Positions 1-64,000 of a DNA stretch of 64,000 nt are shown here, piece after piece (position 1 is the stretch's first letter; each line of letters begins with the position of its first letter). Location: NCBI RefSeq assembly GCF_001641635.1, contig NZ_LUUB01000040.1:1-64000 (forward strand), read 5' to 3'. Source of the DNA: Bradyrhizobium centrolobii (GTDB lineage: Bacteria; Pseudomonadota; Alphaproteobacteria; Rhizobiales; Xanthobacteraceae). A program made the translations under genes and the position numbers. Under the pieces are notes generated by a model, which searched no databases, had not been told where the DNA came from, and worked only from the letters and a program-made list of their open reading frames with translations.

Positions 1-629
1 GGGCGTGCGCCGTTGTGGCGTGAAGAAGAAGGGAGTGTTCGAAAGAATGGAGCCTACTGGTTTGGCTCTTACTTGCCCGACTTACCGGTGTCGGAAACGA
101 CTGAGACCTCGAAAGAGGAACGGGACCAGAGCATGTCGGGAAACGTCTCGAAATCGGGCGCCGCAGCCCGGTGGAGAGCACAGAGTAAGGTGTGCACGGT
201 GAAAGCTGTATTGCCTGAATCCCAGTTTCCAGTCGCTAAAGGGTTGGCGGTAGCGAACGCGGCTGACACGCTACGCCACGCGGGGCAAAACGCACCGGCC
301 AGTGCGATCTGCCACCAGTCCGCGTGGGACGACCTCCATCGGAGGGTCAAGGAAGCAAATGGGACACCTAAACACACCGCAACTCCCCACACACGCAACT
401 ACGGGATCGCCTGCAGCAGGTTCGTTCGCGAGCCTGTATGGCGACGGAGCCGTCGTAGTACCCAAATGCCTGGCGTAACGGCCGGGACAGCCGCCGCAAG
501 GCGGACGATCATGCGTATAAGGCCGGGTGACCGGATCGAAAGCGCCTCCGATCGGGGGAAGGACGATGCCGCTAAAAACGGCATTTGCAGTATGCGTAGA
601 AGAGATTCTTCGACGGAGAGGTTCTGCTG

Positions 630-2525
630 ATGCAGGCCGCTACCATCCAGAGGAGAATTGAATCACTTCCGACCTTGTCGCGGTCGGGCAAGCGGATCAA
701 TGGCCTTCACCGCCTGATGAGATCTCCATTTCTCTTTGAGCGGGCCTACGAAAAGGTCTCCCAAAATAAGGGAGCCTTGACGCCTGGTGTTGACGGCAAG
801 ACCTTCGACGGCATGTCGCTGGCGAAGCTCGCCGACCTCGCCCGTCGCGTGGCAGAGGGCACATATCGCTTCCGACCTGTCCGACGGGTTTATATCCCGA
901 AGGGCAACGGCAAGACACGACCGCTGGGAATTCCCACGGTGGAAGACCGACTCGTTCAGGAGGCGGTCAGGACCATCCTCGAAGCAATCTATGAACCTGT
1001 GTTCCTCGGTGAGTCGCATGGGTTCCGCCCGAGGCGGTCCTGTCACACCGCTTTAAATCTCGTCAAGAAGACTTGGACGGGTTGCAAGTGGCTGATCGAA
1101 GTGGATGTGCGTGGGTTCTTTGACAACATCGACCATGACGTCCTGCTCAGGCTTCTCAAGAAGCGGATCGATGATGACAGATTCATCGGTCTGATCGAAG
1201 GAATGCTGAAAGCGGGTTACATGGAAGATTGGGTCTATGGACGCACATACAGCGGTACACCACAGGGCGGAGTCGTATCGCCCTTGCTCGCCAACATCTA
1301 TCTGCACGAGCTGGATCAGCACATGCAGACAATGAGGGCGGGATTCGATAGAGGCCGCGACCGACGCGCATTCCCGCCCTATGCGGCGTTGCAAAGGCGC
1401 GTCCTGGGCCTCCGCCGGAAGATTGAGCGGCTGCGCGCCAACGGCGCGGAGCTGGCCGAGATCAATGCCGCATTGGCAGAGATCAAAGCCATCAATAAGG
1501 AGAGACGGAAACTACCTTCCGTCGATCCCATGGATCCCAATTTCAAAAGGCTCCGCTACTGTCGATACGCCGACGACTTCCTGATCGGCATCATCGGCAG
1601 CAAGGAGGAGGCTCGTGAGACCATGGCCTCTGTTGAGCGATTCTTGACAGAGACGCTGAAGCTCGCGATCTCGCCTGAGAAGAGTGGGATTCAGGCCGCT
1701 TCAAAGGGAGTGACCTTCCTCGGCTACCGCATCGCGGCGTACACGTCCTACGGGGGTGGACGAAAGTCCAACCGCAAGGGACCGGCAGCACGGACATGGC
1801 GCGTTACGCGTCGGCCGACTACCGGCAACATCAGTCTGCGTGTGCCACGCAAGCGGATAACCGAGTTCTGCAAACGGCATGGGTATGGCGACCTCGCCAG
1901 GAAGACCGGCCGTGCTCGTGAGCAGTTCTTGGTCACCAGCGACACCGCGACCGTGCTCGCCTATAACTCGGAGTTCCGTGGTTTTGCCAACTATTACTCG
2001 TTTGCCGATGACAACAAACGTGCCTTGGGAGTGCTGGAGCTCGTTGTGTTCCGCAGCCTCATCAAGACGCTGGCGTTGCGCCATCGAACGACGAGGGCAC
2101 AAATCATGGCCCGTCTGTGGAAAGGGTCGGATTACGAGGTGTCCTCTGTAGTCCGAGGCAAGCTTCGCACGATCAAACTGTGGAGACTGAAGCACCTCAC
2201 GCGAACCTTTTGGATAAGTCAAGGAATTGACGATCTCACAAGAGGCGCGTGGTGGGTCATAAACTCGAATGACCTAATCGACCGGCTGCATGCTCGCCGA
2301 TGCGAAGCATGTGGCGGCGCGACAGGACCATTCGAGATGCATCACCTCCGCCGCGTTCGAGACCTGCAGAGTGGGTCGCTGATAGTCTGGAAACGGTCCG
2401 GCTGGCGGCGCAAGACGATCGTCCTGTGCCCGTCGTGCCGGGTGGCCGTTTCCAATCGAGAGTATACGCATATGGAAAGCCGTGTGCATCGCAAAGGTGC
2501 CCGCACGGTTTGGGGGGAGGCGTAG
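630..2525 (+). CDS. ltrA: group II intron reverse transcriptase/maturase with HNH endonuclease domain
   Basis: This 631-aa intron-encoded protein splices its host intron and reverse-transcribes it during retrohoming. The reverse transcriptase core carries the catalytic YADD at residues 313-316. A thumb/maturase region follows. The C terminus has an HNH endonuclease signature: Cys558/Cys561, His571-His572 and Cys600/Cys603. Length is normal for a full intron-encoded protein, and no frameshift or missing catalytic residue is seen. The ATG at 630 follows a GGAGAGG sequence. Oddly, the reading frame runs through the domain V hairpin before stopping at 2525, so the last ~15 residues are translated from ribozyme core sequence. 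Function is assigned from motifs. Confidence 0.95.
   Translation: MQAATIQRRIESLPTLSRSGKRINGLHRLMRSPFLFERAYEKVSQNKGALTPGVDGKTFDGMSLAKLADLARRVAEGTYRFRPVRRVYIPKGNGKTRPLGIPTVEDRLVQEAVRTILEAIYEPVFLGESHGFRPRRSCHTALNLVKKTWTGCKWLIEVDVRGFFDNIDHDVLLRLLKKRIDDDRFIGLIEGMLKAGYMEDWVYGRTYSGTPQGGVVSPLLANIYLHELDQHMQTMRAGFDRGRDRRAFPPYAALQRRVLGLRRKIERLRANGAELAEINAALAEIKAINKERRKLPSVDPMDPNFKRLRYCRYADDFLIGIIGSKEEARETMASVERFLTETLKLAISPEKSGIQAASKGVTFLGYRIAAYTSYGGGRKSNRKGPAARTWRVTRRPTTGNISLRVPRKRITEFCKRHGYGDLARKTGRAREQFLVTSDTATVLAYNSEFRGFANYYSFADDNKRALGVLELVVFRSLIKTLALRHRTTRAQIMARLWKGSDYEVSSVVRGKLRTIKLWRLKHLTRTFWISQGIDDLTRGAWWVINSNDLIDRLHARRCEACGGATGPFEMHHLRRVRDLQSGSLIVWKRSGWRRKTIVLCPSCRVAVSNREYTHMESRVHRKGARTVWGEA
2478..2511 (+). 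ncRNA. group II intron domain V
   Basis: The lower stem AGCCGTG pairs with CACGGTT and includes the AGC catalytic triad. A two-nucleotide bulge and a CATC/GGTG upper stem with a GCAA-type loop follow. This is the catalytic heart of the intron RNA, and here it lies inside the 3' end of the maturase reading frame. Confidence 0.75.
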
Positions 2526-2557
2526 GGACATCCTCCGCGGAGGTGTTCCACGCCTAC

Positions 2558-2910
2558 CCTACCGAGACACCCGCAGGGTGGCTCGGTGAGGAGCGAAGCG
2601 ACGAGTAGAGCGCGGGCCGAAGGCATCGCCCGTATGCCATCAGCACGTATCGCACTCCACCGCGAACTCTTGCCGCGTGAGCGAGGGTCCTTCAGTAGCA
2701 AACCCGAAAGTCTTAGCGTCATGATCGTGTTGCAGCGCTTCGAATGCAAACGAATGTCCGTCACGGTGCGCCCGCCCGTTCAACAAACAGAGGAGCCTCC
2801 CGCCAAGGAAGTGCACGCCTGCCGTCAACTGCGGCATGTTCACCCTGCTCGTTGTCCAGCAATGGTGTGACCGCCGCGACGTAGGCCGTAGTTTCGGATG
2901 GAAGCGGCTT
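2558..2910. other. intergenic or 3' exon region without a recognised gene
   Basis: No convincing gene is seen here. Just after the intron lies a strong hairpin at 2562-2586 (CCGAG-CACCC paired with GGGTG-CTCGG, loop GCA) without a T tract. The only reading frame with a plausible ribosome site is a minus-strand 65-aa frame (2837 to 2640, AGGG before the ATG), which I cannot match to a family. The relaxase gene usual beyond the lytic transglycosylase in this element class is not visible. Confidence 0.5.
2640..2837 (-). CDS. possible small hypothetical protein
   Basis: This 65-aa frame starts at an ATG preceded by AGGG about 5 nt upstream. I do not recognise the product. It has no signal peptide, repeats or known motif, and it is somewhat rich in His and Phe in the middle. 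It lies between the intron's 3' end and the decayed lytic transglycosylase, in the same orientation as the latter. It may be a genuine small cargo gene or a chance frame in decayed DNA. Confidence 0.22.
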   Translation of the reverse strand: MPQLTAGVHFLGGRLLCLLNGRAHRDGHSFAFEALQHDHDAKTFGFATEGPSLTRQEFAVECDTC

Positions 2911-3280
2911 TCATGTTACGAGGTGCTGTTCATGTCGCCACGGACCTGCATGGTAGGCCGCAAGAAGGCCTGCCGATCCGAAGCGGTCATGCATCTCCTT
3001 TAGGTACGCGGCGCCCCGCCATAATGTTGTTCTGTGGATCGAAGGGATCGAGCCCGAGCCCATAATGAGCGCTGAGCGCCACCCAGGTGCCCGGCATGAG
3101 CTGCATCAAACCCATAGCACCACGAGACGACATCGCGCGCTCGTCTCCACCACTCTCGACCTGCATCACCGCACGGATCCAGCGCGCCGGAACGGCAAAA
3201 CGATGGGACGCAGCGTCGATGAATTTGGCGAAGCGATCGACGTTCTCTGAGCGCCTCGCAGTCTGCCACGTGCGCTGTGC
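2911..3280 (-). pseudogene. lytic transglycosylase (SLT/VirB1-like), truncated and frameshifted
   Basis: This is a remnant of the periplasmic muramidase that opens peptidoglycan for the conjugation apparatus. The recognisable SLT core is present: RWIRAVMQVESGG with the catalytic Glu, then GAMGLMQLMPGTW. After residue IMAG a 1-nt shift in the GC-rich run near 3010-3020 changes frame. The family sequence AAYLKEMHDRFG...LLAAYHAGP continues in the neighbouring frame and ends at the TGA at 2911. Upstream, an in-frame TGA at 3281-3283 removes the signal peptide and start; the only in-frame ATG left is at 3169. Without a shift repair it would give a 60-aa fragment, so it is probably non-functional. 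It sits downstream of traF, the expected place in this element class. Confidence 0.8.
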
Positions 3281-3513
3281 TCAAACACCGTCGAGCCTGT
3301 GATCTGGCAAAGGAATGGCGCGATGGACGCGATAACACGCGTTCGTTCGACGCGAGCGGAGCCACGCGATCGACTGCTCTGTTGCGCCGATGCAGCGCTT
3401 TCGAAGCAGGCCGCACGAACGTTTTCCAACCATTGGACCAGGCCGGTAAGGAAAGATGGGGGTCGGTTTGGGGAAACTGTGATCAACCCAAGGAGTGAGC
3501 ATGTCGTGCATGA

Positions 3514-4023
3514 TCACTTCTCGTCGGTCCAGACGGGTATCGCTCTGCCGATGACAGAGGACGCAGGTAGTGGTCCAAAATAACGACCGTCGAGGGAGTC
3601 GGCGGATTGCCAGTTCATGACAAAGACGTCGCCATCCGCGATGGTGCGGCATCCATGCCATACTGGAAGTGGACGACCGTGCCCGTCGCGTTCGCGAGCT
3701 TCGCCGACGTCGATGCCGTCAACAGCGATCGTTAAGCCATTCCTGCAGACCGTTTGTCCGGGGAGCGCCAAAACACGCTTAAGCATGGGCACGCCGGCTG
3801 GCAGGTAGCCATTAAGATCAAGGAACGCAGCCAGAAGATCGGGGGGTTGTACTGCGACAAGCTCGGTGACGTTCAATCGGTTTACAGGCTGAACGCGGTA
3901 AAGACCGATCGGAACGCTGTTTGACGCGTTCCATATGTAGCGTGGCGTCGCCCCTCCGACTGTCGAGAGGAGGAGGGTCGTCATCACGAATGTCGTGAGA
4001 AGTACGATGCACCGAACATTCAT
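3514..4023 (-). CDS. traF: TraF-type conjugal transfer signal peptidase (S26 family)
   Basis: A 169-aa membrane-anchored serine peptidase of the LepB/TraF family, which matures or cyclises pilin in conjugation systems. An N-terminal hydrophobic segment spans residues 4-22. The nucleophile motif is NSVPIGLY with Ser36, and the general-base Lys82 lies in MLKRVLALPG. The C-terminal box contains SADSLDGRYFGPL, as in TraF and LepB. The start codon overlaps the DUF2840 stop by 4 bp, so the two are translationally coupled. The next gene, the transglycosylase, is broken. No trb or relaxase genes are in the window, so a substrate pilin is not visible here. Confidence 0.9.
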   Translation of the reverse strand: MNVRCIVLLTTFVMTTLLLSTVGGATPRYIWNASNSVPIGLYRVQPVNRLNVTELVAVQPPDLLAAFLDLNGYLPAGVPMLKRVLALPGQTVCRNGLTIAVDGIDVGEARERDGHGRPLPVWHGCRTIADGDVFVMNWQSADSLDGRYFGPLPASSVIGRAIPVWTDEK

Positions 4024-4535
4024 GACGTCACCCTCCGCCGATGGAGCCAGGCCTGGTGACGGGACCGCGTGTATGGCCGCGGCATTTCGTTGACCGACAA
4101 CCGGTTATGAACATGGTGCCAATAGTCGTGTGCGGCGTCGGCTGGATCGACACCGAGAGCTTCGACGACATCGATCAGTTGCAGAACCCGTTCGACCTTC
4201 GGCCAGCCGGATAGTCGCAACAGACTTTCACCGCCCGGCGTGATCCAGGGTACCGTCGAATAGCGTTGCCCCGGCGCAACAGCGCGCAGGATATCGATCC
4301 GGGATAGAACGGCCCCGAAGTCGTTGGACGTCCAACGGACGAAAGCAAAGATGCTGCCGGGAAGGAATGATAGGACACGCCGGTTGCGGTTAAGAACCTT
4401 CTCCGAAACGTGTCGACCAAATCGAATGCGGTTTTCGATACGCTTTTCGAGCCACAAGAGCTCAACAGTCGTGAGAGCGCTCGCGTCGACCTTGTCCGTT
4501 CGAGAATTGTCGGGAATGTGAGGGTGTGTTCTCAT
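4020..4535 (-). CDS. DUF2840 domain-containing protein
   Basis: This 171-aa protein matches the DUF2840 family, including the C-terminal YWHHVHNRLSVNEMPRPYTRSRHQAWLHRR region. The function is unknown; the family is found almost only beside traF in alphaproteobacterial integrative/conjugative elements. It has no membrane segment and is basic. It starts 3 nt after the stop of the HTH gene and overlaps traF by 4 bp, so the three form one transcription unit. In related elements ParA and RepA genes usually lie between the HTH gene and this one; here they are missing. Confidence 0.88.
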   Translation of the reverse strand: MRTHPHIPDNSRTDKVDASALTTVELLWLEKRIENRIRFGRHVSEKVLNRNRRVLSFLPGSIFAFVRWTSNDFGAVLSRIDILRAVAPGQRYSTVPWITPGGESLLRLSGWPKVERVLQLIDVVEALGVDPADAAHDYWHHVHNRLSVNEMPRPYTRSRHQAWLHRRRVTS

Positions 4536-4538
4536 GGA

Positions 4539-4817
4539 TCAGCGCCGCTCTTTTCCTGCGTAAGGAATGGGAGCGTGCCGCTTTGCCGGCAGCACTGTGC
4601 CGGCGCCGGGATCGCTGGTTGAGGTTTTGGTGCCGAGGTCGGCCCATGCGTTCAGATCGGCAATCGCATAGACAACGCGCGCGCCGATTTTGCGATAGGC
4701 GGGTCCTGTGCCGTATATGCGGTGCTTTTCCAGCGTACGTGGTGAGAGGCCGAGGAATCGGGCTGCCTCGGAAGTCCGCAAGTACCGTGGCGGCAAGCCA
4801 GCGTTTGGATCAGGCAT
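4539..4817 (-). CDS. AlpA/excisionase-like helix-turn-helix protein
   Basis: A 92-aa DNA-binding protein of the MerR/AlpA excisionase-like family. The winged-helix motif is YLRTSEAARFLGLSPRTLEKHR followed by a basic wing (GPAYRKIGARVVYAIADLNAWAD). The start at 4817 is supported by GGAGA 12 nt upstream; the frame stays open further upstream but without a ribosome site. Such proteins commonly regulate replication or excision of rhizobial elements. It directly precedes DUF2840 with a 3-bp gap. Confidence 0.88.
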   Translation of the reverse strand: MPDPNAGLPPRYLRTSEAARFLGLSPRTLEKHRIYGTGPAYRKIGARVVYAIADLNAWADLGTKTSTSDPGAGTVLPAKRHAPIPYAGKERR

Positions 4818-4948
4818 TTGAGGGTCTCCGCGGTCGTCAGGTACGCCGGCGACATCGTCGGCGCGTCGGCGGACACCATGGCGGAAGAAAACCTCGAAGA
4901 GGGATGGCGAAGATTGGGGGGTGCATTTTCGCCCCCCTGACGAGCGGA

Positions 4949-5723
4949 TTATTTTTTTCGAGAGGGCGGTCTTAGCAAAGCGCGGTAGCCGCCCTGCACC
5001 AAAGCGAATCCAGTTTTGACCAAGCGTTTGATCTGATCCCGCACCTCGTGCGTGCCCCAATCTGCCTTCGGAACGCCGTGAGCTGGCATTATGACTTCAG
5101 CGATTTCCCAATAGGTAGCGCCGTCGGACCGAGCGTCCGACGCACGCAAGGCACGCACAATTCGCCGCCGGCGATGCGCTGAGATCGCGTGCGGAGGCGC
5201 GCCCTGTGGCCGGCCATTGAGCCCTCGCCACAAGCGCATGCCGGCACTCGCCCGAAATTCGAAGTCGCGGTCGAGCGGCAATTCGACAGTATAGGCGGCG
5301 GAGACGATTGGCGCTTCCTTGAACCAAACCCGATGCTCTACGCCGCGCAGATGCAACACGGCGTGCCAACCATCCGGACCTTGGCGAAATTGGCTCTCGT
5401 TCAGCTGGTTGAGATCAAGCCTTACTGGCGTAGGCGAGCCGACAAGCAGTGCCGGGCGGACCGGCACAATCGTCGGCACGGCCTCAGGCGCCCAGAAGAC
5501 CGTCTGTTCAAGGAAGGATCGTTCGGGATCAGCTGCGAAAAACCAACCCCCAATGCTGCCGGAATCGGCTGTTCAAATCTCGATCTGATGGTGAAATCGT
5601 CTCATACTCTCGTTCGAACGAAGCGTTGCGGCGCAGGCACTCCCACGCCAACCCGGTCATTTCGGCTTGTTCGATGTGGTCGTAGTAAGTGTCGTCCAAC
5701 GATCTCCAGTTGAACTTTGGCAT
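4949..5723 (-). pseudogene. DUF6499-DUF2285 regulator, split by a 1-nt frameshift
   Basis: The N-terminal part (start 5723, preceded by GGGGA) carries the DUF6499-like segment with TGLAWECLRRNASFEREY, ending ...RFRQHWGLVF. The remainder, AADPERSFLEQTVFWAPEA and a DUF2285 domain ending near 4949, continues in the next frame. The shift falls in a run of five A (plus strand 5538-5542, T on the coding strand); removing one base restores one continuous protein of about 257 aa. As written, translation stops just after the run, and the C-terminal DUF2285 part could be made only from an internal start such as 5479. A decayed gene, homopolymer slippage or a sequencing error are all possible. Confidence 0.8.
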
Positions 5724-5866
5724 GCACTTGTCCCCAAACTGAGCTGCCGCGCTGGCGGCGGCATCATTCTGAGAACCTGTGGTTGTAGCTAGTCCCTGAT
5801 TGTGCATCGCGTGATGCGGTGGAGCGATCTCAGTGATCTGCGGGAAAATTATTCCAAAAGTGTTGT

Positions 5867-6154
5867 TCAGAGATTGGGATTTGATGCTCCGCCACGTAGC
5901 AAGTGGCGATATCCATGCTCTGTCATCCATTTTGCACGGGTCAGGTGGCTATCGAACGCGCGTCTTGCGCGATCATGCTCGACCTCTGGATTGATATGCA
6001 GCACGATTTGCGCCACTTCGCGCCAGTCCGCCCCCTCCTTATCCGCATCGAGCATACGCAAATAAGTAATGATGTGCTCTTCGTCGTAGACGGTGAGGAC
6101 GGAATCCGTCGGTGCAAGATCGGCAACGTCTGGATCTCGCGGTGGTTTTTTCAT
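5867..6154 (-). CDS. DUF2285 domain-containing protein
   Basis: A 95-aa protein (start at 6154; the frame remains open to 6199). The sequence SVLTVYDEEHIITYLRMLDA followed by DWREVAQIVLHI and the tail HLTRAKWMTEHGYRHLLRGG is typical of short DUF2285 proteins of rhizobial mobile elements, which are thought to be DNA-associated regulators. No clear ribosome site precedes the chosen ATG. It lies between the frameshifted DUF6499-DUF2285 gene and the XRE repressor, all on the minus strand. Confidence 0.82.
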   Translation of the reverse strand: MKKPPRDPDVADLAPTDSVLTVYDEEHIITYLRMLDADKEGADWREVAQIVLHINPEVEHDRARRAFDSHLTRAKWMTEHGYRHLLRGGASNPNL

Positions 6155-6285
6155 GGGCGCGTCACAAAACGAATGATTCTTAGTTTCTGCCAACCACAAC
6201 GATCGATCGGACTTACTTTAGCCCCTTTTTGGGACGTGTCAGCAGGATTTCGCTAACATTTCGCTCGCGCGAGATCCGCTTGCTT

Positions 6286-6552
6286 CTAAGTTCGCCTTCG
6301 CACTCGCTTGCGAGCGACGTCCGGGTTATGGACGAGCATCACTCCTTCGCCGCGCTCCGATGCCAGAAAAATGATTCCAGACGCCTCAAGGGCAGCGCGA
6401 ACCCGGTCGCGCGTGTCCTCTCGCACCTGAAGTCCGTTTTCGGATTCAAAGCGCTTCAGTGCCGTTAGGGCGACCAAGGCCTTGTCAGCGAGCGTCTCCT
6501 GGGTCCAACCGAGAAGCGCGCGTGCGGCCCGCACTTGGCGGGATGTGATCAT
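6286..6552 (-). CDS. XRE-family helix-turn-helix repressor
   Basis: This 88-aa protein has a Cro/C1-type HTH at residues 3-60 (QVRAARALLGWTQETLADKA, then ALKRFES), followed by a short hydrophobic tail (IIFLASERGEGVMLV). It probably binds operator DNA as a dimer. The start codon lies inside a perfect 26-bp palindrome, and another palindrome lies 28 bp beyond that, which suggests autoregulation. It is probably the switch gene of the element's regulatory block, together with the DUF2285 proteins downstream. Confidence 0.9.
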   Translation of the reverse strand: MITSRQVRAARALLGWTQETLADKALVALTALKRFESENGLQVREDTRDRVRAALEASGIIFLASERGEGVMLVHNPDVARKRVRRRT

Positions 6553-6566
6553 GCATGATCACATCC
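6541..6566. promoter_or_regulatory. perfect 26-bp palindrome over the XRE start codon
   Basis: The 26 bases from GGATGTGATC to GATCACATCC read identically on both strands. The XRE gene's ATG (6552-6550) is inside. It could be a DNA operator for autorepression, or a mRNA hairpin that hides the start codon; its position supports autoregulation in either case. Confidence 0.6.
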
Positions 6567-6593
6567 ACAGCAAGCCGACCGAACGCTACGAAA

Positions 6594-6610
6594 ACGACTA
6601 TAATAGTCGT
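6594..6610. promoter_or_regulatory. 17-bp operator-like palindrome overlapping a -10 box
   Basis: The arms ACGACTAT and ATAGTCGT are perfect inverted repeats around a central A. The centre contains TATAAT on the plus strand, and TATTAT/TATAGT on the minus strand where the XRE promoter is expected. A TGGACA-like -35 lies about 18 nt upstream of TATAGT on the minus strand. This is probably the XRE promoter with its operator. The promoter assignment is inferred. Confidence 0.5.
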
Positions 6611-6739
6611 CTTTGCTCGATGTCCAGCCTCATTTGGCTCAGCAATGGCTGACGCCAAGGTCGTCTTGGCCCGGAGCGGTGAGTAGGCTCTTGTGGATTC
6701 GGCGGGGTTTTACGCCGGCTGAGTAGATTTTATCGGAAG

Positions 6740-6764
6740 CCCCGCCCGAGAAACTCGGGCGGGG
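6740..6764 (-). terminator. hairpin terminator after the DUF736 gene
   Basis: An 11-bp perfect stem (CCCCGCCCGAG/CTCGGGCGGGG) with a 3-nt loop lies 19 bp beyond the DUF736 stop. There is no strong T tract, so it may end transcription weakly or protect the mRNA 3' end. Confidence 0.6.
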
Positions 6765-6782
6765 TGTCGGTGAGAGCGAACC

Positions 6783-7106
6783 TTACTCGCCGTTCTTCCG
6801 CGGCCGCGACCACAGCAGGGTGTAGCCTTCGCCACCTTCGTCGTCGAACAGGTTGGCGTAGATGGGCGCCGTGAAGGAGGGGTCGTCGAGCTTGAGCGAG
6901 AGATAGTCGCGACCTTCCTCGGAGCGCTTCGACCAGGCGGCGCCGATCTCGACTTCGCGGCCAACGAACACGCGGTGGCTCGGAGCTTTGTCGTTGGAAG
7001 GGTTGGATTCCGCGACGATGCGCACGCCTTTGGCCTTCAGGCTGAGGGTGGCGATTTCGCCGTGGTAGTCATTTCCGACCTTCTTGAACGAACCGATGGT
7101 AGCCAT
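6783..7106 (-). CDS. DUF736 family protein
   Basis: A 107-aa protein starting MATIGSFKK with AGGAG upstream of the ATG. The pattern NDYHGEIATLSLKAKGVRI, then APSHRVFVG, IGAAWSKRSEEGRDYLSLKLDDPSF and NLFDDEGGEGYTLLWSR is diagnostic of DUF736. The family is a small beta-rich protein found in rhizobial conjugative elements; its function is unknown. It has its own terminator hairpin downstream and a long inverted-repeat element upstream, so it is probably transcribed alone. Confidence 0.93.
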   Translation of the reverse strand: MATIGSFKKVGNDYHGEIATLSLKAKGVRIVAESNPSNDKAPSHRVFVGREVEIGAAWSKRSEEGRDYLSLKLDDPSFTAPIYANLFDDEGGEGYTLLWSRPRKNGE

Positions 7107-7197
7107 GTCTCTTCTCCTGTTTGTGTTTCGAGCCCGCGACCACCGCGGCCTCGATGGCGATCTGCAGGCCGAAGACGATCGGCGACGCACCCGAAGG

Positions 7198-7295
7198 GCC
7201 GCAGCGCAGCGGAGGATGCCGTCGCATCGACTTTCTTGCCTCGCGAGGAATGGGCGAAGCCCAGGGGAAGAAAGTCGATGCGACGGCGTTGCGGC
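7198..7295. other. candidate structured RNA/regulatory element, copy A (upstream of DUF736)
   Basis: A perfect 19-bp inverted repeat (7219-7237 with 7268-7286) is extended by an outer 9-bp helix with one wobble pair (7198-7206 with 7287-7295). The 30-nt loop contains TCGCGA and an inner GC hairpin (TGGGC-GAA-GCCCA). It lies about 90 nt upstream of the DUF736 start. The same architecture, with different arm sequences, recurs upstream of the DUF2493 and DUF4326 genes. This pattern suggests a conserved RNA structure rather than a terminator. Confidence 0.6.
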
Positions 7296-7645
7296 TCAGA
7301 CGATCGAGGCGCAGCCGGTCTTCGGCCAGATCGAGCCATCACAGAGGCCAGTTGCGTCGCGTGCTGAGCCACAAGCTTGGGAGAAGATGGCTGGCCTCGG
7401 TTCGACTAGACAAGAAGTCGGTACAGTTCGGCGTAGGAAAAGAAACGAAAAGAGGCGAAAGCGGTAATCATCAGCATAAAGCCAGGCGCAAACGACGGCT
7501 TCAGAATTGCATCGATGTACACCGACCGCAATCAACGCTCCCTCATCGAAGTGCAAGAAGGTCGCCACTATCTCTCTCAGACTCGCTGATCGATTTTTCG
7601 GCGCACAGATTTATCCAATCTGTTGGAGAACCGAATGGCGCAAGA
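7296..7645. other. 350-bp region without a recognised gene
   Basis: Between the structured element and the membrane-protein stop I see no frame with both a ribosome site and family resemblance, on either strand. Related elements often carry a second DUF736-type gene or other small genes nearby, so this may be decayed DNA. Confidence 0.5.
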
Positions 7646-8128
7646 TCATTGCTGATGCGCTGTGGCTGTGAGAACCGGTTGAGGATCGCTCACGACTGCC
7701 GCGTTCGAATCGAACTGGCGGGGCGCGGTTAAGACGGTCAATCGCGTCCATGCTGTGCCACCGATAAAGATCGCGCCGAGGCAAGCGAAGAACTGCTGCC
7801 AAGCAGGCGAAGGTACTCCGAGGTGCGCCATCGCTAGAGCGAGATGATAGCCAGCGAGTGTAGCCGGCAAAGCAAAGACGGCCGCAATGACGGCGCGCAA
7901 GATCAGCGATTGTGTCATTGCGAATGCGACTTGGGCGATTGCCAGCGTTATGCCGCCAGCAGCGATGGCAACAATCGGCGTGCCGAGCACACCGGCGCCG
8001 CTATGGTAGGCCCAAAAGCCAGCGTTAAGCCCCACGAAGAACGGCAGAATATAAACCGCCAGCGTGAACATCAGCCAGCAGATGACGCCGAGGCCAACGG
8101 TATTGAGGAGGAGTCCGAGCGCGAGCAT
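7646..8128 (-). CDS. small integral membrane protein of rhizobial conjugative elements
   Basis: A 160-aa protein starting at MLALGLLLNT, chosen because GGAG precedes the ATG; the frame upstream is open but unlike protein. About four hydrophobic segments are visible: residues 3-30, 42-68, 72-100 and 108-130. A short hydrophilic C-terminal tail follows. I do not recognise a named family. Similar four-helix proteins of unknown role occur at this position in related elements. It lies downstream of the DUF2493 gene on the same strand, separated by 143 bp holding hairpins. Confidence 0.72.
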   Translation of the reverse strand: MLALGLLLNTVGLGVICWLMFTLAVYILPFFVGLNAGFWAYHSGAGVLGTPIVAIAAGGITLAIAQVAFAMTQSLILRAVIAAVFALPATLAGYHLALAMAHLGVPSPAWQQFFACLGAIFIGGTAWTRLTVLTAPRQFDSNAAVVSDPQPVLTATAHQQ

Positions 8129-8264
8129 GGTGGTGGCTCCATGTTGACAAAGAGGTGACGATTGCACCTTCCACCACCACCGCGGCGCAGTTCTGGATAT
8201 GCAATCGAAACGAGGCGGAGTTACGGCGATGCAACTCCGTCTTGGTGGCGTGGAATATGGCAGG

Positions 8265-8285
8265 TCGGCGCCTATGAGGCGCCGA
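8265..8285 (-). terminator. hairpin at the DUF2493 stop codon
   Basis: A perfect 8-bp stem, TCGGCGCC/GGCGCCGA with loop TATGA, overlaps the stop codon of the DUF2493 gene. No T tract follows, so termination is uncertain. A second inverted repeat (CGGAGTT/AACTCCG) lies just beyond. Confidence 0.45.
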
Positions 8286-9195
8286 ATTTCCAGACAGCGA
8301 TGCCGAGTCGCTTCGCCTTGTCGGCGAGGTTGTCCTGGATTCCCGTGCCCGGGAAATGCATGACGCCGATCGGCAGCAGTTCGAGCATGGCGTCGTTGCG
8401 CTTGAACGGTGCTGCCTTGGCATGCTTGGTCCAGTCCGGCTTGAAGGCCATCTGTGGCACCTTCCGGGTGGTCGCCCATTTCGACGCGATCAGCTCCGCG
8501 CCCCTTGGCGAGCCGCCATGGATCAGGACCATGTCGGGATGCTTGGCGTGGACCTTATCGAGGCGATCCCAGATCAAGTGGTGGTCGTTGAAGTCGAGAC
8601 CACCCGTGAGTACGACTTTCGGACCTGCTGGCAACATGATCTCGGTCTCGGCACGGCGCTTGGCGGCGATGAAGTCCCGCGAGTCGATCATTGCTGCGGT
8701 GAGCGTACGGTGATTGACGAGCGATCCCGATCGAGGACGCCAGGATGAACCGGTGTGGAGTTCAAAGCGCTCGATGGCCTGGTCACGGAAGAGTTCAAGG
8801 CAGTTGCGACGTTCGATCAAGGTGATGCCTTCGGCCGTCAGGCGCTCGAGTTCGACTGATCGCACTTCCGAGCCGTTCTGCTCGCGCTGGCTTTTGCGCT
8901 GAGCCTGTTCGTTGTCGTCGAGCTGACGGCCGATGCGGTCTGCGGCGCGGTGGAAGAGATTGACCGTCGACCAGAGCAGGTCCGGAAGGTCCGGTTCGAG
9001 CCGGGTGTCGTTCAGCGTGGCGACCAGGGCGTCGAAGATGTCGGCAACAGCGCCCGCGATCATCTTACCTTCCGGCAGCGGTCTCGGATCCGGCTGGTCG
9101 TCGAATGGACGGTAGCCAAAGAGCTGCAATTCATTGAGGACGAGGTCGGTGGCAGATGACGCGTGCGGCGGTTCGATGTCGTCATGATCGATCAT
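8272..9195 (-). CDS. DUF2493 domain-containing protein (SLOG-like fold)
   Basis: A 307-aa protein starting MIDHDDIEPP with AAGGA before the ATG. The N-terminal ~150 residues are helical. The C-terminal half is the DUF2493 domain: GPKVVLTGGLDFNDHHLIWDRL, DMVLIHGGSPRGAELIASKWA, then KRNDAMLELLPIGVMHFPG and IAVWKFG. This Rossmann-like SLOG relative is thought to bind nucleotides or nucleotide-derived ligands; the exact role is unknown. An inverted-repeat element lies 120 bp upstream and a hairpin covers its stop, so it is probably a separate transcription unit. Confidence 0.9.
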   Translation of the reverse strand: MIDHDDIEPPHASSATDLVLNELQLFGYRPFDDQPDPRPLPEGKMIAGAVADIFDALVATLNDTRLEPDLPDLLWSTVNLFHRAADRIGRQLDDNEQAQRKSQREQNGSEVRSVELERLTAEGITLIERRNCLELFRDQAIERFELHTGSSWRPRSGSLVNHRTLTAAMIDSRDFIAAKRRAETEIMLPAGPKVVLTGGLDFNDHHLIWDRLDKVHAKHPDMVLIHGGSPRGAELIASKWATTRKVPQMAFKPDWTKHAKAAPFKRNDAMLELLPIGVMHFPGTGIQDNLADKAKRLGIAVWKFGAS

Positions 9196-9315
9196 GGGAT
9201 GTGGTCCTTTGCCAGATCGGCCGCGTCCATCGCGGCCTTCGTGGCGATCACTTGAGACGGCGGGCGGGACGGACCTGCACCCGGAGCAACGCGGAGGGCC
9301 GCAGCGCCAGCGAAG

Positions 9316-9395
9316 GATGGCTGTGGGGCGGCTATTTTGTTTCGCGATGCAAAGGCCCGAGAGGGCCGGCGGAAAATAGTCGCCCCTCAGCCATT
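9316..9395. other. candidate structured RNA/regulatory element, copy B (upstream of DUF2493)
   Basis: A 23-bp helix with one mismatch and wobble pairs joins 9316-9338 and 9373-9395 (CTATTTT/AAAATAG inner, GGGGCG/CGCCCC middle). The loop contains TCGCGA and a 5-bp inner stem GGCCC/GGGCC closed by a GAGA tetraloop. It is flanked, like copy A, by a GGGCCGCAGCG...AGGATG sequence. Compared with copy A the arms differ completely but still pair. Confidence 0.6.
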
Positions 9396-9507
9396 GCCGG
9401 GCCGAGCCGCCTGCCGTCCGATCGCCCTCTAGAAGGCCGTGGTCGCGCCTCTCTGGCATTGGGCCGCAGCGACCGAGGCTGTCGACATGGATAGAAACCA
9501 AACGCGC

Positions 9508-10578
9508 CTATGCGACGGTGGCTGACAAGAGAAGAAAGCGGGAGACGTCCTCTGGCGCGAGCTGCAGCCGCAAGGCCGCTCGTAGGGCATCGAGACCGAA
9601 GATGTGCAGATCCTCGTTGAAATCGCCCAGCCGAGGTGACAAGGGGATTGCTTCGATGCCGGCCGCATGTGCGCGGTTCGACAGAATGGTTTGCACCATG
9701 TCGCCTGCGGCGTCAGCATCCCGCGCGATATAGAGCCGACGCAAGCCCGAAGACAGCACCAAGGCTGCGAGGTGATTGGCCGACAGCGCTGCGGCCATGG
9801 GCAATGTTGGAAGCGCGTAACGCAGCGACAGCATAGTTTCGATGCCCTCGCCGGCTACGAGCACGTCGTCGTCCGGCGTACCGAAGCGAACCGCGTTGCC
9901 GAGCAAGTCGCCCATGGCTCGTCGTGGCGTGTCGATCGGTGCCTTGCCGAGCCGAATACGATCAAAGCCATCCGGATCAAGCCAGGTGCGGTGCACGCCA
10001 GCGATCCTGCCAGCGAGGTCGGTGACGCCGGCGATCATCGCCGGCCAGGTCTCAGTCGGCAGATGCTCATCAGGGCGATAGTAGCATCGCGGATGGAAGC
10101 GGAGGCTACCACCATGATGCACGCGGGCGATTCCGCGACCTCGCAGATAGGTCTCCACCATGGTACCTTCGATCGGACCCGAGATCGCAAACAGCCGCCT
10201 TGCGGCCTCTTGTGATCCCAGTGGGACCGCGGAGCGCACTGGTGGTCGTTGTGGTACGAGTTCGGATTCACTGCGGGGCAGATTTAGAAACCGCCTAGCC
10301 TCCTCCGCAACTTCGCGGAAGTCACGGAGCCCAAGGCTATACCGAATGATGTCCAGGAGATCGCCATGCTGGCCGGTCGCGGCATCGGTAAACTTGCCGG
10401 CGGGGCCCTTCGCGGAATCTTGGAGCCGCACGAACATCGAGCGGCCCGGCGTATTGTAGACGTCCCCAACCAGCCAATACCGCCCCTCGCGCCTGCCGTT
10501 GGAGAGATATTGACGGCACACCGCCTCGGCCTCGCGCGCGAGGCGATGCGCCAGTTCGGAGGCGTCGCGGCGCATCAC
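9508..10578 (-). CDS. Toprim domain protein (DUF7146/primase-like)
   Basis: A 356-aa protein. The N-terminal part (GRYWLVGDVYNTPGRSMFVRL, KGPAGKFTDAATGQHGDLLDII) resembles the region preceding Toprim in plasmid primase-like proteins. The Toprim catalytic Glu is in VAGEGIETMLS near residue 241, and the DxD pair in ARDADAAGD near residue 287. Such proteins act in DNA priming or processing of mobile elements. Its start overlaps the stop of the strawberry-notch gene by 4 bp, so the two are co-translated. No zinc finger is evident, so it may be a primase-like accessory rather than a full primase. Confidence 0.9.
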   Translation of the reverse strand: MMRRDASELAHRLAREAEAVCRQYLSNGRREGRYWLVGDVYNTPGRSMFVRLQDSAKGPAGKFTDAATGQHGDLLDIIRYSLGLRDFREVAEEARRFLNLPRSESELVPQRPPVRSAVPLGSQEAARRLFAISGPIEGTMVETYLRGRGIARVHHGGSLRFHPRCYYRPDEHLPTETWPAMIAGVTDLAGRIAGVHRTWLDPDGFDRIRLGKAPIDTPRRAMGDLLGNAVRFGTPDDDVLVAGEGIETMLSLRYALPTLPMAAALSANHLAALVLSSGLRRLYIARDADAAGDMVQTILSNRAHAAGIEAIPLSPRLGDFNEDLHIFGLDALRAALRLQLAPEDVSRFLLLSATVA

Positions 10579-13500
10579 GCGGCCTCCCGTTCGGCGAAGC
10601 GCTCGATTGGATAGTGCTCAAGCAGCTTCGCCAGGACTTCGATGCCGCCTTCGTCAGTGGGCACGAACATGCGCAGCTTCCAGGAGATGATCTCGCTGAA
10701 GAGGCCGTACGTCCTGAGGCGATCGCGCATCGTGTCGTTGAATCCAGACAGCTCTATGCGGTGGCTGCCCATGACACGGACTCTGCGAAGCTGGAGGCCT
10801 TCGGCGAGCTCAAGAACAGTTCGCCCCGCCATCAGGGCGGCAAAGGCCGCGTCCGGCGCCAGCTTGGGCGCGTCGACCGCAAGGACGTTCGCCACCCAGG
10901 TGGCCGAAACCTTGCGACCAATGACTCTTTCGCCGGTATCGGTTTGAAGCCTGTAGACCCGCGTCGACTCGTCCGGCAGCCGCTTCCAGATCGGCAGCAG
11001 CAAGCCGGCGACGACATGGATCGTGCTTTCCGAGAATTCGGGCACGTCATGGAGTTCGGCCTGCCAGGCCGCGCCGAAACGGGCGCGATCGGCTTCGGCC
11101 CAATGGCTTTCCGTCATTGCGCTTAGGGGAACGCAGTGCTGCTCCATCGGCCGGATCAAGCGCACGCGCCGTTCGATCTCACCGTCATCGAGCACGAAGC
11201 TTGGCGCCGGCACCTGAACGGCGGCCCGGCCCGAGCGCTCGTTGACCAGCGGGACGGTGCACGAATCCGAGAGCCGATCGAACGCCTCCATTAGCGTCAC
11301 GGGACGATTGCGCCGTCGTTCGGTGATGGTCAGCAGCCGCGTCTCTGCGCCGGTCCCAGGATGGGTGTAGATGACGCGCCGGTCGGCAACGACGAAGCTC
11401 TCGGCGAGCAGCGTCTCCAGGCCGGCGTCGTAGGTGCCGGACGCGATCGCGCCATCGATGCGAGCGGAGAGCAATTGCTCGAACGCGGCGAACAACACGT
11501 TTTGCAGGTCGATGGTCAACGCCAGCAGCCTGTTCAAGAATGTCGTGATCGGCGGCAGTTCGTCCTTGATGCCGTTGGCATCCATCAGCTTGAGACCGGT
11601 CGCGTCCTCGAAGGCCTGAAGCGAGCAGGCTTCAAGCTTGCCGCGGACGAGAAGCAGGTACAGTTGGCGAAGCGCGTCACGGCCGTAATGGCTCTCGAGG
11701 TTGTCCTCGGGACGGAACAGGCCCTGCCCTCCGGTCTGGCGCTGACCTCGGGTGATGGCGCCAAGCGTGTCGAGCCGGCGCGCGATGGTGGAGAGGAAGC
11801 GCTTCTCCGCCTTCACGTCCGTCGCAATGGGGCGGAACAGCGGCGGTTGCGCCTGGTTGGTTCGGTTCGTGCGACCCAGGCCTTGGATGGCGGCATCCGC
11901 CTTCCAACCGGGTTCGAGCAGGTAGTGAACACGCAGCCTGCGATTCCGCGCGGACAGTTCGGCGTGGTAGCTTCTCCCCGTGCCTCCGGCGTCGCTGAAG
12001 ATGAGGATGCGCTTGGCGTCGTCCATGAAGGCCGCGGTCTCGGCGAGATTGGCCGAGGCCGCGCGGTTCTCGACTATCAGCCGATCCCGTTTACGAACGA
12101 CGCGGCGAGAGCGTCCCGTCACCTCGGCGACCATGTCCGTGCCGAACCGCTGGACAACCTGATCGAGCGCGCCCGGCACGGGCGGGAGCGAGGCGAGCTT
12201 TTCGATCAGGCGGTCACGGCGCCTGACGGCTTCCCTGCTCTCGACCGGCTGACCGTCGCGATAGACGGGCCGGGAAGAAAGGTTGCCCTCGCTGTCGGTG
12301 AAGGGCTCATAGAGCTGGACCGGGAAGGAATGGGCGAGATAATCGAGGACATATTCCCGCGGGGTGATGTCGACCTGGACGTCCGCCCACTCTTCGGTTG
12401 GGATCTCTGCGAGCCGACGCTCCATCAGCGCCTCGCCGGTCGAGACGATCTGGATGACGGCCGTATGGCCGGCATCGAGATCGCGCTCGATCGAGCGGAT
12501 CAGCGAAGGTGTCTTCATCGAGGTCAAGAGATGGCCGAAAAAGCGCTGCTTGGCGCTTTCGAAGGCGGATCGCGCGGCGGATTTCGCCTGCGCGTTCAGC
12601 GTGCCGGTCTCACCGGTGATGTTGGCGGCGCGCATAGCCGCGTCGAGATTATTATGGATGATGCTGAATGCGCCGGCATAGGCATCGTAGGTGCGGACCT
12701 GCTCGGGTGTCAGCTTGTGCTCAACAAGCTCGTATTCGACACCCTCGTAGGACAGCGAGCGCGCCGCATAGAGGCCGAGCGCCTTGAGGTCGCGCGCCAG
12801 CACCTCCATGGCGGCGACACCGCCCTCCTCGATCGCCTCGACGAATTCCGCCCGGGTGGCGAATGGGAAGTCGTCGCCGCCCCACAATCCCAACCTTTGC
12901 GCGTAGGCTAGGTTGTGCACCGTCGTGGCACCGGTCGCGGAAACGTATACGACGCGGGCATTCGGCAAAGCATGCTGGAGCCGTAGGCCCGCGCGCCCCT
13001 GCTGAGAGGCTGCCTGGTCACCCCGCTCGCCCTTGCCGCCAACCGCGTTCTGCATGGCGTGGCTCTCGTCGAAGACGATCACTCCGTCGAAGTCGGAGCC
13101 CAACCATTCGACGATCTGCCGGACGCGCGAAAGCCTTTCTCCGCGCTCATCGGTGCGCAGCGTAGCGTAGGTGGTGAATAGGACGCCTTCCTCAAGCCGG
13201 ATTGCCGTGCCCTGCCGGAAACGGGAGAGCGGCGTCACGAGCAGCCGCTCCATCCCGAGCGCGGACCAATCGCGCTGCGCATCCTCGATCAACTTGTCGG
13301 ACTTGCTGATCCAGACCGCACGACGGCGGCCTTTGAGCCAGTTGTCGAGCAGGATGCCTGCGACCTGCCGTCCCTTGCCCGCGCCGGTGCCGTCGCCCAG
13401 GAACCAGCCGCGGCGAAAGCGAACGACATTCTCAGCGTCATCACGCGCGGCCGCCACTACGTCAAAAGTCGCGTCGACCGTCCAGGAACCCGCGAGAAAC

Positions 13501-14909
13501 TCCGAATGCGCTTCGCCGGCGTAGATGACGCTCTCGAGCTGCGCGTCCGAGAGGATGCCATCCGCCATGACCCTGGCCGGCAAATGCGGCCGGTAGGAAG
13601 GTTTTGGTAGCGCGACCGAGGCCATGGCAGCCGACTGCACGAGCTTCGTCGGATGGGCCTGCGCGCCGGGAATGTGGATCGACTGCAATGCGTAGGATTC
13701 GTAGAGCGCATCGGTGATCTTGCTGGCATCGGTGGGTGTCCAGTCGACGGACTCATAGGCGACTTCCGTCGCCACGAGGTCAGATGCTCCCGCCGCGGTC
13801 GCCGGCTGACGCTGGCCGACGTAGGCGCGGACGGTTCGGGGCGTTGGGGGGCTGGCAATCGCTGGCACCGCCGCAATCGGCGCGCCAGCAATTGGACGAC
13901 GTGCTGGCACGTAGCGCGTGACCCAGTCGAGCAAAGTCGGCAGGTCTCGCGCGATGCCAGCGGATGCTGGCAAGGAGGCGACGTCGTCCGCCGGCACGCG
14001 ATCGATAACGGTCAGGCGGGTGTCGGTGGTGGTGCCGTGCTTGGCATAGAGGGCGCCATCAATCGCCGCGGAGAATACGACCCGGCGCTGTTCCTGAAGC
14101 CGCTTGAAGGAGTCGGTCCAGGCGGCATTGTCGGGGGCTACGTTCGCGCTGGTGATGGCGACCAGACGCCCGCCTTCTGGAAGACGGGCCAACGCCGAGG
14201 CGACGTGTCGCAATGCCGCATCCGCCATTGCGCGATCGACATGGACCGCGGCCGAGAACGGCGGGTTCATCAGGACGACGCTCGGCACGATGCGCGCATC
14301 GAGGTGGTCGTTGATGTGTGCGGCGTCAAATCGCGTAGTGGAAACGGCAGGAAATATCTGTCCGAGAATGCTGGCGCGGCTCTCGGCGACCTCATTGAGA
14401 ACGAGCGAGGCGCCTGCCAGTTCTGCGAGGACGGCGAGATGGCCGGTGCCGGCTGACGGCTCCAGCACGACATCGGCTGGCGTCATCGCGGCGGCAAGGC
14501 TCGCGACATACGCCAGTCCGATCGGCGTCGAGAACTGCTGAAGGGATTGGCTTTCCTCGGACCGGCGCGTCTGGGTCGGAAGGAGACTTGCGATCCGCAT
14601 CAGCATCGACAGCATGGCCGCCGGCGACGCCGCCTTGGCGCGCATGGCGGCGCCATGCCGCCTTAGGAACAGCACGGTCGCCGCCTCGCAGGCGTCATAG
14701 GCGGCCTTCCAGTCCCACACCCCGGTCCCATCGGAGCTGCCGAACGCCGCCTGCATGGCGTTGCGCAGAACGGTGGCATCGATGCGGCGTCCCTGTTCGA
14801 GTTCGGTCAAAAGCTGTCGTGCAGCGCTAACGATCGCGGATGCGACGGCTGCGGTGGCACGCATCGAGGGCGGCGCGGCGCTGGCGCCGCCGACGAGAGA
14901 TTCGGTCAT
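10575..14909 (-). CDS. strawberry notch-like helicase with N6-methylase-like domain
   Basis: A 1444-aa fusion typical of rhizobial conjugative elements. The N-terminal Rossmann methyltransferase-like domain has SAM-binding residues PSAGTGHLA and NPPF near residue 214. A superfamily 2 helicase module follows with Walker A GDGTGAGKGR near residue 506 and DESH near residue 614. A strawberry-notch C-terminal helicase domain follows (GGTGRSYHAE, QGLGRTNRTNQAQPP). It probably modifies or remodels DNA during transfer or evades restriction; this is inferred. The ATG at 14909 was chosen over the upstream in-frame start. It is co-translated with the Toprim gene. Confidence 0.93.
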   Translation of the reverse strand: MTESLVGGASAAPPSMRATAAVASAIVSAARQLLTELEQGRRIDATVLRNAMQAAFGSSDGTGVWDWKAAYDACEAATVLFLRRHGAAMRAKAASPAAMLSMLMRIASLLPTQTRRSEESQSLQQFSTPIGLAYVASLAAAMTPADVVLEPSAGTGHLAVLAELAGASLVLNEVAESRASILGQIFPAVSTTRFDAAHINDHLDARIVPSVVLMNPPFSAAVHVDRAMADAALRHVASALARLPEGGRLVAITSANVAPDNAAWTDSFKRLQEQRRVVFSAAIDGALYAKHGTTTDTRLTVIDRVPADDVASLPASAGIARDLPTLLDWVTRYVPARRPIAGAPIAAVPAIASPPTPRTVRAYVGQRQPATAAGASDLVATEVAYESVDWTPTDASKITDALYESYALQSIHIPGAQAHPTKLVQSAAMASVALPKPSYRPHLPARVMADGILSDAQLESVIYAGEAHSEFLAGSWTVDATFDVVAAARDDAENVVRFRRGWFLGDGTGAGKGRQVAGILLDNWLKGRRRAVWISKSDKLIEDAQRDWSALGMERLLVTPLSRFRQGTAIRLEEGVLFTTYATLRTDERGERLSRVRQIVEWLGSDFDGVIVFDESHAMQNAVGGKGERGDQAASQQGRAGLRLQHALPNARVVYVSATGATTVHNLAYAQRLGLWGGDDFPFATRAEFVEAIEEGGVAAMEVLARDLKALGLYAARSLSYEGVEYELVEHKLTPEQVRTYDAYAGAFSIIHNNLDAAMRAANITGETGTLNAQAKSAARSAFESAKQRFFGHLLTSMKTPSLIRSIERDLDAGHTAVIQIVSTGEALMERRLAEIPTEEWADVQVDITPREYVLDYLAHSFPVQLYEPFTDSEGNLSSRPVYRDGQPVESREAVRRRDRLIEKLASLPPVPGALDQVVQRFGTDMVAEVTGRSRRVVRKRDRLIVENRAASANLAETAAFMDDAKRILIFSDAGGTGRSYHAELSARNRRLRVHYLLEPGWKADAAIQGLGRTNRTNQAQPPLFRPIATDVKAEKRFLSTIARRLDTLGAITRGQRQTGGQGLFRPEDNLESHYGRDALRQLYLLLVRGKLEACSLQAFEDATGLKLMDANGIKDELPPITTFLNRLLALTIDLQNVLFAAFEQLLSARIDGAIASGTYDAGLETLLAESFVVADRRVIYTHPGTGAETRLLTITERRRNRPVTLMEAFDRLSDSCTVPLVNERSGRAAVQVPAPSFVLDDGEIERRVRLIRPMEQHCVPLSAMTESHWAEADRARFGAAWQAELHDVPEFSESTIHVVAGLLLPIWKRLPDESTRVYRLQTDTGERVIGRKVSATWVANVLAVDAPKLAPDAAFAALMAGRTVLELAEGLQLRRVRVMGSHRIELSGFNDTMRDRLRTYGLFSEIISWKLRMFVPTDEGGIEVLAKLLEHYPIERFAEREAA

Positions 14910-15022
14910 GAGGGATGTCTTTCGGAGAGCGGGAAAGGGCCGAACCGCCCGGCGCTCTCCTGACACCGCCGCGGCTCAAACCCTTCCCGGCCCACCTCTC
15001 CCTCTGGACCTCACCCAGAAAG

Positions 15023-15053
15023 AAAGGGTCCGGCGGCCGGCGCCGGACCCTTT
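15023..15053 (-). terminator. rho-independent terminator
   Basis: A perfect 12-bp stem AAAGGGTCCGGC/GCCGGACCCTTT with a 7-nt loop is followed on the minus strand by CTTTCTTTCT. It separates the 15.1-kb hypothetical gene from the strawberry-notch gene, so the latter needs its own promoter just downstream. Confidence 0.75.
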
Positions 15054-15076
15054 GAGCGAACTATCCGAACCGGCGA

Positions 15077-15496
15077 TCACGTGTTGGAATCGTGCTCATC
15101 ATTGAGCGGAACGAATGTGATGTCCTCGTCGACGGCGTAATTCTTGGCGAGGTTGATCGCCCAGCATCGCGCTTCCAACAGCTCGCCGAAGTAGGGCTCC
15201 CACTTATCGCCGACGCGCGCGCAGCCGTCCGCGACAAGACGGGGTAGATCGGGATGATCGGCGATCTCTTGCCGCGCCTGTTGGAGTGTATCCTCGACAG
15301 TGAGAACGAGGAGCGGATGCCAGCCCGCGGGATACCGGCAGTCGAGCATCAATCGCTGCGCCTCATCCGTCGAAAGCCGTCCGGCGGCATAATGCCAGGC
15401 TCGTGTCCATCGGCTAAACTTGGCGCCGCAGCGATAGCGGTGACGGCGTGTCCACGACGTAACGGCGGCTGTGCGGCGGCGGATGACGTCAAACAT
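15077..15496 (-). CDS. hypothetical protein of the element core
   Basis: A 139-aa protein of unknown function. The N terminus is strongly basic and Arg/Trp-rich (MFDVIRRRTAAVTSWTRRHRYR). The rest is mixed helical with a DEAQRLMLDCRYPAGWHPL segment and an acidic end. No enzyme motif is visible. Its start overlaps the end of the upstream gene by 8 bp, and a strong terminator follows, so it is the last gene of that operon. Longer in-frame starts exist upstream, but they read the shadow of the neighbouring gene. Confidence 0.72.
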   Translation of the reverse strand: MFDVIRRRTAAVTSWTRRHRYRCGAKFSRWTRAWHYAAGRLSTDEAQRLMLDCRYPAGWHPLLVLTVEDTLQQARQEIADHPDLPRLVADGCARVGDKWEPYFGELLEARCWAINLAKNYAVDEDITFVPLNDEHDSNT

Positions 15497-15860
15497 GGCA
15501 CACCCCGCGGATCCAATGCGCGAGCTCGTCGGGCCTGTTGAGCAAGTCCAGCGATGCGAAATTGTTCGGGCCGCCGACATAGTCCTTCCGGCCCTTGCAG
15601 TTCCGAAACAGAACGCCGCTGTGGTGGCCCATCGCCGATTGCGAGACCTGCACGTAGAGGCGATCGCCGTGGAGGGTGATTTCACCGGACACGGCAATGC
15701 CGGCCTGGTTGGAGCGGAGGTCGTAGGAACCGGGCTCAAGACCCAGCGCGGTCGCAATACGACGGAGCTGGGATTTCGCACGGCTGTGGAAGAGGCGCTT
15801 AGCCTCAGCGTCATAGGCGACGGACTTTCGAAAATCGAACTCCTTGGACGTCCTGGACAT
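15489..15860 (-). CDS. hypothetical protein of the element core
   Basis: A 123-aa protein starting MSRTSKEFDFRKSVAYDAEA. It is a compact, beta-rich sequence with conserved-looking segments (KSQLRRIATALGLEPGSYDLRSNQ, GEITLHGDRLYVQVSQS, FRNCKGRKDYVGGPNN). I cannot assign a family. The overlap with the next gene suggests co-translation. It lies downstream of the DUF4326 gene by 88 bp. Confidence 0.78.
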   Translation of the reverse strand: MSRTSKEFDFRKSVAYDAEAKRLFHSRAKSQLRRIATALGLEPGSYDLRSNQAGIAVSGEITLHGDRLYVQVSQSAMGHHSGVLFRNCKGRKDYVGGPNNFASLDLLNRPDELAHWIRGVCHV

Positions 15861-15948
15861 ATGGGAGACCCCGAGAGCGGGCGAACCATCCCGGCGGCTC
15901 GCTCTCGCCGCACGCCAGGCTCGCTCACCTCGGACCCGCCTCTTCCTC

Positions 15949-16257
15949 TCATGCCGCGGCCCTGACGGCGCGCCACCACGCGATGCGCTCCTCGCGTGTC
16001 GCGTTGGCGAGCCGCAGCAAGAGATCGCCATGGCAAGCCCGCGGCGCGCAGAAGCACACGAGATCGCATCTGCGCAGTTCATCGAGCGCACGCAGCAGAT
16101 GGTGCTGGTCCGCCAGCCATCGCTCGTACCTGGCGATGACGGCTGCGCGGTCGCCATCGCGGCCGATCCGGAACGGATTGCCCCATTTGCTGCCGCGTCC
16201 GATGTAGACGGCGCCTGCCGGAATGCCCGCGTGATGCTTGTTGAGAACCCCGCACAT
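15949..16257 (-). CDS. DUF4326 domain-containing protein
   Basis: A 102-aa protein: GAVYIGRGSKWGNPFRIGRDGDRAAVIARYERWL, then LRRCDLVCFCAPRACHGDLLLRL, which fits DUF4326. The family is small, with conserved Gly-Arg, Trp-Gly-Asn-Pro and Cys-x-Cys residues; its biochemical role is unknown. The start at MCGVLNKHHAG was chosen because the upstream extension reads into a palindrome. Its 5' end, about 18 bp, is perfectly repeated in inverted orientation at 16433-16450. Confidence 0.88.
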   Translation of the reverse strand: MCGVLNKHHAGIPAGAVYIGRGSKWGNPFRIGRDGDRAAVIARYERWLADQHHLLRALDELRRCDLVCFCAPRACHGDLLLRLANATREERIAWWRAVRAAA

Positions 16258-16450
16258 TTTCCGTTGTCTCCCGACCTTCGCGTTGCGTCGGACTGGCAGC
16301 GGGGCGCGGTCGAGCATCGGCTGTCACGCGAGGCTCTTCCGCCGCAGCGGAAACGGCTTGCCCGTTGACAGCCGATGTGCCGCGCCCAGACAGGACACAA
16401 CGCAACATTGGTTGGGAGCGCCGACGGGTGCAGGGTTCTCAACAAGCATC
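16233..16450. repeat. imperfect ~220-bp inverted repeat including candidate structured element copy C
   Basis: A perfect 18-bp arm (16233-16250 with 16433-16450) covers codons 3-8 of the DUF4326 gene. The intervening sequence also pairs imperfectly over most of its length. The core is a long helix, 16302-16326 with 16366-16387 (GGGCGCGG/CCGCGCCC and CATCGGCTGTCA/TGACAGCCGATG). Its loop contains CGCGA and an inner hairpin TTCCGC-CGCA-GCGGAA. This matches the architecture of copies A and B. The duplication suggests a lost second gene copy or a rearrangement. Confidence 0.6.
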
Positions 16451-16544
16451 GCGCGTGCGGTAGCCGGCGCGTCGGAGAAGGTGATGAAGTGCTGCTCGTC
16501 CGGACGTCCTGGTAGCAAACGTCGCTTTGCCCGCCGGGCCAAGG

Positions 16545-17059
16545 TCAGATATCGCTTCCGGGCGCGACCTGCTCGATGAACTCCTCGAGAAGATCGTTGG
16601 TGGACTTGCCAAGGATGGTGTCGGCCGAGATCACGACGACGGCGCCGCCGAAGCCGTCGACACGCATGCGCGAGCATGTGAAGGAGGATACCGCCGACAC
16701 ATATCTGAGCGTCGTCGAACGCCGGACGATATCCTGAATGATGAACTCCCAGGAGGTCTCGCTGAGATCGAGATCCAGGTGTGCCTCCTGAAGCTCTTCA
16801 TCCTTCAAGCTTGCCAGCAGCTTCGTGACGAAGCTGTTGGCGGTGTTGTCCACATCGAGTTGAGACGCGGCGAGCGCGGCCTCGAGCGCCGCGCGCGCGA
16901 CGATGAACGTGTCGGCTGGTTGCGACTCGGCAAAGAAATACCAACCGTCTCCGGCGCGCTCGGCTTCGAAGACGTGGGACAGAAGCAGGCGTTCGAGCGG
17001 GGTCATGTCCGCTTCGGGAAGCGTCTGTGAATGACGGTGGGAGTAAAGTAGTCAGCCAT
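16545..17059 (-). pseudogene. element-core hypothetical protein with 5' frameshift, possibly still translated
   Basis: The ribosome site AGGAG precedes an ATG at 17059 that opens MADYFTPTVI. That frame stops at 17003 after 18 codons. The rest, MTPLERLLLSHVFEAERAGDGWYFFAE and onward (153 aa, acidic, start 17006), is in another frame. A CA dinucleotide duplication (ATTCACAGACG) near 17028 explains the shift; removing it would give one ~170-aa protein. Stop and restart overlap as ATGA, so the main frame may still be translated by coupling. I recall proteins in related elements that begin MADYF and run straight into MTPLERLLL, but could not check this. The function is unknown. Confidence 0.6.
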
Positions 17060-17082
17060 TTTCGTTCTCCTGAACATGCGAT

Positions 17083-17114
17083 GGCCCGACGCTCCTTGCG
17101 CGGAGCGCCGGGCC
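17083..17114 (-). terminator. strong hairpin between operon genes
   Basis: GGCCCG-CGCTCC pairs with GGAGCG-CGGGCC, with one A/C mismatch and a 6-nt loop. It lies between the 64-aa gene and the next gene downstream. No T tract is seen; it may be a terminator or an mRNA-stabilising stem. Confidence 0.45.
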
Positions 17115-17155
17115 GAGTGGGATTTGGATGGGGAAGGCTCTCGACGGACGAGGTC

Positions 17156-17350
17156 TCAGAGCCGCCAGGTCGCAACGATTTCTTGTTCCTGGCGGTGATA
17201 ATCGAGCATCTCGCGGTAGAACCGTTTGCGCGCTATGCGACACCGGGGGTCGCGAAGCGCTTGCCGACTGAGCTTGCGCGCTGCCGCGCGAACCACCGCA
17301 CGCCAACTATCATGCACGGTGATATTCAGGCGCAAATACGTGCCGTACAT
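17156..17350 (-). CDS. small basic hypothetical protein
   Basis: A 64-aa protein starting MYGTYLRLNITVHDSWRAVV, preceded by AGGAG 8 nt before the ATG. It is rich in Arg (AARKLSRQALRDPRCRIARKRFYREMLDYHR), which suggests nucleic acid binding. I know no domain name for it. The start lies 2 nt after the DUF6915-like gene's stop, so it is part of the same operon. Confidence 0.75.
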   Translation of the reverse strand: MYGTYLRLNITVHDSWRAVVRAAARKLSRQALRDPRCRIARKRFYREMLDYHRQEQEIVATWRL

Positions 17351-17352
17351 AG

Positions 17353-17727
17353 TCAAGCTCCTTCTGCGGTCGAAGAAGCCGGCGGCTCGAGCTCGCACGA
17401 AATGCGCCGCGTGCGGCTCATCCAGGGTTCGGGACGGATACACCTCACCCAATCAGCGAAGGACGGGATGAAGCCGAGATCCTCGATAACGTGCTGCTCG
17501 CCGATCCAACGTGTCGGGATAACGCGACCGGACGACAAGGTGATGGTCGGACCAAAGATGGTCTCGGCCATGAAGATGCCCTCGGCGTGATGGCGGAGCG
17601 CGCGGTGCCGGAAATCCGCCGTGATCTGCTTGCTGGCATCGAACCAGTTATGGATCGCCAGATAATCGTCGAGTGCCCCGCCCCACTTCTTTACCGAGGA
17701 GAGCGAATGATGATAGGGATGCGCCAT
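17353..17727 (-). CDS. DUF6915 family protein
   Basis: A 124-aa protein beginning MAHPYHHSLSSVKKWGG, with the segments DYLAIHNWFDASKQITADFRHRALRHHAEGIF and PTRWIGEQHVIEDLGFIPSFADWV. It matches a family of unknown function seen in rhizobial and phage-related elements. The many conserved His residues could bind metal. GGAGG precedes the ATG. The 3' extension after PEPWM looks less conserved. Confidence 0.8.
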   Translation of the reverse strand: MAHPYHHSLSSVKKWGGALDDYLAIHNWFDASKQITADFRHRALRHHAEGIFMAETIFGPTITLSSGRVIPTRWIGEQHVIEDLGFIPSFADWVRCIRPEPWMSRTRRISCELEPPASSTAEGA

Positions 17728-17738
17728 TGCCTCCTCCT

Positions 17739-18215
17739 TCAGAACACATGCTGCGTCAATTCGGAGGTTTCGATGCGCTCATTGAAGTTGAGCGTGATCG
17801 ATCGCTCGACGACGTCGAAGAGGAAATCACCGTACGCGCCCTGGTTATTCTCCCATCCGGAATAGGTCTGCTCGAGGAGATCGTGGACGAGCTTCTCGAT
17901 CGCGTCCTTCACGGCGAGGGTTTGGCGCGTGATGATCTGGTTTCCCCATTCGACCCGCGCAATCTCGACATGGATGCTCTGGAGGTCCGTGTCGGCGCCC
18001 TCTCCGTCCGCGACAGCGCCGTCGATTTGCCCCTCGTCGGCATGGCCATTGAATGTGACCTCCACGGTGTCGATGCCCGCGGTGGCGAGCGCATCGAACA
18101 AGGCTGTCTTGTTCTCGGATAGAGTGGATTTGCATAGTCTGATGAATTCCTGGTCTCGCAAGAGCCAGCAAGCTGAATCGAAACCCGTGCCGGGTGTTGA
18201 AGTATCGTCGGTCAT
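17739..18215 (-). CDS. DUF6878 family protein
   Basis: A 158-aa acidic protein: KTALFDALATAGIDTVEVTFNGHADEGQID, then a middle variable region and the C-terminal HDLLEQTYSGWENNQGAYGDFLFDVVERSITLNFNERI. This agrees with DUF6878, common in rhizobial conjugative elements; its function is unknown. It is followed 11 bp later by the DUF6915-like gene. ParB, about 105 bp upstream, is separated by a strong hairpin. Confidence 0.85.
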   Translation of the reverse strand: MTDDTSTPGTGFDSACWLLRDQEFIRLCKSTLSENKTALFDALATAGIDTVEVTFNGHADEGQIDGAVADGEGADTDLQSIHVEIARVEWGNQIITRQTLAVKDAIEKLVHDLLEQTYSGWENNQGAYGDFLFDVVERSITLNFNERIETSELTQHVF

Positions 18216-18288
18216 GATGCTGCTCCCAAGACGATGAAGCCCGGCGCAAGCGCCAGGCCGAAAATGAGGGGGACGTGGTGAAGAACTA

Positions 18289-18310
18289 CGGGGCGGCAGA
18301 AGCCGCCCCG
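18289..18310 (-). terminator. hairpin terminator after parB
   Basis: A perfect 9-bp stem CGGGGCGGC/GCCGCCCCG with an AGAA loop lies 11 bp past the parB stop. It is GC-rich with only a weak T tract on the minus strand (GTAGTTCTTC). Confidence 0.6.
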
Positions 18311-18320
18311 CAGCGATGGA

Positions 18321-20456
18321 CTATTCCGCCGCGACTGCGTGCGGCTGCTCACTCTCGTCGACCGATTCCTCGTCACCGCCGGTGAGGAATTCAGGAAGCG
18401 GCTCGGACGGAGCGTCGGAGCTGTCCGAAGGCGAAGCCACGGCGGCGACGCGCAGCGGTTCGGGGAGCCAGCTGGCACCCTCGAGCAGGCGCTCGGCTTC
18501 CTTCGCCATCTCCGACTTCTTGAGGTGGTCGATGAGCTGAGCCGAAGATTCGCCCCTTGCCTCGCGGACTGCATCGAGGATGCGGCCCTTGGTGACACGG
18601 CCGAGATAATTGTCGACTGTCGGACGCCAGCCGGCTTCCACCATGTCCAGACCAACCGCACGGGCGAGCCTATCAGCCTGGTCGAGACGGCGCTGCAGCC
18701 CATGGCTGGTAATGCCGGGCCCGCCATGGCGATCGACCTTCTCGAACAGGGCGTTCACGCCGAAGGAAACACAATGGGCGAGCAGGGCCAGCCGGCTGGC
18801 ATCGTCGAGCGCAGCCAGCCAATCCCACAGCGCAGCCTCATCGGCCGGCATGTCGGCTCTCCAGCCTTCGTGCCGCGCGGCGACGGACTTGGCCGACGCG
18901 CTTTCCTTCAAATCGGGCGCCTGGATCGAAAGCTGCACGTGGCGCACGCCCGCCTCGATGCAGCATGGACCGTAGGTGCAAAGGAAGGCGTCGAGGCAGA
19001 GTTTGTGCAAGAGCGCCGTCATTGCGACGTCGGGTTGGGCCGCTACCGCGTCCTGCAGCGCCAGCGTCCGATGCGCGGTGAGCTCCATGACGAGCCGGTC
19101 GGGCAAGGGACGGATGGCATCATCCTCTTCCTGATCCGGCGCCGCCTGCCCGGCCATTGTGATCACGCTGCCGTGGACCGCCGGTGCGCTTTGGTCGCCA
19201 TCATCGGCGCCAGACGTTGCCGCAGCCCCTTCAGGACTGGGCTCAGCGGTTGCCGCAGCAAACGCCGCTTCGTCCTCGCGGCGGACATAGCCGCGCGCGA
19301 CCTGCAACGTTCCATCCGTATCGATGCTGACGAAGGCGCCGGCGTGCGGGATCGCGGCCGCGTCGAACACATGCGGCCGGTCCTCGAAGGCCGCGAGGGC
19401 CTCTTCGAGCTCGCCGAGGCGCGTGTCCGCCTCATCCGGCATTTCGTCGGCATCCTCGTATTTCTCCTGGAGCGCCGTATACTCGGCCTGGAGCGCATCG
19501 AGGCTTACCTGTTCCTCAATGGTAAGATCGGCCGGTTGGCCTTCGAGCCGACGCAGCCCGTGATCGTAACCGTAGGGGAAGCTCGGGGCGACTTCGATCC
19601 ACTTCCACGCTTCGGCCGCGATCGTCTCGGCTTCGGTGCGGAGCTTCTCGGCGACAAGACGGTCGAGCAGCGCGATGTCCTCGAGCCAGCCGCCGCCGTC
19701 TTCCTCGAAGAGATCGTGCAGCACGTTGCCGCCGGCCGCCTCATAGGCAGCGAGACCGACGAAACGGGCGCGCTTATCGGAGGCCTTCACCGCACGCTCG
19801 GTCAGAAGGCGCCTGATCTGATACGGCTCGTCATAGCCCGACTTGTTGACGTTCTCCCAGACCTGTTCCTGCCGGACGTGATCGGCGGTGACGGAGAACG
19901 CCATTAACTGCTCGAGCGACATGCCGTCGTCGGCATAAACGTCGAGCAGCTTCGGGGAGACGGCCGCGAGCCTAAGCCGCTGTTTCACCACTTTGACGGA
20001 GACAAAGAAGATAGCCGCGATATCTTCCTCGGAACGGCCTTGTTCGCGCAGCGTCTGGAATGCGCGGAACTGATCGAGGGGATGAAGCGCGACGCGATGC
20101 ACGTTCTCGGCAAGCGAGTCCTCTTCCGCGGAAATGCTGCCACCGACTTCGCTGACAATGCAGGGAACCGGCGCAGTCTTCGCCAGGCGCTTCTGCTTCA
20201 CCAGGAGTTCGAGCGCGCGATAACGGCGGCCCCCGGCGGGCACCTCGAACATGCCGGTTTCCTGTCCGTCGGCATCGACGATGGGCAGCACGTAGAGACT
20301 CTGCAACAGTTTTTCGCGGTGGGCGATGTCCTCGGCGAGATCCTCGATCGAGATGCCTGCCTTGATCCGCCGCACATTCGATTGAGAGAGCACGAGCTTG
20401 TTGAAAGGAATGTCGCGCGACGGCGACAGCTTGATCTTCTGAACGGCCTTTGCCAT
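18321..20456 (-). CDS. parB: ParB/RepB/Spo0J-type protein, long form
   Basis: A 711-aa protein. The N-terminal ParB domain is clear: NVRRIKAGISIEDLAEDI, then FEVPAGGRRYRALELL with the GRRR-like motif, and SLAENVHRVALHPLDQFRAFQTL. An HTH segment follows (SEEDIAAIFFVSVKVVKQRLRLAAV). The extra ~400 C-terminal residues, with acidic and coiled stretches, are typical of the chromosomal-element ParB of rhizobia. The start is set by GGAGAAAC before the ATG. It probably segregates or regulates the element, but its usual partner ParA is not present in this window. Confidence 0.92.
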   Translation of the reverse strand: MAKAVQKIKLSPSRDIPFNKLVLSQSNVRRIKAGISIEDLAEDIAHREKLLQSLYVLPIVDADGQETGMFEVPAGGRRYRALELLVKQKRLAKTAPVPCIVSEVGGSISAEEDSLAENVHRVALHPLDQFRAFQTLREQGRSEEDIAAIFFVSVKVVKQRLRLAAVSPKLLDVYADDGMSLEQLMAFSVTADHVRQEQVWENVNKSGYDEPYQIRRLLTERAVKASDKRARFVGLAAYEAAGGNVLHDLFEEDGGGWLEDIALLDRLVAEKLRTEAETIAAEAWKWIEVAPSFPYGYDHGLRRLEGQPADLTIEEQVSLDALQAEYTALQEKYEDADEMPDEADTRLGELEEALAAFEDRPHVFDAAAIPHAGAFVSIDTDGTLQVARGYVRREDEAAFAAATAEPSPEGAAATSGADDGDQSAPAVHGSVITMAGQAAPDQEEDDAIRPLPDRLVMELTAHRTLALQDAVAAQPDVAMTALLHKLCLDAFLCTYGPCCIEAGVRHVQLSIQAPDLKESASAKSVAARHEGWRADMPADEAALWDWLAALDDASRLALLAHCVSFGVNALFEKVDRHGGPGITSHGLQRRLDQADRLARAVGLDMVEAGWRPTVDNYLGRVTKGRILDAVREARGESSAQLIDHLKKSEMAKEAERLLEGASWLPEPLRVAAVASPSDSSDAPSEPLPEFLTGGDEESVDESEQPHAVAAE

Positions 20457-20520
20457 GTCAGTTTCTCCGGAACGAGCGGCCAAGACCCTCTCTCGGCCTC
20501 CAACCCGTTCAAGGAGCGAA

Positions 20521-20551
20521 GCGCCGCCCTCTTGCTCTAAGAGGGCAGCGC
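20521..20551 (-). promoter_or_regulatory. hairpin in the parB leader
   Basis: GCCCTCTT pairs with AAGAGGGC (loop GCTCT), extended by GCGC/GCGC around single unpaired bases. It lies about 65 nt upstream of the parB start. GTTTCTCCG and CGGAGAAAC inverted repeats flank it. It may end the upstream transcript or regulate parB. Confidence 0.4.
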
Positions 20552-20633
20552 CACGGAGAAAACCAAACGGAGAAACGCGAGGAGGAAGCAAAGCCGGAGA
20601 CACGGGTAGTTGGAATCCCCGGCTTCGCGGCAG

Positions 20634-21827
20634 TTAGGCGACGCGATCCAAGAGCTTCTTCGCCTTCGCCTCCATGTCGAGGCGAGCGTCCTGGTGAGAC
20701 TTGTCGCGAGCAACGGCAGTAATACCCTGCACGAAATCGAAAATGCTCTCAGGCGGCCGACCTTCTTCGATCAGCACCGCATCGATGATCTTGCCTGTCT
20801 CGGCCTTCGAGAAGCCGCGGCGACGCAGGAACTCGGTGCGATCATCGTCGCTATGCGCCACGATCCGCTCGCGGGCGGCCTTGATGCCATTGACGAAGGG
20901 CATCGGCGAAGAATTGGCGAAGTTCAGCAGCGCCGGGGCCGCCTCGTGAGCAAAGCGGGAGGATGCGTATTTGGAATGACGGATGGTGATCTCCTCGAAA
21001 TCTTCCACACCCCACAAATTGCGATTTTGGCAGACTGCACGGAGATAGAAGCTCGCCATGCCGAGCGTCTTCGCACCAACTTCCGAGTTCCAGCAATAGA
21101 AGCCTCGGAAATAGAGGTCGGGCGAGCCGTCCCGGAGACGACCGGCTTCGATTGGGTTCAGGTCATCGACCAGAAAGAGGAAGACGTCCCTGTCCGATGC
21201 ATAAAGTGTGGTGGTGTCCTTGGAAATATCGACACGGGGGTTGTAGATCCCGGTTGACCAGTCGAGCACGCCCGGTACCTTCCACCGCGTATCGCCTGTG
21301 CCATTGCCGGCGATGCGCTGCACGGCCTCAACCAGCTCATGGTCAAAGATCCGGCCATAGTCCGGGCTGGTGACGGCACGAAGCTCAACGCGGCCATTGT
21401 CGGTCTCGAGCGTCTTGATTTGTTCGGCGCGATTGGCGGTCAGACCATATTGCAGGTTGATGCCTGCGAGTGCTGCGGGGAGTTGCCGGAGGTAAGCGGC
21501 CGGAGCGCCAACCTGGCTTGCAAGCTGGCCAAAGCTCCAATGAGTCGGCGCGACGGGTTTATCCGAGCCGGGCAGCATCAGGGCCAAGCGCTCGGGATCG
21601 CCGCGGCTCGCCTCGACATGAATGAGTGCGCTTTCAAGGACGCGCGTCCGGGTGCGGTCCGTGCGATCACGCACCGTGCGGGCCAGTTCGTTGAGCGACA
21701 GATAACGCTGATCTGCGGGACGGGAAAACCACTCCGAGGATACCCGACCGACGCGCTCGCCGCGACTGACGTCCACCCTGTAACCGCCGCTGGCGTCGCG
21801 GCGGGCATCAAGAACCTGCATATTCAT
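20634..21827 (-). CDS. DUF932 domain-containing protein
   Basis: A 397-aa protein starting MNMQVLDARRDASGG (GGAG 9 nt upstream). DUF932 features: THWSFGQLASQVGAPAAYLRQLP, then GRVELRAVTSPDYGRIFDHELVEAV, then TTTLYASDRDVFLFLVDD and RGFYCWNSEVGAKTLGMASFYLRAVCQN. The family is close to phage and plasmid YfjQ-like proteins; its biochemical role is unknown. It is followed by 177 bp of hairpin-rich sequence before parB, and it is not co-translated with a neighbour. Confidence 0.92.
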   Translation of the reverse strand: MNMQVLDARRDASGGYRVDVSRGERVGRVSSEWFSRPADQRYLSLNELARTVRDRTDRTRTRVLESALIHVEASRGDPERLALMLPGSDKPVAPTHWSFGQLASQVGAPAAYLRQLPAALAGINLQYGLTANRAEQIKTLETDNGRVELRAVTSPDYGRIFDHELVEAVQRIAGNGTGDTRWKVPGVLDWSTGIYNPRVDISKDTTTLYASDRDVFLFLVDDLNPIEAGRLRDGSPDLYFRGFYCWNSEVGAKTLGMASFYLRAVCQNRNLWGVEDFEEITIRHSKYASSRFAHEAAPALLNFANSSPMPFVNGIKAARERIVAHSDDDRTEFLRRRGFSKAETGKIIDAVLIEEGRPPESIFDFVQGITAVARDKSHQDARLDMEAKAKKLLDRVA

Positions 21828-22114
21828 GGGAGCAATCTCCATGACGGGCGCCGGAAGACTCTCCTCCGGCCATCAACCCGTCACGGCAAATCCGGCCCGC
21901 ACTCTCACTCTTTAACTGTTGATTTTCCAAGCAGCCCGGCGCCGACAGAGATCACCGACGGCGGCACTTGCTCCGCGTCAGTTGGGGTAATGCGATTTCA
22001 AGCGGCAACGATCGTTACCCGAAGGGCGGAGACGCTCCGCGGCTCCGGCCGCAAGCGAACGCTTGCGGGTAGAGCGTGACCGACCGGCAGGGAGGGGCCG
22101 CCCGTTGACCGTTC

Positions 22115-22327
22115 TTACAACCCCAGCTCTCTAAGGATGTGATCCCGGTGCGCGACGTATTGGGCCTGTGTGATGCGAAATGTTTCCAAGAGAGAGCGCG
22201 CCAGCGTTGAATCGTGACCGCGAAAATCGAACTCCGCAATACGGAGCTCTTGATCCGAGATATGTTGGGTGCCACGCGCAATGTGCTGTTCGGCTTCCGC
22301 CAGATGTCTAAGCTGCATGTTGCGCAT
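22115..22327 (-). CDS. small helical hypothetical protein
   Basis: A 70-aa protein starting MRNMQLRHLAEAEQHIARG, preceded by GGGAG. It appears entirely helical and amphipathic, with the end TLARSLLETFRITQAQYVAHRDHILRELGL. I know no family name for it. It lies alone between DUF932 (287 bp away) and the thermonuclease. Confidence 0.65.
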   Translation of the reverse strand: MRNMQLRHLAEAEQHIARGTQHISDQELRIAEFDFRGHDSTLARSLLETFRITQAQYVAHRDHILRELGL

Positions 22328-22563
22328 GCTCCCTCTCCCCTGCCTCCAGGCGGGAGCTCGATCGGTCTCTCAGCCACCGACGCCTGAAGTGGAATGGCCG
22401 GTGATCGAAGGATGATATCATCAATCCGGAAGTGTGCCCAGAGAGACGACGGCGGGACGGCCATCAGCGAAGCTGATAGCCCGGCGCCTGAAGGGAGATG
22501 CCGGTGAGATCTGCTGCCTAATGCTTTTGCGAGTTCCGAACAAAGGCGCAATGCGCAGAGGCT

Positions 22564-23088
22564 TTAGGGATGCGCATTGGCGTCATCCGAACAGGCGGAC
22601 GGCTTTCCGTTCGCGCGGATGCAGGCACGATAGAGCCACGGCTCGACGTAGCTGCCTTTCCAGATTCCCTGGCCGGCACGTTCGGCGTCACGCTGAGCGC
22701 TGCCATATCTGCCTTTCGAGTATTGTGGCCAATCGAGCGCCAGGCCCTTGCGCACAAGCGATTCACCGAGATCGGCGCCGCCGACCGAACAAGTCGCAAC
22801 CGTGCGGCCATATGGGTCGAGGCTGAGCGGCGAGCAGTTGACCGGACGCCGGGCAATGAATGCGTCAAGGTCATTTGCCGCCTGCGCGCCACAACGATAT
22901 TGCAAACTGTCCTCGCCGCGGCATAGCTGGCTGCTTTCCGGCGCATCGATACCCCAGAGCCGAATGCGGATTCCATGAATTTCCAGCGTGTCGCCATCAA
23001 CGACGCTGGCTTGACCAACAAAACCATCGGCCAGCGCGCCGCCGGATAGCAGCAGGAGCACAAATACCAACATTCGGCGCTTGATCAT
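22564..23088 (-). CDS. secreted thermonuclease-like protein (SNase family)
   Basis: A 174-aa protein with a signal peptide (KRRMLVFVLLLLSGGALA) followed by a staphylococcal-nuclease fold: VVDGDTLEIHGIRIRLWGIDAPES, and DPYGRTVATCSVGGADLGESLVRKGLALDW. The catalytic Asp and Arg residues of the family (GDT...RLWGIDAPE, GRT) are present. It probably degrades nucleic acid in the periplasm. Several Cys could form disulfides. It lies 18 bp after the 23107-23664 gene and is probably co-transcribed with it. Confidence 0.9.
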   Translation of the reverse strand: MIKRRMLVFVLLLLSGGALADGFVGQASVVDGDTLEIHGIRIRLWGIDAPESSQLCRGEDSLQYRCGAQAANDLDAFIARRPVNCSPLSLDPYGRTVATCSVGGADLGESLVRKGLALDWPQYSKGRYGSAQRDAERAGQGIWKGSYVEPWLYRACIRANGKPSACSDDANAHP

Positions 23089-23106
23089 GATCTTGGTGAC
23101 CTGCGG

Positions 23107-23664
23107 TTATCGCAAATTGCGCGGATTGAATTTCGGCCAGTTCTCGAGCGGCTTTAGTGAAGGCAGGTTCTCGGGCCGCTCGGGATAGTGAAACTCCGTG
23201 CCACGCAGCCAGCGGCCCTCGAAGCGATCCCAAAACAGGATCGCATCCATCTGCCAGGTGAACTCGTACACCCTCCACACGCCGTCGTTTTGAATGACTT
23301 CGCCAGTCGCATTGAACGGCAGGCTGTTCAACCGACAGAGCGCGTAGATCTCATCCCAGTGCTCTCGGATGTAACGATCCTCCAGGGCGACGTGGTAAGG
23401 CCGGTCAGCTCGAACGCGCGGCCCACCCCCACGCGGATAAAAGCCTTGGCGCGGCATCAGGAATTCGGGAATGCGAGCGATCGCCTTGCCGATCCGGCGC
23501 GCCTCATCTGACGATAGCTTGCTCACACCGAAGCTGTAGCGCTGCGCGTCATCACGACAATAGAGCCACGCCAAGGTCACGCCGTTGGCGTCCTTGACCA
23601 CGTAGCACTCTGAATTCTCCCGGACCAACGTCCAGGGCGGCTTGAAACGGCGGCTTGACTCCAT
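23107..23664 (-). CDS. hypothetical protein, probably SOS-regulated
   Basis: A 185-aa protein starting at MESSRRFKPPW. The N-terminal part (WTLVRENSECYVVKDANGVTLAWLYCRDD, then LSSDEARRIGKAIARIPEFL) resembles short proteins widespread in rhizobia. The C terminus is aromatic-rich (WQMDAILFWDRFEGRWLRG). I cannot assign a function. No ribosome site precedes the ATG; a perfect SOS box lies only 2 bp upstream of it, so the transcript would begin close to or beyond this ATG and the true start may be further downstream. Confidence 0.6.
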   Translation of the reverse strand: MESSRRFKPPWTLVRENSECYVVKDANGVTLAWLYCRDDAQRYSFGVSKLSSDEARRIGKAIARIPEFLMPRQGFYPRGGGPRVRADRPYHVALEDRYIREHWDEIYALCRLNSLPFNATGEVIQNDGVWRVYEFTWQMDAILFWDRFEGRWLRGTEFHYPERPENLPSLKPLENWPKFNPRNLR

Positions 23665-23666
23665 GA

Positions 23667-23681
23667 GAACAAAATAAGAAC
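23667..23681. promoter_or_regulatory. LexA (SOS) box, GTTC-N7-GTTC
   Basis: On the minus strand the sequence is GTTCTTATTTTGTTC, exactly the alphaproteobacterial LexA-box direct repeat GTTC-N7-GTTC. It lies in the 50-bp gap between divergent genes (23664 minus and 23715 plus). It may control both the thermonuclease operon and the SRAP/UvrD-like/DinB cluster. Basis: visible match plus established consensus; binding is inferred. Confidence 0.8.
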
Positions 23682-23714
23682 ATAGGCCGTCGACGGTCAA
23701 CCTGGAAGAGCGCC

Positions 23715-23921
23715 ATGTCCTCGGTCTCCAAGCCGAACGAACAGGACGATGGGCTGGAGGCCGCCGTCGAGCAGGCGATCGCCGTTTGCGACGGCGATTT
23801 GCGCGTGGCTATTCGCGCGCTGATCGTCGCGAACAATTTCTTGGAATCCGAGAACTCGGAGTTGAGGAAGGCCGTATCGCACGCCTACACGCGGGGGCGT
23901 TTTCGGACCTACACGGGATAG
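23715..23921 (+). CDS. small hypothetical protein, first gene of the SOS-like cluster
   Basis: A 68-aa protein: DGLEAAVEQAIAVCDGDLRVAIRALIVANNFLESENSELRKAVSHAYTRGRFRTYTG. It is helical with a leucine-zipper-like stretch, resembling small conserved rhizobial proteins. Ribosome site: GGAAGAG about 4 nt upstream. It starts 34 bp from the SOS box. Confidence 0.7.
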   Translation: MSSVSKPNEQDDGLEAAVEQAIAVCDGDLRVAIRALIVANNFLESENSELRKAVSHAYTRGRFRTYTG

Positions 23922-24104
23922 ACGTGATGGCGTGGTGAGGTCGCGAGGAAACATCAGGTGACGAAACCTGGAGCTGCCACGGGCAAGATTTTCGGTTGCG
24001 CGATGCTCTATCGCTCGAACAAACCGCAGCCAGGAAGGTATCATGACGGCGGAGCACGCGGAGATCCTGCGTAGCTGTGACCAATGACCAAGAGCGAACG
24101 CTGA

Positions 24105-24767
24105 ATGTGCAATTTGTATTCGATCACCACCAACCAGGCGGCGATTGCCGGCCTGTTTAGGCGCATGAACCGGTATGTCGGCAATCTGGCACCTATGCCC
24201 GGTGTTTTTCCGGACTATCCGGCACCGGTGATCCGCAATGTCGGCGACGCGGAAGAGATGGTGCTGATGCGCTGGGGCATGCCGCCCCCACCCAGGACGG
24301 GCGGGCCGGCGGTCACCAACATCCGCAACACGTCGTCGCCGCATTGGCGCGGCTGGCTGAAGCCGGAGAACCGCTGCCTCGTGCCGGCGAACAGCTTCGC
24401 CGAGTACGCCCCCGAGACAAATCCGGAGACGAAGAAGAAAGACGTCGTCTGGTTCGCGCTCGAGGAAAGCCGACCGCTGTTCTGCTTCGCCGGCATCTGG
24501 ACCGAGTTCAGAGGTGACCGCGGCACCAAGTCGAAGCCGATACCAGGCCCTCACCTCGTCTACGGGTTCCTCACAACATCGCCGAACGCCGTCGTCGAGC
24601 CAATCCACTCGAAGGCCATGCCGGTAATTCTGACCACCGAGGAGGAGCGCGACGTTTGGATGCGCGCTCCGTGGGAGGAGGCGAAGGCGCTGCAGCGTCC
24701 CCTACCCGACAACGCGCTGAAGATCGTCATGCGCGGCGAAGACAAGGAGGACAAGGCGGCCGCGTGA
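24105..24767 (+). CDS. SOS response-associated peptidase (SRAP/YedK family)
   Basis: A 220-aa protein with catalytic Cys2 (MCNLYS), the conserved Asn in [10 protein letters not shown], and the HSKAMP box near residue 170. SRAP proteins make covalent crosslinks with abasic sites in single-stranded DNA to protect it. It is of normal length. The SOS box upstream and the UvrD-like and DinB neighbours fit a damage role. Two very short frames (24043-24087 and 24084-24104) run into its ATG; its own ribosome site is weak (AAGAG). Confidence 0.93.
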
Positions 24768-24889
24768 AGCGCCGCGACGCCTTTGAGAGTCTGGCAACCA
24801 AAAGGAAGACTATGTTGTCGCGACGTAGATGATTGCATTGCGGTTCCGAGGAGAATCACCGAGCGTGGCGTTCGAATAGGGGACGATTC

Positions 24890-26962
24890 GTGCTCGCGAC
24901 GACGGCCGCATCATATCTTGAGACGCTCAATCCGGAGCAGCGGCGAGCTGTCGAACACGGCGTAACTGCCGATGGTCATGTCGGAACTCCTCTGCTGGTC
25001 ATCGCCGGCGCCGGGTCCGGCAAGACGAACACGCTTGCTCATCGCGTCGCCCATCTGATCGTCAGCGGCGCGGACCCGCGCCGAATCCTGCTGATGACGT
25101 TCTCGCGGCGCGCGGCATCTGAGATGTCGAAGCGGGTCGAGCGGATCGCGCGCAAGGTTCTTGGCGATAAAGCCGCGATCATGAACGAGGCATTGAGCTG
25201 GGCCGGCACGTTTCACGGCATCGGGGCTCGGCTCCTTCGCGAGTATGCCGAGCAGATTGGACTAAATCCCGCTTTTACCATTCATGATCGCGAGGACTCG
25301 GCCGACCTGATGAATCTCGTCAGGCACGAACGCGGTCTGTCGAAAACCGAGAGCCGCTTCCCTGCCAAGGGCACGTGCCTCTCGATCTACTCGCGCTGCG
25401 TCAACGCCGAGACCGAGCTCGAAGAAGTGCTCGGAGCATCTTATCCGTGGTGCGCCGGCTGGGCCGCAGAACTCAAGGAGCTTTTCGCGGCGTATGTCGA
25501 GGCCAAGCAGAAGCAGAACGTCCTCGATTACGACGATCTGCTCCTCTATTGGGCGCAGATGATGTCCGAAGCGGGCATCGCCGATGACGTCGGCGGCCGC
25601 TTCGATCATGTCCTTGTCGACGAATACCAGGACACGAACCGCCTGCAATCCTCGGTATTGCTCGCCTTGAAGCCCGCCGGGCGCGGCCTCACGGTGGTGG
25701 GCGATGACGCGCAATCGATCTATTCGTTCCGTGCCGCCACGGTTCGTAACATTCTCGATTTTCCCGGGCAGTTCAGTCCGAGGGCGGAGGTCGTCACTCT
25801 CGACCGCAACTATCGCTCGACCCAGCCGATCCTCTCTGCCGCGAATGGCGTCATCGATCTCGCCAGGGAACGCTTCACCAAGAACCTATGGACCGAGCGC
25901 GCCTCGTCCGCAAAACCACGGCTGGTTACCGTGCGCGACGAAGCGGACCAGGCGCGCTACATCGTCGAGCGGATCCTCGAAAACCGCGAGGAAGGGGCCC
26001 TCCTCAAGCAACAGGCGGTACTCTTCCGCACCTCCTCGCACAGCGGACCGCTGGAGGTCGAACTCACCCGTCGCAATATCCCGTTCGTGAAATTCGGCGG
26101 TCTGAAGTTTCTCGACGCGGCGCACGTCAAGGACGTACTAGCGCTGCTGCGGTTCGTCGAGAACCCGCGTGATCGCGTCGCCGGTTTTCGCGTACTGCAT
26201 CTGTTGCAGGGTATCGGTCCCGCTTCCGCTCAACGCGTTCTCGATCACATGTCGGATACGGCCGACCCGCTCAATGCGCTTTGTACCCTTCCCTCCCCGC
26301 CCCGCACCGGCGATGACTGGACCACCTTCGTCGAGACGATCGGAAACCTCCGGTATTCGGAATGGCCATCGGACCTGGAGCGTGCCCGCCTCTGGTACGA
26401 ACCACATCTCGACCGCATCCATGAAGACGCCGAGGTTCGCCGCGCCGACCTCGTTCAGCTCGAACAGATCGCCGGCGGATATCCTTCGCGCGAGCGCTTC
26501 CTCACCGAGCTCACGTTGGATCCACCGGATGCGACCAGCGACCAGGCGGGCGTCCCTCTGCTGGACGAGGACTACCTGATTCTCTCGACAATCCACTCGG
26601 CCAAGGGTCAGGAATGGAAATCGGTGTATGTGCTCAACGTGGTCGACGGCTGCATGCCGTCGGATCTGGGAGCGGGCACCTCCGCCGAAATAGAAGAGGA
26701 GCGCCGCCTGCTCTATGTCGCGATGACGAGGGCAAAGGACGATCTCCATCTCGTGGTGCCGCAGCGCTTCTTCGCACACGGTCAGCGCTCGCAAGGCGAC
26801 CGCCATGTCTACGCATCCAGAACCCGCTTCATTCCCGAGAAGCTGCTTGGCTTGTTCGAACGAACGAGCTGGCCGGCAGTCTCTTCGGGACCCAATATGC
26901 GTGGCCCAAGTCAAGGTCCACGAGTCGACATTGGGGCGCGCGTACGCGGAATGTGGCGCTAG
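24890..26962 (+). CDS. UvrD/PcrA-like superfamily 1 DNA helicase
   Basis: A 690-aa helicase. I chose the GTG at 24890 because AGGGGA lies 10 nt before it; an in-frame ATG at 24833 lacks a ribosome site. Walker A GAGSGKT, motif II VDEYQDTN, motif III GDDAQSIYSFR, motif V STIHSAKGQEW and motif VI AMTRAKDDLHLV are all present. It has 3'-5' helicase features and no nuclease domain, so it probably works in repair or in displacing replication blocks. It is 122 bp downstream of SRAP. Confidence 0.92.
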   Translation: MLATTAASYLETLNPEQRRAVEHGVTADGHVGTPLLVIAGAGSGKTNTLAHRVAHLIVSGADPRRILLMTFSRRAASEMSKRVERIARKVLGDKAAIMNEALSWAGTFHGIGARLLREYAEQIGLNPAFTIHDREDSADLMNLVRHERGLSKTESRFPAKGTCLSIYSRCVNAETELEEVLGASYPWCAGWAAELKELFAAYVEAKQKQNVLDYDDLLLYWAQMMSEAGIADDVGGRFDHVLVDEYQDTNRLQSSVLLALKPAGRGLTVVGDDAQSIYSFRAATVRNILDFPGQFSPRAEVVTLDRNYRSTQPILSAANGVIDLARERFTKNLWTERASSAKPRLVTVRDEADQARYIVERILENREEGALLKQQAVLFRTSSHSGPLEVELTRRNIPFVKFGGLKFLDAAHVKDVLALLRFVENPRDRVAGFRVLHLLQGIGPASAQRVLDHMSDTADPLNALCTLPSPPRTGDDWTTFVETIGNLRYSEWPSDLERARLWYEPHLDRIHEDAEVRRADLVQLEQIAGGYPSRERFLTELTLDPPDATSDQAGVPLLDEDYLILSTIHSAKGQEWKSVYVLNVVDGCMPSDLGAGTSAEIEEERRLLYVAMTRAKDDLHLVVPQRFFAHGQRSQGDRHVYASRTRFIPEKLLGLFERTSWPAVSSGPNMRGPSQGPRVDIGARVRGMWR

Positions 26963-27081
26963 ACCGCCCGGCGCGTCGTCCGCCCGCGGAAACTGGAGCC
27001 GTTGCGAAGTAGGATCGCTGCTTTGTGAGATCACCAGCAACGAAAGGCCGGGCGCAAGGATTCACCCGGTTGGAGAACTCG

Positions 27082-27345
27082 ATGCTTAGGACCATTGAGC
27101 GGCGCCCCGCAATCCGGACGCTCGACGGTTGGGCAATCTCCGTGCTGCAGGAAACCGGCGCCATTCACGAGTGCGAGGAGCACGGCTGGATGCAGGACCG
27201 CGCCGATCCACACGCCCGCGAGCGCGCCTTCGACATCGCCCGCCAGGATCCGCCCAGCGGCGTCTCTTCGCAGGCTGCCGCGGTCGCGATCGCGGAGGTG
27301 CTCGACTCGATGGGGGATAGCTGTCCGGAGTGCCCGCCCGAATAG
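27082..27345 (+). CDS. hypothetical protein
   Basis: An 87-aa protein starting MLRTIERRPAIRTLDGWAISVLQETGAIHECEEHGW, with GGAGAACTCG before the ATG. The middle is rich in Asp/Arg (DRADPHARERAFDIARQDPPSG), and the C terminus has a CPEC pair. It resembles small rhizobial proteins that accompany damage-response genes, but the function is unknown. A terminator follows. Confidence 0.7.
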   Translation: MLRTIERRPAIRTLDGWAISVLQETGAIHECEEHGWMQDRADPHARERAFDIARQDPPSGVSSQAAAVAIAEVLDSMGDSCPECPPE

Positions 27346-27451
27346 ACCCACAGCACGAATTCGCCGCGCAAGTCATAGTTTCTTCAAGAACATAGCCGAA
27401 GCTAATGCGGCGGAAATTGCCGGCCGGATGTACGCCGACAAAGACCGCGAG

Positions 27452-27477
27452 ACCCCGGCCGAAACGCCGGGGTTTTT
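27452..27477 (+). terminator. rho-independent terminator
   Basis: ACCCCGGC pairs perfectly with GCCGGGGT (6-nt loop) and is followed by a run of five T. It ends the 23.7-27.3 kb plus-strand unit. Confidence 0.88.
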
Positions 27478-27546
27478 GCTTCGATCTCCTCGAACCTAGC
27501 AGCCGTTCTTCTGTTACCGTATTGTTACGCTTCTTGGAGCGGGACG

Positions 27547-27738
27547 ATGATTGAGCAAAAAAAGATTGCAAAGACGCCACGCGAGCACTTGATGCAGGCG
27601 GCCGCGGATGAACTGGCCAGGTTTGTACACAAGGAGATCGCATTTCAAAATGCCGACCGCGACGAGCGTGCGATGAAGCTTCGCCTTCCCATTTCACTCC
27701 GAGATCGGGAAACAGGCCATAACCGCGCACGCAAGTAG
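27547..27738 (+). CDS. small hypothetical protein
   Basis: A 63-aa protein starting MIEQKKIAKTPREHLMQAAADELARF, mostly helical and basic at its C terminus. GGAGCGG precedes the ATG. No motif is recognised. It lies between the terminator and dinB. Confidence 0.5.
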   Translation: MIEQKKIAKTPREHLMQAAADELARFVHKEIAFQNADRDERAMKLRLPISLRDRETGHNRARK

Positions 27739-27809
27739 GACGGGTTGCGTTGAAATGCCCGGTCGAGTTCCGGCCGGACGCGCAAAGCGGATTCGAGTAT
27801 CATCGGTAC

Positions 27810-28934
27810 ATGAGCTCGCAGGATCAGGATCAGAACACCGCCGAAACGCGAGACCGCAAGATCATCCATATCGACATGGATGCCTTCTACGCATCGGTCG
27901 AGCAGCGGGATAATCCCGACTTACGCGGCAAACCAGTCGCCGTTGGCGGATCTATGGAGCGCGGCGTCGTCGCCGCTGCGAGCTACGAGGCACGCAAGTT
28001 TGGGGTTCGGTCGGCAATGCCGTCAGTGACTGCCAAGCGGCAATGCCCGGACTTGATTTTCGTGAAGCCGCGCTTCGAGGTCTACAAGGAGATCTCCCGA
28101 CACATCCGGACAATTTTCGCCGAACACACGGAGATTATCGAGCCGCTATCGCTCGACGAGGCCTACCTGGACGTCACTGAAAACATCCAAGGTATCGCGA
28201 GCGCGACGGAGATCGCGACCATGATCAGAGCGAAGATCCTGAGCGAGACCGCTCTGACCGCTTCCGCCGGCATCTCCTACAACAAATTCCTGGCGAAACT
28301 CGCATCCGACTACCGCAAGCCGAACGGACAGTTCGTCATCACGCCGAAAATGGGTCCGGGATTCGTGCAGGATCTCCCCGTCGGCAAATTCCATGGGATC
28401 GGCCCGGCAACAAGCGCCAAGATGAACGGTCTCGGGATCTTCACGGGCATGGATATGCGTAACCAGACGCTCGAATTCATGACCGCCAATTTCGGCAAGG
28501 CCGGGACCTATTATTACTGGATTTCGCGGGGCATCGATGAGCGCCCCGTCCGCGCCAATCGTATCCGCAAATCGGTCGGCGCCGAGAACACTTTCTCGCA
28601 GGATTTAGCGGGCTACGAAGCTCTGGCGGCGGAATTGCAACCGCTCATCGAGAAGGTTTGGCGTTACTGCGAGACCACCGGCGCGCGGGGCCGGACGGCG
28701 ACGCTCAAGGTGAAGTTTTCCGATTTCGAATTGATCACCCGCAGCAGGTCCGTCCTCGTCATCGATTCTGCGAGCGATCTCACCAGCCTGGCTCTCGAAT
28801 TACTGAAGCAGCTGATGCCGCCAAAGAAGGCGATACGACTGCTCGGAATCTCTGTTTCAGGATTTGCCGATCCGGAGCCTGAAGACGAAGATCAATTGCC
28901 GCTTATGTTGGATGGATTTGGCACCCGAGAATGA
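27810..28934 (+). CDS. dinB: DNA polymerase IV (Y family)
   Basis: A 374-aa translesion polymerase from the ATG at 27810 (in-frame ATG at 27750 also possible; neither has a good ribosome site). Catalytic carboxylates: IIHIDMDAFYASVEQ and SLDEAYLDVT. The palm, fingers and helix-hairpin-helix regions (KFHGIGPATSAKMNGLGI) are intact, and the little-finger region follows. The C-terminal end DEDQLPLMLD may be a beta-clamp-binding peptide. It probably acts in SOS mutagenesis, but no SOS box lies directly in front of it. Confidence 0.92.
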   Translation: MSSQDQDQNTAETRDRKIIHIDMDAFYASVEQRDNPDLRGKPVAVGGSMERGVVAAASYEARKFGVRSAMPSVTAKRQCPDLIFVKPRFEVYKEISRHIRTIFAEHTEIIEPLSLDEAYLDVTENIQGIASATEIATMIRAKILSETALTASAGISYNKFLAKLASDYRKPNGQFVITPKMGPGFVQDLPVGKFHGIGPATSAKMNGLGIFTGMDMRNQTLEFMTANFGKAGTYYYWISRGIDERPVRANRIRKSVGAENTFSQDLAGYEALAAELQPLIEKVWRYCETTGARGRTATLKVKFSDFELITRSRSVLVIDSASDLTSLALELLKQLMPPKKAIRLLGISVSGFADPEPEDEDQLPLMLDGFGTRE

Positions 28935-29082
28935 CCGCTTTTTCGGGCTAAGGGGTCATTTGTCTTGGTTCCTAGAAACGGCTGCAAATGACACCGAGCG
29001 GGCGTCGGGGTTTGCACCTATCGCGTATTGGTGTGCGTCGTTTATACGCGCACCCAGACCAGTCGCGCCGATTGTTGCCGAA

Positions 29083-29652
29083 TTAGGCGTCATAGGGCTC
29101 GGTAGCGGGCCAGCCAAAATGGAAAAGGCGTACGTAGTATTGCTCGTATAGAAACGTCAAATCCTGCTCCCACTCATCGATTGCTCTGGAAAGCGCCAGT
29201 GGGTCGCGCCGCTTTGCGTTCCTCGCAAGAGAAGCGAGGGTATTCGCTAGCTTCTGTAGCCGGCGTGCGCTTCGCGGCTCACCCCATTCGTCGAAATACG
29301 CGACATCGCCAATGGGTGGAAGGTGATGCTCAAACGCGTATTCGAGAATGGATTCCCGGATCGACGGATGAATCGGTTGTGTTTTGCCGACGTGATAGCC
29401 GAGAAGACTCAGCATTCCCTGAGACCTCCAATCAGACCCGGTGAGCTTTTCGTTAGTAGGTCCACGAGATGCTGCCGTGCTTGGCCAGGCGAACCACTCA
29501 TCTTGTTCGGCCAACCGGCGCCAGCTCATGGATATTTCGTCGCGAAGCCTGATAGCCTGGTCCCGAAGCGGGTGGTCGGGCAACGCCAATTTTTTGAAGA
29601 CATTTTGTAAGCGCGCCAGATCGCGCCCCAATGATGGCTGAATAAAATTCAT
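29083..29652 (-). CDS. hypothetical protein
   Basis: A 189-aa protein. The C-terminal part (WGEPRSARRLQKLANTLASLARNAKRRDPLALSRAIDEWEQDLTFLYEQYY) is strongly patterned and suggests a conserved rhizobial family. The role is unknown. It overlaps the upstream 98-aa gene by 4 bp (ATGA), so the two are co-translated. Confidence 0.68.
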   Translation of the reverse strand: MNFIQPSLGRDLARLQNVFKKLALPDHPLRDQAIRLRDEISMSWRRLAEQDEWFAWPSTAASRGPTNEKLTGSDWRSQGMLSLLGYHVGKTQPIHPSIRESILEYAFEHHLPPIGDVAYFDEWGEPRSARRLQKLANTLASLARNAKRRDPLALSRAIDEWEQDLTFLYEQYYVRLFHFGWPATEPYDA

Positions 29653-29945
29653 CGCGTGATCCTCCGCGCGCAGCGGCGATAGATTTTGTCAGCTGGATTC
29701 CTAAATGCAGTGACTAAGGTGCCATCCTCACTTTGAACCAGTGTGAGGCCCTTCAACCTGTCGGTAGGAATGCCCTCCGGAGTCATCGGCCCCAAGCGCC
29801 GAAGTGTCTCTTTCGAAATCGAAATGGCGTAACAATCGCCACCGCGGCGGATCTCCCTGTCGCCGTAACTCTCCATTGCAAGAAGTTGGGCGGGCGAGAT
29901 GCCTCGCTGTTGAGCGCGAATGGTCGCGTGACGGGAAAGGATCAT
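29649..29945 (-). CDS. small protein, DUF4258-like
   Basis: A 98-aa protein with SRHATIRAQQRGISPAQLL and a C-terminal VQSEDGTLVTAFRN, reminiscent of DUF4258/toxin-like small proteins. Not enough to call it a toxin. It is co-translated with the next gene through an ATGA overlap. GGAGG lies close before the ATG. Confidence 0.6.
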   Translation of the reverse strand: MILSRHATIRAQQRGISPAQLLAMESYGDREIRRGGDCYAISISKETLRRLGPMTPEGIPTDRLKGLTLVQSEDGTLVTAFRNPADKIYRRCARRITR

Positions 29946-30073
29946 GCAGGTGCCTCCTGTGATTTATTGGGCGTACTCCGATCGCTGTAAGATCGCAGGA
30001 CCGCTCAAAAACTGCACGACCGCCTAAATTCGCAATACCTAGAGTTTACGCGCGAGAATTAATCTAGCTCTTA

Positions 30074-30111
30074 CAATAGCTTATTGTCATATTGTCGGCT
30101 AAAATCGGCTA
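30074..30111. promoter_or_regulatory. AT-rich operator-like repeats in a divergent gap
   Basis: A palindrome CAATA-GCT-TATTG (30074-30086) is followed by two direct TCGGCTA repeats exactly 10 bp apart (30095-30101 and 30105-30111). They lie between divergent genes starting at 29945 (minus) and 30144 (plus). The spacing of one helical turn suggests a regulator site. Confidence 0.4.
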
Positions 30112-30143
30112 GTTTTCATTTCATCAAATATGCAGGTGCGTAA

Positions 30144-30815
30144 ATGCGTCGGCGTCGAATCCAGAATGCCAGCGAGAAGCTCATCGATTTCCTGGCACGT
30201 GAACTGCCACCATCGAGACGAGATGATGCCGAATATTTACGCAGGGCGATCGAGTTGGCAGGAGAACGCTATGATCGCTACGACGAGAGACGGGCGGACT
30301 GGGAGAAGTACAGGGATCGCAGGGCTCGGTTGCGCAAGCTGGAAAGGCTTGCAGCGGACCTCGCACTGAACATTTGCTCGCTCGATTTGTTAAGCCGCGA
30401 CGATTTGGAGAGCAGGATCGGGCGCGAAAAGATCGAATACCTGAATGGGCTTTTACTTCTCCTGAACCAGCACGCCGGTGCGCTTGAAGGCGAGACGCAG
30501 GTGCGCGGCAAACCAACCGATCACGCTACAGAAAGGTGGATCCTGACGATGGCCGACATCTTTGAAAATGCATTTTCGAGGCCGCCCCGTATCTCGGGAT
30601 CTGGCGAAGATCCCTCCGGCAGGCGGGGTAAGTTCTATAGGATGTTGGAGCTTGGACGACCATCGAGATTTCCTCGGCACGGTCGCTTGAGCCCTAAGCA
30701 TGTCGAAACGCTGCTGAAACTAAGAACAAATTCTATGTCACTCGAAGATATTGGACGGCTTCATCAGCAAATTGCACGTGGTGCAAAGACGCGGCTTACC
30801 CGGATGAGAACCTAA
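30144..30815 (+). CDS. hypothetical basic coiled protein
   Basis: A 223-aa protein, with long charged helices (residues 20-100), a possible coiled coil, and a basic C terminus. It carries no enzyme motif I can name. The start is supported by AGGTG. The upstream divergent gap is AT-rich with repeats, unlike the surrounding sequence, so it may be a recent arrival. Confidence 0.6.
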   Translation: MRRRRIQNASEKLIDFLARELPPSRRDDAEYLRRAIELAGERYDRYDERRADWEKYRDRRARLRKLERLAADLALNICSLDLLSRDDLESRIGREKIEYLNGLLLLLNQHAGALEGETQVRGKPTDHATERWILTMADIFENAFSRPPRISGSGEDPSGRRGKFYRMLELGRPSRFPRHGRLSPKHVETLLKLRTNSMSLEDIGRLHQQIARGAKTRLTRMRT

Positions 30816-30947
30816 GACATGGACTACCGCCGAGCTATTGAAGCCGCCGGCTTAACAGTTTCGGTTCGCGAGGTCCGCTCTCTGTGACAAAGCAGGCTTT
30901 GGCGTCAAGAACGAGATGTCTAATCGGAAGCATCCTTTTGGAAATCC

Positions 30948-31565
30948 CTAACCTCGCGCTCGTCTCAACGCGGCTTCCAGCCGAGCTTTCTCCTTGTCCC
31001 ATCGGGCTCCTTCGGCCTGCGATCTTTCCTCGAGCGCCTCGAACTGACTTTGAATGTCCGAAGCGATCTTTTCGTGCTTCCGACGGGCCGCATCCAAGGC
31101 GCTTTGCGCCGTGTCGACAGCCTTCTGCCGCCGCTCGCGCTGCTTACGCTGAGCGACCTCCTCCTTCGCGCGTTCGCGCTCGCGGCGCTTCTGCTCCTTC
31201 TCGAAAGCGAGCGCGGCCTCCCGGTCGGCCGCCTGTTCCTTGGCCGGCTTAGGATGCTTCTGCGCCTTTGGCCTCACCGAGCTGCTGCCTGGCTTCTTCG
31301 AAATGTCTTCGCCGGCAAGATTGGTAGGCAGCTCGGCGTGCTCTTTGAAGGGCCCGCTGGAGCCGACGGGACGCTTCAGAACGACGCCCGGCGCAGCCAT
31401 GGTCGCCGCGATGACGTCGGGATCCTCGCTTTCCTTCGCCGCGCCCTGGTGAAAAAGATTGCTGTCGGCACCCCACGCTTCCAGAGCCGTTTTCATCGAC
31501 GGCGCCGCTACCGCCAGATCAAAGAAGCCCAGTGAAGTTTGGTACGTCTTCAGCTTCCTCGCCAA
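30948..31565 (-). CDS. TolA-like cell-envelope protein (annotated family, function uncertain)
   Basis: A 205-aa protein: conserved start MARKLKTYQTSLGFFDLAVAAPSMKTALEAWG, then SNLFHQGAAKESEDPDVIAATMAAPGVVLKRPVGS, then a Lys/Glu/Arg-rich coiled coil of about 100 residues ending at the C terminus. Rhizobial databases often call such proteins TolA-like because of the coiled coil, but there is no signal peptide and no TolA domain. It lies 24 bp downstream of the RNase Z-like gene. Confidence 0.75.
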   Translation of the reverse strand: MARKLKTYQTSLGFFDLAVAAPSMKTALEAWGADSNLFHQGAAKESEDPDVIAATMAAPGVVLKRPVGSSGPFKEHAELPTNLAGEDISKKPGSSSVRPKAQKHPKPAKEQAADREAALAFEKEQKRRERERAKEEVAQRKQRERRQKAVDTAQSALDAARRKHEKIASDIQSQFEALEERSQAEGARWDKEKARLEAALRRARG

Positions 31566-31589
31566 TTGCGCGCTCTCCTGCGCCGCGGG

Positions 31590-32495
31590 TTAGACCACAA
31601 TGTGATCGAAATCCATTGCAAGCCGGCTGTTCGGAAAGGTCTTCCTCGCCTCGGCCAGTATTTCCTCATCGGCATAGCGGCCGGAAATGTGAGTTAGGAC
31701 GAGCTGCTTGACGTTACTCAAGGCCGCCAAGGCGGCCGCTTCAACCGCGGTGAGATGTCCATAGTCACGTGCGATGCTTGCATCGCGGTCGAGAAACGTG
31801 GCCTCGATCACCAAGACGTCGGCGTCGCGAGTGTGTTCGGCCAACCCGTTGGTGGTTTCGGCATCGCCCACGATCACGAGCTTCTTGCGCCCCTCTGGCG
31901 GCCCGAGGACTTCTTGCGGATCAACCATCCTGCCGTCCGCGAGCGTCACTGGCCTTCCTTCCGCCAACTCCTTGCGCACTGGGCCGTCCGGCACTCTGAG
32001 GGCCGCGAGGCGATCCGGCCGAAGATGACGACGGACCTGGCTTTCGAAGGAGAATCCGAAGCTGTCGGTGTCGCGGTGGCGGACCGGAAAACAGCCGATC
32101 GTGAACTCGCCGGCGTCGAGAACCTGACCTTCCGTCAAGGGCACGAGCTCCAGCGGAATAGGCGCTCGTCCTTCGCCCCACAGGCCCGCGAGCATCCGAA
32201 CGACAACGTCGAGGGTACCCGGACTTCCATGAATCGTCATCACGTCGGCGCTCTGCCGCAGTCGCAGGGTCGAAAATAGACCGGGAATGCCGAGCACGTG
32301 GTCGAAATGACCATGGGTCAACAAAAGACGATCGAGGCGTCGAAAACCGGCGCCGTTGCGCAACAACTGACGTTGGGTACCCTCCCCGCAATCCACCAGG
32401 ATGCGGTGAGTTCCTGCCTCAACAAGAAGGGTTGGATGGTTGCGTTCAGCCGATGGGACGCTTGCCGACGTCCCCAAAAAGGTGAGCGCGAACAT
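31590..32495 (-). CDS. rnz: RNase Z-like metallo-beta-lactamase fold hydrolase
   Basis: A 301-aa protein. Metal motif LTHGHFDHVLGIPGL (HxHxDH), a second GDAETTNGL site and a C-terminal HISGRY box fit RNase Z (ElaC). The pattern FLGTSASVPSAERNHP near the N terminus is typical. RNase Z trims the 3' end of tRNA precursors; alternatively it may be another phosphodiesterase of this fold. Its neighbours, Ku upstream and the TolA-like gene downstream, are common in this lineage. The start has only a weak ribosome site. Confidence 0.85.
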   Translation of the reverse strand: MFALTFLGTSASVPSAERNHPTLLVEAGTHRILVDCGEGTQRQLLRNGAGFRRLDRLLLTHGHFDHVLGIPGLFSTLRLRQSADVMTIHGSPGTLDVVVRMLAGLWGEGRAPIPLELVPLTEGQVLDAGEFTIGCFPVRHRDTDSFGFSFESQVRRHLRPDRLAALRVPDGPVRKELAEGRPVTLADGRMVDPQEVLGPPEGRKKLVIVGDAETTNGLAEHTRDADVLVIEATFLDRDASIARDYGHLTAVEAAALAALSNVKQLVLTHISGRYADEEILAEARKTFPNSRLAMDFDHIVV

Positions 32496-32605
32496 CGTCG
32501 CCCGGTCTTTCTCGTTTACGTGTGATTGTCGAAAGCGCAAACACGCTCTTTTTTGAATGAGAATGGGCGCAGATTTCGATGAGCGCCCTGGCACAAAAAG
32601 TGTTG

Positions 32606-33544
32606 TCAGGCCGACTTACGCTGTTGCTTGCCAGCTGGCTTCTTCGCAGCGGTCTCCTTCGCGGGCTTCTTGCCGGCGATCGGCATCAGCATCTCTCTCT
32701 GGCCCGCTGCCGCCTTCCGCGGCTTCTTAGCCGACTTCTTCGGCGCCTTGGTCTCTGCCGCCCCGCCGCTGCCGATGCTCTGCCGCAACGCCTCCATCAG
32801 GTCGACTACATTCTCACCGCGGGGGCGCTCCTTCGGGATGATCGGCTTGCCGCTGCGCTTCTGGTTGATTAGATCGACCAATGCCGATTCGTAGTGGTCC
32901 TCGAATTTTTCGGGCTCGAAGTTGCCCGACTTCTGGTTCACGATGTGCTTGGCGAGATCGAGCATGTCCTTGGTAACTTTGACGTCCTGGATCTCGTCGA
33001 AATACTCGGCTTCCGAGCGCACTTCGTAGGGGTAGCGCAGCAGCGTGCCGACGAGGCCCTTTTCCATCGGCTCGAGTGCGATGATGTGCTCGCGGTTGGT
33101 CAACACGACGCGGCCGATCGCGACCATGTCCAGCTCGCGGATGGTCTCGCGAATCACCGCGAAGGCGTCGTGCCCGACCTTGCCGTCCGGCGTTAGATAG
33201 TAGGGACGGATGATGTAGCGCGGGTCGATCTCCTCGCGCTTCACGAACTCGTCGATGTCGATGGTGCGGGTGGATTCCAGCGCGATGTTGTCGAGCTCGT
33301 CCTTTGTCACCTCGATGTAGGTGTCAGTGTCGACCTTGTAGCCCTTGACGATGTCCTCGTTGGCGACCTCCTCGCCCGTCTCCGCATCGACGCGTGTGTA
33401 CTTGATCCGATGACCGGTATTCTTGTTGATCTGGTTGAAGGAGACCTTTTCGGACTCTGAGGTCGCCGGAAAAAGAGCGACGGGACAGGTGACGAGCGAC
33501 AGACGCAGAAAACCCTTCCAATTGGCGCGCGGGGCCATACGCAA
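32606..33544 (-). CDS. ku: Ku protein (non-homologous end joining)
   Basis: A 312-aa bacterial Ku homologue, binding DNA double-strand ends as a homodimer. The conserved core: WKGFLRLSLVTCPVALFPAT, HRIKYTRVDAETGEEV, RTIDIDEFVKREEIDPRYI and EHIIALEPMEKGLVGTLLRYPYEV. The tail is basic and Lys/Ala-rich. No ligase D is nearby in the window, although it may lie elsewhere on the chromosome. Confidence 0.94.
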   Translation of the reverse strand: MRMAPRANWKGFLRLSLVTCPVALFPATSESEKVSFNQINKNTGHRIKYTRVDAETGEEVANEDIVKGYKVDTDTYIEVTKDELDNIALESTRTIDIDEFVKREEIDPRYIIRPYYLTPDGKVGHDAFAVIRETIRELDMVAIGRVVLTNREHIIALEPMEKGLVGTLLRYPYEVRSEAEYFDEIQDVKVTKDMLDLAKHIVNQKSGNFEPEKFEDHYESALVDLINQKRSGKPIIPKERPRGENVVDLMEALRQSIGSGGAAETKAPKKSAKKPRKAAAGQREMLMPIAGKKPAKETAAKKPAGKQQRKSA

Positions 33545-33744
33545 AACTCCGATTCGGGCGGCTTGGATTCAAGACGTTTGGATGCGGCCGGTTCCGACAT
33601 CCCGCCGCTTCGGACGCCGATTCATCCTTAATGAGACAGGCTAGGCCAGCGGAATTTGCGCTTTGCGCCTTGATTCGCCGGGACGAAAGGGGAACGCGGG
33701 GCAGTTTGGTGCCCGCCAGCGACCTTGAGGGTGCCCTTAATCTC

Positions 33745-36700
33745 TCAGATCACCAGCAGAACGCCTCGGGTCGGCAGGTTTGTGGCCTGCCTCACGGCCG
33801 TTGAGTACCATCGGACCTGATCAAGATACCGGTCAGATGACCCTTCAAGCTCGCGATCGGTTTTAAAATCGACCACTGTCCAACCGGCGAAGTCGGGTGC
33901 CTCATGCTGGAAGGCAAGGTCGACTACCCCTTCGACAAGGCTTCCGCTGTCGGTTCTAAGCAGGACGGGGACCTCACGGCGTAGTCGTCCACTTCGGGCA
34001 GAAGCCGCCGCCGTTCGCAGTATGGGATGGGCAAGCGCCCGCGAAACGGTCGCAACGGCAGCGTCGATTTCCTCCTCCGTTGCGCCGAGAGTCCTGCCCT
34101 GGACGACAGCCGTCTTCTTCAGTGCATCAGTACTCGATTCCAGGTCGATCAATGCGAGCAGAGCATGCACAAGGGTGCCAAAGCGCCGTCCGCCAGGCCG
34201 ATCAACGTCGTCGCGCTCCAAGACGTGCACGTCGACGCTGGGCTCGGTGCGCAATTCGCTTCCTTCGGAGCTGCGAACCAGCGCAGTGACCGTCTGAACC
34301 TGCACCGACGGTTCAGAGCCCCTTGCCAACAAAGTTCGGCGTTCTGTCTTCCACGTTTCGTAATTCCGTGTGCTCTCGGCAGCAGTGACACCGCCACTAT
34401 CAATTTCCAGCAGCCGTTGATGCCGAAGCGGCGCCAATTGTTCGATTTCCAGATCGAGCGACGCCGGGTCCCACCAGGTCACTAGCGCTGCATCCGGCTC
34501 GGTCATGTGCAGACCCGGCCTTACTGATCCCGCCACCGGTCGTTTGCCTTTCGGCCCTCGCCCAAGCACGCTTTCCTCGCCAAATGGCGGACAACCAGGG
34601 GCGGGCATCGAATTCCGACGCGCGGCATCCGAAGGATAGAGCACCGCGTTGAGCACCTCGAACCAGCCCTCAATCGGCTCGTCTCCACAGGACGGTACCA
34701 CCAGTAGATCCCGTGCTCGGGTCGCGGCCACGTACGCGACGCGGATGGCTTCGGCACGGTCGCGCTTTATTTCCAGATCGCCTGCCTCCAGGAGCTCGAT
34801 CGGGTTCGCTCCGCAAAGCTGCTCGAGCCAAAGGGATCGAGACGAGTCAATGTGCCGGCTTGGCCGATCGCGTGTGGCCGAGTATGTTGGATCTCCGAGG
34901 ATGACGATCGGAAACTCCAATCCCTTGGCCTTGTAGACAGTCATCACCCGCACGCCTTCGGTCCCCTCCTCGACGATCGGGGCTTCGTCAACCTCCCCGC
35001 GTTCGGCATCAGCTTCGATGCTCTCGACGAAGGCGCGGAAAGAAGAGGCGCGCCGCTCAGAGTGCCGAGCGGTATCGACCAGCCTCTGACAATTGGCAAG
35101 CGCTTGCTCGCCGTTCTGCCAGAGGGCGATGCCGGCTTGGGCTCGGACGGCTTGCAAGAGCATCGTGAGTGTCTCTGCGATTGGCCGGCTATTGCGTCCG
35201 ACGTGAAGCCGCCGCAGGAGATCCAAGGCATCAGCAACTTCCAAGCTCTTGGGATCAAGAACGGCGCGATCGACGGTGCGCATCGGATTGAGGCGCCGGA
35301 TCTTGAGTGCCTCGTCCTTACCAATATGTTGTCTGAAGAGGAGAAGGGCCTCGTCACTCAGCGCAAATAGAGGACCGCGTAGCGTCGCAAAGACCTTAAG
35401 CTCGTCATCCGGCCACTCAATCGCCGTAATGGCGTTACGAAGCGCGATAACCTCTTCACGATCGTGGAACGAGCGACCACCGACAAGGACGTGAGGTATG
35501 CGCCTTCCTTCCAATTCACGCACGTACGGTCGCGTGACATCGGTCCGGAAGCTTTGGAAACGACGGAATAGAATCGCGATATGCCGAGGTCGGATCGGTA
35601 CCAGGTGACCCGCCTCCTCTTCGACCGTCCATCCGCTCTTATTGATCAACCAGTCGATAAAGGCACCTACGGCGCCGGGCAGCGATTCGTTGATGCAATA
35701 GCCGGTGACCTTCCCGTAATCGCTGTATGGTTTCGGAACGGGTAGTGCGACGATCGTCGGGCGATCGGCCACCTCGGGCCTCTGACGTTCTAGAGGCACA
35801 TAGCCGTCTGCCTCCTCATCGGCAGCAATTGCGGGCGCGAACGCAGCATTGACAAATTTTTGGATCGAGGGCAGCGCGCGAAAGCTCGTCGTGAGGTGAA
35901 GCAGCTCGGCACCCACGTCAAGAAGACGCTTTTTGATCTCTCCATACAAAGCCACATCTGCTCGCCGGAAGCGATAGATGGATTGCTTTGGATCCCCGAC
36001 GAGAAACAACTTGCCAGGCACCGGTCGGGCCGCGCGCCAATCCGTAATTGAGTGATCGTCGGCCGCGAGCAAGAGCAGAATCTCGGCCTGCAAAGGATCC
36101 GTGTCCTGAAACTCGTCGACAAAAAAGTGCGTGAAGCGGTTCTGTAGCTCTCGTCTCACCGTCCCGTCGTCTCGGATAAGGTCGCGCGTCTTGACGAGAA
36201 GGTCCAGAAAATCGAGAGAACCTGATTTCGCTTTCAAGAGCTCGTATTCCGCAATGGCATCCTGCAAAGCGACGTGGACTAATGGGGCAAGATCGGCATC
36301 GCTCGACGCAACGAACGCTTTCAATTTGGACCGCACACCGTCTCGGCGCGCCAAGACTTCGTCACGGGAGAGATGTCCAAAGGTCGTCTTCGCTGCCCCT
36401 TTATGGTCCCATCCCCTAAACCTCCTTTTGTTTGTAGCGAGCTCACGCAGCTCGGCTTCGAGTCCATCATAGTCACGCCCGCGGACAGCCTCGAGACGAA
36501 TCGCCTCTCGCACAAACAATGCGATCTCGTGCAGGTTGCGGGTAAGCCAATCGTTTTCCCACGAGCTTGTGGATGCGAGCTCTCCCAACTCGGCGAGTTC
36601 GTCGATTAACTCGTCGATTGAACTGTCGCGGTCAAACGGGTCCCGGCGCCAGGGCTGAGCGAAGTCACGATGTTTGCAAAGCGTGTGCATTGCGGTCCGC

Positions 36701-37224
36701 AGTTGCTCGTGCGGAGCTTCCCAACCCGATCGCCGGCGCAAGATGCGCTTTGGTCCTTCTGGCGGATCGGCCAATATCTCTTGTAGCCAACGCTCAAAAG
36801 CCTCGTTTGCGACTGCTTCGGCAGCCTCTTCGTCGAGCATCTTGAAGAGTGGATCGACGCCGGCCTCGACCGGCCGCTCGCTTAGAAGATCGCCACAGAA
36901 TGCATGGATGGTACCTATGCGGGCGAGCTCCAATTCTTCTAGCGCCTGGTCTAGGCGATTGCGCTCCAAAGGGATGGCATCCACTCGCGCCTTCTCGATT
37001 TCAAGGCGAAGGCGCAGCTTCATTTCGCCAGCCGCCTTTTCTGTAAACGTGACCGCAACCGTTCGGGCCAGCGTGCCTTGTCCGCTACGGATCAGTCCGA
37101 CGATCCGGCCGACCAGGACAGTAGTCTTTCCGGTGCCCGCCGCTGCTTCGACGAAGAATGTCGTTCCATATTCTGTGAGGATCCGAGCTCGCGCCCTTGC
37201 GTCGGAGAGGTCGCTCATTTCCAT
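33745..37224 (-). CDS. AddA-like helicase-nuclease
   Basis: A 1159-aa protein. Superfamily 1 helicase motifs: Walker A AAAGTGKTT at residue ~30, DEFQDTDPLQ near 369, GDPKQSIYRFRRAD, VYKAKGLEFPIVILG and AATRARDLLVVP. The C-terminal PD-(D/E)XK nuclease motif is EGVVDLAFQHE followed by VVDFKTD (near 1123). This matches AddA, the helicase-nuclease half of the AddAB end-processing enzyme. It overlaps the AddB-like gene by 10 bp. The sequence appears less GC-rich than the element core. A chromosomal addAB probably also exists elsewhere; this would be a second, defence- or repair-related copy (inference). Confidence 0.86.
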   Translation of the reverse strand: MEMSDLSDARARARILTEYGTTFFVEAAAGTGKTTVLVGRIVGLIRSGQGTLARTVAVTFTEKAAGEMKLRLRLEIEKARVDAIPLERNRLDQALEELELARIGTIHAFCGDLLSERPVEAGVDPLFKMLDEEAAEAVANEAFERWLQEILADPPEGPKRILRRRSGWEAPHEQLRTAMHTLCKHRDFAQPWRRDPFDRDSSIDELIDELAELGELASTSSWENDWLTRNLHEIALFVREAIRLEAVRGRDYDGLEAELRELATNKRRFRGWDHKGAAKTTFGHLSRDEVLARRDGVRSKLKAFVASSDADLAPLVHVALQDAIAEYELLKAKSGSLDFLDLLVKTRDLIRDDGTVRRELQNRFTHFFVDEFQDTDPLQAEILLLLAADDHSITDWRAARPVPGKLFLVGDPKQSIYRFRRADVALYGEIKKRLLDVGAELLHLTTSFRALPSIQKFVNAAFAPAIAADEEADGYVPLERQRPEVADRPTIVALPVPKPYSDYGKVTGYCINESLPGAVGAFIDWLINKSGWTVEEEAGHLVPIRPRHIAILFRRFQSFRTDVTRPYVRELEGRRIPHVLVGGRSFHDREEVIALRNAITAIEWPDDELKVFATLRGPLFALSDEALLLFRQHIGKDEALKIRRLNPMRTVDRAVLDPKSLEVADALDLLRRLHVGRNSRPIAETLTMLLQAVRAQAGIALWQNGEQALANCQRLVDTARHSERRASSFRAFVESIEADAERGEVDEAPIVEEGTEGVRVMTVYKAKGLEFPIVILGDPTYSATRDRPSRHIDSSRSLWLEQLCGANPIELLEAGDLEIKRDRAEAIRVAYVAATRARDLLVVPSCGDEPIEGWFEVLNAVLYPSDAARRNSMPAPGCPPFGEESVLGRGPKGKRPVAGSVRPGLHMTEPDAALVTWWDPASLDLEIEQLAPLRHQRLLEIDSGGVTAAESTRNYETWKTERRTLLARGSEPSVQVQTVTALVRSSEGSELRTEPSVDVHVLERDDVDRPGGRRFGTLVHALLALIDLESSTDALKKTAVVQGRTLGATEEEIDAAVATVSRALAHPILRTAAASARSGRLRREVPVLLRTDSGSLVEGVVDLAFQHEAPDFAGWTVVDFKTDRELEGSSDRYLDQVRWYSTAVRQATNLPTRGVLLVI

Positions 37225-40200
37225 GCCCTTAACCCCTGGAGCAACTCAAGATCGCCTTGCGGCTTCCGTGCTGAGCGCAATTCCTCGTACGGGCCGCAGA
37301 CGGCTCGATAGTCGCAGCTCTCGCATTGACCCTCGCTGGGCGCAGCGGGCAAAAACGGTCGTTCGATGGCCTGCCCGATCGCGGTCGCGACCTCAACGGC
37401 CGCATTGCGTGCACGCTCGTCGAGCGCAACGACCTGCTCCGAGAATTGGCCGGCGGATGTGCAAAAGTACAAGCGACCCTCGGAGACCTCACCCTCTCCG
37501 GCAAACAGCTTCTCCGCGGCAAGAGCGTACAATACCGGCTGCAACGACCTTCCACCTTCGATAACCAAATCGTTCGCCCCGACACACTTTCCTGTTTTGT
37601 GATCGATCACCCTAAACAATCCACTGGAATGACGCTCTACGAGGTCTATCGAGCCGCGAAGTTGGATGCCACAATCAAGGCCTACTGCTTCGGGCACTGA
37701 GCGACGGTCAGCGTCGCGATCCGGGGCACGCCAGTGCGGTAGCCCGAAAGAAAGTTCGAAGTGCCGCGGGACGAACCCAGAGGTGTCCTCACTCATCCGC
37801 CGCAACCACTCTCTCAAATCGGCGCGGATTGCAGCCACTGCGTTTTTCCATACCTGATCAATGGCCGGCGCCAGGTCGTCCTCATGGCGCGAGGCAACCT
37901 CTGTAATAACCTCCTCGAGCAACAATCGTGCTCGTTCGAGATTGCCCGGTCTGACCGGGAGGAGGCCCTCGGACGTCAAGCGCGCAAACAGTTCAAATTG
38001 GACATCGTGAATGAGTGAACCGCGCTGAAGCGGATCGAGATCGTCAATTGCAATCGGAATATCACGCGGGGCGATGCCGTGGATGGCGTGGATGAAAAAG
38101 CTGTACGGACAACGCGAAAAACTCTGAAGGGTGGTCGGGGAGTAGCTCCGAGCGCTGAGGGCGTGCTTTACCATCACCGCACGAACTTCTGTCGACGAAC
38201 TCAGCAAACCGTCGGAAACGGTCCAACCGCGGCTCCATCGCTGGTAGCGGCTGCGGAGTGCACGAGCGAGATGCGGATTCGCCGTCAATAGATAACGCGC
38301 GCCTCCGGCGCCTCCTTCCGGCCGGTTCATGAGATCGTCGATGATTGCGAGATCATGCTCAGCATCGTCAATGGCTGCGCTCGGATCGCGCGGCGCCGGC
38401 CACCCCAGACGACTGGCAGCTGCTGTCTCAGCTCGGCGCGCAAGCTCTCCGAAATCGGGAAGGCGGCCTTCTGCTGATCTCACGGCTTCGAGGGCGTAAA
38501 ATGAAGGGACCCGCGATCGCGCCTGATCGAGATCAATGCGAGGGTAAGAAAAGAATATACGCTGCTCGGCCGCACCGGCGGCCAGCGAGAGCGTAAGGCG
38601 CTCCCGGTCAAGACGTGCTTGGTTAGTTACAAGGTCGGCGCTGATCCGCTCGCGGACGGCGTCCAGCAAGATCGGTTCCTCAACGATCTTGCTCGGAAAC
38701 ATCTTCTCAGCAAGGCCAGGAACGAAGACGGCATCAAAACTAAGTCCTCGCGCGGCCTCAATGGGACCAACAAAAAGTCTTCCGTACCGCTGCGAGAGCG
38801 GAGGCTCAGCAGCCTCCAAGAGCAGGTTTTGCAAAACTGCAAGAACTTCTCTCAATCCCACCGGGCCGACCGAAGCCATGGGTTCTAGTTCCGCTAACAC
38901 CGCTAGTACGCGGTGCGGCCGCTTGAGACTGCGAGCGGCCAGCACGCCTAGTCTGTCAAGCCACTCCCGCCAAGGAGCAGCAGTAGGTAGGCTATCAAGC
39001 TCATCGATGAGCGGCAGGGCATAGGACGAAAACGCCGCCAGATCGTCTAACTCTCGCGAAATCGCCGCAACCTGCATCTCATCTTGTCGATCGAGATCGA
39101 CAAGCCTGCGGCGCAGGTCGTTGGCGAGTCCATCGAGCCGGCGCCGCCAGCGGTCGCGTCCTCCGATTACAGCCGAGTCCACAAGCAACTGCTCCCAACG
39201 TCGCGGGGCCCGGAGCTGTCCCTCTCGTACGGGCGCGTCGGGAGAACTCGTTTCGGCAACGCGTTCTGCCGGGAATATGGCGGAGTTACCTCCAGGATCC
39301 GTCAGGAGACCCGGGACAACTTCGGCGTCAGGCGCGACCCACAAATCGCCCCTCGGTGGAGCCTCGGGTGGCGCGCCATCGGTTACAGCATCAGGCACCT
39401 GGCCGAGCGAAAGGTACTCAGCAAATTTTCCGGCCGAAAGGCCTTCAGCGGCACATTCCAGCAAAGCGAAGAAGGCGCGACCGACCGGGTCAGGTCGCAA
39501 GGCGCCGCGCGCAAAGTGAACCGGGATTTCCGAGCGGGAGAATGCTTCGGCCAGGTGGGAACGATAGACGTCGGGCGAACGCAACAAGACGGCGATACGA
39601 TCAAACGAGACGCCGTCGCGGGCGAGCGCCAGAACCCGGCGCGCAATCTCGACGCACTCGCGCCCTTCGCCCGGCGCTGAGAATATCTCAATCTCGTTAG
39701 ATGCCTCGATTTCGGAAGGTTTCTCGTGTTCGTTGAAAAGATGACGTTGGAGCCGAGCGAGCGCGCCGGCCACTTTGCCGCCCGCCGCACCGCCTGCAAA
39801 AAGGTCGAGATTCTCAATTCTGAAACCTAACCGATCGCGAAAGCGTTCAAGGGTATTCGTATCTGCACTAGGTATTGTCGCCAGCATTGCAGGCGCCGCA
39901 CCGGTAAGCGCCGCCACTAGGGCAAGTTCGGCTTCTGTCGATATCTGCACATCGAGAAACAGGATCGGCAGGCCAACAACCCTATGCCGATCAACTCCCG
40001 CAATTGCGTCGGTGGCGACCGCAAGCGTACCGGGCCAATCAGTGAAGCCACCTTCTGCTAGTTCACGCTCGTATTCGCGGAAGATCGGCACCAGATCTGG
40101 TGCGACGCCCTCAACGTCATTTGACCGCAATCGCGCGGAGCGCAATTCCGCTATCACAGTTGTCATCGCGCGCGGAAATCCGGGCGTCTCATCGACCGAT

Positions 40201-40526
40201 TGGTAACGACCAAGTTTGCCCTCGATCCTTAGCCGGTGGATTAGTCGGGCAACAATCGCTTCCGTCCCAACTCGGCTTAGGGAGACCAGCTCTCGTGCTG
40301 CAAGCAACGGGGCCGCAATTGTAGCAGCCACTTGTGGCAAACTGAGCCTGTGCCATCCGAATGCAGCACCCCTGTCTTGAACAACTTGGCGAGCAAGCTC
40401 ATTGGCACCGTCCAACGTCGCTCCGACGACAAGGACTTCTTCGCTCTCGAGCCGGCTGGTCAGCCATATCTTGGCTCGTGCGATTCGGCGCCTGCTCGTG
40501 ACTGAAACAGCAACTGTCGGGTTCAT
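37215..40526 (-). CDS. AddB-like nuclease with Fe-S cluster cysteines
   Basis: An 1103-aa protein. A helicase-like N terminus without a good Walker A is followed by a RecB-type nuclease: SIDLVERHSSGLFRVIDHKTGK near residue 960. Cys residues SRCPYSFF and CESCDYRAVC form the likely 4Fe-4S site of AddB. It is the partner of the AddA-like protein and comes first in the operon. I chose the ATG at 40526 (MNPTVAV) instead of the TTG 6 nt upstream. Confidence 0.85.
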   Translation of the reverse strand: MNPTVAVSVTSRRRIARAKIWLTSRLESEEVLVVGATLDGANELARQVVQDRGAAFGWHRLSLPQVAATIAAPLLAARELVSLSRVGTEAIVARLIHRLRIEGKLGRYQSVDETPGFPRAMTTVIAELRSARLRSNDVEGVAPDLVPIFREYERELAEGGFTDWPGTLAVATDAIAGVDRHRVVGLPILFLDVQISTEAELALVAALTGAAPAMLATIPSADTNTLERFRDRLGFRIENLDLFAGGAAGGKVAGALARLQRHLFNEHEKPSEIEASNEIEIFSAPGEGRECVEIARRVLALARDGVSFDRIAVLLRSPDVYRSHLAEAFSRSEIPVHFARGALRPDPVGRAFFALLECAAEGLSAGKFAEYLSLGQVPDAVTDGAPPEAPPRGDLWVAPDAEVVPGLLTDPGGNSAIFPAERVAETSSPDAPVREGQLRAPRRWEQLLVDSAVIGGRDRWRRRLDGLANDLRRRLVDLDRQDEMQVAAISRELDDLAAFSSYALPLIDELDSLPTAAPWREWLDRLGVLAARSLKRPHRVLAVLAELEPMASVGPVGLREVLAVLQNLLLEAAEPPLSQRYGRLFVGPIEAARGLSFDAVFVPGLAEKMFPSKIVEEPILLDAVRERISADLVTNQARLDRERLTLSLAAGAAEQRIFFSYPRIDLDQARSRVPSFYALEAVRSAEGRLPDFGELARRAETAAASRLGWPAPRDPSAAIDDAEHDLAIIDDLMNRPEGGAGGARYLLTANPHLARALRSRYQRWSRGWTVSDGLLSSSTEVRAVMVKHALSARSYSPTTLQSFSRCPYSFFIHAIHGIAPRDIPIAIDDLDPLQRGSLIHDVQFELFARLTSEGLLPVRPGNLERARLLLEEVITEVASRHEDDLAPAIDQVWKNAVAAIRADLREWLRRMSEDTSGFVPRHFELSFGLPHWRAPDRDADRRSVPEAVGLDCGIQLRGSIDLVERHSSGLFRVIDHKTGKCVGANDLVIEGGRSLQPVLYALAAEKLFAGEGEVSEGRLYFCTSAGQFSEQVVALDERARNAAVEVATAIGQAIERPFLPAAPSEGQCESCDYRAVCGPYEELRSARKPQGDLELLQGLRAWK

Positions 40527-40793
40527 CAACAAAGTGCACCAGCTTTCGGCACGAATTTCATTGGAGCCTACTTATCATGGCCGTTTACGGACAACACTCC
40601 GCTTACGGTCAAGAAAAGGATGTGCCCGACCCATTTATTGCAATTAACGCAACTGCTCGATGCGTCGCGTATGCGGGCCGTCTTGCTCATGTCGCTCCTC
40701 CACAGCAACCGTATCCGAAGGCTTGGATGCCTTACCATGTGGGGATGTATTCCTGCTAAAGCCTACCAGACGTGAACGAAAGCCCGATCGTTA
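40527..40793. other. 267-bp gap between the CBASS effector and the AddB-like gene
   Basis: No gene is supported here; a 60-aa plus-strand frame (40577-40759) lacks a ribosome site and resembles nothing. The promoter of the AddB-like operon should lie here, but I see no clear -35/-10 pair. Confidence 0.4.
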
Positions 40794-41561
40794 TTAGAGC
40801 CCAAGCGCTGCTCGAACCTTTGCCCAATCTGCGTCAGTCCGGCCCGTGTTCTTATTGAAGATGCGCGAAGAGAGGGAAATCGCTGCGGTTGCTTTCACGA
40901 TCTCATATCGACCAACCGCCTCGATCGAGAAGGCGTCGAGCTGACCATTGGTCTGAAACTGACGGTACACGTCGTCATAGGTACGCTCGCACTCGCGACG
41001 CAGCCATTCGAGTCTGAACCACCGCGACACGATCTGTTCGCTGAAGACGATCTGCGCGGCAACGGCAATCGTGGCGAGGTCGGTGTTGCGGTTGAAGATG
41101 ACGAGCACGTACAGCAGCACGTACACCACGATCTTGATCCGCTCGATCTTCGCCATCTGCGCGATGGTATCGTGACTGTAGAAGCTGTTTTCGAGCACTT
41201 GCGCCGCGATCCGGCGGGGAACCGACGTCGCGGCGTTGTTGTAGTACCCCGTCGTCTGTTGCGCCGCGAGCGGTTTGCCGAACGCGTGCGCCAGGAAATC
41301 CTGAAAGCGCCGAAATTGAGCTCGCGGCGAGAAGTACAAACGTACCGCAAGCGTCACCCCAAAGAGGGCAATGACGGACAGCGCGAACAGGATTTGCGCG
41401 AGCGCGTAGAGCGATGGATGCTCCTGCTGGCTCACGAGCGGCACAGCGAGCGAGAGGACGGCGGAGACGTAGAACAAAACGTCAGCGGCGGCTTCCGCGG
41501 CTTCGAGCGGCTGGAAATATCGTTCGCCGATCGGATCGACTTTGTGAGGTGTATCAGCCAT
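40794..41561 (-). CDS. CBASS effector with four transmembrane segments (S-4TM type)
   Basis: A 255-aa membrane protein. Two hydrophobic helices lie at residues ~27-45 and 51-76, and two more near 140-160 and 162-180. A cytosolic helical region follows. The pattern matches the SMODS-associating 4TM effector (S_4TM) family, which is thought to permeabilise the inner membrane upon second-messenger binding. Its start overlaps the nucleotidyltransferase by 8 bp, so it is the effector of that CBASS unit. Activity on the membrane is inferred. Confidence 0.85.
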   Translation of the reverse strand: MADTPHKVDPIGERYFQPLEAAEAAADVLFYVSAVLSLAVPLVSQQEHPSLYALAQILFALSVIALFGVTLAVRLYFSPRAQFRRFQDFLAHAFGKPLAAQQTTGYYNNAATSVPRRIAAQVLENSFYSHDTIAQMAKIERIKIVVYVLLYVLVIFNRNTDLATIAVAAQIVFSEQIVSRWFRLEWLRRECERTYDDVYRQFQTNGQLDAFSIEAVGRYEIVKATAAISLSSRIFNKNTGRTDADWAKVRAALGL

Positions 41562-42417
41562 AGGCGGGGTACTTGTCTCCAAAAATTTGCTTCCATGCGG
41601 TGATTGCGGCCTGGTGATCGCTGTTCGCACCGTGGGTCGCATACCACGCCGTCAGGCTTTTGGCTTTCGCTGCCTCCAATCGCTTCACGGCCTCCGCGCG
41701 TGCGGCATCCGTCAGATACGCGTCGGCGTAGTTGACCTCGTACCAGAGGGATGACTTCACCAGATTGATGGCGTTGTCGAAGAACAGATGGATGTTCCAC
41801 GGCAGGTCGTCGAGGTTCGTGTGGAAGATGTCCAGCGCCAAGACTTCGATGTGGTAGCTCGTCAGGTATCCGCTGTGGATGCGGTTCCAGTGCTTGATCA
41901 TTTTGATGATGCGCCGGAAGTTCTGCCCGCAATCTGTTGAGCGGGATTCGATCGCGTTGGCGTGCTTCTTTGGACGGCTCGGCATCCAGCCTTCGGTATT
42001 CGAATTTGGCACTTCGTAATGTGTGACATTCTGGTTGTTGTCGACGACTCGGCTGACGGGCACGATGTCGACGTTCGGCCACGTGTCGTAATACAGGGTG
42101 ACCGCCTGCCCATTGCTGCGCACGCCGGTGCGATACTCGGCCAGCGAGTTGCGGACGTTCTGCAGAACGGTGCTCGGTTTCTTATCCTTGATGTGCTTGC
42201 CGAAGTGAAGCACCACCATCACATCGAGATCGGCATGACCTTTCAGTGCGGTGAATTTCGGAATCGAGCCGGTTCCAAATGAATCAAGAATCTCGAAGTC
42301 GTTCTTGAGCAGTTCGACGATCCGCTCGCGGCGTTTGTTCGCGGTTTCGCGGTAGTCGCCAGAGAGGTTGATCTGCTCGTAAAAGGTATTGAAAGCTGCG
42401 TCGACCGTATATGCCAT
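41554..42417 (-). CDS. CD-NTase (SMODS nucleotidyltransferase) of CBASS
   Basis: A 287-aa cGAS/DncV-like enzyme making a cyclic oligonucleotide signal on phage infection. Catalytic motif: FGTGSIPKFTALKGHADLDVMV, with Gly50-Ser51 and Asp63/Asp65, and a third Asp117 in YYDTWPNVDIVP. The following substrate-binding helices (GWMPSRPKKHANAIESRS) are typical. No ribosome site is visible before the ATG; a GTG start at 42435 is possible. A 110-bp gap separates it from the E1 gene, so it may have its own promoter. Confidence 0.9.
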   Translation of the reverse strand: MAYTVDAAFNTFYEQINLSGDYRETANKRRERIVELLKNDFEILDSFGTGSIPKFTALKGHADLDVMVVLHFGKHIKDKKPSTVLQNVRNSLAEYRTGVRSNGQAVTLYYDTWPNVDIVPVSRVVDNNQNVTHYEVPNSNTEGWMPSRPKKHANAIESRSTDCGQNFRRIIKMIKHWNRIHSGYLTSYHIEVLALDIFHTNLDDLPWNIHLFFDNAINLVKSSLWYEVNYADAYLTDAARAEAVKRLEAAKAKSLTAWYATHGANSDHQAAITAWKQIFGDKYPAYG

Positions 42418-42527
42418 GGGGTGAGCGAACCACACTAATTCCGGAAAACTATAACTGAATTCAACTAAAGCGAGAATTGGCAGATGTCAGGCTCTGCCGG
42501 ATTCTCCGGACGCCGCGTTGTTGATTC

Positions 42528-43325
42528 TCAGCGCCCAAACAGCGGGTCACCTCGTTCACCAGCACTGAAATGCGGACAGGCCCGCCCTGCCAGAGCCATC
42601 ATCCTATTGCTCGGCGCAACCGTGTGGCTGTTGCCGTTGTATTCAAGGTAGACGCTCTGCTGATGTTTCTGGTGCCATGGAGTGACGAGTTGCATGAACA
42701 GGCCCACCGCCGTCGATGCGAGAACACCATTTGGCCAGATGACCTGCGGGTTAAACCCGGCGTCACCGTATCGACGTGCTTCCTCCGCAATGCTTTGCTC
42801 GTCCAGCAAGCCCATGCACCACATGCAGTGTTCTCCGGGCATTGACAGAACCACTTGTCCAGCGATGACGAACTCTGATCCGACCGCATGGACATCCATG
42901 CCGATGTCGATGTACGGAATGAGAAACCGGCGGCAGAATTTTTCGAGCTGATCGCGCTCGGAAAATGAATCCACGCAACCGACAATGGCGTGGCACCGTC
43001 GGAAATCCGAAATGGCCGTCTGCCACGGCCTCGAAACCGGATGAATCTCAACCCCTGTGTTAAGCCCGCGGATGATCCGCTGCGCGACTTTGATTTTCGG
43101 AACAGCACGTGCTGCATCCCGTCGCGTCGCACCGATAAGACGATTCAGATTGTGATCTTCAACGGTGTCGCCATCGGCGACCACGTAGCGCCTCACTCCG
43201 ATATGAGAGAATTGTTGCACGATGTGAGACCCGCCACCTCCGACGCCGACGACGCCCACGATCACGGATGACAGTATCGCTTCGCTGTCAGGTCCCAGAA
43301 AGCCTTGGCGTGAAAAATCTCTCAT
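42528..43325 (-). CDS. bilD: E1-like ThiF-family adenylyltransferase (Bil-like E1)
   Basis: A 265-aa protein. The nucleotide-binding loop GVVGVGGGGSHIV (residues 24-36), Asp51/Asp53 and the NLNR motif (59-62) are characteristic of ThiF/E1. Zinc-type Cys167/Cys170 and Cys250 are present. The protein would activate the ubiquitin-like protein by C-terminal adenylation. It is not fused to an E2 domain, unlike Cap2 of type II CBASS. Its ATG overlaps the JAB gene's stop as ATGA. Confidence 0.87.
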   Translation of the reverse strand: MRDFSRQGFLGPDSEAILSSVIVGVVGVGGGGSHIVQQFSHIGVRRYVVADGDTVEDHNLNRLIGATRRDAARAVPKIKVAQRIIRGLNTGVEIHPVSRPWQTAISDFRRCHAIVGCVDSFSERDQLEKFCRRFLIPYIDIGMDVHAVGSEFVIAGQVVLSMPGEHCMWCMGLLDEQSIAEEARRYGDAGFNPQVIWPNGVLASTAVGLFMQLVTPWHQKHQQSVYLEYNGNSHTVAPSNRMMALAGRACPHFSAGERGDPLFGR

Positions 43326-43831
43326 GATCGCCAGGGCCACCAACGCAACGGCGCGCCGACTTCGACGAAGTCAGAAATCGCGGTCGGCTGCCGGGTGCTT
43401 GGCAGCCAGCAATTGCCGCAGGCCCGATCGATGCTCCATACGACGGCGCCGTGCGGCAGATTCGGCACGACCTTAAAGAAATCGGGCACAAACTTTGCGT
43501 TCTCTCGATTGTCCGTTCTGCTGAATGCCGGCATTCCTTCATGCTCATGCAAATGAACATGGAACATCGACGCCTGGGAGCGGTATGCGACTTCGAGCGC
43601 TTTGCTGATCGCGGCCGAGCCCATCATCGCGCCGACCGTGTCGTCGCGGACATAGTGGTCATCGTCGACCGGATGATAGTCGGTGACTGACAGCGTTATG
43701 CCGCCGGACGGAAGCTCGGCGGGCTTTGCCAAAAAGAAGCCAACCCGTTCGTGGGCGAACCGATGTCGGCGTCGGAGATCGGCGCGTGCGCGATCCAACA
43801 GCTTCCTCTCAATCCTGAATGTGATGTTCAT
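43322..43831 (-). CDS. bilC: JAB/MPN-type isopeptidase (Bil-like deubiquitinase)
   Basis: A 169-aa protein with a JAMM zinc motif: His93-x-His95-x8-Ser104-x2-Asp107 (HLHEHEGMPAFSRTD), and an upstream Glu (Glu28). JAB proteases process UBL precursors or remove UBL from targets. Here the UBL ends GGSS, so this enzyme could expose the Gly-Gly end. It is co-translated with the E2 and E1 genes through ATGA overlaps. Confidence 0.85.
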   Translation of the reverse strand: MNITFRIERKLLDRARADLRRRHRFAHERVGFFLAKPAELPSGGITLSVTDYHPVDDDHYVRDDTVGAMMGSAAISKALEVAYRSQASMFHVHLHEHEGMPAFSRTDNRENAKFVPDFFKVVPNLPHGAVVWSIDRACGNCWLPSTRQPTAISDFVEVGAPLRWWPWRS

Positions 43832-44160
43832 CGGAAGACCGTCAGGTGGTTGGCGAGGATCGCACAAAGCGGCAGGTCGAGCGTGACGTAGTTCCAGGAA
43901 GGCGCCCACCACGCGTTGCCGAGCAGTTGAAAGCAATTCCAGTTCTGTCCCTTGTTCGCTATCTGTCGCTCGACGAAGAGGCGCGTCGGATAGCCTTGAT
44001 GTTCACCGAGCCGGAGGAGCGCCTTCATCTTCAACACCGTCCCGTTCGTTTCGATGGGCAGCACGGGGAAGTAGATGTGATCGATGCCGCCTTCCGGCAT
44101 GACCTCAGCATCCGGGTAGAGCGTTTTCAGATGCGCCAGATGCTGAGGGTCGATGCTCAT
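43828..44160 (-). CDS. bilB: E2-like protein (Bil-like)
   Basis: A 110-aa protein resembling prokaryotic E2 family proteins: GIDHIYFPVLPIETNG, then RLFVERQIANKGQNWNCFQLLGNAWWAPSWNYVTLDLP. Cys76 and Cys99 are the two cysteines; Cys76 in WNC is the more likely catalytic residue (inference). It is short for a eukaryotic E2 but normal for the bacterial type. Order and 4-bp overlaps on both sides support its role between UBL and JAB. Confidence 0.75.
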   Translation of the reverse strand: MSIDPQHLAHLKTLYPDAEVMPEGGIDHIYFPVLPIETNGTVLKMKALLRLGEHQGYPTRLFVERQIANKGQNWNCFQLLGNAWWAPSWNYVTLDLPLCAILANHLTVFR

Positions 44161-44429
44161 GACGAGCCACCCTTTTTGACGTGGCTGATGAACTTCTCGC
44201 CTTCCTTGACGGTCGTGCGCTCGTTGTCGCCGATCGTGTGGAACGCGCCGTCCTTCTCGATCACGTCGAGATCAAGGGAGGCATCGACACCAAGTGCCTG
44301 CTTCAGGTCGGGCAGGGTGTAGCTGCCGCGATGAATGCTCTTCGGCTTGCCGTCAATCGAGACCTCGACAAAGTCCTTGCCGTGGTCATCGGGCTTTTTT
44401 TCCGTGTCTTCAATGGCTTGGCTGGTCAT
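44157..44429 (-). CDS. bilA: ubiquitin-like protein (multiubiquitin type; Bil-like UBL)
   Basis: A 90-aa protein. After a polar N-terminal tail, one beta-grasp-like unit: VEVSIDGKPKSIHRGSYTLPDLKQALGVDASLDLDVIEKDGAFHTI, and a C-terminal EKFISHVKKGGSS. The Gly-Gly followed by two serines looks like a precursor that JAB must trim. The described Bil UBL has two domains; here I see only one. AGGAAAGGA precedes the ATG. It is the first gene of the operon. Confidence 0.83.
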   Translation of the reverse strand: MTSQAIEDTEKKPDDHGKDFVEVSIDGKPKSIHRGSYTLPDLKQALGVDASLDLDVIEKDGAFHTIGDNERTTVKEGEKFISHVKKGGSS

Positions 44430-44448
44430 GATAGGTTCCTTTCCTCGG

Positions 44449-44466
44449 GGAATCGGCCCCGATTCC
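44449..44466. promoter_or_regulatory. palindrome in the leader of the UBL operon
   Basis: GGAATCGG and CCGATTCC are perfect 8-bp inverted repeats with a 2-bp centre, 20 bp upstream of the UBL start. It could be an operator near the transcription start, or an mRNA hairpin. Confidence 0.5.
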
Positions 44467-44508
44467 TTCGGATGATGCCATAGGCCTTGTCTCGGTGCAA
44501 GAAAAAGT

Positions 44509-44525
44509 GTTACCTATCAGGTAAC
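44509..44525. promoter_or_regulatory. operator-like palindrome before the toxin gene
   Basis: GTTACCT-ATC-AGGTAAC: perfect 7-bp arms. A plus-strand promoter TTGTCT-17 nt-TTACCT would place it on the -10 element. The site is in the shared region of the toxin-antitoxin pair and the UBL/CBASS cluster. The antitoxin HTH is the likely ligand (inference). Confidence 0.6.
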
Positions 44526-44545
44526 GGATTTCAAAGGAGAAGCCG

Positions 44546-44857
44546 TTGCGCATCGGATTCAGCACCGCCGCGCTCGCTCGAACATTCAGTGAGTTCGATC
44601 GGCTCCGGCGCGCATTCGGCGACGAGATGGCGTATAAGCTGGCGAATCGGATGGCTGTCCTGGACGCGGCGGATACGTTGGCCTTGGTCCCATCAATGCC
44701 CCCAATCGGATGTCGCCAACTCGATGGCGATGCGCGCTTCGGCGTGATGGTGGCGAAAACTCAGCGCCTCGTTTTTTGCGCAGTTGGTGCGAACGTGCGA
44801 AAGCGTGCGGTCGACCTCGCACGCGTGACGGAAATCGAAATTGAAGGTGTACGGTAG
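44546..44857 (+). CDS. RelE/HigB-like toxin
   Basis: A 103-aa protein beginning with TTG (AGGAG 6 nt upstream; no ATG is available). The pattern SEFDRLRRAFGDEMAYKLANRMAVLDAADTLALVPSMPPIGCRQL followed by VMVAKTQRLVF fits the RelE/ParE fold mRNA interferase family. It sits 44 bp before an antitoxin with HTH and metallopeptidase domains. Its catalytic residues cannot be named from sequence alone. Confidence 0.8.
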   Translation: MRIGFSTAALARTFSEFDRLRRAFGDEMAYKLANRMAVLDAADTLALVPSMPPIGCRQLDGDARFGVMVAKTQRLVFCAVGANVRKRAVDLARVTEIEIEGVR

Positions 44858-44901
44858 CAGTGAAGGACGAATTGCAGCGAAACGCTCGATCGGGGAACCC
44901 G

Positions 44902-45996
44902 ATGGCTCACATTCAGCACCGGTATCAGCCAGATTACGTCCAGCCTCCGGGTAAAGTGTTGGAAGAGATTCTTGAGACGCGGGACCTGTCGGCACGGGAA
45001 TTGGCTCGCCGCTGCGGTCGCTCTCCGAAGCTGTTTGTTGAAATAATCGCGGGCAAGGCGCCGATCGAACCTGCAACGGCAATGCAGCTAGAACGCGTTC
45101 TCGGAATGGACGCCTCGATTTGGCTCAATCTAGAAGCAAAGTATCGCTTGCATTTGGCACAGAGTGCTGAGGCGGAGAGCTTCGCAAGTGTCAAGGATTT
45201 CGTTCATCGCTTCCCAATCGGAGAACTGGTGCAGCGTGGCTGTGTGAAAGCTACTCAAAACGATACGGATATAGCGCGCGAACTCCTCAGATTCTTCGCC
45301 GCTGGAAGCTTCACTGCGTTTAGAGAGCGTTTCGACGAACTTCGAACCGTCTCGTTTAGACATTCGCCCACATTCAAAAGCGATCCTGAGCCACTACTGG
45401 CCTGGCTTCGACTCGGCGAGCTTCAGGCGGAGAGCGTTGAGACAGCTCCGTTTGATCGTACAAATTTCATAAATGCTCTTGCGCAAATCAGGTCGTATAC
45501 CAATCAGGACCCTGAGGAGTTTCTGAGCCCTATGATCTCCAAGTGCGCAGAAGCCGGCGTGGTCTTTCTACTCATTAAACCGTTTTCCCGTTTGCGACTG
45601 AGTGGTGTCGCCCGATGGTTGGTCCCGGGAAAGGGAATAATTCAGCAAACGCTACGGCACAAAACTAACGATCATTTCTGGTTCACCTTCTTCCACGAGG
45701 CAGCGCATTTGCTCCTCCATAGCAGGAAAGCCTTATTCATCGACGGCGAGAAGCTTCCGGGTGACGACAAAGAAGAAGCGGAAGCCAACCATTGGGCTGC
45801 GAGTTTTCTAGTACCACAGCATGAGCTTGAAAAGTTTGTGTCGGCCGGTTCTTTCGATCTTGAGAGCGTTACGACGTTTTCAGAGGAGATAGACGTTGCT
45901 CCTGGTATCGTAGTTGGACAATTGCAAAACCGAAAAGCTGTGCCTTGGAACTCTCCACTCAACCACTTGAAAGTTACATTCGAGTGGTCGGAATAG
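44902..45996 (+). CDS. HigA-type antitoxin fused to ImmA/IrrE-type metallopeptidase
   Basis: A 364-aa protein (GTG at 44860 also in frame; GGGGA supports the ATG at 44902). The N-terminal HTH is PPGKVLEEILETRDLSARELARRCGRSPKLF with HigA-like pattern. The C-terminal half has the zinc motif HEAAHLLLH near residue 264, plus AEANHWAASFLVP, as in ImmA/IrrE proteases that cut repressors. As an HTH-protease fusion it could neutralise the toxin and repress the shared promoter, then cut itself or another repressor. The role is inferred; the domains are visible. Confidence 0.88.
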   Translation: MAHIQHRYQPDYVQPPGKVLEEILETRDLSARELARRCGRSPKLFVEIIAGKAPIEPATAMQLERVLGMDASIWLNLEAKYRLHLAQSAEAESFASVKDFVHRFPIGELVQRGCVKATQNDTDIARELLRFFAAGSFTAFRERFDELRTVSFRHSPTFKSDPEPLLAWLRLGELQAESVETAPFDRTNFINALAQIRSYTNQDPEEFLSPMISKCAEAGVVFLLIKPFSRLRLSGVARWLVPGKGIIQQTLRHKTNDHFWFTFFHEAAHLLLHSRKALFIDGEKLPGDDKEEAEANHWAASFLVPQHELEKFVSAGSFDLESVTTFSEEIDVAPGIVVGQLQNRKAVPWNSPLNHLKVTFEWSE

Positions 45997-46009
45997 CCCC
46001 TTAACGACA

Positions 46010-48670
46010 TCATCCCCTCTTGCTCGGAAGGAAGAGCATCTCAGGCCAAGAGACTGGCCTACGAAGCGTGGACGCATGGGAAGAAAGATTAGCGTCAAAT
46101 GCCTGTTTAAGGCGTCCAAGCACCGACTCGATATCCTCACTCACACGTCCGTCGTTTGGAGAGTTTCGGGGTGTGAGGGCGTTCAGTGCCCGCAATAGCT
46201 CCCAATCACGTAGAATTTCGATCTTCGTTTCCTTTTCCATCACGCCAAAGATTAGTCTATGGATGAGCGTGCCTGTTCCTGTAACCTCGTCCTCAACAGT
46301 TATGATCAGCAATGGGCCACAGAGACCATCGACGCGGGCTAAGCGCGCTGGAACATCTTGCGCGTCTTCGAGCGCAACATCGAAGAGGTGGTGACCCACT
46401 CCGAGAACCCGAGAAGCGGCGTTCGTGCCACGAAGACTGCGATCGAAGACGAGTCCTTCGTATTTATCCCGGAGCGCGTAGCTGCGCTCCTTCCAGCTAT
46501 CAGGAGTCCTGATTTCCAGACCGTCGTCGCGTCGGAAAATCCGGCGTCCGTGTCTGCTAACAGTTTGAGTGAAGAACCGTTCAAGATCAGCAAGATCAAC
46601 CTGTGGCAGATCTTTGCCAACCTGTTGAAAGTCGAACTTCGACACATTGCCAAGAAGTTCACGCACCGTTTCCACCACGTCGCGCCCGCCGAGCGTAGCC
46701 GTTGCTCGATCAAACCACGCCCCCAATCGCTCGCCCGAAAGCCCTTCGCTCCCCGAAAACAGCTCATTGAAAAGCGAATTGCCCGCCATGCCTATGACCA
46801 ACTGCGAGATGTCCTCTTGTTCCTCCATTACTGATGAGAGAGCGGCCTGAATTCGCTCCAGCTTCGCGTTGAGAAGGTCCCAGATACGAGCCTCAACAGT
46901 TTGTGGATTTCGCAAAATGTAGACTGAGACCGGCCGCGTCTGGCCGTAGCGAGACAGACGCCCGACCCTCTGATGAAGGCGCATGGGATTCCAGGGCATA
47001 TCCGCGTGGACCAGCACCGCGCAGCGTTCTTGAAGATCGATGCCTTCGCCGCCGGCCTCTGTCGACACGAGGAACCGCACCTTACCCGAGTTGAAAGCGT
47101 CTGCCGCATGCTCGCGAGGTTGGCTGATCGTCTTCGGCTCGCCCGAAGCCTGCTCAAGCCCATCCAGCCTTTCGTCCCCATTGATAAACGCGGCAGAACC
47201 GAATCCAAATCGCCGATGAAGCGCGTTCATGATAAGTGCTTGAGTGGCCTTGTATTCCGTAAAGAGCAGGATCGGCTCGTCCGGGCCGAACTCCTCGCCA
47301 ATCATTCGAAGGAGGCGCTCGATCTTCGTCTCTTGGGTTATCGCGCCGGCGAGCGCGATAAGTTCGTCAAGACGCTGGATTTCGTCTTCCATCAACAAGA
47401 CAGAGGCAGACCCGGGCAATGCCTCTTCGGCTTCGGCCAAATCATCAAACGTCGCTTGATCGTCGTCTGGTAAAGCGACAGAGGAAGACTCGCTCGAGCG
47501 CCTGACGGCGTCTGCCAGCATCGTGCGGCGCTTGCCGAGCGCATTCCGGATCGCTGCGATCGAGCTGGCGGCAAGCTTCTGGAGGGTGATGAGCACGAGC
47601 ATTCGCGCCGTCTGCGCGCGACCGTCAAGCGTCCCCGCATATGCGCGACCGTCGATCACGAATTCGCTGAGCGTTCGGTAAAACTGGGCCTCTTGCTCAC
47701 TATATTTGTACTCGCGACTATAGACATCGACCGGCTTGAAGAGCTTGTTGCCTTTAAGGTCGGTGACCGTCGCCTTGTTATTTCGGATCATGACCTTCGG
47801 AAGCTGAGAGAGTTGTTCTGTTGTGTTCCGCTCCGCGTCAAAGAGATCGGGTCGCACGAGCTGCATCAGACCGAAGAAGCCGTAATCCTTTCCGCGATGG
47901 GGAGTTCCTGTGAAGAAGAGCAGAGAATTGATCTTGCCCCGCGCCTGGAGGTCCGAGACAAGACTGTATGCGAGTGTTTTGCCGGCCTTTTCATCGACAC
48001 TCAGATGATGGGCTTCATCAACGATGACCAAGTCCCAGGGATCCGCGTCGAGCAGCCTTTGGCGTGCCCCACGACGATCGTCACGCAACGTGTGAAAGGA
48101 TGCGACGACCATCGAAGCAGTCGCCCAGAAATCGCCGCGCTCCGTGTCCGCCTCCGTGACATAGCGCTGCAGCCGGATGTCGAACATGTCTTTGAGGCGG
48201 AACTGCCACTGAGGGACGAGCTTCGCCGGGGCAAGGGTCATCACTCGGCGCACTCGGCCAGAGGCGATCAAGGGCAAGAGAACAAGGCCACATTCAATTG
48301 TCTTGCCCAGCCCCACGTCGTCGGCAACCAGCCACCGGAAAGGCCACTCCTGCGTTACTTTGCGACAAACCCATAGTTGGTGAGGAAGCAACTGCACGCG
48401 CGAGCGTGAAAATACCCCCCATTGATCGTTGACGGACCGGATAGTAAGCGCCTGCGCTCGGATCACCGCGTCGATGGGATCAGCAGCCGAGCCTTCTCGG
48501 AGAGCCGAATGGAGCGACGGTATCTCGGCAAGCTCGTCAGCGAGAACCTGCTCAACGTTCCCGCCGAAGCGAACGATAACAGTGGCGCCCATGTCCACCA
48601 CTACGCGTCCATTTCCATGTCGCGGATGGTGAACAGAGGCACCCGCTGCCAATTGCCTTGTGTCTGTCAT
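46010..48670 (-). CDS. SNF2-family helicase, partner of the GHKL giant
   Basis: An 886-aa protein. Walker A ADDVGLGKTIE (Lys123), DEAHHL near 220, and FTGTPHRG in motif III. The C-terminal helicase lobe has STEAGGEGIDLQ and MRLHQRVGRLSRYGQTRPV. The N terminus resembles a small Tudor-like fold (ASVHHPRHGNGRVVVDMGATVIVRFGG). It follows the 2500-aa ATPase gene by 17 bp, so the pair is an operon. DrmD-like helicases share this organisation. It converges with the antitoxin gene. Confidence 0.9.
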   Translation of the reverse strand: MTDTRQLAAGASVHHPRHGNGRVVVDMGATVIVRFGGNVEQVLADELAEIPSLHSALREGSAADPIDAVIRAQALTIRSVNDQWGVFSRSRVQLLPHQLWVCRKVTQEWPFRWLVADDVGLGKTIECGLVLLPLIASGRVRRVMTLAPAKLVPQWQFRLKDMFDIRLQRYVTEADTERGDFWATASMVVASFHTLRDDRRGARQRLLDADPWDLVIVDEAHHLSVDEKAGKTLAYSLVSDLQARGKINSLLFFTGTPHRGKDYGFFGLMQLVRPDLFDAERNTTEQLSQLPKVMIRNNKATVTDLKGNKLFKPVDVYSREYKYSEQEAQFYRTLSEFVIDGRAYAGTLDGRAQTARMLVLITLQKLAASSIAAIRNALGKRRTMLADAVRRSSESSSVALPDDDQATFDDLAEAEEALPGSASVLLMEDEIQRLDELIALAGAITQETKIERLLRMIGEEFGPDEPILLFTEYKATQALIMNALHRRFGFGSAAFINGDERLDGLEQASGEPKTISQPREHAADAFNSGKVRFLVSTEAGGEGIDLQERCAVLVHADMPWNPMRLHQRVGRLSRYGQTRPVSVYILRNPQTVEARIWDLLNAKLERIQAALSSVMEEQEDISQLVIGMAGNSLFNELFSGSEGLSGERLGAWFDRATATLGGRDVVETVRELLGNVSKFDFQQVGKDLPQVDLADLERFFTQTVSRHGRRIFRRDDGLEIRTPDSWKERSYALRDKYEGLVFDRSLRGTNAASRVLGVGHHLFDVALEDAQDVPARLARVDGLCGPLLIITVEDEVTGTGTLIHRLIFGVMEKETKIEILRDWELLRALNALTPRNSPNDGRVSEDIESVLGRLKQAFDANLSSHASTLRRPVSWPEMLFLPSKRG

Positions 48671-48687
48671 CCGTTAGCTGCCTCGTC

Positions 48688-51600
48688 CTAAAGCGCGTCC
48701 TCGCTGTCCTGCCACTGCTCCAAGAAGGCTGGTAGATCGCGGTCGATCGTTTCGAAGCACTGAACCAACGCCGTCTTGTTTTCCTCTCGGGTGATCAATT
48801 GCAGCGGAAGATCGAAATCTCCCTCAAAGCGAGCCCGACTAGCAGCGAGATGTTTTGTTACGAAGTCGTAGATCGTCCGGCTCGCTTCCTTGTCCGCCCG
48901 CTCACCAACGTCTGCGCCAAGCTCATTCAGCAGCGCACGAACACGCTGGGATGAAGCCCAGCCATAGGGAGCCATACGGCTCTCATCGCGTAACTCGTAC
49001 ACCTTGTGGCGTAGCATCTCACGGATCATCCAGTTCATGCCAATGCCGAGAGACCGGTTTATGGGCGCGGCATCGATGCAAAGACGCATTGCCGGTGCCC
49101 AGTAGCTCGGCTGCAAAGCACCATTTAGGGAAATGACGCCGTGCTCCTCAATGATTCTAGGCAGCTTGAGGGCAATTTCCCGGTATTCATCCAGCCATCG
49201 GGCGATCGCATACAGATCAACAAATGAACGTCGCCATGGAAGGTATCGTTGATCGAATTGTTCCGGCGCACTCCAGCGTTCAAGCCGATCAAGCCAGGAT
49301 CGCACATCATCAGGTGGTCGCGAGTCCGCGAGTTCAACCCACCAGCCTTCTCGGTATCCAGACTCGATAAAGCTTCGATGTTGTCCGTCCTGCGCGCGGC
49401 CGAATGATTGGAAGCAAGATAGGGCGAACATGGTGAACCAGGTCGCCCGATCACTCGTTTCCCGAAGCTGGGACGGTGAGAAAGCACCGGGATATGTTCG
49501 CTGCGAATACACGGTCCGAAGATTAGTTCCTTCAGAACTCCACCAGGTATGAATCGCTACCAACACCGTTTCAGGCGCTGGTGTGGGGGGCGAGGTAACC
49601 GGCATGGGTATAAACGCGTCACGGCCCTGAAGGGCATAAAGCAGATCGTCCTTCTCCTTTTCCATCCAACCTGACAGCAACGGACTGATCCGCAGCTGCG
49701 ACGCGGGCCAGGGCAGCCAACTGGGCCGATTGCGGCGAATCTCTTCACCCAAGTCCCGGCCTTGGCGCCCCTCAATGATGTAGCGGAGTGCCGCAATCTG
49801 GCGGTTAGGGTCATCGGCAGATACTTCCGCTGCCCACGACGCGAGGTCGCGCGCTTGAGGGCCGAAGCCCGATCTTTCTCGGGCAACTCGGAAGAACTCA
49901 AGTGCCGGGCCGGTATAACGCTTGTCGAGCAGATGCTTCGCAGGTGCGAATGCGCACAGTCTGCGCTCTTCACCGTCTCCCGCCGAATCTGGATAAGGAA
50001 GCTGCGCGAAGCGCCAGGTTCCGTCCTGTGCGAGAAACAATGCATGCCTAGCGGTGTCTAGTATCTCATGGAGTTCTTTGTAGAGTGGGGCTTCCCGAAT
50101 TGACTGGGGCGTAACGGCGCGACCAAGGGTCTGGGCTAGCTCGGGATTGATTCGCTTTTCTTTGCCGATTTGGCGATGAAGAAGGCTCGAAAAATGAAGC
50201 GGACGGGCGGTCCCGAAACCCAGCTTCCTTAGTTGCCCAGCCACTTCGGATGAAATGATCCGATTTTGCAATTCCGTCAGTGTAGGCCAGTCTCGCAGCT
50301 TGGCGAGCGTGGCCGAATGCGACAACGCGCCATCAAGGTAATGTTCCACTTCTGATGCCTGCACCAATGAATCGAACGGGGATTGCAAACGCGTCGGCAC
50401 GACCTTGTGCCGACTGGCGAGACGCGCGTATCCATGCCCGTCCACATGCAAGTGTCGGGCGAGATCGTCGTCAAAGTCCAGCGCAAGGACGTCGAATAAC
50501 CGGGACCAAAAGATATTTCTCGCTGTTTGCTGGGAAGCATCGAGATCCAGGCGCCTTGCGAACTGAGACCAATCGGCGCCCACGAGATCGTGCAACTCCA
50601 AAAGGCGGTCTCCGAGCGTCCGCCCCAGAGTTCGAAACTTCTCCTGCCGCTCCGCAATCGAGCCGGCCAATCCGGTCCGTCCGGGGTCGACTGCGAAGGG
50701 ACCATTGAGCAACCAGCCGGATCGCAGCTCCTCCTCAAGTGGGGCAAGATTCCAGAGACGCCTCAGGTCGCTAGAGAACGCACTGGGACCTGCGCCGTCT
50801 ATGCGGAGCAAGAGGCTATACCCGCTGGAAAGATCGACCCGCAGGGCCCGCTCCTTTTTCCGACCAGAAACGGAAACGAGGTAGATCCCGCTCTTATCCA
50901 GTAGCGGAGAGCAGACGGAATCGATGCTCTCCGGTACGTCAGCCTCGATCTCGACGCGGCGGATAGTGCGCGCGAAGGCGGGCAGCCAAGTCACGGTAGC
51001 CCTGAATGCCGCGATGGCTTCGGCACCTTTATCGGCAGTCGTCATCGAGAACGGAACGTCGATCACCGTAGCCTTTCGGCCGCTGGGGCTCTTTCGATTT
51101 TCTCCTGCATCAATACCTTCCGGCCAAGTCGCCGGCAGAAAGCCTCCAACTGTGCGTAATGCGATGAAGCCGCTCGCTATGCCTACGCTGTCCGACAACA
51201 CGTGGACGCTCTTGAAACCCAGGCCAAACTTACCGGTCAGATCGTCTCCAGGCCGCTTCTCGGAGAAATTCATCAGTAGCATGTTGAGCAAGTCGCGGTC
51301 GTGACCGAGACGACGCCCCTCTTCGGTGTCGCGTCCCATGTGGTTAATGGGACGACCCCAATGGACGACACGAAATCCGCTTGAGCCGTTCGAAAACAGC
51401 TCCACACGGAAACAAACGTCAGTCGCAGCTCCACCGTGCTGCCGGTAAGCGTCGTCCGCGTTCTGGAAAAGCTCGAAGAGAACCCGGCTAGCCGAGTATC
51501 CGAAATCCCCGATCTTGCTGCGAACGGCTGACAGAAGTTCAGCCGCCAACGCGCCATCAGATACCTTTCGCCAAAGCGCCGCCTTGAGCTCCTCAAGCTT

Positions 51601-54600
51601 CTGTGCCGGCGCCGAAAGATGATGCAGGCGGCTTTCCTCAGCTTGATATTTGCGCAACGCTTGCTGTGAAAGATACTCGGTGGGAAGCTTCAGCTCGGCG
51701 AGTATAGTGGGCAATCGGTCGCGCAGCAGACGTTCGGTTTCCTCGATCGTCGATTGATCGATCTTAACCGCCTTGTCCAACATCTCTTGCAACGCCGTCC
51801 GTTGGCGTTCCATGCCGAGCCATAGGCAGTCCGCCGCGATCGTCTCGACGAACCGGCGGAAAATTGCGCTGGCTTCACCCTGACTGTATCGAGTCGGATC
51901 GACTTGCCTGATTGGCAGCGTGATCAATGACCGCGCCTTGCCGTCGGCGGCGCGGATACCCTCATGAGTCTTGTGCAGGTTCCCAATGAGGATTCCTTTG
52001 TCGGAACCGCTTAATGCCGCGTCGAACGAATCGCCCGACATTGCGATAGCTTGTACGCGCTCGCCCAAGACTGGCTCGATAAGGAAACGACGTTGATCGA
52101 CCTCAGCGGCCAGCGGGTTCGGGTAAAGGATTTCTTTTGGAAAGTGGTAGTCGAGATCGGCCCAAAGGGTATCGACATCGACTGTCGCATCGGTCGCCCA
52201 CTCGTTTGCGAGGTTCCTAAAAGGCTCACCGCGACCAATCAATCCGAGATAGACGATAATCAGATCGGACGGCACGCGCCCTTTCCAGCTTTCGAGGAAC
52301 AATCGCTGCTGATCCGCAGACCGGGCTTCCAACGCGACTAGATCGACGTCCCTGATCTGTCCTCGGCGACGGTCGGCTATGAATGGATCAGGAGATTCAT
52401 TTTCGGCGTTGGTAGCCTCCGGGTGCTGCTGCAGACGCATCCCCAGCACGGATGCGTAGTCTCGCGCCAAGACATGCCTCGGGTCGAGACCGTCACCGTC
52501 CTGGACGACCTCACTGCCAATCCGCCAATTCCCAGCATCTGTGAGAACGCGCGTTCCACCGAACACTTCGCGGCGCGCGTCTTCTGGCCACCCTGCGACG
52601 ACACTGAATCCGTGGCGATAGGCCCTGGCCGCCGCTTCACCTTTTCGCCCTTTTTCCTCTGCCAATGCTGCCAGACAGTCGAGATGAGCTCCCGCCAACT
52701 TGGCGTCGGAGGCGCTGAGAGCAGTGAAAGCCGCTACGATCTTTGTGGCGTCGTCGCATCCATCTCCGAGTGACGTCAGAACCGCCGCCAGCAGAGGCCA
52801 GCCCGGCAATCCGATGTCACCGCTGGACTTGGCCAAGGTCGTGAAATCCTCGACCGGATAATCGTTTGCCCCTCCGAGGCGCCCAGCGATCCTCGCTTCC
52901 TCGATCATCAACGCAAGCGCCGCGAAGGAGAAGTTCCGACCCGGCAGAACCCACTCCCTTAGATGGGCAAACCCGTCATGCTCGCGGATCTCGATTCGCA
53001 GTTTTTGGACGGGCACAAATGGGGGTATTTCGCCGTTCTTTAGTAGCAACGTTCGCGCTACTTCGTCGACGGCGGGGGGAAGGGCGAGCACGTCCAGCGG
53101 AGTAATGGGCTGTTCGTCCACAAGAAGCCAAGGCGTGACGCGAAGTGCTTCTAGCAGGTGTTCGTCTGGCGGAGACGCAAGCTTGGCGAGGGCCTCGAGT
53201 ATCTCGTTACGAAAGCGGTGCGGGTTGGCGGAAGAAAGTGCGACTTTGATCTGGCTTTGCGGCGACCATCTCCCGATGAGCCTCTCCTGCCGCTCGCGTG
53301 CGCGGCTGTTGTTGGAAAGCTGGATCGTGAGAACATGGCGTCTCAATGCTTCGGGAATCGGCCAGTCGGCCTCACGAAACACATTGTCTGCGTTACCCGT
53401 CGTCGCGTCGGAACGAGCATGGATCGGCAAGCGACGCAGCAATGGGTCCGAGAGTTGGGTCAACAAAAACGCATCCCGCTCGATGGGACTGAGCTGAATG
53501 CGGGCGACCGCGTCGACATCTCGTTCGAGCAACGCCTCCATCCGCGGTGTATCGAGCGCCGTTATACCGATGTGCTGTCTCAGCCTGGGCATAAGCTCGT
53601 CAGCTATCTCGGCCGTGATCAGAAAGGCATTCTCGCTTGCGTTCAGAATTGCCTCGACAGGTCTTTCTATTCCTTTCAGTGTTTCTTCGAGAACATGCAG
53701 CGTAGCGCCACCATATCCAGCCTTTTCGTCGCCCGCGCAGAGGCGTCGAAGAGCGGCCCGATCGTCGTTATCCGTCGGCCGCAGTCGTTCAAGCAGCCTG
53801 CGTCTAGCGTCTGTTGTTCCAAAGCACGACGCCGCGTTAACGAGCTTTAGAATCGACTCATTCCCGGTGCTGTGGAGCTGAATGATAGAATTAGACGAAT
53901 CCCGGAGAAACTCCGCCGTCTTTCCGTCCACAACCAGAGGGGCTACGTCTGGCAGGGTTTCCGTCAGCAATGGCAGCAGCGAGTTAGCTTGAGGGGAGCT
54001 TGCGAACAGAAGTCCCGCTCGGGACCGGGCGACGAGCGTCTGGAGCGACAGCGCGATGGGATTGTGGCTGCGGATATCCCGCGCGCGCAGAACCTCGATG
54101 GAGGCGAATTCGAGATCACCTGCCAACTCGGAGATATTTCGTCCACCCTGAGTGAGTAGCGCTAACGCGGCAGTCGCCGCCTGGTCTGCATGGTCACCGC
54201 TGATCAACGGTTCGAGTGCGTTGAGCAGCGACTTGAGGTCTGCGTTGGATAACTGCGGAGGACGTCGAGTTTCGTCGAGCCATTCGCGGCGGACTAGCAA
54301 GATATTGGTGGGAGCGGAGGCCAGTGCGCGCAGGACTTGCCGGTTCTCGACGGATGCTGGTAGCGGAAACAACTTACCATGCGGCACTTGGTTAAGGATC
54401 GATCTTACGAGTTCGGACGGAGCGAACGCCTGTGTTTCAGTGATCGCCCTGCGTAGGGCCGCGACTAGGTGCGGTCCAATGGAAGAACGCTCCGCTTCGT
54501 CGAATATCGTCGCGCCAAGAAAATCGACGAGAAGCCGCGCGAGATCGCGTGATTGAAACGCCCGAGGTGATAGCCCGGCAAACACTGCCTCCAAGTCCTT

Positions 54601-56190
54601 GGCTGTCCAACGTATGGGCTCTGCGCTAAGCGCCGCGCTTTCGCCGGCGACAAGACACGTACTGCTCGCCTCGGCCCACGAACCAATAGTGCTGAACAAC
54701 TCCTCTATTCGCCCGGGCGCATCAGCCACTGAAGCCGGCAATGGACGCAGGGCATCTGCCGTTGGAACAATACGCCAGACGACGCCGCCGGATATTTCGA
54801 GCACACGTACCAGCGCAACTTCCCGGCAGATGGCTCTCCGGTTGCTACGAAACCACCCGTCGCGCGCGATCGCCGACACGAGTTGCGCAAGCTCCGCTGA
54901 TGTCACTATCGCGAAATCGAGCGCGTCCTTTAGTAGAGCCGGCAGGAGTGGCAACACGACCGAATCGCGAAGCTCGGCATTCCATGCACGACGCAACGAC
55001 GCGGCATCTGATGGTTCGTCTTGCTCAGTCGGGGCATCCAGTCCCTCGATCTGACGTCGGCCGCTATCAAGGAAGAAGTAACCATGCAGCAACAGATGGA
55101 ATCGATCGCCAGCGCTCCCACCTACCGGGATAATGATATCGAATGCGTCCGAGATCGGCAGGAATACCGCCCAGGAAACACGCAGTTGCGCGGTCTCGGC
55201 CAGGTGGCTCGCGCGTAGTGGAATGCGCGATAGAGTCGCTGCTCCGTGCGGTTCTCCCTTTTCCGGTACGGGTTCAGGTCTGAGGACGCTGATCGTTTGC
55301 GGCCATTGCTGTGAGCGCTTCAACCTCGTGAGGCAGCTATCCGGGATCATCGCCTCGCGCCCGACAAATGACGCCGTTGATCCATGTTCTGCGGCGCCGA
55401 TTGTGCCTCCGAAGAGGCGAACGCCACCGCTTAAACGGTTCGGTCCAAGGAAACGTCCCCGGGCATCGTCAAGTTCGAGCGCGCAGCGAAGCTCACTGCG
55501 TTCTCGAATCTCGATCGTCTTCAGATGGCGAAGCGCGGTTAGCAGAACGCGCAGATCGTCGGGTCTATTAAGCTCCCTGATCGTCGCCGCTAGCGACGGA
55601 ATGTTTCCGGAGAAGCTAACTCCTGGAGCAGGTTTTATATCTTCCCGACGCAATGGCAGCCAAAGAACAAGGTGACGGTCCGGGAAGTCGGAAGAGACTT
55701 CGCGCCTGAGGAGCTCCAGGTCGGCTGGATCGAGACCTTCTCCACGCGGCTCCCATTGCCGACTGACATTGCCGGGGACTTCGACTTCCAGGAACGGATT
55801 CACCACCGTGCTAAATGGTCTGTCGCTTTCCCTTTTTGCGTAGACAACGAACGCGTCGCAGAGATGAAAAACCGCCTTTTGACCGAAGCCGAACTTCCCG
55901 ATCGCTGCGCTGTCAGCGGCCTTGCCGCTCTCGCCGAATGATATGATTCCGCTCTCGTCTTCCTTGCGAAAGAAGCCATCGTTTACGACCAGAAGTCCCG
56001 GTCCGCGGAGCAGCGGATGGGCGGCAGTCGACCAGCCCGACAGCCCATCGAGTCTGAAATGTCGGGCTTCCGCATCATCTGCATTCTGAAGCAATTCCTT
56101 GAGGATGGGATAGCCGGAGGCGTACCGATCCTGCAGATTGACCTTGATCTGATTGACGATCGAGATCGGGGATATCCGAAAATCAGGCAT
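48688..56190 (-). CDS. giant double-GHKL (sacsin/HSP90-like) ATPase
   Basis: About 2500 aa, one uninterrupted frame. Bergerat ATPase module 1: YPILKELLQNADDAEAR (N box, Asn36), LLVVNDGF, then IGKFGFGQKAVFH near residue 100. Module 2: VLFELFQNADDAYRQ near 1575, then TGKFGLGFKSVH near 1657. The long remainder has no helicase, nuclease or methylase motif that I can see. Repeated sacsin-like ATPase modules suggest a chaperone-like or conformational sensor. ATG 56190 (MPDFRIS) was chosen over a TTG at 56226. It comes first in the operon with the SNF2 gene. Defence function is inferred from neighbours. Confidence 0.88.
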   Translation of the reverse strand: MPDFRISPISIVNQIKVNLQDRYASGYPILKELLQNADDAEARHFRLDGLSGWSTAAHPLLRGPGLLVVNDGFFRKEDESGIISFGESGKAADSAAIGKFGFGQKAVFHLCDAFVVYAKRESDRPFSTVVNPFLEVEVPGNVSRQWEPRGEGLDPADLELLRREVSSDFPDRHLVLWLPLRREDIKPAPGVSFSGNIPSLAATIRELNRPDDLRVLLTALRHLKTIEIRERSELRCALELDDARGRFLGPNRLSGGVRLFGGTIGAAEHGSTASFVGREAMIPDSCLTRLKRSQQWPQTISVLRPEPVPEKGEPHGAATLSRIPLRASHLAETAQLRVSWAVFLPISDAFDIIIPVGGSAGDRFHLLLHGYFFLDSGRRQIEGLDAPTEQDEPSDAASLRRAWNAELRDSVVLPLLPALLKDALDFAIVTSAELAQLVSAIARDGWFRSNRRAICREVALVRVLEISGGVVWRIVPTADALRPLPASVADAPGRIEELFSTIGSWAEASSTCLVAGESAALSAEPIRWTAKDLEAVFAGLSPRAFQSRDLARLLVDFLGATIFDEAERSSIGPHLVAALRRAITETQAFAPSELVRSILNQVPHGKLFPLPASVENRQVLRALASAPTNILLVRREWLDETRRPPQLSNADLKSLLNALEPLISGDHADQAATAALALLTQGGRNISELAGDLEFASIEVLRARDIRSHNPIALSLQTLVARSRAGLLFASSPQANSLLPLLTETLPDVAPLVVDGKTAEFLRDSSNSIIQLHSTGNESILKLVNAASCFGTTDARRRLLERLRPTDNDDRAALRRLCAGDEKAGYGGATLHVLEETLKGIERPVEAILNASENAFLITAEIADELMPRLRQHIGITALDTPRMEALLERDVDAVARIQLSPIERDAFLLTQLSDPLLRRLPIHARSDATTGNADNVFREADWPIPEALRRHVLTIQLSNNSRARERQERLIGRWSPQSQIKVALSSANPHRFRNEILEALAKLASPPDEHLLEALRVTPWLLVDEQPITPLDVLALPPAVDEVARTLLLKNGEIPPFVPVQKLRIEIREHDGFAHLREWVLPGRNFSFAALALMIEEARIAGRLGGANDYPVEDFTTLAKSSGDIGLPGWPLLAAVLTSLGDGCDDATKIVAAFTALSASDAKLAGAHLDCLAALAEEKGRKGEAAARAYRHGFSVVAGWPEDARREVFGGTRVLTDAGNWRIGSEVVQDGDGLDPRHVLARDYASVLGMRLQQHPEATNAENESPDPFIADRRRGQIRDVDLVALEARSADQQRLFLESWKGRVPSDLIIVYLGLIGRGEPFRNLANEWATDATVDVDTLWADLDYHFPKEILYPNPLAAEVDQRRFLIEPVLGERVQAIAMSGDSFDAALSGSDKGILIGNLHKTHEGIRAADGKARSLITLPIRQVDPTRYSQGEASAIFRRFVETIAADCLWLGMERQRTALQEMLDKAVKIDQSTIEETERLLRDRLPTILAELKLPTEYLSQQALRKYQAEESRLHHLSAPAQKLEELKAALWRKVSDGALAAELLSAVRSKIGDFGYSASRVLFELFQNADDAYRQHGGAATDVCFRVELFSNGSSGFRVVHWGRPINHMGRDTEEGRRLGHDRDLLNMLLMNFSEKRPGDDLTGKFGLGFKSVHVLSDSVGIASGFIALRTVGGFLPATWPEGIDAGENRKSPSGRKATVIDVPFSMTTADKGAEAIAAFRATVTWLPAFARTIRRVEIEADVPESIDSVCSPLLDKSGIYLVSVSGRKKERALRVDLSSGYSLLLRIDGAGPSAFSSDLRRLWNLAPLEEELRSGWLLNGPFAVDPGRTGLAGSIAERQEKFRTLGRTLGDRLLELHDLVGADWSQFARRLDLDASQQTARNIFWSRLFDVLALDFDDDLARHLHVDGHGYARLASRHKVVPTRLQSPFDSLVQASEVEHYLDGALSHSATLAKLRDWPTLTELQNRIISSEVAGQLRKLGFGTARPLHFSSLLHRQIGKEKRINPELAQTLGRAVTPQSIREAPLYKELHEILDTARHALFLAQDGTWRFAQLPYPDSAGDGEERRLCAFAPAKHLLDKRYTGPALEFFRVARERSGFGPQARDLASWAAEVSADDPNRQIAALRYIIEGRQGRDLGEEIRRNRPSWLPWPASQLRISPLLSGWMEKEKDDLLYALQGRDAFIPMPVTSPPTPAPETVLVAIHTWWSSEGTNLRTVYSQRTYPGAFSPSQLRETSDRATWFTMFALSCFQSFGRAQDGQHRSFIESGYREGWWVELADSRPPDDVRSWLDRLERWSAPEQFDQRYLPWRRSFVDLYAIARWLDEYREIALKLPRIIEEHGVISLNGALQPSYWAPAMRLCIDAAPINRSLGIGMNWMIREMLRHKVYELRDESRMAPYGWASSQRVRALLNELGADVGERADKEASRTIYDFVTKHLAASRARFEGDFDLPLQLITREENKTALVQCFETIDRDLPAFLEQWQDSEDAL

Positions 56191-56427
56191 AAGCTTCGCG
56201 CCTACGGCAAATTTCGCTAAACGCAATTAAAGGTTCGTGCTTTCCCCTCCCCCGACGCCCTCATGCCTACGTTGAAAGCGGCACGAACGACGCGGCGGAC
56301 GGGTTCTCCACAAGGAACGCACCTCAGCAAAAAGTATACAATAAATCAATGACTTCTAGCTTCGAACCCTGCTATTGAAGCCTCAGGCTCATCGAACGAG
56401 TATTGTTCGTCGACCGGGGGCAAATCC
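56191..56427. promoter_or_regulatory. divergent promoter region between the GHKL giant and drmD
   Basis: This 237-bp gap serves two outward operons. It contains an AT-rich AGTATACAATAAATCAATG stretch, suitable for -10 elements, and a CGAAC-N7-GTTCG inverted repeat at 56393-56409. This is not the direct-repeat SOS box. Exact promoters cannot be assigned. Confidence 0.4.
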
Positions 56428-59373
56428 ATGAACGTCGGCACAATGATCAGAGTGCGGTCGTCGACCTGGAAGGTCGTCGGCCACGAACGGCGGGCACACG
56501 GCAACGTCGTGTCGTGCCGAGGCATGTCCGGCATCGTGAAGGGCAAGACAGCCCGGTTTGTCGTCGAGCTTGAGGACGACTATGCCGTACTGCACCCAAC
56601 GAAAATCGCGCTGGAGCACGACAAGTCCGCCGGCTTTCTCGACACCAAGCTCTTTTTGGAGTCTGCATTCAGATCCACGCCGACCACAACCTCGCAACCG
56701 TTGACGCTCGGCAAGGCCGCCATCGACGATCTCGCGTTCCAGCATGTGCCGGTCGAGATGGCGCTGGCCCAGGACCGAGTGCGGCTGTTGCTCGCAGACG
56801 ACGTCGGCCTCGGCAAGACGCTGGAGGCCGGCCTGATCACCTCCGAGCTTATCCTTAGGGGCCGCGCCGAGCGGATTCTCGTCGTCACCACTCGTGCCAT
56901 GCTGGGACAGTTCCAGAAAGAGTTCTGGACCCGCTTCTCGATCCCGCTGTCGCGCCTCGATAGCGCGGCCATACGGCGGATGCGCAACCAGATTCCCGCG
57001 CAATACAACGTGTTCGACCAGTTCGACCGGTCGATCGTATCGATCGACACGCTAAAGCAGGACAGCCAGATCCGCGCGGCGATCGAACAGTCGAATTGGG
57101 ATCTGATCATCATCGACGAGGCGCACAACGCCGCAAAACGCGCCCGCGGCGGTGGCACGGAGAGCCTCCGCTCGAAGCTTGCGAAGCTCCTGTCGCGCAA
57201 AGCCGACTAGCTGTTGCTGCTAACCGCGACGCCGCACGACGGCTCGCGAGAAAGCTTTGCAAGCCTGATTGAAATGCTGGACCCCACACGGGTCCCCGAT
57301 CCCGAGAAGCTGCATCGCGACGACATCGAGGATCTCGTGATCCGCCGCTTCCGTACCTCTCCCGAGGTGATGGAGGCGCTCAGGTCCGCGATACCGCCGC
57401 GTGAACTTAATAGCCGCACCTTCCCCCTGAGCGAGAAGGAGGAGGCCGCCTACGCGACGATCGCCGAACTTAAGCTCGATCTCGACGCCGATGCTCCCGA
57501 GAACCGCGTCATCGACCTCTTCCGCACGACCCTTGCGAAGGCGATCTTCTCAAGTCCCGCGGCCTGTCTCGAGACGGTGAAGGGACGAATCGGCCGCATA
57601 GAGAGAGGCACAGCAAGGGGGAGCGAAGCCGACAGACAGAAGCTCGCCGAACTGGCGGACCTGCTTGCCTCGATCGAACCCACTGATTTTTGCAAGTACC
57701 AGGACTTCTTGCGCCTTTTGAAGGATATCAAATGGATCGGCAAGAATCCGCGCGACCGGCTCGTCGTCTTTTCCGAGCGCATACGGACGCTGGAATGGCT
57801 TGAGGAGCGCCTGACCGCAGATCTTGGCCTATCACCTGAAGCTATCGGACGAGTGGACGGCGGAAGCGTCGAAGCGGACGTGACGACGCAGAAGGTGCTC
57901 GAGGACTTTGGCCAGGAGAAATCTGCGCTGCGCGTGCTGCTTGCTTCCGACATGGCCTCCGAAGGGTTGAACCTGCACTTCCAGAGCCATCGGTTGATCC
58001 ATTTCGACCTGCCCTGGTCGCTGCTCCGTTTCCAGCAGCGCAACGGCCGTATCGACCGCTACGGCCAGGATCGAACGCCGCAGATCTATTATTTCGTCGG
58101 GGAAAGCCGTCATCCAAAAGTCCGCGATATGTGGGTCCTCGAAAAGCTGGTCGAAAAGGACGAGGCAGCCCAAGAGGGCGTCGGCGATCCGGCCGTCTTT
58201 CTCGGAGCCGGCGATGCAGAAGGCGAGGAAGAGATTGTCGCAAGAGCCGTCAGTAACGGCCGCGGTGCGGAAGCATTTGCCGCCGAGATGGATGAGCGCG
58301 CCGCGCATGTGGCAAAGGACAAAACCGTCGATGACGAGTTTGACGCGTTATTTGGCGACTACCGGGGCGTCGACATCTCTTCGGCCGGGACTTCGACAAC
58401 CGCGCCGGACGCGGAAATGCCGCCAAGGCTTTTCCCGGACACCTTCGCCTACACCGAAGCAATGCTGCAAAGGCTGACCGAACCGAACGAGGACGTCTTC
58501 GAGACGGCTCCGGATGTGGACCGCGATGCCCGCCTTATCAGCCTGTCGATACCGGACGACATGATGAGCGATGGCGGGCTCGGTTATGCCCGAACAGGCG
58601 AAGTCGATGACCGCTACATGCCGGTCGAAGCCGTCGGCCAGGGCAACACGATCGAGCTTTCCGACCGCGCGGACGTCATCAACACGGCGATCGCCCAGGC
58701 CAAGACTGAAGAGCAAAGCTGGCCACGCGTCCAGTATCTCTGGGACGGCCATCCCCTCCTCGACTGGTTCGGCGATCGTGCGGGAACGTTCTTTCCTGAA
58801 ATGGCCGCGCCGCTCTGCAGCCTGCGCGGCCGCCTAGCCGAGCGCGAAGTCGCGGTCATCCTGCACGGCGCGATCCCGAACGAGCTTGGCGCACCGGTGG
58901 TTGACTGCTGGGCAGCGGTGACACTGCGAAACGGCCGCGTCGCCGGGGTCGAGCCGATCGGCGAATTTGTCGCCCGCACGGGCCTTTCCCGAAGCATTCC
59001 CAACACCGGCAAGCCCGATGAGCAGCTCGCGACCGAGGCGCTCGCGCCTGCCGTGGATGCGTTCCAATCGCACCTCGTTACCCTGCGCAAACAACGGCAA
59101 GCCGACATCGACAGGAGCCTCAACACCACGCTTGATCGTCTTGCCTGCCTCGAGGCGCGGTTCCGCGCCCAACTTGAGCTGAAATTCGCGGATGCCCCGG
59201 ATGACGGCTCTCGGCTGACGATTCAGCAGCGCCGCCAGAAAACGCGCCGCGAGAACCGATCGACCGAGATCGACGCAATGTTCGAGGATTTTGCGGCCTG
59301 GCATAAAAGCCGGCGGAGGATGGCGGACGACCCGAATCCATTCGTAGCAATCAAGGCCGTGTTCGTTGGGTGA
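56428..59373 (+). pseudogene. drmD: DISARM-like SNF2 helicase DrmD with in-frame amber codon
   Basis: The frame reads as a 981-aa SNF2-like helicase: Walker A ADDVGLGKTLEAG near residue 125, DEAH at 230, motif III LLLTATPHDG, then ASDMASEGLNLHFQ and FQQRNGRIDRYGQDRTPQIYYF. Codon 261 (57208-57210) is TAG, between DEAH and TATPH. The reading frame is otherwise open, so a single change such as TCG to TAG (Ser) would explain it. As written, only 260 aa could be made, unless suppressed, or a downstream TTG at 57214 yields a partial C-terminal half. It is 3 bp upstream of drmMI. A mutation, sequencing error or phase-like loss are alternatives. Confidence 0.8.
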
Positions 59374-59376
59374 TTG

Positions 59377-62300
59377 ATGGACCTGATCGGTATCGAGAAC
59401 GAGGCTGAATTCTTCCCGGCAGGCGCTCTTTCGGACTCGCTGCAGGTCGAGTTGCGCGAAATCACCTCGCGCTGGAACAAGGCCACGGATGGCGAGAACC
59501 CCGTCGCACGCCTTACGAAATGCTGTGAACCGTTCCTCGCCGAGCTTCGCAGGATTCGCAATGCAACCGATTCCGCCAATCGGACGGACTGGCGCCGGCG
59601 ATTGAGCCATTCGCTTGTGACGGCGCTCGGATATGATCTCGACCGCAGGAGCCTGCAAACCGCGCTTGAGCGAGAGCCTTTTATCCCCTCATTGGCCAGG
59701 GCTTCCGACGTCGAAGGCCGCGACGTCGTCTGGCTGATCGAAGCGCCTCTCGAAAATGCGACGGACGAGAGTGCCGATCCGCTGTCGTTGAGCTTTCAGC
59801 CCGAGCAGTTTCTTGAGGACGAACGCGAGTTTGCCGAGACAGAACGTGCGATCGAGGACATCCTCGGCGACGGCATTTTCGAGTTGCGGCAGCCGCCCCG
59901 CCTCGTTCTTGTCTGTGGGCTTTCCCAGATCGTTCTTGTCGATCGCCACAAGTGGCCGGCGCGCTCTGTCCTGCGGTTCGATCTGCAGGAGATCTTCTCG
60001 CGCCAGGATAAGGACACGCTCGCGACGATGGCGTGTCTGTTGTCGCGCGAGGCGCGGGTGCCGCATCAGGGCATACCGATCGCCGACCGCATCGAGGAAG
60101 AGGCCCAGCGCAACGCCAACGCGGTCACGACCTCGCTGAAGCGGACTGTCCGGGACGCTATCGAGATCCTCGGCCAGGAGGTACTCGACGTAACCGAGGG
60201 CAAGTATCCGTCTGGTCCGCGCAAAGGCGTCTGGATCGACGGACCCGACCTGTCGCTCGAATGCCTGCGCTACATGTACCGCCTGTTGTTTCTGTTCTAC
60301 GCCGAGGCCAACCCGCGACTGAACGTTCTGAACCTCAAGGATCCGGTCTACGCCAGCGGCTACAGCATCGAGGCGTTGCGCGAACTGGAATCCGTCCGCC
60401 TGCGCACGCCCGCCGAAAAGAACGGCACCTACCTCTCGGAAAGCCTGCAGCGCACGCTCGGCCTGCTGTATAGCGGCAATGGCACCGCCATACGCCTGCC
60501 GGCGGTAAAGGTCTCGCTGCTCGACCCTGAGAGCACGCCGATCCTGAATTCAATCAAACTTCGCAACGAGGCCGTACAGAAAGTTATTCGCCTGCTTTCA
60601 CTGAAGCAGTCGCAGAACGGCACGGCTCGGATTTCCTACGCGAAGCTCGGCATCGGCCAGCTTGGCGCCGTCTACGAAACGCTGATCTCGTTCACCGGCG
60701 TGATGGCCAAGCAGGACCTGATTGAGCTTCGCCCACCTACGGGTCGCGGCTCGGTGGATGCCGAAGAGGAAGAGGAAACGTCCGACGAGAGCCAAGAGGA
60801 TGCGGACGAGGCGGATGGCGAAGACGAGGAGGGCGGCGAACCGGTGTCGCGACGGGACGACATCGATCTGCTGGCAGCGAGCTATTTCGTGCCGCGCAGC
60901 CGCGCCGGCGAATTCAAGTCGGAGCAGGTGGTCTTCAACGGGCCAGAAGCCCGGGTCTATCCGAAAGGCAGCTTCATCTATCGCCTCGCCGGCCGCGACC
61001 GCGAGAAATCAGCCTCCTACTATACGCCCGAAGCGCTCGCGCGGCTCTTGGTGAAGCACGCGCTGCAGGAACGCTGCAAGGACCTCGCGGCCGACGAAGT
61101 TCTTGAACTTAAGATCCTCGAGCCGGCGATGGGGTCGGCCGCGTTCCTGGTTGAAACCACCAACCAGCTCGCCGACATCTATCTCGAACGCAAGCAGAAG
61201 GAGACCGGCAGGACTATCCCGCAGGATCAGCTCGCGCTCGAGAAGCAAAAGGTCCGCGCCTTCGTCTCAGACCGCAACTGCTTCGGCGTGGACCTCAATC
61301 CGGTGGCAACCGAGCTCGGCGCGATTTCGCTCTGGCTCAACGGCCTGCACGCCAGCGAGTTCTCGCCCTGGTTCCGCGACCAGCTCCACGCCGGCAACTC
61401 GCTGATCGGCGCGAGGCGCGCGTCTTATGCCCCTTCCCTGATGTCGGCGAAGAAGAAGGACAATCTCTGGTACAGTCACAAACCAAAGGAGATCGGCTGG
61501 CGCGGCGGCCTGCCCGAAGGCCACATCTGGCAGTTCCTGCTGCCGGCCGAGGACATGTCGCGGTTCGACACCGACAAGTCGATCGGCGAGTTTGCAGCCG
61601 ACGCGCAGAAGAAGATCAAGGCCTGGCGCAAGAACGGCTTCTTCGCCAAACTCGAGGCGTATGAAATCAAGCTGCTGCAGAAACTCAGCCGCATCGCCGA
61701 GGACTTGTTCGACATCGTGGCCGACGATCTCGCAAGGAGCCGCGCCTCGACCAATGACGCGATAACGCTCTGGCCAGACAAGGAGATGCCTGGTGCGCGC
61801 GGGCTGGACTTTCACGAGAAGGACCGCCGCCTTCAAAAGCTGATCGGCGCAGATCGCGCATCCAACACGCTGCCTTTCAAGCGGCTGAAGACAGCGATGG
61901 ATGCATGGTGCGCACTGTGGCTCTGGCCGCTGAACAAGGCGCACCTTCTGCCGTCGCGTCAGGAATTCTTGCACGGCATGACGCTGATCCTCGAAGGCGG
62001 CTTTTTGCCAGACGGGTCGATCGCGGCTCCAAGCATCGAGCAAATTGGCCTGCCCGAGCGCGACTTGTTCGATCAGCTCCAGGCCGATGAGAAAACAGGC
62101 TCGAAGCCAACAACGCCGAAGAAGAAGCAGTCGGGCCTTTTCCATGAAACGGACGTGGACGCGCTCATCCAGGAGATCGAGTGGCTTGCCGTCGCGAGTG
62201 AGGTTGCCGAGCGTGAGCGGTTCACTCATTACGATCTGATTTTCGCCGACGTGCTCAGGGCACGCGGAGGTTTCGATGTGATCGTGGGTAATCCACCCTG

Positions 62301-64000
62301 GGCGAAACCTTCGTGGACCGAGGCCGACGTGATCGGGGATATCGATCCCGGCTTCATCATGCGCAAACTATCGGCGGTGGAGGTACGGCAGGCTCGCGCG
62401 AAGGTGCTGACGAAGGAGGCAGACCGCAAGACGTTCCTAAATGCCTATGCTTCTGCAAAAGGGGCGATGACGGTCACGGGATCGGCCGCGATGAACCCAT
62501 TTGCGGGAGGCGGACAGAACAACCTCTACCGCTGTTTCATCGATTTGAGTTTCCGACTGCTCGCCCCAGCAGGCAATGCGGCGTTGATTCATCAGGATGG
62601 GCATCTGACGGACCCAAAAGCTGGAGCGTTTCGGCGCGAATGGTATGGACGGATTACCAAGCACTTCGACCACAGCAATAAAATGACGGCGAAAAACTTC
62701 GCAGAGGTTGTCGATCATGTTCGGTTCAGCTTGAATATCTATCGGGGCATCACTTCCGAGATTTCGTTCGATAATGTCACATTTGCATTCCTGGCGGCTC
62801 AGGTAGATGAGAGCTATCGCCATGATGGCAGCGGCCCGCTTCCGGCCATTAAAGACTCCGACCGAAAATGGGACACACGCGGGCATCGCGATCGGATCGT
62901 GAAGATCAACGCCGATGCGCTGGCGGCTATCCATGCGCTAACAGAAAGCGGCACCACCGCAGTAGAGGAGGCCCGATTTTTACCGCCCTACTCTGCCAAA
63001 ATGGTGGACGTATTTCGCGCATTGGCACAGGCGCCATCCCTTGCAGAGGCAATTGAGCCAATCACCCAAACCACCTCAGCGCCCAACGGAACCATCGAAA
63101 TCGAGATCCCAGGTTGGCAAATCTCAAAAATCTGGCACGAGAGCGAAGCGCAATGGAAGCTCAAAACAATTCGACGCGAGACCCGCTTTCAAAGCGATCC
63201 GAGCGAGATGGTGATCTCGGGCCCGATGTTTCATGTAGGCAATCCATTCTCCAAGACTCCGAAGGCCGTCTGTCGGACCAACGCCGACTATCAGGTTGTG
63301 GAGCTGACTACGGTGCCGGAGGATTATATGCCCCGCACCAACTACGCCCCGGCTGTCGAGATGAGAGACTATAATCGTCAACTTCCCCGCTGCCGCTGGG
63401 ACCCGACGAAAAGCCATGTGGATTTCTACCGCGTCGCCTTCCGGCGAAGAATCAACCTCAACAGCGAGCGGAGTCTCATTTCCACTTTGCTTCCCCGTCA
63501 ATTTGCGCACATTGACGCGCTGCAAAGTGTCTCCTTCTTTAAAACTGCCGACCTATTGTCCGTGAACGCTTTCCTGACATCGTTGCCTTATGACTATCTC
63601 ATCAAATCGGCAGCTAAGAGCGACATATACGAGGCTGATTTTTCAAAACTCCCGTTCGTTGACCCCGGTGACACGGCCAAAAATCGCGGCCTCCGTCTTG
63701 TATGCTTGACCACGCTCTATGCCGACCTTTGGAATGAGCAAGCCCATATCCTGAACCCGCTCCCTTGGCATTCTTCGGATCCGCGCCTCGCCTCAGAGGG
63801 CCCGGCGGAAGGCCCAGTTAAGTGGTGTCGCACGGCAGCGCTCCGTAGCGATTTTGCTCGCCGCATGGCGCTGGTTGAGATTGACGTGCTGGTGGCCCAG
63901 GCATTTGGCCTAACGCTCGACCAGCTGATCGACATCTATCGCATCTACTTCCCAGTTCTGCAGGAGAACGAGGCCGGCACCTGGTATGACCGCAACGGCC
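59377..64000 (+). CDS. drmMI: DISARM-like N6-adenine methyltransferase DrmMI (partial, runs off the window)
   Basis: At least 1541 aa, with no stop up to the window end. The Eco57I-type methylase is visible: SASYYTPEALARLLVKHAL, then motif I ILEPAMGSAAFLVE near residue 581, DRNCFGVDLNPVATELGAISLWL, and the catalytic NPPW (972-975). An acidic, Asp/Glu-rich linker spans ~462-490. A SNF2 helicase plus this methylase is the class 1 DISARM pair; drmA, drmB and drmC would be expected downstream, outside the window. It starts 3 bp after the drmD stop. Confidence 0.85.
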   Translation, partial: MDLIGIENEAEFFPAGALSDSLQVELREITSRWNKATDGENPVARLTKCCEPFLAELRRIRNATDSANRTDWRRRLSHSLVTALGYDLDRRSLQTALEREPFIPSLARASDVEGRDVVWLIEAPLENATDESADPLSLSFQPEQFLEDEREFAETERAIEDILGDGIFELRQPPRLVLVCGLSQIVLVDRHKWPARSVLRFDLQEIFSRQDKDTLATMACLLSREARVPHQGIPIADRIEEEAQRNANAVTTSLKRTVRDAIEILGQEVLDVTEGKYPSGPRKGVWIDGPDLSLECLRYMYRLLFLFYAEANPRLNVLNLKDPVYASGYSIEALRELESVRLRTPAEKNGTYLSESLQRTLGLLYSGNGTAIRLPAVKVSLLDPESTPILNSIKLRNEAVQKVIRLLSLKQSQNGTARISYAKLGIGQLGAVYETLISFTGVMAKQDLIELRPPTGRGSVDAEEEEETSDESQEDADEADGEDEEGGEPVSRRDDIDLLAASYFVPRSRAGEFKSEQVVFNGPEARVYPKGSFIYRLAGRDREKSASYYTPEALARLLVKHALQERCKDLAADEVLELKILEPAMGSAAFLVETTNQLADIYLERKQKETGRTIPQDQLALEKQKVRAFVSDRNCFGVDLNPVATELGAISLWLNGLHASEFSPWFRDQLHAGNSLIGARRASYAPSLMSAKKKDNLWYSHKPKEIGWRGGLPEGHIWQFLLPAEDMSRFDTDKSIGEFAADAQKKIKAWRKNGFFAKLEAYEIKLLQKLSRIAEDLFDIVADDLARSRASTNDAITLWPDKEMPGARGLDFHEKDRRLQKLIGADRASNTLPFKRLKTAMDAWCALWLWPLNKAHLLPSRQEFLHGMTLILEGGFLPDGSIAAPSIEQIGLPERDLFDQLQADEKTGSKPTTPKKKQSGLFHETDVDALIQEIEWLAVASEVAERERFTHYDLIFADVLRARGGFDVIVGNPPWAKPSWTEADVIGDIDPGFIMRKLSAVEVRQARAKVLTKEADRKTFLNAYASAKGAMTVTGSAAMNPFAGGGQNNLYRCFIDLSFRLLAPAGNAALIHQDGHLTDPKAGAFRREWYGRITKHFDHSNKMTAKNFAEVVDHVRFSLNIYRGITSEISFDNVTFAFLAAQVDESYRHDGSGPLPAIKDSDRKWDTRGHRDRIVKINADALAAIHALTESGTTAVEEARFLPPYSAKMVDVFRALAQAPSLAEAIEPITQTTSAPNGTIEIEIPGWQISKIWHESEAQWKLKTIRRETRFQSDPSEMVISGPMFHVGNPFSKTPKAVCRTNADYQVVELTTVPEDYMPRTNYAPAVEMRDYNRQLPRCRWDPTKSHVDFYRVAFRRRINLNSERSLISTLLPRQFAHIDALQSVSFFKTADLLSVNAFLTSLPYDYLIKSAAKSDIYEADFSKLPFVDPGDTAKNRGLRLVCLTTLYADLWNEQAHILNPLPWHSSDPRLASEGPAEGPVKWCRTAALRSDFARRMALVEIDVLVAQAFGLTLDQLIDIYRIYFPVLQENEAGTWYDRNG

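Follow-up and report, generated by a model that had tools for sequence, protein, structure and literature searches.

A giant protein with two sacsin-like ATPase modules and its SNF2 helicase partner as a candidate effector-swapping defence unit

Introduction

The combination of a GHKL ATPase, an SF-II helicase and varied C-terminal domains is already known from the MORC and paraMORC proteins, which carry one GHKL module each (sections of PMC2292703 used here). In those sections, Iyer et al. (2008) describe prokaryotic members encoded with SF-II helicases in restriction-modification-like operons, with C-terminal domains that include REase and TIR, propose a role in DNA looping and give GhXhhpXXRhl as a motif specific to the S5 domain of MORC proteins (PMC2292703). 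A second point of reference is sacsin: the vertebrate protein follows the SIRPT plan, in which several sr1-sr2 GHKL engines are each followed by a long region (excerpt of PMC3629688), and combines three such repeats with HEPN and DnaJ domains (excerpt of PMC3710099). Among defence systems, DISARM includes DrmD, a RapA-like SNF2 helicase, as is the helicase described here. Tiamat is a single gene with a C-terminal NOV_C as its defining domain. We know of no SNF2 partner of sacsin. The ARMADA type II operon has been described with four genes in the order BrxHII/RapA-like, PglX-like, YprA-like and GajB-like, the last with a reported RelE-like domain (excerpt of PMC12458937).

Here we analyse a 64,000-nucleotide stretch of Bradyrhizobium centrolobii DNA (the window) that encodes a giant protein with two sacsin-like GHKL ATPase modules next to a RapA-type SNF2 helicase. 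The giant and the helicase form a conserved unit, which is probably an undescribed ATP-driven defence unit, with the giant as a chassis that would clamp DNA and load an effector. Some relatives carry a DNA-modifying toxin in place of the motor, and the unit therefore resembles a defence machine, not described before, that can swap its effector. These variants, and a C-terminal region (Cterm2) that accompanies the helicase, are new beyond an earlier sequence-only reading of the same DNA.

The pair shares with the MORC and paraMORC proteins a GHKL plus S5 module adjoining SF-II helicases, SWI2/SNF2 included, a patchy, mobile distribution and varied C-terminal effector-like domains (sections of PMC2292703 used here). 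Its own counterparts of these features are the intact GHKL and S5-type transducer of the second module and the SF-II helicase neighbour. The giant has two modules about 1540 residues apart, whereas the MORC and paraMORC proteins have one, with DNases or methylases in most of their operons, and the word sacsin is absent from the sections of the article considered (PMC2292703). Like eukaryotic sacsin, the giant strings multiple GHKL plus second-domain engines in one chain, and it matches sacsin SR1 in sequence and fold; it differs in having two modules and no Pfam match to HEPN, DnaJ or ubiquitin-like domains at E values up to 1. TmtA of Tiamat is likewise a sacsin-type ATPase, and TmtA profiles match the giant's modules at up to 71 bits; these matches reach only positions 78-156 in a profile of 1486 positions or, in the widest case, 28-396 in one of 1370, and the window giant has no NOV_C match at Pfam E values up to 1, so that we set Tiamat aside. 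The four proteins described for ARMADA type II include no GHKL giant (excerpt of PMC12458937), and that system matches the operon beside the pair, not the pair itself. The sequence-only reading knew of no named defence system with such a pair, and the literature searched agrees: none is named in the excerpts used of PMC3710099, PMC12839542, PMC10853773, PMC12458937, PMC10952713 and PMC2292703, and among the top matches in openly licensed full-text literature we recognised no system with a two-module giant and an SNF2 helicase, or with the DarT variant described below.

Results

The giant is encoded on the reverse strand by an uninterrupted frame (48688-56226) of 2512 codons counted from a TTG (Table 1). 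An ATG at 56190, the start adopted by the sequence-only reading, gives a protein of 2500 aa, and the alignment with close homologues begins near this methionine (query residue 13 in TTG numbering). Residue numbers are given here from the TTG; subtracting 12 converts them to ATG numbering. The earlier claim of two motif sets in one open frame, with an SNF2 gene 17 bp away, is borne out. Both modules are matched by Pfam SACS (PF25794, E = 1.6e-26) and by NCBIfam P_loop_sacsin (111.4 bits against a cut-off of 50), each in two stretches, and the helicase gene starts at 48670, 17 bp past the giant's stop at 48688. In alignments of full-length proteins picked by length (49 giants and 58 helicases), the key residues of the N-boxes and glycine boxes of both modules are kept at 85% or more across the 49 giants; in the second glycine box, T1664, G1665, G1668, G1670, F1671 and K1672 are invariant across the 49-row second-half alignment. 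Profile-profile comparison shows that the two modules are homologous to each other (E = 2.7e-13 over 102 columns), and sacsin SR1 chains in the PDB match residues 30-130 (E = 3.8e-10). By eye, a conserved H-W-G-R stretch seems to replace the usual adenine-box aspartate in the second module, and both modules share a 'D-x-G-R' motif whose arginine (R390 and R1850) may be the S5-domain arginine.

Table 1 Features of the giant-helicase locus and its surroundings in the window (residues numbered from the TTG)
Feature	Position	Strand	Basis or remark
CBASS-like operon: 4TM effector, SMODS cyclase, ThiF protein	40794..43936	(-)	Cyclase 6e-101, 4TM effector 3e-91
RapA-type SNF2 helicase, 886 aa, SF2 motifs present	46010..48670	(-)	PADLOC PDLC02634, PDB RapA
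Two-module sacsin-like GHKL ATPase giant	48688..56190	(-)	2500 aa counted from ATG; frame from TTG begins at 56226
Cterm2, 2201-2512, about 310 residues, all-helical in model	48691..49626	(-)	Seen only with SNF2 partner
Cterm1, 1961-2200	49627..50346	(-)	Region HMM; present with every effector type seen
Second GHKL module + transducer, 1551-1960	50347..51576	(-)	AlphaFold; Hsp90, TRAP1 and sacsin SR1 structure matches
Glycine box 2, residues 1664-1672 (TGKFGLGFK)	51211..51237	(-)	49-row alignment
N-box 2, E1585-x3-N1589-x2-D1592	51451..51474	(-)	Invariant in 49/49 alignment rows
Middle region, 481-1550, alpha/beta solenoid-like model	51577..54786	(-)	Without Pfam match
N-terminal GHKL module and following part, residues 13-480	54787..56190	(-)	Pfam SACS, region HMM; boundaries chosen by the authors
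Glycine box 1, residues 110-117	55876..55899	(-)	Kept at 85% or more in 49 giants
N-box 1, E44-x3-N48-x2-D51	56074..56097	(-)	Kept at 85% or more in 49 giants
First gene of the divergent ARMADA-like operon, a RapA/DrmD-like helicase, in-frame TAG	56428..59373	(+)	Neighbour, outside the unit
ARMADA-like methyltransferase gene, to contig position 64266	59374..64000	(+)	REase_MTase_IIG 633.5 bits, DrmMI 190.2 bits (PADLOC)

AlphaFold models of the giant are locally confident, with a mean pLDDT of 88.7 (pTM 0.62) for the second half (residues 1550-2512, 963 residues) and of 85.9 (pTM 0.47) for the middle (residues 440-1560, 1121 residues). Foldseek matched the second-half model to Hsp90 (6xlc, E = 3.1e-7), and VIA-align superposed it on TRAP1 (Z 15.1, rmsd 5.8 over 283), topoisomerase VI (Z 13.7, rmsd 4.8 over 273), GyrB (Z 13.4, rmsd 5.2 over 280), sacsin SR1 (5v44; Z 13.1, rmsd 3.2 over 164) and MORC3 (Z 12.8, rmsd 5.8 over 270). 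Because of these fold matches we assign the second module as GHKL plus transducer; rows within 1 Z count as tied, and no family is singled out. The GHKL module fills this PDB comparison, and the parts beyond it are barely covered. The region between the modules, which the sequence-only reading had picked out for structural prediction, gave an alpha/beta solenoid-like model that has no PDB match at E values of 0.001 or below in Foldseek, which is not a demonstration of a new fold.

The helicase is matched over its full length by the PADLOC profile PDLC02634, its best-fitting profile, at 871.9 bits, and its closest solved relatives are RapA chains in the PDB (E = 3e-28). PDLC02634 is labelled 'DrmD', and the sequence-only reading had considered the pair a possible extension of DISARM. 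This idea is not supported: the helicase scores 266.5 and 154.3 bits on the two NCBIfam DrmD models, against cut-offs of 610 and 950, and the divergent operon has the ARMADA type II order. Unlike DrmD, the helicase has the giant as its constant partner. A DrmD-matching protein at one cyanobacterial locus (L065) scores 147 on PDLC02634 and far higher, 1430, on PDLC02621, and PDLC02634 therefore seems to describe the pair's helicase. Both proteins of the pair are under purifying selection, with dN/dS values for the giant of 0.21 and 0.20 against two related loci (L012 and L013) and for the helicase of 0.10 against the first of these. Values of about 0.2 and 0.1 rule out a frame artefact or pseudogene for the pair. 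Pfam recognised no nuclease or other lethal domain in either protein.

We then asked how constantly the two genes occur together. A scan with the giant alignment, taking one genome per species and the best 80 of 169 relatives, gave 74 loci, and plasmid, viral and further genome loci brought the set to 87 chassis loci. The window was left out of the count, and 69 of the 87 were evaluable, that is, had 1900 nt or more of downstream sequence and a Cterm1 that could be recognised. The other 18 comprise 13 with too little downstream sequence and five without a recognised Cterm1; one of these five (L080) has the pair, and the remaining four (L008, L060, L081 and L082) are fragments, without a family helicase above 400 bits within 1 kb, in one of which (L008) transposases interrupt the giant. 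The sequence-only reading had named homologues of the giant without a link to SNF2 helicases as evidence against it, and the loci did not refute it in this way. Among the evaluable loci, an SNF2 gene lies downstream on the same strand of all 61 giants that bear Cterm2 and of none of the eight that lack it (scan part, best 80 of 169 relatives). Because the loci share ancestry, the 61 cannot be counted as separate events, and since the scan kept the best 80 of 169 relatives, giants further removed may follow another pattern. The gap between giant and helicase ranges from -360 to +820 nt, a 4-nt overlap being commonest (61 pair loci, scan part as before). At one cyanobacterial locus (L164), Cterm2 is a 303-aa gene of its own (L164:8920-9831) between giant and helicase. 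Pairwise distances of giants and helicases correlate across 47 loci (Mantel r = 0.904; none of 2000 permutations reached it, with a maximum of 0.163), a correlation to which common descent contributes and which does not prove contact. The 61/61 against 0/8 split and this correlation rule out chance adjacency.

Homologous loci come from nine named phyla and from Deinococcus plasmids (scan part, best 80 of 169 relatives). On plasmids, family helicases occur at six places in five records, at about 48-57% identity, with the giant adjacent in all; query coverage is at least 94% for the places among the matches listed, and the next plasmid helicases among those matches drop to 28.6% identity (86% of the query covered) or 34.8% (68% covered). 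One of the Deinococcus plasmids carries two copies of the pair, and the plasmid records seen annotate the giant as 'hypothetical protein' throughout. Among viral contigs, a full-length family helicase (45% identity) occurs on one, again together with the giant; the giant had no match in phages.

The C-terminal end of the chassis varies. Three giants from Cyanobacteriota (L062, L065 and L067) end in a Pfam match to DarT, an ssDNA ADP-ribosyltransferase (E = 4.5e-25, 3.2e-23 and 3.4e-23; 3/3 scanned) and are followed by a gene of one common cluster; the one macro-domain protein scanned, that of L062, matches Pfam Macro and PADLOC DarG (E = 2.2e-51). A census of 386 cyanobacterial genomes gave six positives, the search centre included: L161 and L162 are of the DarT type, with the same aligned tail and the same kind of next gene, and L163 and L164 are of the SNF2 type. 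Five giants thus have DarT and a macro-domain (DarG-like) gene in place of Cterm2 and the helicase. The parts are those of DarTG, a DarT domain and a DarG-like macro gene, but here DarT forms the C-terminal tail of a two-module ATPase chassis. These five loci belong to one clade in one phylum. The DarT tail of L062 has no sequence match in the PDB at E = 0.01. A plasmid search with the second frame of the L067 DarT-type giant returned nine records, of which six match the chassis only and three, which are plain DarT proteins, the DarT part only; no fused DarT-chassis copy was found among them. The remaining new positive of the census (L165) is a split giant between PglX and PglZ in a BREX operon, in which BrxD and BrxHI come next. 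The tail of this giant was read as NOV_C-like by eye and that of another (L073) has a weak Pfam NOV_C match (E = 0.077), so that a NOV_C-like nuclease tail is possible for both. Ends of either type, DarT or NOV_C-like, belong to DNA-acting kinds.

A tree of the chassis, built by a quick method from the second module and Cterm1 only (68 rows, 60 of SNF2 type including the window and eight without the helicase; three long branches are unsure), places L165 in one 12-row clade (SH-aLRT 100) with the cyanobacterial giants of both the DarT and the SNF2 type. Across the whole tree, helicase presence requires at least three gains or losses. One of these changes is at L004, one of the eight loci without Cterm2, whose giant ends early inside an SNF2-type clade and is therefore probably a decayed SNF2-type copy. 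Because DarT-type and SNF2-type chassis share one clade and the helicase has changed at least three times, we conclude that the effector end has been exchanged. The tree also mixes phyla, as transfer would predict. We read the giant as an ATP-gated defence chassis on which DNA-acting effectors can be exchanged; among the best 80 of 169 relatives, the SNF2 motor is the effector most often seen.

By its gene matches the window is a defence island, made up of the CBASS-like operon, the pair and the divergent operon, and the pair thus lies among defence genes. The sequence-only reading had called the divergent neighbour DISARM-like. A DrmD/RapA-like gene does lie there on the forward strand, with an in-frame TAG at 57208-57210. 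It is followed by the methyltransferase gene and, further on, by genes for a DruE-like helicase of 2143 aa and a GajB/UvrD-like protein of 727 aa. Of the four long genes after the divergent helicase, three have best matches of MTase, DruE and GajB type and one has none; DrmA scores among them reach at most 41 bits. Because the gene order of the operon agrees with that reported for ARMADA type II (excerpt of PMC12458937), the operon is better called ARMADA-like. DISARM genes occur near some homologous loci, not as a fixed partner: of two checked, L005 has annotated drmA and drmC nearby and L065 the DrmD match noted above. At 1e-20, 133 PADLOC profiles were matched by a random 100 of 401 neighbour ORFs and 31 by 100 of 153 control ORFs, which lends weak support because profiles were counted, not proteins, and the controls were unmatched.

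Discussion

We infer that the pair acts against phages, and propose the following mechanism. The chassis would consist of two GHKL engines of the Hsp90/MutL/sacsin type, with a solenoid-like scaffold of about 1100 residues between them. The chassis would sense the invader: on binding nucleotide, its engines would close, clamp-like, around the DNA of the invader or on it, or likewise on a complex made by the phage. This change of state would be passed to the effector at the giant's C-terminal end, which would do the harm. There the all-helical Cterm2 would dock the effector, which in the window version is a predicted RapA-like dsDNA translocase. The loaded motor might, as the most economical action, move along the invading dsDNA and strip or stall replication or transcription complexes; alternatively, it could pass the invading DNA to nucleases of neighbouring systems. 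The central question is whether two linked GHKL engines clamp foreign DNA and in this way load a translocase onto it.

We lean, if only slightly, towards the broader view that this is a new class of immune system: a two-engine sacsin-like chassis in which ATP-gated clamping of DNA licenses a plug-in effector, be it Cterm2 with SNF2, DarT with a DarG-like partner or a NOV_C-like end. Such a class would parallel, in DNA defence, the multi-engine layout of eukaryotic sacsin, and would mean that sacsin-type multi-engine ATPases act in DNA conflict, not protein folding. Widely scattered large 'hypothetical' proteins would then make up an immune system whose trigger and effector are modular, and the swap of SNF2 for DarT on one chassis would allow the sensing half to be studied apart from the killing half.

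An unlikely alternative is that the pair is a DNA-repair or chromosome-maintenance machine with no role against phages, in which a MutL/MORC-like giant works with a motor that clears RNA polymerase or repairs stalled forks. The helicase's kinship with RapA suits this account, as do the matches of the second module to GyrB, topoisomerase VI, MutL and MORC folds and the presence of the pair, once in two copies, on Deinococcus plasmids; a mobile, patchy pair would also be compatible with repair or with plasmid maintenance. However, the unit is rare and sporadic. The giant was found in one of 100 relatives, its second half in one of 398 genomes of the phylum and the helicase in one of 385 genomes of the class, each time the window's own genome; in the planctomycete phylum, the second half was found in one of 294 genomes, the search centre itself. 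The reuse of the same chassis in DarT-fused and BREX-embedded variants, and defence neighbours such as CBASS and the ARMADA-like operon, also speak against a repair role.

A shade less probable still is a sacsin/Hsp90-like chaperone or remodeller that helps the SNF2 protein and neighbouring defence complexes to mature or polices them, so that the motor is client and effector in one. A region of eukaryotic sacsin with a like GHKL repeat has reported chaperone-like activity (excerpt of PMC3629688), and the fold of the giant matches the N and middle domains of Hsp90. Yet a DarT that is fused and has a DarG-like partner looks more like an effector under control than like a client, ends of the DarT and NOV_C-like kinds act on DNA, and we saw no client in common among the variants. 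That the pair is a part of, or accessory to, systems of the DISARM, BREX or ARMADA type, active only with them, is very improbable: the L165 giant does sit between PglX and PglZ, L005 and L065 do have DISARM genes nearby and the window pair is divergent from the ARMADA-like operon, but the first gene of that operon is interrupted and the pair intact, and no constant third gene was found beside the pair, a same-strand gene within 100 nt being present upstream in 11 of 54 and downstream in 13 of 49 of the pair loci where this could be seen, of differing kinds.

An undescribed defence unit thus stays the reading that we prefer for the giant and its helicase. Since the 'DrmD' profile PDLC02634 fits the pair's helicase best, the pair may be wrongly labelled as DISARM. 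The commonest neighbour cluster of the homologous loci is a TM0106-type nuclease-helicase, which occurs at 10 loci and at the -1 position in five of them.

A likely source of false DISARM annotations

PADLOC profile PDLC02634, which is named DrmD, matches the RapA-type SNF2 helicase paired with the giant sacsin-like protein at 872 bits, whereas the DrmD of L065, a homologous locus, scores only 147 bits. Because the profile fits the helicase of the pair far better than that DrmD, it is likely to be a source of false DISARM calls.

Variants and neighbours of the giant gene

The chassis, that is, the two-module sacsin-like part of the giant, carries a DarT tail at five homologous loci (L062, L065, L067, L161 and L162), in each of which a macro-type gene lies directly downstream. 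One of these loci, L065, additionally contains a DrmD match. In a BREX operon (L165:3–16173), a split giant lacking Cterm2, the C-terminal domain of about 310 residues, is found between PglX and PglZ.

Abutting the giant on its upstream side in L010 are an AAA gene, a McrC-type gene and a TM0106-type nuclease–helicase, and the same gene clusters are present in L011 and L014. On a Haematobacter plasmid, a second, different sacsin-domain protein of 1,405 amino acids (L004:7523–11740; Pfam SACS, 7.5e-5, below the cut-off) is encoded directly upstream of a shortened giant. Two copies of the giant–SNF2 pair occur on one Deinococcus plasmid (L006 and L009), and two divergent copies in one Caballeronia strain (L054 and L058).

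Two viral contigs encode a 1,718-amino-acid protein that is different from the giant (L144:10157–15313 and L145:10157–15313) and gives weak matches to GHKL module profiles; in both, it adjoins a 929-amino-acid protein.

Other elements in the window

In the ARMADA-like operon that diverges from the pair, the first gene is interrupted by an in-frame TAG (57208–57210); the frames of the three genes that follow are open, reaching contig position 72832. The gene encoding a HigA/HTH and IrrE-type peptidase protein is convergent with the SNF2 gene and lies just downstream of it. The AddAB/RecB-like, Ku-domain and RNase Z-like genes may form another defence or repair cluster, and the Strawberry-notch-type helicase beside Toprim and SLOG-family genes suggests that a plasmid-like element has integrated there.

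Positions of neighbouring and other elements in the window
Feature	Position	Strand	Details
Group II intron reverse transcriptase/maturase	630–2525	+	
Strawberry-notch-type helicase	8272–14966	-	Toprim and SLOG-family neighbours
AddAB/RecB-like helicase–nuclease pair, Ku-domain gene, RNase Z-like gene	31590–40532	-	
CBASS-like operon	40794–43936	-	4TM effector, SMODS cyclase, ThiF protein, unlabelled 204-aa protein
HigA/HTH + IrrE-type peptidase protein	44860–45996	+	PADLOC PD-Lambda-2_B, 104 bits
RapA-type SNF2 helicase	46010–48670	-	
First gene of ARMADA-like operon	56428–59373	+
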